Shown: in pieces, positions 1 to 22,680 of the stretch
Position numbering within the stretch: position 1 is the stretch's first letter
How the letters are laid out: every line of letters begins with the position of its first letter
DNA from: an uncultured Mordavella sp.
GTDB taxonomy: Bacteria; Bacillota; Clostridia; Lachnospirales; Lachnospiraceae
Length of the DNA stretch: 22,680 bases
Direction: 5' to 3'
Assembly (NCBI GenBank): GCA_902406105.1
Contig: CABPCP010000050.1
Location: forward strand, 1-22,680
Program-made: the position numbers and the translations under genes
Notes under the pieces: model-generated
Database searches by the model: none
Told to the model about the DNA's origin: nothing
Seen by the model: the letters and a program-made list of their open reading frames with translations, nothing else

Positions 1-54
1 TTCTTGATAAAAACCGGAAGAATCATTGAAATGTTGATAACTACAATAGAAAAG

Positions 55-113
55 CCCCGGTGTAAACCGGGGACTTTGTCTACAGTCTGAAACGGGCAGG
101 TAACTGCCCGTTT
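55..113 (-). terminator. Two-hairpin terminator element downstream of dhaKL (copy 1)
   Basis: Read on the minus strand, downstream of the kinase stop, a hairpin (stem 113-104 with 99-90, about 10 bp, 4-nt loop TTAC) is followed by the linker TTTCAGACTGTAGACAAAGT (92-73) and then a second hairpin (stem 72-66 with 61-55, 7 bp CCCCGGT/ACCGGGG, loop TTAC) and a short T-rich run (CTTTTC). The linker's first Ts also pair in the first stem. The second hairpin plus T-run is a plausible intrinsic terminator. The first hairpin on the plus strand is also followed by TTTTT, so the element may be bidirectional. The same linker, again between two hairpins, occurs at 22626-22645. Confidence 0.75.
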
Positions 114-157
114 TTGTTCTGATATGCATTTCTTCTTATCCACTTCCGGCGAACAGA

Positions 158-1912
158 CTAAATCTGTCCTTCCACGAATTCACGCATCCCCTGGAAGATC
201 AGCCATACCGACGTGGCTCCCGCATCCTGGTAGCCGATGGCCCGCTCCATCAGGGATTTGGCGCGGCCAAACTTGGCCTGATAATTCTTCGTGTTCTCCA
301 CTCCCTGTCTGGCCGCCGCCTCTGCCGCTTTCAGCATTTCCAAAAGGCTCTTGTCCTGATTGGCCTCCAGCGCCTCCACCGCCGGTGAGAGCGCATCGAC
401 CATGGTCTTGTCTCCAACTTCCGCCTTCCCTCTCTCCTGGATCGCTTCCAGACTCTTTCGCTCCATCTTCGCCAGATCCGATCCAGTCAGAGACGCTTTT
501 GCGTCCATCCCTTTGGCTCCTGCCAGATACAGGCTTCCGAAGATCACGCCCGAGGCTCCGCCCATGCTCAGGAGCATGGCCCTTCCTGCCGCCTCGAACA
601 GGGCATAGACATTCTCTTCTCCTTCCATCTGGCAGAGTTTCCTGCGGACTTTCTGCATCCCCCCTGCCATTCCAATTCCGTGGTCCCCGTCTCCGATGGC
701 GCTGTCCACCTCGGTCAGATAGGGTTTGCTGGCGATGATCTTGTTGGCGATGTAGAGCAGCATATTCCGCGCGTCTTCCCCATTCAGTTCACCAAGCTCG
801 CCTTCCTTGCTGCAGACGACTTCTACGTCTTCCACGTCGCTCTCATCAAACTCCGGTTCCTCTTCCTCCGCCAGAGCAGCACTCTCTTCTTCCGCTTCGA
901 TCCCGGCTCCTGTCAGCTCTCCCTTTGCATAAAACGGGCAATAACAGGGCATATCATAATAGGTCTTCAATTCCTCATCCAGCTTAAACAGGGTAATGGA
1001 GAACCCTCCCATCTCCTGGCTGGTGCAGTAGCTGTTCAGATCTGTGTCGTGAACCTTGATCCCGTCCTGATCCAGCAGCTCTTTCACCTTTCGGTACACG
1101 ATGGCCAGCTCCGCGATGGACGTAGACCCAAGGCCGTTCACCAGCACGCATACTTCATCCCCTGCTTTCAGATCCGCATCCTCCATGATCTGGCCGTACA
1201 TCTTCTCCGCCAGCACGTCCGCATCCTGCCAGTCGGTCCGCAGGACGCCCCTCTCTCCATGAAGGCCCATGCCATATTCGATCTTTCCTTCCGGCAGTTC
1301 AAAGATGGGATGATCCACTCCCGGAAGCTGGGCCGGCGCAGTAGCCACTCCCACGCTCCTGGTGTTGTCCCTTGCCTTCTCGGTGATCCGGGTCACTTCC
1401 TCAAGGCAGAGCCCTGCATCACAGGCTCCTCCCGCGATCTTCACCACGAACACGTCTCCTGCGATGCCCCGGCGGTCGCTGATCCTCTCCTTTGGAGCGC
1501 TGGCAACATCATCCCATACCCTTACATGGGCGGTCGGGATGCCGTCGTCATTGAGGAATTCCTCTCCCATGTCGAAGTTTAAGTTGTCGCCGGCGTAACA
1601 TCCATAGACAAAGAGTACGCCCTTCCCCTGCTCCACAGCCTTCCCGGTCTCGTAGACCGTATTGGGATCCGGGGAAGCGAAGAAATTCCCGCAGGCCGCG
1701 GCGTCTGCCAGACCCTTTCCCACGAATCCGGAGAACATGGGCTCATGGCCGCTGCCGCCTCCGATGACCAGCGCCACCTTATCCTTCCTTCTCTGTTTCA
1801 GGAGGACGCCGTTCACTCTGGGGTGCTTCGCGAAATATCTCCCATAGGCGGCGATATAGCCTTCCATCATTTCCTGCACAACGCGATCCGGGTGATTGAT
1901 TATTTTTCTCAT
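158..1912 (-). CDS. Dihydroxyacetone-type kinase, DhaK-DhaL fusion (ATP-dependent)
   Basis: Cytosolic kinase of the dihydroxyacetone kinase family, which phosphorylates short ketoses (dihydroxyacetone, and in some members erythrulose) with ATP. The DhaK domain spans about residues 1-330. It has GGGSGHEP at 51-58 (His56), Asp109 in CYAGDN, and His218 in GMGLHGE, the residue that forms the hemiaminal with the substrate in this family. The DhaL domain spans about 375-584, with the metal-binding Asp cluster DSAIGDGDH (Asp403, Asp408, Asp410), GGASG at 451-455 and GDKTMVDAL near 500. One-piece DhaK-DhaL proteins are the ATP-dependent rather than the PTS-dependent form. A strongly acidic linker at about 339-363 joins the domains. 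It is the last gene of the importer operon, 22 nt after the dehydrogenase. AGGAG lies 8 nt before the ATG. The family call is firm; the exact ketose is not. Confidence 0.93.
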   Translation of the reverse strand: MRKIINHPDRVVQEMMEGYIAAYGRYFAKHPRVNGVLLKQRRKDKVALVIGGGSGHEPMFSGFVGKGLADAAACGNFFASPDPNTVYETGKAVEQGKGVLFVYGCYAGDNLNFDMGEEFLNDDGIPTAHVRVWDDVASAPKERISDRRGIAGDVFVVKIAGGACDAGLCLEEVTRITEKARDNTRSVGVATAPAQLPGVDHPIFELPEGKIEYGMGLHGERGVLRTDWQDADVLAEKMYGQIMEDADLKAGDEVCVLVNGLGSTSIAELAIVYRKVKELLDQDGIKVHDTDLNSYCTSQEMGGFSITLFKLDEELKTYYDMPCYCPFYAKGELTGAGIEAEEESAALAEEEEPEFDESDVEDVEVVCSKEGELGELNGEDARNMLLYIANKIIASKPYLTEVDSAIGDGDHGIGMAGGMQKVRRKLCQMEGEENVYALFEAAGRAMLLSMGGASGVIFGSLYLAGAKGMDAKASLTGSDLAKMERKSLEAIQERGKAEVGDKTMVDALSPAVEALEANQDKSLLEMLKAAEAAARQGVENTKNYQAKFGRAKSLMERAIGYQDAGATSVWLIFQGMREFVEGQI

Positions 1913-1934
1913 GTCAACATCTCCTTCGCATCTG

Positions 1935-2978
1935 TTACATTTTGATAACGCCCTTGATCACGTCTGCTTTGTTGTCTATGTTATAATTGATTCCTTCTAT
2001 GATGTCCTTGAAATCAAACACATGGGATACGATCGATTTCAACGGGATCTTTCCCTGGCTTACCAGCTTGATGGCCATCGGATAAAGATTCCGGTAACGG
2101 AAGATCGTATACAGTCTTGCTTCCGCGGCGCTCAGACTTCCGATGTCGTAGGTGATCTCTGCATTGGCGCACATTCCCACCAATGTGACTGCTCCGCCCT
2201 TTTTCACCATTTTCGCGGACTGGAGTGTGGTAAACTCTGAGCCGGCAGTCTCATAGACCAGATCACAGCCGCCTCCCGGCAGAGACTGTATAAACTGAAC
2301 CGCATCCCGCTCTCTGCCGTTGATGATCGTCATCGCCCCAACCTCTTTGGCTTTCTCAAGCCTTTTATCCAGTACGTCCACCGCATAGATCTCGTCAATA
2401 CCTGCAGCCTTCAGAGACATGATCGTTACCAGGCCGATGCAGCCGCAGCCCAGGACAACTGCGCTTTGTCCCATCTTTGCTTCCGAGATATTGACTGCGT
2501 GAAGCCCAACCGACAGAGGCTCCATCAGTCCCCCTTCCATGGTGTCCACATTGTCCGGAAGCTTAAAGCACATCTTTGCCGGATGGGCGTAATATTCCAG
2601 GAATACCCCGTCCCTCTCATGAGGAACCGCCATAAAGTCCATCTTGGAGCACAGGTTGTAAAGTCCCTTCTTGCACATTTCACATTCGCCGCAGCCAACT
2701 CCCGGTTCAAGGGCAACTCTGTCTCCGGGCTTTAAGTCTGTCACCTCTGCCCCGACTTCAACGACCGTTCCCCCGGATTCATGTCCAAGCACCAATGGTT
2801 CATCCACGATCCAGTTTCCCACTCTGCCGGCCTCAAAGAAATGCATGTCTGATCCGCAGATTCCTACATATTCGATCTTGACCAGCACTTCATCCGGCCT
2901 GATCCTGGGGATATCTCTTTCCTGGATCTCCATTTCCCGGATTCCTGTCATGACTGCAACTTTCATCTTTCCTTCCAT
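1935..2978 (-). CDS. Zinc-dependent polyol dehydrogenase (sorbitol/xylitol dehydrogenase-like, MDR family)
   Basis: NAD-linked medium-chain dehydrogenase expected to oxidise a polyol to a ketose in the cytosol. The catalytic zinc site is intact: Cys41 (GICGSD), His66-Glu67 (LGHES) and Glu153 (MEPLSVG). The structural zinc cysteines are at 96, 99, 102 and 110. The Rossmann loop is LGCGCIG (176-182), with Asp201 at the end of the next strand, which favours NAD over NADP. At 347 residues the length is normal. The region IVDEPLVLGHE and the EPLSVGLHA motif resemble sorbitol and xylitol dehydrogenases more than threonine or simple alcohol dehydrogenases. Its position between a sugar importer and a ketose kinase supports polyol oxidation. 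An alternative start at Met5 (2966), with GGAAGG just upstream, is possible and would match the usual N-terminus of the family. The substrate is unknown. Confidence 0.88.
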   Translation of the reverse strand: MEGKMKVAVMTGIREMEIQERDIPRIRPDEVLVKIEYVGICGSDMHFFEAGRVGNWIVDEPLVLGHESGGTVVEVGAEVTDLKPGDRVALEPGVGCGECEMCKKGLYNLCSKMDFMAVPHERDGVFLEYYAHPAKMCFKLPDNVDTMEGGLMEPLSVGLHAVNISEAKMGQSAVVLGCGCIGLVTIMSLKAAGIDEIYAVDVLDKRLEKAKEVGAMTIINGRERDAVQFIQSLPGGGCDLVYETAGSEFTTLQSAKMVKKGGAVTLVGMCANAEITYDIGSLSAAEARLYTIFRYRNLYPMAIKLVSQGKIPLKSIVSHVFDFKDIIEGINYNIDNKADVIKGVIKM

Positions 2979-3026
2979 TCACAACACCTCTTTCTTTGAT
3001 ATTTTTTTAACAATTCTTTCTTTTTT

Positions 3027-3054
3027 ATGTGGCTGGGAATACTCCCAACCACAT
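3027..3054 (-). other. Intercistronic stem-loop between the binding-protein gene and the dehydrogenase gene
   Basis: Arms ATGTGG/CCACAT and TGGGA/TCCCA, separated by one C-A mismatch and closed by a 4-nt loop, lie in the 120-nt gap after the binding-protein stop. On the minus strand there is no T-run after it, so it is not a typical terminator. A stem-loop directly after the binding-protein gene commonly protects that part of an operon mRNA and lets it be made in excess; this role is inferred. Confidence 0.5.
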
Positions 3055-3098
3055 TTTCACTTTCTCAGGGCTCTCATTGAATTTCCTTATCTTCCGCT

Positions 3099-4094
3099 TT
3101 ACTCGGCATACACCGTTGTCAGAAGCTCGTCTACATTGTCTGTTGTGATCCAGGTCATCTCGATATAATCAAGCGTTTTCTCTGTCACAGTTCCCTCCAG
3201 CACATCATATGCTTTCTGGATAGCCTCCTGGCCTTCCAGCGCAGCATCCTGATATACGGTTCCCAGAAGCTGTCCTTCCTTGATCGCGGTGCAGCCATCC
3301 TTGATCGCATCCACGCCAGTCACAACAACCTGGTCTTTCACGCCAGCTGCCTCTAACGCCTGGATTGCTCCCAGGGCCATCTCATCGTTCTGAGCCACAA
3401 CTGCATCGATCTCGCCGCCAAAGGTCTCGATCCAGTTCTCAACCAGTGTAAGCGCTTCCTCACGGCTCCAGTTCGCGGTCTGCTGCGCAAGCAGCTCTAC
3501 CTTGCCTTCGTACTGCTCAAGGACATTCATATTTCCTTCCAGACGCTGGATCTGAGCAGACTGCCCGATCGGGCCTTCCAGAATTACTACATTTCCTTCT
3601 CCGCCGATCTCATCGATCGCGTACTGCATTTCCAGTTCTCCGGCCAGAACATCGTCCGGTCCTACATAATGATAGGCTTCGTCTGTATTGATCAGCATAT
3701 TAACGCCTACCAGCGGGATTCCCGCCTCTTCACACATATCAAGGGCCGGTACGATCGCGTCTGAATCCACCGCTGCCACTACGATCACGTCTACATCCTG
3801 AGCGATCAGATTCTCTACCTGTGTGATCTGATTCTGGGCGTCATTCTGCGCATCCAGCATAACCAGGTCGCATCCCAACTCCTCTGCTTTTTCTTCCATA
3901 CCTTCTACCATCAGGGTGATGAACTCTGTCATGTAGTATACGGTACATCCTATCGTATAGCTTCCATCGCCGCCTTCCGCGCTGCTCTCTTCGCCGCCTT
4001 CCGCAGATTCTTCCTCTGTTCCGGAACTGCAGCCCACCAGCATAGAAGCTATCATTGCCACTACCATCAATACTGCTAATAATCTTTTTTTCAT
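3099..4094 (-). CDS. Sugar ABC transporter substrate-binding lipoprotein (RbsB/Peripla_BP_4 type)
   Basis: Extracytoplasmic binding protein that captures the substrate and delivers it to the adjacent permease. The start chosen is the ATG at 4094 (MKKRLLAVLMVV), because AGGAGG lies 6 nt upstream; an in-frame ATG at 4112 overlaps the permease stop (TAATG) and lacks that site. The signal peptide ends in a lipobox (LVGC), so the protein is lipid-anchored, as expected in a Gram-positive. A Gly/Glu/Ser-rich acidic linker follows the cysteine. The mature part shows the RbsB fold pattern: YTIGCTVYYMTEF at the start, then DAQND, the DVDVIVVAAVDSDA strand-turn, and VVAQNDEMALGA with VTGVDAI near the end. 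The importer gene order ATPase-permease-binding protein is conserved. The sequence does not identify the ligand. Confidence 0.92.
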   Translation of the reverse strand: MKKRLLAVLMVVAMIASMLVGCSSGTEEESAEGGEESSAEGGDGSYTIGCTVYYMTEFITLMVEGMEEKAEELGCDLVMLDAQNDAQNQITQVENLIAQDVDVIVVAAVDSDAIVPALDMCEEAGIPLVGVNMLINTDEAYHYVGPDDVLAGELEMQYAIDEIGGEGNVVILEGPIGQSAQIQRLEGNMNVLEQYEGKVELLAQQTANWSREEALTLVENWIETFGGEIDAVVAQNDEMALGAIQALEAAGVKDQVVVTGVDAIKDGCTAIKEGQLLGTVYQDAALEGQEAIQKAYDVLEGTVTEKTLDYIEMTWITTDNVDELLTTVYAE

Positions 4095-4111
4095 ACTTTT
4101 CCTCCTCGTCA

Positions 4112-5056
4112 TTAATTGTTGCGTTTTGAATCGATTAATATCGCCCCGAGAATAATCAATCCCTTTACAATCTGCTGATAAAATGAAGAAACATTTAACA
4201 GATCCAATCCGTTATTTACAATTCCCAGAAGGATCGCTCCCACGATCGTTCCCCAAAGTCTTCCTCTTCCTCCTGAGAGACTGGTTCCGCCGATTACTGT
4301 TGCCGCGATCGCATCCAGCTCATAGCTTTCTCCTGCCTGCGGCAGTCCCGCGGATACCCGGGAGGTCAGAATGATCGCCGCAAGTCCGCATGCTACACCG
4401 CTGAGCACGTAGACGAACATCTTAATCTTCTTTACGTTGATGCCTGATACCATCGCCGCATTTTCGTTGCCTCCTACCGCGTACACATATCTTCCAAATT
4501 TCAGCTTCGTCAGCATAACATTGGCGATTATGAAGACAACGATCAGAATAACCGTTGGTATTGGAATTCCGATAATACTGCCTTTCCCGATAGCCAGAAA
4601 TTCTTCCGGAAGATTAGAGATCGGCCGGCCGTCGCTGTACACGTATGTCATTCCTCTTGCGATCGTCATCATAGAAAGGGTTACCACAAAGGGAGCCGCC
4701 TTCCAGTATGCCACAAAATACCCATTGTAAAGGCCAAGCAGCGCGCCCAGCGCAACTGCAATCAGTACGATCGCAATCAGGGGATAATCCTGATCTCTTA
4801 AAAGTCCGGCTGCGATAATGCCGGAGAATGCCACGATCGAACCTACAGAAAGATCGATACCCCCTGTCAGACAGACGACCGTCATACCAATGGCCAGTAT
4901 TCCATTGACCGCAATCTGTCGAAGCACGTTCATCAAGTTCGTCACCGTCAGGAAATTCGGTGATACAAATGACAGGATCAGTCCCAGACCAACAACGATA
5001 AAAATCAGCATATATGTCTGGATCCAGCCTTTTTCAAATCCCTTCACTTTCTCCAT
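4112..5056 (-). CDS. Sugar ABC transporter permease (RbsC type, BPD_transp_2)
   Basis: Integral membrane subunit of the importer, 314 residues, with many hydrophobic segments and the RbsC-like signature regions. LTVTNLMNVLRQIAVNGILAIGMTVV comes early, followed by the GGIDLSVGSIVA loop. Late in the protein come DAIAATVIGGTSLSGGRG and GTIVGAILLGIVNNGL, the stretch that includes the contact with the ATPase. Only one permease gene is present, so a homodimer is expected, as in ribose importers. The gene starts at the ATPase stop in a TAATG overlap with AGGAGG 9 nt upstream, indicating translational coupling, and it ends in the same type of junction near the binding-protein gene. Confidence 0.93.
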   Translation of the reverse strand: MEKVKGFEKGWIQTYMLIFIVVGLGLILSFVSPNFLTVTNLMNVLRQIAVNGILAIGMTVVCLTGGIDLSVGSIVAFSGIIAAGLLRDQDYPLIAIVLIAVALGALLGLYNGYFVAYWKAAPFVVTLSMMTIARGMTYVYSDGRPISNLPEEFLAIGKGSIIGIPIPTVILIVVFIIANVMLTKLKFGRYVYAVGGNENAAMVSGINVKKIKMFVYVLSGVACGLAAIILTSRVSAGLPQAGESYELDAIAATVIGGTSLSGGRGRLWGTIVGAILLGIVNNGLDLLNVSSFYQQIVKGLIILGAILIDSKRNN

Positions 5057-6561
5057 TACTCTGTTCCTCCTTCTTCCACATCTGCCGCCAGAAGCATGAT
5101 CTTTTCCTGTGTGGCTTCTTCTTTCTCCAGCTCTCCGGTTTTTCTTCCTTCATAGAAGACAATGACCCTGTCTGACAATCCCAGGATCTCCGGCATCTCT
5201 GACGAAATGACGATGATCGCCTTCCCTTCTTCTGCCAGTTTTACGATCAGCTTGTAAATCTCGGTTTTCGCGCCTACGTCGATTCCTCTCGTAGGCTCGT
5301 CAAAAATCAGGATATCCGGGTTCTGGAGCAGCCACTTGGCAAGTACGATCTTCTGCTGATTTCCTCCGCTTAGCTGCGCCACCAGCTGCTGCATGCTCGG
5401 CGTCTTGATACTGAGCTTCTCTCTGTATTCTTCCGCCGCCTTCATGGCTTTCCTTTTGTTGATCGCCCCCAGCTTGTTGGACATCTCCGTAAGGGAGGGA
5501 AGGATTGTATTATCATATACGCTCATGGTAAGGACCAGTCCGTTTCCCTTTCTGTCCTCCGTCACATATCCGACCCCTTTGGAGATGATCTTCTGCGGGG
5601 AAGGCTTTTCCACCTTCTCCCCATGGATATAGATCTCCCCGGATGTGGGCTGGGTAATGCCAAATAGAGCGTTCATCACTTCGGTCCGTCCTGATCCCAT
5701 CAGGCCCGAGAATCCCAGAATCTCGCCCTTATTCAGAACAAAGGAAATATCCTCAAAAACTCCTTTCTGGCTCAGGTTCTCTACCCTTAGGACCTCTGAT
5801 CCGATCTGGTTGTGCCTCTCTGGATAGATTTCAGCCAGTTCTCTGTCTACCATCTTTACCACAAGCTGATTCTCGTCGATTTCATCTGCATCGTAAGTCC
5901 CGATATAATTTCCATCCCGGAAGACGGTAATCTCATCCGCGATACGGAAGACCTCGTCCATCTTATGCGTAATATAGACAATACACCGCCCGTCTTCCTT
6001 TAGACTTCGAATAATATCAAACAGATTCGCGACTTCTCTCTCTGTAATCGTAGCAGAAGGCTCGTCCATAATGATGATTTCCGCGTTGTAGGACAACGCC
6101 TTCGCAATCTCTATCATCTGCATCTGCGAGACGGTAAGCTGCTTCATCAGCATGGTAGGCGGCAGGTCCACTCCCACCCGTTCCAGCAGCAGGGACGCTT
6201 CGCTGTTCATCTTTTTATAATCGACCAGCTTTCCCTTGCAGAATTCCTTTCCCAGAAACAGGTTCTCCGCAATGGTCATATCCAGGATCGGGCTCAGTTC
6301 CTGATGGATCATGGATATCCCATGGCTCAGCGCCTGTTTGGGCGTGTAAAAAGCAACCTTCTCGCCATGAAGAAAGATCTCGCCTTCGTCTGCCTGATAA
6401 ATGCCCGCGATGATCTTCATCAAAGTTGATTTCCCGGCACCGTTTTCTCCCATCAGCGCATGGACCTTCCCCTTTACCAACCTGAAATTAACGTTGGACA
6501 AGGCCCGAACCCCAGGAAACTGCTTTGTGATATGTTTCGCTTCAAGCACGACATTTTCCAT
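5056..6561 (-). CDS. Sugar ABC transporter ATP-binding protein (RbsA/MglA type, tandem NBD)
   Basis: ATPase subunit of the importer with two nucleotide-binding domains in one chain. NBD1 has Walker A GENGAGKST at 38-46, the signature-like LTVSQMQM, Walker B IIIMDEPSA and the H-loop YITHK. NBD2 has the degenerate GLMGSGRTE loop normal for this family, LSGGNQQK and ILIFDEPTRGID. The start is placed at 6561 (MENVVLEAKH), which has GGGAGGAAAAAGCT directly upstream; an in-frame ATG 16 codons earlier adds a basic, non-homologous leader. With this start the length is 501 residues, the family norm. It is the first gene of the importer operon and overlaps the permease by one nucleotide. The gene immediately upstream (6838-8289) encodes a diverged relative of this protein. 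Confidence 0.94.
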   Translation of the reverse strand: MENVVLEAKHITKQFPGVRALSNVNFRLVKGKVHALMGENGAGKSTLMKIIAGIYQADEGEIFLHGEKVAFYTPKQALSHGISMIHQELSPILDMTIAENLFLGKEFCKGKLVDYKKMNSEASLLLERVGVDLPPTMLMKQLTVSQMQMIEIAKALSYNAEIIIMDEPSATITEREVANLFDIIRSLKEDGRCIVYITHKMDEVFRIADEITVFRDGNYIGTYDADEIDENQLVVKMVDRELAEIYPERHNQIGSEVLRVENLSQKGVFEDISFVLNKGEILGFSGLMGSGRTEVMNALFGITQPTSGEIYIHGEKVEKPSPQKIISKGVGYVTEDRKGNGLVLTMSVYDNTILPSLTEMSNKLGAINKRKAMKAAEEYREKLSIKTPSMQQLVAQLSGGNQQKIVLAKWLLQNPDILIFDEPTRGIDVGAKTEIYKLIVKLAEEGKAIIVISSEMPEILGLSDRVIVFYEGRKTGELEKEEATQEKIMLLAADVEEGGTE

Positions 6562-6651
6562 AGCTTTTTCCTCCCATCCACATTTCGACTTTCCTCTTTT
6601 TCTTACCAAAAGCCTAACACATTTCTCCCCTCGCTCAAACTTACCATCTTC

Positions 6652-6657
6652 ATAATA
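6652..6657 (-). promoter_or_regulatory. Candidate -10 of the importer operon promoter
   Basis: On the minus strand TATTAT lies about 90 nt before the ATPase ATG, inside the 232-nt gap after the terminator of the preceding operon. No recognisable -35 stands 16-18 nt upstream (TAACTC at 17 nt). That would suit a promoter needing an activator such as the neighbouring AraC-type response regulator. This is a weak match on its own. Confidence 0.3.
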
Positions 6658-6690
6658 GGGGTGACAATCTTTGGGAGTTATGTAATTTGA

Positions 6691-6710
6691 ATAATATTTA
6701 CATATATTAT
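6691..6710. promoter_or_regulatory. Inverted repeat upstream of the importer operon, possible activator site
   Basis: ATAATAT and ATATTAT are perfect 7-bp arms around a 6-bp spacer (TTACAT). The repeat sits about 45-65 bp upstream of the start site implied by the candidate -10, a usual place for an activator. AT-rich arms can arise by chance, so regulatory function is inference; the response regulator at 9318-10925 is the obvious candidate partner. Confidence 0.3.
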
Positions 6711-6787
6711 GTTATTTTTTTGTCTATCTTGTTTATCCAGGAACCACTCTGCGCAGACGCGGCAGCCTCCCGTTGGGTATATTGCGC

Positions 6788-6829
6788 ATAAAAACAGCCG
6801 GCCGGTCCTTTATCGAACCAATCGGCTGT
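6788..6829 (-). terminator. Terminator of the two-component/pseudo-ATPase operon
   Basis: Just after the stop at 6838, the minus strand carries ACAGCCG ... CGGCTGT (arms 6829-6823 and 6800-6794) with an inner GGTTC/GGACC pairing, followed by TTTTTATG. This is a standard intrinsic terminator and separates the regulatory operon from the importer operon. Confidence 0.75.
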
Positions 6830-6837
6830 GATCATTC

Positions 6838-8289
6838 CTACCCCTCCGCGTACAGGAACCGGTAGGCTTCTTCCTTTTCTATGATCTCCCCGTGCCTGAT
6901 ATAGACTTCCCGGCCGCTGCAGTAATTCAGTTCCGCTGTATTGGATGTAATGACCAGAAGGGGGATCTTTCTCTCCCTCAGCATATACAGCATCTCTCTG
7001 GCAGTCTCTCTGGCCTGTATATCTCCTTCCGCGAATGGCTGGATACACACTAACAGTTCCGGGGAGTAGAGCAGCCATTTGCTGTAGAGCACCTTTTGTA
7101 CTTCTGACGGCGATAATTCTTTGATCTTTTTTCGATATAATCCTCTGTCAATGACCTCCTCCAGCAGGATCTTGATGCTTTTTTTATATTTAGGCACCAC
7201 CCATATCCCCGGCACTTTTCTCGAGAGCAGGATCTGAAGGTTGTCCATGACAGAAAGTTCTTCAAACAGCGTTGCCACCGCCGGATTTCCTTCCACAATA
7301 CCTATCCCGCTCTTCAGCCTGCTGCCGCCTTTCTTGATCTCGATCGACTTATCTCCATAGATAATCCTTCCAGAGCAAACCGGTATCTCTCCCCGAAATA
7401 CCCCTGTCACTTCCTCGAAGCTTTTTTCATCGATACAGAAAAGCTTTACGATCTCACCCCGCGCCACGCAGAACGTTACATCTTTTAGATATTCCGATGA
7501 AAGCCTTTGGATCTCTACCACCTTTGTTTCATCGGAAGTCCCAGGCAGGATCCTGTTTTCATCCGCTCTCTTTTTCATCTCATCGTGATAGAGAATCGTA
7601 TGCAGAAGCATATAATCGCAGTCTTCCGCTTCTTTGATTGCGTAGGTTTTCCCATGTTTGATGATGACCACAGTGTTTACATACCTAAAATCGATATCCT
7701 CCAGGGGCTCCACAATGATGCAGGAAACGCCTTTCTCCCTCATCTTCTCCAGAAGTTTCATGACCTGACGCATCTCATTGCTGCTCAGTGAATTACTGAG
7801 CGTTGTCAGGACCAGGATCTTCCGACCGGCCAGATAGGCTTTCATGATCTCAATCTGCACCTTCTCGAAATCAGAAAGTCTTTTGACCGGCCGCTCAATA
7901 TCGATGGCGATCTCAAACTCTTCGAACAGCCGGGCGGCACTCTTTCTGTATTTCCTGGTACTGACCCACTGTTCTTCTGCCTCCGGCCGCAGCAGGAATA
8001 TGTTTTCCACCATAGATACCGCATCGATCAGGATACTCTCCCGCGATATGACCGCGATCTTCTCCCGCAGAAGATCCGCCGCCTGTTTTTCCGCGATCAG
8101 CCGTTCATTATAATAGACCTTCTCGTAGTCTGCCTTTTCTTTCCCGGTCAGGATCTGGAGGAACGCATGCTTTTCCTGGATATTGTCAAAGACACAGTGG
8201 ACGATCTCCCCCTCGCAGACCTGAATCTGTATTCCTTTCAGCAGCGTTCCTTTTCGCAGACTTTCAATCCGCAATCGTTCTTTCTTCAT
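6838..8289 (-). CDS. Tandem ABC-ATPase-like protein lacking nucleotide-binding motifs (RbsA paralogue, probable regulatory pseudo-ATPase)
   Basis: The 483-residue protein follows the RbsA layout end to end, but the catalytic motifs are gone. Where NBD1 should have Walker A it reads CVFDNIQEKHAF, and in NBD2 it reads FCIDEKSFEEV. The Walker B positions read ILVLTTLSNS and LLVCIQPFAEGD, without the Asp-Glu pair, and the H-loop reads IVEPLED. Homology is still clear: LSDFEKVQIEIMKAYLAG and LSPSEVQKVLYSKWLL match the signature helices of the neighbouring active ATPase, and VYIRHGEIIEKE matches the domain end. The ORF is intact, so it is a maintained protein rather than a decayed gene. It overlaps the histidine kinase gene by 26 nt and ends at its own terminator, so it is made with the kinase, not with the importer. 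ATP hydrolysis is unlikely. A scaffold or sensor role linking importer and kinase is inference. Confidence 0.8.
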   Translation of the reverse strand: MKKERLRIESLRKGTLLKGIQIQVCEGEIVHCVFDNIQEKHAFLQILTGKEKADYEKVYYNERLIAEKQAADLLREKIAVISRESILIDAVSMVENIFLLRPEAEEQWVSTRKYRKSAARLFEEFEIAIDIERPVKRLSDFEKVQIEIMKAYLAGRKILVLTTLSNSLSSNEMRQVMKLLEKMREKGVSCIIVEPLEDIDFRYVNTVVIIKHGKTYAIKEAEDCDYMLLHTILYHDEMKKRADENRILPGTSDETKVVEIQRLSSEYLKDVTFCVARGEIVKLFCIDEKSFEEVTGVFRGEIPVCSGRIIYGDKSIEIKKGGSRLKSGIGIVEGNPAVATLFEELSVMDNLQILLSRKVPGIWVVPKYKKSIKILLEEVIDRGLYRKKIKELSPSEVQKVLYSKWLLYSPELLVCIQPFAEGDIQARETAREMLYMLRERKIPLLVITSNTAELNYCSGREVYIRHGEIIEKEEAYRFLYAEG

Positions 8290-9304
8290 AATCGCCTCTT
8301 TGGATCTTTGGCAGAGTCACTTTGATATCTGTCCCTGTTCCCTCCACGCTGTAAACATGGACCCCGTAGTTTTCTCCAAACAGCAGTTTGATCCTGCTGT
8401 TGACATTTTTCATAGCGATCCCTCCTCGCTTGTTCTTATCCTCCCCTACATAGCTGACAGCTACTTTCTCAAAATAGTCGTTGATTTTCCCCACCTGTTC
8501 TTCCGGCATCCCGATGCCGTTGTCAGAGATGGTGATCAATAGTTTATGTACCGTTGTGTCGATCTTCACTCGCACGATCCCGCCTTCCACCTTTTTCTCG
8601 ATGCCATGGTAAATCGCGTTTTCCACGAAAGGCTGGATGGTCAGTTTCGGCAGCCGCAGCCGCAGGATCTCTTCCTCCTGCGGGTAGGTGATCTCCAGTT
8701 TCAGTTTCTCTCCAAAACGGTAATGCTGGATCGTAAAATAGTTCTCTACATTGTCGATCTCCTCTTCCAGCGTCACAAGATTATCCACTCCCGTGATCGA
8801 ATACCGAAAGAAGATAGACAACGCCTCTGTCGTCTCAGCCACGCTGTTCAGCCTTGCGCAAATCGCATCTCCTCTGATGGCCTCCAGGGTATTGTACAGG
8901 AAATGAGGATTGATCTGGTTCTGCAGCGCCAGATATTCCGCCTGCTTTTTGGACATGCGGATCGCATCCTGCTTATTCAGCAGGTGACGGAATCTTCTCA
9001 TCACTTCATTCCACTGAGGCATCCATTCATAATCCATCTCAAACAATTCTTCGTAAGCCTCTCCGTCCGCAAAGCGCTGATAGACTTTCTTCATATCTTC
9101 ATAAGGACGGACCAGACAAGCCATCGTCCAGTTGATGAGGAAGGCATACAGGAGAAACTCCCCGATGATGACCCAGAATACCGGGAATACCGGTATCAGA
9201 TCCTTGGAAATGAGCACACATAAAATGATGATATTAATGATGCCAACACACACTAAAGCCCCGATATTCAAGAGCGCCCGGCTGGACAATACGTTCTTTT
9301 CCAC
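8264..9304 (-). CDS. Sensor histidine kinase, YesM/LytS-like, without an extracytoplasmic sensor domain
   Basis: Membrane histidine kinase of the His_kinase (PF06580) plus HATPase type. Two hydrophobic segments at about 9-33 and 39-64 are separated by only a few residues, so almost nothing is exposed outside. A coiled juxtamembrane stretch follows (about 65-120). The phosphoacceptor is His134 in NPHFLYN. The ATP-binding domain shows Asn229 in QPFVENA, DNGIGM at 261-266 and RGGIAMKN at 293-300. Typical YesM proteins carry a large outside sensor domain, so the signal here must enter through the membrane or from a cytoplasmic partner. The start codon is GTG, with GGAGGGAAGGAAA upstream. It lies 13 nt after the response-regulator gene and overlaps the pseudo-ATPase gene, which points to a three-component unit. 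Confidence 0.9.
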   Translation of the reverse strand: MEKNVLSSRALLNIGALVCVGIINIIILCVLISKDLIPVFPVFWVIIGEFLLYAFLINWTMACLVRPYEDMKKVYQRFADGEAYEELFEMDYEWMPQWNEVMRRFRHLLNKQDAIRMSKKQAEYLALQNQINPHFLYNTLEAIRGDAICARLNSVAETTEALSIFFRYSITGVDNLVTLEEEIDNVENYFTIQHYRFGEKLKLEITYPQEEEILRLRLPKLTIQPFVENAIYHGIEKKVEGGIVRVKIDTTVHKLLITISDNGIGMPEEQVGKINDYFEKVAVSYVGEDKNKRGGIAMKNVNSRIKLLFGENYGVHVYSVEGTGTDIKVTLPKIQRGDYEERTIAD

Positions 9305-9317
9305 TTTCCTTCCCTCC

Positions 9318-10925
9318 CTAGTTGTACAATTTCCGGAATTCTGTCGGAGTGACTCCTGTCAGTTTTTTGAACAGCCTGGAAAAATATTTGATATCTGAAT
9401 ATCCTACAGCGTAGGATATGTCCTCCACCGTCTGTTCCGTATTCAGAAGCATATTTTTCGCGTTATCGATCCGGATCTTCTTCAGATAATCGGAAAAATT
9501 CATCCCCGTCTCTTTTTTAAACATACTGGAGAAATAAGTGGCGTTAAAGCCGATCTCACCGCTGACCTTTTCCAGCGTCAGCGGCTGATCATAATGCTCT
9601 CCTATGTACCGCTTCGCAATCCTGATGGGCCTGGCTTCCACATACTTCTTTTCGTCCATCCAGTGTCTCAGCGAATTTATCATATAATCTTTCAGATATG
9701 TCATAACTTCATCGATGGTCCCACACAGTTCCAACTGCGCAAGCAGTTCCGTATACTGATCCGGGATCGTTATATTATAGCTGTGGGCTCCAAAATAAAA
9801 CAGCCGCAGGATCCCCTTATAAATCTCTGCGATCACTTTTCCGTCTTGTCTGGGGCTGTCTTTCAGCGCAGCCTCCAAATGCTCCATTTCTTTTTTGATA
9901 TTATCCAGGTCCACGATCTCGATCGCATTGAGGAAACGCTTTTTGAAGGCATTGCCGATATAGTCGTCCGCATGATCTGACTGCGGCTCCTCCCTCTTTT
10001 CCAGAAGAGATGCCTCTCCGAAATAGAATCTGTCCTGCATAGCTTCCCCTGCTTCCGAAAAGCTTTCCAGCACTTTTTGCATGTGCTCTTTTCTGCCGCC
10101 GATGGCCATATATATCTTGATCTCTCCAAACACGTCCTGGAATTTGGCAATATCCAGCCGGACCTTTTTGAGTTTCCTGTGGATTCCCTGAAATTCACTC
10201 TCCCCGCCGTTAAAAAGTCCGCAAATCTCTCCATCGATAATCTGGAATACTGCCTCACCGCTAACTGGCTCCAGAGCCTCTCTGAGAATCTCCATCCCTT
10301 TTTCCAGAAGGATTCTCCTGGTATCTGTGTCTCCCTTTCGTTTTCCCGGGAAGATCTTAACGATCAGTGCTTGAAAATATCCTTCTCTGAAGTGGTAGTG
10401 ATATTCTTCATTGATCTTTTCTCTGACAAAGAATCCTCCGAATTTCTCCGGACGTTTCAAAATGTCTCCCAGAAGGCTTCTCTTGACCTTCTTCTCATTT
10501 TCCTCCAGCTTTTTCTGGATCTCTTCCCATTTCTCCGCATCCCGGATCTCTTCTTTGTATTTGTCCAGAATCTTCTGGAGTGTGGCCATCATATCCTTCT
10601 TTCGAAGAGGTTTCAGGAGATAATCTTCCACGCCGTAGCGGATGGCGTTCTGAGCGTAATCAAACTGACTGTATCCGCTGATGATCACAATATGCAGATC
10701 AGGATAGAGGACTTTGGCTTTCTGTATCAATTCCATTCCGTCACATCCGGGCATCCGGATATCCGTGATCATGACATTGACCGGTGTTTCCTGGATAAAC
10801 TTGTACGCTGAGATCCCGTCATTTACGATCCCCACGATCTCAAAACCGAGTTTTTCCCATTCCACCAGGTTTGCGATCAGCTGGCACACCTTTTTCTCAT
10901 CATCTGCGATCAGTACTTTCAACAT
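9318..10925 (-). CDS. Response regulator, YesN-like, with AraC-type DNA-binding domain
   Basis: Cytosolic transcription regulator of 535 residues. The receiver domain (about 1-120) has the acidic pocket Asp8-Asp9, phosphoacceptor Asp55 in MITDIRMPG, and the conserved Lys in YLLKPL. A long middle region (about 125-425) begins with a predicted coiled stretch rich in Lys/Glu and is poorly conserved, as is usual for YesN proteins. The C-terminal ~105 residues form two AraC-type helix-turn-helix units, with LTLEKVSGEIGFNATYFSSMFKKETG and the ending DISYAVGYSDIKYFSRLFKKLTGVTPTEFRK. It is the first gene of the signalling operon; AGGAG is 9 nt before the ATG. The adjacent importer operon is the likely target, by gene order. 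Autoregulation is possible. Confidence 0.93.
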   Translation of the reverse strand: MLKVLIADDEKKVCQLIANLVEWEKLGFEIVGIVNDGISAYKFIQETPVNVMITDIRMPGCDGMELIQKAKVLYPDLHIVIISGYSQFDYAQNAIRYGVEDYLLKPLRKKDMMATLQKILDKYKEEIRDAEKWEEIQKKLEENEKKVKRSLLGDILKRPEKFGGFFVREKINEEYHYHFREGYFQALIVKIFPGKRKGDTDTRRILLEKGMEILREALEPVSGEAVFQIIDGEICGLFNGGESEFQGIHRKLKKVRLDIAKFQDVFGEIKIYMAIGGRKEHMQKVLESFSEAGEAMQDRFYFGEASLLEKREEPQSDHADDYIGNAFKKRFLNAIEIVDLDNIKKEMEHLEAALKDSPRQDGKVIAEIYKGILRLFYFGAHSYNITIPDQYTELLAQLELCGTIDEVMTYLKDYMINSLRHWMDEKKYVEARPIRIAKRYIGEHYDQPLTLEKVSGEIGFNATYFSSMFKKETGMNFSDYLKKIRIDNAKNMLLNTEQTVEDISYAVGYSDIKYFSRLFKKLTGVTPTEFRKLYN

Positions 10926-11060
10926 TTTATCCCACTCCTCTTATCCTTCCGCGCGGCGGACGACTCCAGATCAACTGCTATAAGACATATTCTAGCATTG
11001 ACGGCAAATTTTTTCCACACCCTTCTGCGAAACCCTTACTTACCCACACAATACCGAAAA

Positions 11061-11088
11061 ATTATACTTTCAAATATAATAGTTTCAG
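11061..11088 (-). promoter_or_regulatory. Candidate promoter of the response regulator/kinase operon
   Basis: On the minus strand CTGAAA (11088-11083) and a perfect TATAAT (11066-11061) are separated by 16 nt. It lies directly after the terminator of the allantoate operon and about 135 nt before the response-regulator ATG. Good -10, moderate -35. Confidence 0.5.
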
Positions 11089-11089
11089 G

Positions 11090-11131
11090 CGGAAAGAAAG
11101 AGACCGGAACTGCTCTCCAATTCCGGCCTCT
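11090..11131 (-). terminator. Terminator of the allantoate operon after the regulator gene
   Basis: As minus-strand RNA, AGAGGCCGGAA (11131-11121) pairs completely with UUCCGGUCUCU (11109-11099), 11 bp with one G-U, around an 11-nt loop. It is followed by CUUUCUUUC. The hairpin is better in this direction than on the plus strand, where the G-U becomes an A-C mismatch. It begins 7 nt after the regulator stop. Confidence 0.7.
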
Positions 11132-11138
11132 CGTCTTT

Positions 11139-12143
11139 CTACCTATAATTATATCGCCTCAAAGACTTATCCAAATGCGCCTGCATCGCCTTCCCGGCTC
11201 CGATGGAATCGTGAGCCAGGATAAAACCATAGATCCGCTGGTGTTCCTCGTAGATCTCCTTTAGCTGTTCCTCGTCCACCATCCCTGTGCCGCTGATGCG
11301 CCGGGTCAGATTGCTGATGGTCTGGATCATACTGTAGATCACCTGATTGCCGGAACATTCCGCGATGCAGATGTGGAACTCCAGATCGCCGTCCAGGAAT
11401 TCCTTATAATTCCGTTCCATATACGCCTTGTGGATCTTATAGGAACTGTCATACAGCCTTCCCAGCCTGTCATCTCTGCTGCACGCGGCCGCAAGCTGCG
11501 CCGCCTTTACCTCCAGGATATTGCGGACTGTAATGATATCCTCTGTCTGATTTCCATTCAGGAACAAGGACCAGGACAACGGGATGATAAAGAAATTGGT
11601 CTCGCTGCTGCTGATATACGTACCTTGTCCCGGATGAATATCAATCATTCCGAGTACATCAAGTACCTTCAAGGCTTCGCGGATAGCCGACCGGCCTACG
11701 TCCATCTTCTGGGCCAGTACCCGGTCGGATTCTATCTTATCACCTTTTTTCAGCTTTTTCTCCAGAAGCTGTTCTGAGAAATACATAGTCAGACGGTATA
11801 ACAGGCGGTTGATATTTCCCTTCTTCTCCGCGTTTTTGCGGATCTGGTCCGACTCCCCGTCTCCCGGCAGGATCACTTCCAGCTGTTCCGCGAATTCTTC
11901 CGGCGGCATGGAGAAAGCCATGGAATCAATCGACAGATTCTCCGCTACCGCAAGGACCACCTCGCTCAAACGGGCGCCGCCCTTGGACTCCAGATTCGAC
12001 AGCGTAGCGATGCTCATGCTTTCTTTTCCATCCTCGCTGGACAGAAATTGGCTGATAAACTCTTTCTGAGTCAATCCAAGATAACGTCTCAGCAGCCGGA
12101 TATTATCTTTCTTATATGTGGGGCTCATCTTCTCAACCGTCAT
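11139..12143 (-). CDS. Transcriptional regulator with XRE-type HTH fused to GntR/FadR (FCD) repressor
   Basis: 334-residue regulator with three apparent parts. Residues about 12-72 look like an XRE/Cro-type helix-turn-helix (IRLLRRYLGLTQKEFISQF ... IATLSNLESKG). Residues about 110-178 are a GntR winged helix (KIESDRVLAQKMDVGRSAIREALKVLDVLGMIDIHPGQGTYI). Residues about 200-330 are an FCD ligand-binding domain that keeps the metal-binding set Asp253, His257, His301 and His323. FCD proteins bind small organic acids, so a pathway acid is a reasonable effector. It is the last gene of the allantoate operon, 56 nt after allC, with GAGGT before the ATG. Plain FadR-family proteins are about 220-250 residues; the extra N-terminal HTH explains the length. 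The likely operator is at 21356-21365. It is unrelated to the IclR-type AllR of E. coli. Confidence 0.88.
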   Translation of the reverse strand: MTVEKMSPTYKKDNIRLLRRYLGLTQKEFISQFLSSEDGKESMSIATLSNLESKGGARLSEVVLAVAENLSIDSMAFSMPPEEFAEQLEVILPGDGESDQIRKNAEKKGNINRLLYRLTMYFSEQLLEKKLKKGDKIESDRVLAQKMDVGRSAIREALKVLDVLGMIDIHPGQGTYISSSETNFFIIPLSWSLFLNGNQTEDIITVRNILEVKAAQLAAACSRDDRLGRLYDSSYKIHKAYMERNYKEFLDGDLEFHICIAECSGNQVIYSMIQTISNLTRRISGTGMVDEEQLKEIYEEHQRIYGFILAHDSIGAGKAMQAHLDKSLRRYNYR

Positions 12144-12199
12144 AACAAACCTCTCTTTTGCCCTTCCATGCTTCTTTCATTTCCCGCAGGTCTTTTCTC

Positions 12200-13441
12200 C
12201 TACTCGCTTAAGAGTTTCTCCGCAAGTTCTTCCATGATCGTGGCCGCTTTCGCGAAATCACTGTACTTGGTAAATTCTACCGGGCAATGGCTTCTGCCCT
12301 CTTTGCTTGGCACAAAAAGCATAACTGTGGGAAGCACCTGTCCGATCTCCAAAGCATCGTGTCCGGCTCCGCTTGGCAGATACTTATAGCTGTATCCGTG
12401 CTCCTTGCAGCCCTCTTCCATGATCTTCAGCATATCTTGGGACAGATTGACCGGAGTGATCACCAGTTTGGTATCAATCTCATAGCTGCCGCCCATTTCT
12501 TTGACTTCCCGCTCCAGCGCCGCACGCATCCGGTTGGCGATATCATTAATGTTGTCGTTATTCTTAGAGCGGATATCCACGGTAAATTCCACCTTTTCCG
12601 CCACAATATTCATACCGCCCGGAACGGTATTGATGTAGCCTGTGGTAGCGACTGTGCCGTCGGCCTTCTCCCTCGCCCAGTCCGGAATCTTGGAAATGAC
12701 TTTTGTCGCCGCGTCTACCGCGTCCATTCGCATATCCATAGGTGTCGTTCCCGCATGGTCCGCTCTTCCGTGAACGGTCACCATATATCTCTGGATTCCC
12801 ACGATACAGTCAACCAGCCCGATCTCGATATTTTCCGCATCCAGGACCGGTCCCTGCTCGATATGGGCCTCCAGGAAATATCCGATAGATCCGTCTGGCC
12901 ATTTCGCGTCTGTTACTTTCTCCGGATCCAGACCATAGCCTTTCATAGCGTCATAGATGGAGATTCCATCCGTATCTTTGAATTTCTTACAATATTCTAC
13001 ATCTCTGTGGCCCAGCATCGCGCCAGATCCAAAGTAGCCGGTTCCAAAGCGCATACCTTCTTCATCGCAGAAACCTACCACAACAAAATCCCGCTTGGGA
13101 GCAATTCCCTTTTCTTTCAGCAGCCTGGCTGTCTCGATGGCGCAGACCACTCCCGCGATCCCATCGAAATCTCCGCCGTTTACCACAGAATCATAGTGAG
13201 ATCCCATCATCACACAGGGCTTAGAGGAGTCTTCTCCTTTCAGGACGCCGATCACATTGCCGGCCGCGTCTTCTCTCACTTCGAGTCCCGCCTCTTCCAT
13301 GATCTCTTTCAAGTAGTTGACCGCTTCTCTCGCCTCTTTGGTAAATGGAAGCCTGGTACACCCATTTCCCGGAGTCGCTGTAAAGCTCTTCAAATGCTCC
13401 AAATCTCTCGCAATTCTTCCCGTAATCTCTTCAACACCCAT
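12200..13441 (-). CDS. allC: Allantoate amidohydrolase (M20 family, AllC/N-carbamoyl-amino-acid hydrolase group)
   Basis: Metal-dependent cytosolic amidohydrolase of 413 residues that converts allantoate to ureidoglycine, NH3 and CO2. The dinuclear metal site is visible: His82 in GSHYDS, Asp93 in GGDFDG, Glu127-Glu128 in CDEEGMRF, His193 in EAHIEQGP and His385 in GRSHCPVE. The dimerisation-domain motif RADHAGTTPMD follows His193, and SGAGHDAL is near the end. By sequence alone the call could be another N-carbamoyl-amino-acid or ureido-acid hydrolase of the same family. Co-location with allE, allD, fdrA-ylbE and carbamate kinase makes allantoate the natural substrate. AAAGGAGG lies 8 nt before the ATG. 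The gene is separated by 36 nt from the small membrane-protein gene. Confidence 0.87.
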   Translation of the reverse strand: MGVEEITGRIARDLEHLKSFTATPGNGCTRLPFTKEAREAVNYLKEIMEEAGLEVREDAAGNVIGVLKGEDSSKPCVMMGSHYDSVVNGGDFDGIAGVVCAIETARLLKEKGIAPKRDFVVVGFCDEEGMRFGTGYFGSGAMLGHRDVEYCKKFKDTDGISIYDAMKGYGLDPEKVTDAKWPDGSIGYFLEAHIEQGPVLDAENIEIGLVDCIVGIQRYMVTVHGRADHAGTTPMDMRMDAVDAATKVISKIPDWAREKADGTVATTGYINTVPGGMNIVAEKVEFTVDIRSKNNDNINDIANRMRAALEREVKEMGGSYEIDTKLVITPVNLSQDMLKIMEEGCKEHGYSYKYLPSGAGHDALEIGQVLPTVMLFVPSKEGRSHCPVEFTKYSDFAKAATIMEELAEKLLSE

Positions 13442-13477
13442 TGTTTTTTCCTCCTTTGATCTTTATAGGTCTGTTGA

Positions 13478-13678
13478 TTACTTCTTTCTCCGGTCCAGGA
13501 TATAGACCTTAAATGGAGAATACAGCATTGCTGCGACAATCACTAAAAAACCGATCATACATATCACATCATTCGATGCGTTAAGCCCTGCCATAATTAT
13601 ACCAAACGCCGCCATAATTGCAAGAAACGCAATGGTCAGCCCGCCTTCTTTTGTCTTAAAAAAACTATTCTTTTCCAT
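13478..13678 (-). CDS. Small two-helix membrane protein of unknown function
   Basis: 66-residue protein not recognised as a known family. A basic N-terminus (MEKNSFFKTKEGG) leads into a hydrophobic stretch (about 14-34, LTIAFLAIMAAFGIIMAG), a short polar turn (NASND), a second hydrophobic stretch (about 40-58), and a basic tail ending in DRRKK. This predicts a two-helix hairpin with both ends in the cytoplasm. The start at 13678 is preferred because GGAGGTG lies 10 nt upstream; an ATG at 13696 would overlap that site. It sits 25 nt after the LctP permease gene and 36 nt before allC, in frame with the operon's spacing. A small accessory subunit of the permease is one possibility, based only on position. 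Confidence 0.72.
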   Translation of the reverse strand: MEKNSFFKTKEGGLTIAFLAIMAAFGIIMAGLNASNDVICMIGFLVIVAAMLYSPFKVYILDRRKK

Positions 13679-13703
13679 CTTATGCCACACCTCCATTTTC
13701 CCT

Positions 13704-15314
13704 TTATAAGCAGATCAGCAGGAAGGTAACGGCGCCGATGAGGATCGTTGCCGGAACTGTGATCGAAAGCAATTTTTTCATGACTTCTCCTTCTCTGCCC
13801 AAGATGCCTGCCGTCGTCGTCCCAAGGATGATCTTGCTGGGGCTTACCGCCGCGCCGATAGCGCCGCCAGCCGTCTGTGCTCCCAGAATCGCGGAACTGT
13901 TGACAGACAGAAGATTGGCTGTGGTCATTTGGAAGTCGCCAAAGAGAATATTGGAGCTCATATTGCTTCCTGTCATAAAGGTTCCAAGAAGTCCTACAAA
14001 TGGAGCCAGCACCACATATGCTTTTCCAAGCACACCCGCGATACCGTCTGAAAGCACCACCGTCTGTCCTGTTCCGCTCATGATCATAGACATGATGACC
14101 AGCCCGATCACCGCGATGCCGGACGGCATAGTCATAGAAACGGATTTTATGAACACACGCTTTACACCGCCTTCTTTGATCCATCCGTGACTCTTATAAT
14201 AGAGGATTCCTATGATCGCCGCAATGAAAAGGAACATGCTTGCATGGGTAAAGGGCGCAAGGGGAGAATAACTCTCCACCGCTTCGTTCACATAGCCATA
14301 TCCGGTAACCGTCTCCGGGAAGGCGAAGCCTATGGTAAACTGGCCCAAAAATGTGTTGACCGGTTTTACCAGCAATACGATCAGCGTCAGAGCGGACAAA
14401 AGGATGTAAGGAACGAACGCCTGGATCAAGGTCATATCCGCCGGCGCGTCGTCGTTTTCTCCTTCCACTGAGTCCCGCCTCATGATGCCGCTGTCCGCGA
14501 TGCTCCATTCTTCCTTATACATCTTCAGCCGCCCCAGCAGCATGATCACTACCAGGGAGATACAGGACGGAACAAAACAGGACAGGGTGGTATTCACCTG
14601 AGTCAGCGCTAACTCTCCGCCGCCCTGGATCAAGGTCAGGACGATAACCGCGGGAAGCCCCTTCTTTACCGCCTTTCCCTTTCCGTAGAACCAGCACACC
14701 GCAACTCCGGTCACCACATCCCAGAACCACAGGAACGCCGCCGCCCAGAGGGCCGTCGCCAGATACTCACCGCTTCCGGCCTGCAATCCCGCTGACATAG
14801 CAAGAGAATCCCAGCCGGCCGCCAAAGTTCCAAAGGTATTTCCCCAAGCCTGGCCCAGAAGCGGAATGATCACCGCCCACATGGGCTTTACGCCGATGCC
14901 GATCAGAAGCGGCGCTCCCACCGCCACCGGAACACCAAATCCGGTAATTCCCTGAAGAAAACTTTCAAACACCCAGCCCATAGCCAGAACCAGAAGGAGT
15001 TCATTGGGAAGCAGTTTCCTCATTCCATTTCGGATTACCAGAAATGCCTTTGCCTCATCCCCCACCTGATACATCAGAATGGCCGTCCATATGATCAACA
15101 GGATGGGAAGCGCGCTCCACACTCCCTTCGCGCTCTGAGAAGCGATCAATGCAAGATCCGCCTTGTAGAACACGATTCCTGTAAAAATCGTAATCAAAAG
15201 CCCAATGGGCGCCGCTTCTGTAGCTCCCCACTGGAATTTTATCATCAAGATCAATAGTACGATAATCGGCAGAAACGCCATTATCCACATAAACAGATTT
15301 GTTGGTATATTCAT
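13704..15314 (-). CDS. LctP-family organic-acid permease
   Basis: Integral membrane transporter of 536 residues with about a dozen hydrophobic segments, in the L-lactate permease family (PF02652). The diagnostic stretch is at about 120-135 (FLQGITGFGVPVAVGAPLL). Other family features are GQAWGNTFGTLAAGWDSLA and, near the end, GSNMSSNILFGDFQMTTA and GAQTAGGAIGAAVSPSKI. Known LctP/GlcA members move lactate or glycolate with protons. Here the gene lies inside an allantoate operon, so the cargo may be a pathway acid: allantoate uptake, or export of oxamate, which is isosteric with pyruvate and close to lactate. Neither can be read from the sequence. AGGAGACGGGAT precedes the ATG. Confidence 0.9.
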   Translation of the reverse strand: MNIPTNLFMWIMAFLPIIVLLILMIKFQWGATEAAPIGLLITIFTGIVFYKADLALIASQSAKGVWSALPILLIIWTAILMYQVGDEAKAFLVIRNGMRKLLPNELLLVLAMGWVFESFLQGITGFGVPVAVGAPLLIGIGVKPMWAVIIPLLGQAWGNTFGTLAAGWDSLAMSAGLQAGSGEYLATALWAAAFLWFWDVVTGVAVCWFYGKGKAVKKGLPAVIVLTLIQGGGELALTQVNTTLSCFVPSCISLVVIMLLGRLKMYKEEWSIADSGIMRRDSVEGENDDAPADMTLIQAFVPYILLSALTLIVLLVKPVNTFLGQFTIGFAFPETVTGYGYVNEAVESYSPLAPFTHASMFLFIAAIIGILYYKSHGWIKEGGVKRVFIKSVSMTMPSGIAVIGLVIMSMIMSGTGQTVVLSDGIAGVLGKAYVVLAPFVGLLGTFMTGSNMSSNILFGDFQMTTANLLSVNSSAILGAQTAGGAIGAAVSPSKIILGTTTAGILGREGEVMKKLLSITVPATILIGAVTFLLICL

Positions 15315-15342
15315 ATCCCGTCTCCTACTCTCTTATGACATC

Positions 15343-15384
15343 AAAGGGAGCTTCCCGGCATTCCAGCCGGGAGCTTCCCTTTTT
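15343..15384 (-). other. Strong intercistronic hairpin between carbamate kinase and permease genes
   Basis: Outer arms AAAGGGA (15343-15349) and TCCCTTT (15376-15382) enclose GCT/AGC and CCCGGC/GCCGGG pairings, with a single-base bulge on each side and a 6-nt loop. It lies in the 94-nt gap between the carbamate kinase stop and the permease start. On the minus strand it is followed only by TTTG, so full termination is doubtful. Partial termination or mRNA processing that sets permease level is plausible. The plus-strand copy has TTTTT after it. Confidence 0.6.
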
Positions 15385-15408
15385 GATCTCACTTCAACTC
15401 TTTTTATC

Positions 15409-16344
15409 TCAGGAATGGATCACCGTTCCCGTCTTTCCGGCTATGCCGTCAGCCGCCTTGTCAAGCAGGGTGATCAGCGTACGCCGCCCCTCGCCGGACT
15501 GGGCGAACCGGATAGCCGCCTCGATCTTAGGCAGCATAGATCCTTTCGCGAACTGATCCTGGGCAATGTACTCTTTGGCCTGTTCTACCGTCAGATCGGA
15601 AAGCCATTCCTGGTTTTCTTTTCCAAAATTGATGGCCACCTTCTCCACCGCGGTCAGGATCACCAGGTAATCCGCGCCAATCTGGGAAGCAAGAAGACTG
15701 CTGGCATTGTCCTTATCAATGACCGCGTTCACTCCTACCAATTTCCCTTTTTCACTGACTACCGGAATTCCGCCGCCTCCACAGGTGATCACAATATGTC
15801 CCGCGTTTACCAAGGTGCGCACCGTCTCCAGTTCCCGGATCCTTTTGGGCATAGGAGAGGCCACTACCACACGGTAGCCCCTCCCGGCATCCTCCATACA
15901 GCGAACGCCGTTAGCCTCATTTTCCTCCGCTTCCTCTTTGCTCAAGAAACGTCCAATAGGCTTAGTTGGATGCTGGAACGCCTCATCGTCCTTATCCACT
16001 TCTACCTGGGCCAGGATAGTGGATACCTTGCCGTCGATATTCCGCTCGTAAAGTTCGTATTTGATGGCGTTCTGCAGGTCGATCCCAATATATCCCTGGC
16101 TCATGGCCACACAGGTGGGCAGAGGGATCTGCTTATAGTTCTCATGCATACATACCAGATTGTCCATGGCGTCCTGGATCATCCCCACCTGGGGACCGTT
16201 TCCATGAGTCACAATGATATCCAGGCCCTGCTGGGCCAGGTCAACAATGACCTTCGCCGTCTTTGCTACCGCTTCTTTCTGCTCTTCCACATCTTTTCCA
16301 AGAGCATTTCCTCCAAGGGCAATGACAACCTTCTTTCTTTCCAT
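15409..16344 (-). CDS. Catabolic carbamate kinase
   Basis: Cytosolic kinase of 311 residues that makes ATP from carbamoyl phosphate and ADP, releasing carbamate (NH3 + CO2). Family features in order: ALGGNALG near the N-terminus, THGNGPQVG at about 45-53, ATP-binding-side CGGGGIPV, IDKDNASSLLASQIGADYLVILTAVEKV, and the C-terminal FAKGSMLPKIEAAIRFA. The length is normal for ArcC/YbcF proteins. No arginine deiminase or ornithine carbamoyltransferase is nearby. It follows the fdrA-ylbE fusion by 15 nt, so it should take the carbamoyl phosphate released from oxalurate, the role given to YbcF (AllK) in E. coli. GGGAGG precedes the ATG. Confidence 0.93.
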   Translation of the reverse strand: MERKKVVIALGGNALGKDVEEQKEAVAKTAKVIVDLAQQGLDIIVTHGNGPQVGMIQDAMDNLVCMHENYKQIPLPTCVAMSQGYIGIDLQNAIKYELYERNIDGKVSTILAQVEVDKDDEAFQHPTKPIGRFLSKEEAEENEANGVRCMEDAGRGYRVVVASPMPKRIRELETVRTLVNAGHIVITCGGGGIPVVSEKGKLVGVNAVIDKDNASSLLASQIGADYLVILTAVEKVAINFGKENQEWLSDLTVEQAKEYIAQDQFAKGSMLPKIEAAIRFAQSGEGRRTLITLLDKAADGIAGKTGTVIHS

Positions 16345-16359
16345 CAGGATCCCTCCCTT

Positions 16360-19300
16360 CTATTCCTCAGAAAATCCCAGCTTCTTCGCGTACGCTTCGA
16401 TCGCTTTCTCGAAACATTCGATCGGCGGATGTACAGTACCGGCCCCGATCTGTCCATATCCGGCGATCTTGTGGGCGATACCTGTATTGATCACAGGCGT
16501 GATTCCTTTCTCTACCACCAGTCTTGCATCGATACCAAGGCAGATTCCCTGGAAATTCCAGGTTGGAACGGTAAAGTTCGGATTCCGGTCGATAACGATC
16601 TCCATCATTTCATTGCTGGTACGCAGGGCGTCCTCATATCCGCCGGCGCCCACAAATCTAGTAACCGCCGGAGCGGCGATCATAGCCATACCGCCCACGC
16701 CAAAGGTCTCTGTAATGGCGCTGTCTCCCATATCCGGGCAGGCGTCCTCGCCGTCATATCCGGTGAAGTATAATCCCTGCGGAGTATTGACCGGACCTGT
16801 AAACCACTCGTCTCCCATGCCGGCGATGCGGATACCAAATTCATAACCATTCCGGCACATCGCAGTCACGATGGTTCCATCCGTACCGGTACGGGCGTCG
16901 TCCATAACCGCCTTACCGGTTGCCATCATAATATTTAAGAAGAACTGGTCTGTATCAGCCAGGAACTTGATCACGTCGTAACGGTCTTTCTCATCCATAT
17001 CCATCTTAGTGATGATCGGAGCCACTTCTTTCAGGAAGGCAAGAGAAGCTGCGATATTTCTCTGGTGGAACTCGTCTCCCATCGCCACCGCTTTGGCGAT
17101 CAGCGGATTAATGGCAAGACCGTTCTCCATCGAACGCAGAGCTTTTCCAAGTGTTGGGCCTAAGACGTCCCGCATCCAGCGAAGACGCTCGATCACTTCC
17201 TCTGAGTATGCGCCAAACCGGAGTACTTTGCCGATACCTTCATTCATGGTACAGTAAGCCCTGTTTCCGCCAGTTTCATTTTCCACTACAAAGACTGCCA
17301 TATTGGGAGATGTGATGCCGCCCATTGGTCCTACCGCGTTTACATGATGGCAGGGGATGAACTTGATCTCTCCATTCTCCAGCATTTTCCTTGCGTCCGC
17401 CTCGTTGTCCGCCCATTCCTCGAACAGAACCGCGCCTACACAGGAACCCTGCATCGGATCCGGCATATTCTTATATTCTACCGGAGGACCCGCGTGAAGG
17501 ATCACTTTGCCTTCCCGAAGCTCCGGAATCACTTCTTTCGCCCGCACATTGTCTTTCAGGACCGGCTGGCTGGCAACTACTTTGGCCGTCACTTCCCTGT
17601 TCTTCTCGTCAAGTCCTTCATAATTTCTCAGGAAATTCAGGATCTTGATCAGCTTCAGATTTCCACCTGCCGGCGGCATCCAGTCATACTGGACTACATC
17701 GCAGCCAAACTCTTCTACTACTTCCGCGAAACTCTTAAGACCAATGTTGATGATCTTTGGTTTCTCGGACAGAAGCGCGCGCAGTTTGTCGGAAGGCGCG
17801 GCCTTCGGGAAATCTACGACTGTCTTAGGACGAACCTCTTTTACCGGCTCTTTAAAATCTCTTCCGATCGCCCGGATGGCTGTCCGGCATGCAAGCTTGT
17901 TATTCTCGCATACGATCACGCCTGCCTCTTTCAGCTTATTGACCGCTTCATCATAGCCCTGGAAGTCGCTTCTGGTTCCGCATACGGTTCCTACGAAGAA
18001 TACTTTTCTTCCGGCGGCTTCCGCCTTCGCCATCAGCTCTTTGATGGTTGGAAGGAGCGCTCCAGCCATATCTTCATGAGAACCATATCCTAACATAATA
18101 TCGAACAGAACGGCTCCTGTAGATTCATCATCCACAGCCTCCTGCATACACTCGATTCGTTTTGCCGGGTCGATCATCGGATGGGGCTTTCCCTGAGTAT
18201 ACGCATCGTCTCCTAAGTCTACTACCACATTGCCGTCCAGCTGCAGCATGTAGCCTTCGATATCCTCCGGCGGAACCTTTACATCCATGGCGTCCTTGAT
18301 CAGCATAGCCGCCTCATTGGCCAGCGTGCCGCCAGAGTAGTAAGCTTTGATGGTCTTCTTGTCTTCTGCTTTATAGAACTGGGATTCATCTACATCTACC
18401 GTTGCTTCTGGGATTTCTGTGCCTCTTACCAGGCTGACTGCCAGGCGGGCAGCTTCATCCAGTGTATACGCGTGATAGAAGTTTTCCTCATGGTATTCTG
18501 GTTTCTCACCTACGAACAGCGTCACAATGGGCTTGCTGAAATTGCTGAGGCGTGCGGCGATCTTGTCACGCACTTCTTTTGCCGGCGGCTTGGAAACGAT
18601 GATCAGCACCTTCACCGCATCGTCGTCTTCCATAGCGTCGATCATATCCATCATGGTAATTCCGCCAACTGCCGCGTTCAGGTCACGTCCGCCGATTCCG
18701 ATGGCGTTGGTCACGCCTTCTCCCAGACGGTCGATAATCGTAGTCAACTCCTGGATACCTGTTCCGGAAGCTCCGATGATCCCGATAGACCCTGGCGCAA
18801 CTTTATTGGTAAAGGCGATCGGCACGCTCTGGATGATTCCGGTACCGCAGTCCGGTCCCATCACAGCAAGTCCTTTTTCGTGAGCCTTTTTCTTTAATTT
18901 CACTTCATCTTCCAGCGCCACGTTATCGCTGAACATAAATACATTAAGTCCCTCGTCCAGCGCGCGGTCTGCTTCCAGAGCCGCGTAAGCGCCAGGAATG
19001 GAGATCACTGCCAGATTGGCGTCCGGCTGCTTTTCCAGAGCCTTGTCCCAGGACTTCACGCTCTCAGCGCCTTTCTTATCGCCTTCTGTAGTAGACTGTT
19101 TCTTGAAGAACTCGTCTACCTCGTCCATGATTTTATCCAGAAGACTGTCATCGTCCACATCCGCGACAACAACCATATCGTTGGCTGTGGCTTCCATCAG
19201 TTCATCTGTGGCGAGGCCGCTCTGTTTATAAATATCCTTGTTGGCTGGCGTAGCCATCATAATAGAAACTTTCTTCACACCTTCAATTGTTGAAATCTGA

Positions 19301-19365
19301 TTGGTGAGAAGCATCAGAACAACAGAGTCATGGTAGCTTCCTTTTTTTACGATTGTCTTTAACAT
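16360..19365 (-). CDS. FdrA-YlbE fusion protein, putative oxamate (oxalurate) carbamoyltransferase
   Basis: 1001-residue protein joining two E. coli allantoin-cluster proteins that are normally separate. Residues 1 to about 583 match FdrA/AllF: KKGSYHDSVVLM, MGPDCGTGIIQ, the nucleotide/CoA-binding-type loop GIIGASGTGIQEL near 195-206, GIGGRDLNAAVGG, and the FdrA terminus NIGLKSFAEVV ... PAGGNLKLIKIL. About residue 590 onward matches YlbE/AllG (DUF1116): LHAGPPVEYKNM, IPCHHVNAVGPMGGITS, TGGNRAYCTMNEGIGKV, FHQRNIAASLAF, DMGDSAITETFG and NTGIAHKIAGYGQIGAGTV. The E. coli parts total about 974 residues, so both are complete. In E. coli, FdrA, YlbE and YlbF together have been assigned oxalurate + Pi -> oxamate + carbamoyl phosphate. 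No YlbF (DUF2877) gene is in the window. The junction is near nt 17610. AGGAG precedes the ATG. Confidence 0.92.
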   Translation of the reverse strand: MLKTIVKKGSYHDSVVLMLLTNQISTIEGVKKVSIMMATPANKDIYKQSGLATDELMEATANDMVVVADVDDDSLLDKIMDEVDEFFKKQSTTEGDKKGAESVKSWDKALEKQPDANLAVISIPGAYAALEADRALDEGLNVFMFSDNVALEDEVKLKKKAHEKGLAVMGPDCGTGIIQSVPIAFTNKVAPGSIGIIGASGTGIQELTTIIDRLGEGVTNAIGIGGRDLNAAVGGITMMDMIDAMEDDDAVKVLIIVSKPPAKEVRDKIAARLSNFSKPIVTLFVGEKPEYHEENFYHAYTLDEAARLAVSLVRGTEIPEATVDVDESQFYKAEDKKTIKAYYSGGTLANEAAMLIKDAMDVKVPPEDIEGYMLQLDGNVVVDLGDDAYTQGKPHPMIDPAKRIECMQEAVDDESTGAVLFDIMLGYGSHEDMAGALLPTIKELMAKAEAAGRKVFFVGTVCGTRSDFQGYDEAVNKLKEAGVIVCENNKLACRTAIRAIGRDFKEPVKEVRPKTVVDFPKAAPSDKLRALLSEKPKIINIGLKSFAEVVEEFGCDVVQYDWMPPAGGNLKLIKILNFLRNYEGLDEKNREVTAKVVASQPVLKDNVRAKEVIPELREGKVILHAGPPVEYKNMPDPMQGSCVGAVLFEEWADNEADARKMLENGEIKFIPCHHVNAVGPMGGITSPNMAVFVVENETGGNRAYCTMNEGIGKVLRFGAYSEEVIERLRWMRDVLGPTLGKALRSMENGLAINPLIAKAVAMGDEFHQRNIAASLAFLKEVAPIITKMDMDEKDRYDVIKFLADTDQFFLNIMMATGKAVMDDARTGTDGTIVTAMCRNGYEFGIRIAGMGDEWFTGPVNTPQGLYFTGYDGEDACPDMGDSAITETFGVGGMAMIAAPAVTRFVGAGGYEDALRTSNEMMEIVIDRNPNFTVPTWNFQGICLGIDARLVVEKGITPVINTGIAHKIAGYGQIGAGTVHPPIECFEKAIEAYAKKLGFSEE

Positions 19366-19384
19366 AATTTCTCCTTTCCTTTAC

Positions 19385-20437
19385 TTACTCCGCAAACCTG
19401 TTTTTGTGGTCATATCTGTCATAATGGATGTCATCGCTCTTCAGATATTCTACGATCTCATCTACGATCTCAATACCGCCCTCCGCATAAGCCTGATCCC
19501 GTCTCATGACCGCTCTCTCTCCAGGATAGTATACTTTGTCATGGCCTGGCGCCGGTTTCATCTGACTCAGCTCATCACATACCTGAGACATGTTTTTCTT
19601 AAACTCATCAATGCCTACAAATCTGGCCGGATCGATGACGATGTGCATCTGGCCTAATTCTCTTCCCTTGGACAGATCATGGTACATAGAACTTACATGT
19701 TTTCCAAAAGGAACTCCAAGAAGCACGCCGCTGAATACATCTACCATCATCATCAGGCCGTAGCCTTTTGCTCCCGCGATCGGAAGAAGCGCGTTTACTT
19801 TGTTTGGATCTGTCACCGGCGCGCCTTCCTCATCTACCGCCCAGCTGTCCGGGATTGACTCATGCCGAGACCGTTTGTCCAGGATTTTTCCCCAAGCCTG
19901 AACGGTGGTAGCCATATCGAAGACAACCATTCTCTCATCTGCTGTTGGAGCCGCAAAGGAGATAGGGTTCGTTCCATAGTACGGCTCTGTTCCGCCGTAA
20001 GGCACTGCCATCGGATCTGACTGGCAGAATGAAATCGCTGCCAGATCTTCTTTGGCCGCCATCTCTGTGTAATAACCAAGAGATCCGCTGTGGGAAAGGT
20101 TGCTCATGCCTACGATCGCGACTCCGTTTTTCTTCGCCATCTCGATGGCTTTCTCCATTCCCAGTTTCGCGATCACATAGCCGCATCCATTATCCCCATC
20201 CAGGATACCGCTGCAGGGACCGTTCTCTTTCCAGGTAATCTTCGGATCCGCGGTGATACCTCCTTTGGCGATCCGCTCGCTGTAGTATTCTACACGCACC
20301 GCGCCATGAGAATGATATCCCCTTTCATCCGCCCAGGTCAGAATCTCGGCCGCGGTCTCCGCATGATCTTCTTTCAGCCCCGCCTTGGCCATCTTATTCT
20401 TCATTAAGTCTTTTAACTCATTCCGTGAAAGTCTCAT
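19385..20437 (-). CDS. allD: Ureidoglycolate dehydrogenase (NAD), Ldh2/AllD family
   Basis: Cytosolic dehydrogenase that oxidises (S)-ureidoglycolate to oxalurate. The 350-residue sequence closely follows E. coli AllD along its whole length. It shares RGYHSHGAVRVEYY at about 40-52, the catalytic His116 within NLSHSG at the same residue number, CQSDPMAVPYGG and YYGTNPISFAAP, FDMATTVQAWGK, KGYGLMMMVDVFSGVLLG, and the C-terminal EGGIEIVDEI. It lies between allE (82 nt upstream) and the fdrA-ylbE fusion (19 nt downstream), the order expected for the pathway. The specific AllD call is preferred over malate or lactate dehydrogenase because of the SHSG context and the AllD-specific C-terminal half. 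Confidence 0.95.
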   Translation of the reverse strand: MRLSRNELKDLMKNKMAKAGLKEDHAETAAEILTWADERGYHSHGAVRVEYYSERIAKGGITADPKITWKENGPCSGILDGDNGCGYVIAKLGMEKAIEMAKKNGVAIVGMSNLSHSGSLGYYTEMAAKEDLAAISFCQSDPMAVPYGGTEPYYGTNPISFAAPTADERMVVFDMATTVQAWGKILDKRSRHESIPDSWAVDEEGAPVTDPNKVNALLPIAGAKGYGLMMMVDVFSGVLLGVPFGKHVSSMYHDLSKGRELGQMHIVIDPARFVGIDEFKKNMSQVCDELSQMKPAPGHDKVYYPGERAVMRRDQAYAEGGIEIVDEIVEYLKSDDIHYDRYDHKNRFAE

Positions 20438-20519
20438 TTTTCTAAACCATCCTTCTTTTTTATTTGCAATCTGTTCCTTAGGATCTTTTACTCAGTGGGG
20501 ACCTTTTGCCCCTGGCATC

Positions 20520-21308
20520 TTATAATTTCACGTCTCTGTTGCAATCTTTGGAGTAAATGTACGCAAATTCCTCTTCTCTTCCTACCGCGTAGCATGCCTG
20601 CGGCACATACGCGTCCAGGAATACATAGTCCCCTTTCTTTACCGGTACCCAGTCGTTGTCCAGACGGTACATTCCCTTTCCAGACAGGAAGTACATCCCA
20701 TGCTCCTGGATATGGGTCTCGATATAGCCATGGGACGCTCCCAGTTTGAATTTCAGAATGTGCATGTTCATATCAAAACCAAAGTCTCCCGCCGCCGGAA
20801 GCAGGTCTTTGATGTGGCAGTTGTCCATTCCCTCGTATTCTACCCACTCCATCTCATTTGTATTTCCTACTACTGTGCGGGCGCTGTAGCCTTCGATCCT
20901 GTCATATCTGCGTTTGTATACGTACAGTTTCGCGTCTGCTTTTCCCTTATTCTCAAATGACACCAGGCTGCTCTCTGGGGAAAAGATGTATCCTCCCTCG
21001 GTAAGCTCCGCTTCCTGATCCGCGTTCTTTACCGTCACCGCTCCTTCCAGCACATACAGGAAGGTTTCCAGCCCTTCCCCTCCCAGACCAGGATTCTTCC
21101 CGCCTTCATGGGCCGTTACCAGATAATCCGCGAAAGACGCCCCCATCGCCGGCGTCCCCAGGATCGTCACGTCACAGTTCTCATAACCTGGGATGGCGTT
21201 TTTTACCAGTCCGTCTGGCTCAAGCAAAACATAATTATCCTTTTTCACGATGGAACGTGTATCCAGTAATTCGTCTCTGTAACCAACCTGACCATTTAAA
21301 TAACTCAT
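20520..21308 (-). CDS. allE: (S)-ureidoglycine aminohydrolase (bicupin)
   Basis: Manganese-dependent bicupin enzyme of 262 residues (formerly YlbA) that converts ureidoglycine to ureidoglycolate and NH3. The N-terminal cupin spans about 1-135 (GYRDELLDTRSIVKKDNYVLLEPDGLVKN ... GGEGLETFLYVLEG). The C-terminal cupin spans about 170-262 and carries the metal ligands Glu197, His199, His203 in GYIETHIQEHG and Gln237 in VPQACY, matching plant and E. coli ureidoglycine aminohydrolase. The ending AYIYSKDCNRDV is nearly identical to the E. coli protein. It is the first gene of the allantoate operon and sits under the promoter at 21380-21408. AAGGAG is about 11 nt before the ATG. Confidence 0.95.
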   Translation of the reverse strand: MSYLNGQVGYRDELLDTRSIVKKDNYVLLEPDGLVKNAIPGYENCDVTILGTPAMGASFADYLVTAHEGGKNPGLGGEGLETFLYVLEGAVTVKNADQEAELTEGGYIFSPESSLVSFENKGKADAKLYVYKRRYDRIEGYSARTVVGNTNEMEWVEYEGMDNCHIKDLLPAAGDFGFDMNMHILKFKLGASHGYIETHIQEHGMYFLSGKGMYRLDNDWVPVKKGDYVFLDAYVPQACYAVGREEEFAYIYSKDCNRDVKL

Positions 21309-21355
21309 CCTTAAACCCTCTCCTTCTACCTAAAATCTTTTTCTAAATCTGTTTG

Positions 21356-21365
21356 TGGTCAACCA
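21356..21365. promoter_or_regulatory. Candidate FadR-family (GntR) operator in the allE leader
   Basis: TGGTCAACCA gives TGGT/ACCA arms with a 2-bp spacer, the type of half-site used by FadR-family regulators. It starts about 8 nt downstream of the predicted transcription start of allE, where a bound repressor would block transcription. The XRE-GntR-FCD protein encoded at the end of this operon is the likely ligand. Single short palindrome, so chance cannot be excluded. Confidence 0.45.
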
Positions 21366-21379
21366 GTTTTTATATTTTC

Positions 21380-21408
21380 ATTATGACAATACACTTTTGT
21401 TTTTTCAA
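21380..21408 (-). promoter_or_regulatory. Promoter of the allantoate operon
   Basis: On the minus strand TTGAAA (21408-21403), a 17-nt spacer and CATAAT (21385-21380) form a good sigma-A promoter. The predicted start is near 21373 and leaves a leader of about 65 nt to allE. Eight closely spaced minus-strand genes follow down to the terminator at 11090-11131. Confidence 0.6.
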
Positions 21409-21601
21409 TTGACATTTTATACAAAACAACGACCTCTTTTTGTTTACTCTGCTTATATGGTTCTCTTATCGTTATCGCCGTCCTGAAATCCGCTCTATTT
21501 TCGGCTTAAAATTTTGCTAAAATTTTCTCAATATTTTTTTGTTATATTTTTATCAATTCAATTTCTTTCTCTGCCGGAGTAAGGAGCTATCCTTTTGCGC
21601 C
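21409..21601. other. AT-rich divergent intergenic region with phased T-tracts
   Basis: Rest of the 376-bp gap between allE and the alpha/beta hydrolase gene. T-tracts centre near 21500, 21514, 21525, 21537 and 21549, roughly one helical turn apart, which suggests intrinsically curved DNA. Two AAAATTTT palindromes (21508-21515, 21519-21526) are exactly 11 bp apart. No ORF or RNA gene was seen. Confidence 0.4.
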
Positions 21602-21630
21602 TTGTTCTCCATTTCCTTCTGTGTTAGGAT
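21602..21630 (+). promoter_or_regulatory. Candidate promoter of the alpha/beta hydrolase gene
   Basis: TTGTTC (21602-21607), 17-nt spacer and TAGGAT (21625-21630), each 4 of 6 to consensus, about 55 nt before the ATG at 21685. AAAGGA lies about 10 nt upstream of the start codon. Confidence 0.35.
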
Positions 21631-21684
21631 AGATGATAGAGCCGTTGTCTGACGGTACATCATATACAGAAAGGAAGTCCTCTC

Positions 21685-22584
21685 ATGCTTCACAAAACCG
21701 ACTGGGAGCTGTCCGGCTCTCTGTTCTCTAAATATGCGACTATTTATCTTGATACCGATTATCTCGATACAGACCAGGAGCTTCGCGGATGTATCTTATA
21801 TTTTCACGGCGGAGGCCTTCTATATGGAGACCGCCACGATCTCCCCTTGCTTCATCTAAACACATTGACTCAGGCCGGATACGCGATTATCGCTTTTGAC
21901 TATCCTTTGGCCCCGGCCGCCAAACTGGACATGATCCTGGGAGATGTATGCGCCTCAATCCAGTCTTTTATAGAAGAAAGCCCCGGCCGCTTTGGCAGGC
22001 TTCTTCCCTATTATCTGTGGGGCCGTTCTGCCGGAGCCTACCTCTGCCTTCTGGCCGCCGCGAAAGGAAATCTGACTATTTTGCCAAGAGCGGTCCTTTC
22101 TTTCTACGGATATGGTTTTCTCTGCGACGGATGGTTTGATTCCCCCAGTAAATATTATTGCTCCCTTCCATCGGTACCGGCTTCCTGTCTGGACGCAGTT
22201 CCCCAGGAGATCCACGCCGCCGGCGATCTGGACACCCACTACAGCGTCTATGTTTACGCCCGGCAGACCGGGAAATGGGCGGATCTATTGTATGAAGGGC
22301 GGAAGAAGTATTTTTTCCTGGACTATTCTCTGCGCACCTGCGAGAAATTCCCCTGCCCCTTGTTCTGCGCCCACAGCATCAAAGATCCAGACGTTCCTTA
22401 TAACGAATTCTTGGAACTGTGCAGCCGATACAATGCCCAGCGTTTTATCGCTTCCTGCGATATGCACGATTTCGACCGGGATGAGTCAAACGCATTTACA
22501 GGAAGGTTATTAGAAGCTGTTATAAAATTCCTGGCCCAGCAGGAAAATAAGAAAATCGAATGGCCAGATACATACAAAATCTAA
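21685..22584 (+). CDS. Alpha/beta hydrolase (hormone-sensitive-lipase-like esterase family)
   Basis: 299-residue cytosolic hydrolase, the only plus-strand gene. It has the oxyanion-hole motif HGGG at 41-44 (YFHGGGLLYGD), the nucleophile elbow GRSAG at 113-117 with Ser115, a probable catalytic Asp234 in HSIKDPDVP, and His261 in CDMHDFD, in the correct order for a Ser-Asp-His triad. HGGG places it in the esterase/lipase (Abhydrolase_3-like) group that acts on small acyl esters, or on related amides. No signal peptide is seen. It is transcribed divergently from the allantoate operon, sharing its upstream region, and ends in its own two-hairpin element. Substrate and any link to allantoate use are unknown. 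Confidence 0.85.
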   Translation: MLHKTDWELSGSLFSKYATIYLDTDYLDTDQELRGCILYFHGGGLLYGDRHDLPLLHLNTLTQAGYAIIAFDYPLAPAAKLDMILGDVCASIQSFIEESPGRFGRLLPYYLWGRSAGAYLCLLAAAKGNLTILPRAVLSFYGYGFLCDGWFDSPSKYYCSLPSVPASCLDAVPQEIHAAGDLDTHYSVYVYARQTGKWADLLYEGRKKYFFLDYSLRTCEKFPCPLFCAHSIKDPDVPYNEFLELCSRYNAQRFIASCDMHDFDRDESNAFTGRLLEAVIKFLAQQENKKIEWPDTYKI

Positions 22585-22591
22585 TTAATTA

Positions 22592-22680
22592 GGGCCGGGG
22601 GATTTTTAAAAATCCCCCGGCCCCATTTCAGACTGTAGACAAAGTTGGTGCTGGAGCCTAGCTCCAGCACCACTCTTTTT
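22592..22680 (+). terminator. Two-hairpin terminator element downstream of the hydrolase (copy 2)
   Basis: Eight nt after the stop lies a perfect 32-bp palindrome (22592-22623; arm GGGCCGGGGGATTTTT). It is followed by CA, the linker TTTCAGACTGTAGACAAAGT (22626-22645), then a 12-bp hairpin (22646-22657 with 22661-22672, TGGTGCTGGAGC arm, loop CTA) and CTCTTTTT. The last hairpin plus T-run is a clear intrinsic terminator. The linker is identical to that of the element at 55-113 and, as there, ends exactly at the base of the second hairpin, although neither hairpin shares sequence with the other copy. Confidence 0.85.

Follow-up and report, generated by a model that had tools for sequence, protein, structure and literature searches.

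An RbsA-type ABC protein that has lost its ATP-binding motifs accompanies sensorless YesM-type kinases and may serve as their input subunit

The window, which is the whole stretch of 22,680 nucleotides analysed here, encodes on its minus strand, in this order, a response regulator, a histidine kinase, a pseudo-ATPase, the RbsA, RbsC and RbsB-type components of an importer, a dehydrogenase and a dihydroxyacetone-kinase-family protein. The features of the locus are as follows.

9318..10925, minus strand: response regulator with a receiver and an AraC-type DNA-binding domain (YesN-like), 535 aa (Pfam Response_reg, 5.8e-24; HTH_18, 4.9e-23)
8264..9304, minus strand: YesM-type histidine kinase, 346 aa (Pfam His_kinase, 1.1e-23; HATPase_c, 3.2e-12)
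6838..8289, minus strand: putatively dead RbsA-type tandem ABC protein (pseudo-ATPase), 483 aa
8264..8289, minus strand: overlap of the kinase and pseudo-ATPase frames, 26 nt (from the ORF coordinates)
6790..6829, minus strand: terminator-like hairpin and T run, 3' of the pseudo-ATPase gene (read by eye)
6634..6740, minus strand: conserved block of about 100 bases, a candidate promoter/operator, upstream of the importer operon (alignment of the window, L001 and L036-L039)
5056..6564, minus strand: RbsA-type, ATP-competent importer ATPase with intact motifs (PRK10762 RbsA, E 6e-178; its 592 bits fall under the equivalog cut-off of 745)
4112..5056, minus strand: RbsC-type permease, 314 aa (Pfam BPD_transp_2, 3.8e-45)
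3099..4112, minus strand: RbsB-type substrate-binding protein (SBP) (Pfam Peripla_BP_4, 1.6e-66)
1935..2978, minus strand: zinc alcohol/polyol dehydrogenase (Pfam and NCBIfam)
158..1912, minus strand: dihydroxyacetone-kinase-family protein (Pfam and NCBIfam)

The gene coordinates, the 483-residue length of the pseudo-ATPase and the 26-nt overlap with the kinase frame, all given in an earlier sequence-only reading, are correct, and the overlap (8264-8289) suggests translational coupling of the two frames. The response regulator is the first gene of the cassette. The dehydrogenase and dihydroxyacetone-kinase-family genes follow the importer on the same strand, and L001-L003, relatives that include Extibacter muris (L002), have them in the same order. 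A gap of 273 bases separates the pseudo-ATPase gene from the likely start of RbsA; this start is likely an ATG, and the open reading frame reaches a TTG at 6609. The hairpin was missed by the terminator scan, whose size limit its loop exceeds, and a simple scan for promoters and terminators was uninformative (15 and 9 found vs 10.3 and 6.4 expected). Read by eye, a hairpin followed by T also lies 3' of the homologous gene in L001, L037, L038 and L039, while the block at 6634-6740 is common to six loci of the alignment (window, L001 and L036-L039). Since the conserved block and the hairpins with T runs lie between both operons at several loci, a separate regulatory operon controlling the importer operon would fit this arrangement.

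The pseudo-ATPase is RbsA-like along its entire length. It matches NCBIfam YtfR with E 3.6e-39 at 134 bits (family cut-off 850) and aligns with the neighbouring RbsA at 23% identity over 486 columns (E 9e-25); a tandem ABC fold of RbsA length is present, both ABC folds are predicted, and Pfam places ABC_tran alone above the cut-off, with no PhoU domain. The protein is thus an RbsA paralogue, as had been proposed. It shares tandem layout, length and overall homology with the RbsA-type importer ATPases, but its nucleotide-binding and catalytic residues are lost and it belongs to a separate clade. Specifically, the Walker A columns of NBD1 read F-E-K-H, against G-G-K-S in the active neighbour, and R replaces the Q-loop Gln, T-T the Asp-Glu pair and P the His; in NBD2 the Walker A columns read C-S-F-E, against G-G-R-T, and the Asp-Glu pair is replaced by I-Q. 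All 65 active proteins from related loci (one per locus, besides that of the window) keep K, S, D, E and H of NBD1 together with D and E of NBD2, whereas of the NBD1 nucleotide-motif residues the pseudo-ATPase retains the Lys position (K40) alone. The Walker A loops, Walker B Asp-Glu pairs and H-loops of both halves had been described as gone. The motifs of NBD1 and NBD2 are indeed ruined, but the Walker A lysine K40 is kept, and the missing "H-loop" His and Walker A Lys of NBD2 are not signs of death, because active RbsA proteins also lack them (Ser in the "H-loop" column and Arg for the Walker A Lys, each in 64 of 65). Likewise, "nucleotide-binding-dead" fits the window protein as judged from its residues, but not the whole family: among 79 dead-type proteins, the Walker A Lys position is retained in 36, the Walker A pattern of NBD1 in six, and NBD1 Lys, Ser/Thr, Asp and Glu all together in two.

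The pseudo-ATPase has a family of its own. Among the matches listed in a protein database search, at least 43 relatives show 41-75% identity, plus one that is near-identical; the next two, P0045 (from a Sphaerochaetaceae bacterium) and P0046, show 24%, and active proteins start at about 23% and lower. These 43 listed relatives, with 47 invariant columns over 38 aligned members, argue that the gene is not decaying. A per-genome pseudogene was also considered and is ruled out by conservation across pairs and relatives. In a FastTree phylogeny, 81 dead and 88 active RbsA-type proteins split cleanly with a support of 1.0, no window-type protein grouping with the active ones, a monophyly that may be aided by long-branch attraction. 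A scan of the viral collection with the dead ATPase gave no relative.

A profile search covered 397 genomes of one family, to judge by the named relatives L001-L003 the Lachnospiraceae, and the 40 best hits (E 5.6e-79 or better) were fetched with flanks up to 8 kb. These 40 loci stem from at least 33 of the 397 genomes. The DEP[TSL] Walker B motif is absent from both halves in 40/40, and a YesM-type kinase lies directly upstream in 40/40, that of L047 being broken. With a broader dead-family profile (A4), the score no longer divided dead from active proteins, and later searches therefore used a short-kinase profile.

The kinase of the window contains two hydrophobic segments, residues 16-32 and 36-52 in a Kyte-Doolittle scan, which are only 3 residues apart. 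Pfam finds His_kinase and HATPase_c alone above the cut-off, with no sensor domain and no SBP-binding outer domain, in agreement with the few extracytoplasmic residues noted in the sequence-only reading. With two membrane segments, a very short outer linker and no sensor domain, the protein has the architecture of an intramembrane-sensing kinase as defined in PMC3023708.

In total, 79 pairs were collected, including the window, in which a YesM-type kinase of about 345 aa is followed by a dead-type ATPase; they come from at least 55 other genomes, and since several loci share one genus or genome, the pair counts overstate the independent events. The AraC-type response regulator lies directly upstream in 77 of the 79, the exceptions being L047, with its broken kinase, and L061, at a contig end. 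In L047 the kinase frame is split into two pieces, of 175 and 91 aa, which were kept apart, and the locus still counts among the 79. The two frames overlap in 54 pairs (by exactly 4 nt in 24), lie within 25 nt in 23 and are further apart in two, the long overlaps being overstated because the first possible start codons were used. Two hydrophobic segments were found in 73 of the 79 kinases, with loops of 3-24 residues and a median of 10. Of the other six, five have short or broken frames and were left out of this measurement, and one has a single segment. All 73 measured partner kinases therefore lack an outside domain.

Starting from the kinase gave the same association. In a set of 24 genomes, 12 with dead-type hits and 12 without any hit at E<=1e-60, the best matches of the window kinase are, apart from a single long one, frames shorter than 400 aa, and further down, below E of about 1e-44, the matches are long frames except for two of 317 and 342 aa. 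Short frames are confined, among the matches listed, to the 12 dead-bearing genomes. Sixteen previously unseen short kinases were fetched, and in 14 of them a dead-type RbsA comes directly after the kinase; L081 carries an NBD1-only gene upstream of the regulator, and L091, a much weaker match, is without a dead-type RbsA. A subsequent search with the short-kinase profile, over 392 genomes from the order and 398 from the phylum, yielded 19 new hits above the boundary between short and long kinases in the order and six in other families of the phylum. This boundary is narrow in the order sample (306 vs 293 bits) and wide in the phylum sample (423 vs 287), and short and long kinases are set apart by frame length as much as by score. 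Twenty-four of the 25 new hits directly precede a dead-type RbsA, and the remaining one (L111) is fused to it. In total, a dead-type RbsA follows 38 of the 41 short kinases that the kinase-first search added, the other three being the fusion in L111, L081 with its NBD1-only gene and L091 with no such gene; the corresponding Fisher table takes 38 vs 2 with the fusion left out, and its values are rough, the loci being not all independent.

No dead ATPase accompanies L115, L122 or L123, which score below the boundary; L122 and L123 are short frames, L122 sitting on a 3.6-kb contig, and a third short frame under the boundary, in genome G1045, was outside the fetched set. No dead-type RbsA was found at the longer kinases L092-L095 or at any of 20 long YesM controls (within about 7 kb), 16 of which come from dead-bearing genomes; a smaller long-kinase control count gave 0 of 5. 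A dead ATPase as a partner of any YesM kinase was considered and is ruled out by the 0/20. The prediction that kinases lacking an outside domain would have a conserved dead ATPase beside them thus holds strongly from both the ATPase-first and the kinase-first searches. The genome searches scored 4-5 candidates for each genome in alignment mode, so that the prevalence of the unit is a lower bound.

The fusion at L111 (genome G196) is a protein of 616 residues that comprises a short kinase and NBD1 and lacks NBD2. Residues 400-614 match positions 2-225 of the dead-ATPase profile at 85 bits (E 2.6e-28 in a two-sequence search). In the first two sets, 55 short-frame kinases encoded separately give no match to this profile. 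The ABC identity of the fused part is given by this profile match, because a Pfam scan of the fusion gave no ABC domain and its structure prediction, based on an alignment of 21 near-identical sequences, has a mean pLDDT of 35 and is uninformative on the interface. Genes for RbsA, RbsC and an SBP lie upstream on the same strand. A second species, G1108, carries a fusion 87% identical to that of L111, and a third congener, G1109, carries a separate kinase and a full-length dead ATPase, with an upstream gene of the same kind as that of G1108; of 17 genomes sampled in this genus, 14 gave no match at E<=1e-40. In the protein database the fusion has 255 relatives at E<=1e-30, and the 120 of them listed are 612-617 aa long and 92-97% identical, one being from Oribacterium parvum. 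The fusion is thus not a sequencing error, since a second species and many database relatives carry it. It provides the best evidence for a direct contact between kinase and dead ATPase, a predicted contact that we regard as well supported. As the fusion and L081 are two NBD1-only forms, they point to NBD1 as the half that the kinase would require.

We propose that an RbsA-type importer ATPase lost its ATP machinery and may have been captured as the signal-input subunit of a sensorless YesM-type kinase. NBD1 of the dead ATPase would bind the kinase, and the protein would probably dock on the RbsC-type permease, or likewise on the membrane part of the kinase itself, and relay the presence, occupancy or conformational state of the importer. 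The kinase would then phosphorylate the AraC-type regulator, whose target is most likely the importer operon next to it. Motif loss, a single clade, fixed gene order, a sensorless kinase and the fusion, as well as the co-inheritance and importer enrichment given below, can be read from the sequences, and we infer the permease docking, the direction of the signal and the target operon. On balance we favour an input subunit of the kinase that probably reports the importer state. With somewhat less than even confidence, we extend this to a signalling class in which a dead ABC ATPase would occupy or probe the ATPase dock of a sugar permease and tell the kinase that the importer is present, loaded or working, and which would have a single origin from RbsA and have spread through one clostridial family and into others of its phylum at the least.

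Parent-type importers are enriched next to the unit, with RbsA/RbsC genes near 72/79 pairs vs 8/20 long-kinase controls, counted within flanks of at most 7-8 kb and over loci that are not all independent. This enrichment speaks against the alternative that the dead ATPase is a cytosolic sensor whose altered sites bind a small molecule, such as a sugar phosphate or a nucleotide, and which switches the kinase with no importer contact, since a soluble sensor needs no importer nearby. The seven pairs without an RbsA/RbsC gene in the fetched stretch agree with such a sensor, although contig ends cut six of them (L053, L061, L077, L099, L102 and L114) and only L100 is uncut; so do the Walker A Lys kept in 36/79 and the NBD1 Walker A pattern kept in 6/79, and contact with the kinase, which this alternative shares, is the best-supported step. 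Tree distances over the 59 loci that have all five proteins within length limits also lean towards it: those of the dead ATPase correlate at 0.88 with the regulator and 0.87 with the kinase (regulator with kinase, 0.86), but at 0.76 with the active RbsA and 0.72 with RbsC, both above the 0.64 and 0.62 that the kinase itself reaches with them. The dead ATPase is therefore inherited with the signalling unit and has a weaker tie to the importer.

The conservation pattern speaks for the importer. The segments after the Q-loops, which we take to be the groove for the coupling helix of the permease as in solved importers, rank at the 93rd and 91st percentiles in dead proteins and Walker A at the 49th and 25th; in active proteins the ranks are the 76th and 51st for these segments and the 100th and 97th for Walker A. 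A soluble sensor needs neither segment. Such conservation is not unique to the proposed docking segments, because dead proteins have high ranks at the NBD1 signature helix (94th percentile) and in the NBD2 Walker B strand (88th) as well. We consider a cytosolic sensor unlikely. Retention of the presumed permease-gripping segments suggests that the dead ATPase probably docks on the RbsC-type permease, and the transporter-coupled three-component system put forward earlier is consistent with these segments and with the RbsA/RbsC enrichment.

The true input could instead be an SBP that acts on the kinase from outside, with a secondary role for the dead ATPase. In XylFII-LytS-YesN, an importer operon is controlled by a two-component system to which an input protein is added. 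CuaDSR is built in the same way, and SBP three-component systems are established in clostridia (PMC10384115). RbsB-like SBP genes lie near 63/79 pairs, and an SBP gene also adjoins, or lies close to, the related longer kinases L092-L095. However, the outer loops of those four kinases span 146-157 residues, and those of two other long YesM kinases 244-274 (146-274 over the six), whereas a loop of 3-24 residues, as measured in 73/79 partner kinases, leaves no domain for SBP binding. The likeness to the SBP systems therefore lies in the two-component control of an importer operon with an extra input protein; in those systems an extracellular SBP acts on an outer kinase domain, whereas here the outer domain is missing and the extra protein is predicted to be cytosolic. 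We regard an SBP input as improbable.

We attach similarly little weight to a transport brake, in which the dead ATPase competes with the active RbsA for RbsC and its proximity to the two-component genes merely coordinates expression. A shared parent family with the importer ATPase and the conserved post-Q-loop segments are what a brake would predict, but it leaves unexplained the absence of a sensor domain in all 73 measured partner kinases, the near one-to-one pairing with the short-kinase group and the kinase fusion with loss of NBD2. A decaying RbsA copy hitch-hiking behind the kinase gene would account for the lost enzyme motifs and has next to no chance of being correct, being contradicted by frames of 430-561 aa across the 79 pairs, by the at least 43 relatives at 41-75% identity and by family-specific positions that are kept (a Glu of the N-terminal region in 75/79; Asn 350, after the NBD2 Q-loop, in 78/79, with its NBD1 equivalent in 72/79).

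An input subunit that reads an importer for a sensorless kinase resembles two known arrangements. Kinases of the BceAB-BceRS type (PMC3023708, PMC7828314) likewise have two membrane segments and a short outer loop of 3-11 residues and depend on an ABC transporter for their input. There the sensor is the transporter itself, whose permease has a large outer loop, whereas here a dedicated RbsA paralogue without ATP motifs stands beside a complete importer. The Bce permease has ten membrane segments, and its outer loop comprises about 200 residues, unlike the window permease, an RbsC-type BPD_transp_2 protein of 314 aa. The window system also differs in its kinase (YesM-type) and regulator (AraC-type). 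PhoR (PMC5775613) likewise has no sensor domain in the periplasm, and the proposal is that it reads an ABC importer, PstSCAB, via an extra protein, PhoU, which binds the importer ATPase and the kinase. The putative go-between of the window is instead a degenerate ABC ATPase, of a kind found fused to the kinase, and has no PhoU domain. PhoU is not known to be related to ABC ATPases. For a PhoU-like adaptor role, the fusion supports the kinase side, and gene neighbourhood and segment conservation point to the importer side. The window system is probably a member of neither BceS-type nor PhoR/PhoU-type signalling.

A sensorless kinase that reads a transporter is thus a known principle. To our knowledge, a dead ABC ATPase as the putative go-between, forming one clade, in a fixed gene order and fused to the kinase in one genus, is new; no description of the kinase/dead-ATPase unit was found in the open full-text literature, subscription papers lying mostly outside this scope, which agrees with the earlier statement that none was known. 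For an entire set of YesM-type kinases that lack a sensor domain, the proposed input subunit would explain how the signal enters, and it would show that loss of catalysis can convert a transport motor to a sensor. Because many of the units adjoin sugar importers, they could be used to predict how importers are regulated in these bacteria. The fusion protein offers a small construct for direct tests. Additionally, the unit is common, occurring in at least 33 of the 397 sampled family genomes in the best 40 loci and in at least 55 genomes overall.

Several members of the dead clade, the RbsA paralogues whose nucleotide-binding motifs are lost, keep part of these motifs. Specifically, the Walker A pattern is retained in the first half of the tandem protein (NBD1) and ruined in the second (NBD2) at loci L077, L078, L082, L089, L110, and L114 from other genomes, while NBD1 of L097 retains Lys-Ser plus Asp-Glu and its NBD2 is likewise ruined. 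The proteins possibly represent early stages, or one half may still bind ATP. Additionally, a relative comprised of NBD1 only was found:

L081:9681-10436, minus strand, NBD1-only relative

This gene is positioned ahead of the regulator rather than behind the kinase, and its product retains the Walker B Asp-Glu with Walker A gone.

Two dead-type relatives from the database search, P0045 and P0046, were both placed with the dead clade in the tree. One of the two is named from a Sphaerochaetaceae bacterium, a spirochaete and hence not of the phylum searched. L038 and L003 (Dorea sp. D27) are probably one locus, and the counts include L038 only. The YesM kinases of L092-L095 are 471-528 aa long with outer loops of ~150 residues, and genes for substrate-binding proteins (SBPs) adjoin or stand near them; these loci look like SBP-type three-component systems.

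Two further features of the window stand out:

11139-21308, minus strand, putative ureide-type cluster
11139-12143, minus strand, GntR/FCD regulator

The former looks like a ureide (allantoin-type) breakdown cluster, including an M20 amidohydrolase, a lactate-permease-family transporter, a carbamate-kinase-like protein, an Ldh_2 dehydrogenase, and a cupin protein. A single 1001-aa chain in it combines CoA_binding, Ligase_CoA, and AllG domains, the last being the oxamate carbamoyltransferase subunit domain. For the regulator, whose N-terminus is longer by ~120 residues, Pfam gave only GntR and FCD; by eye, this extension reads like a second, XRE-type DNA-binding domain.
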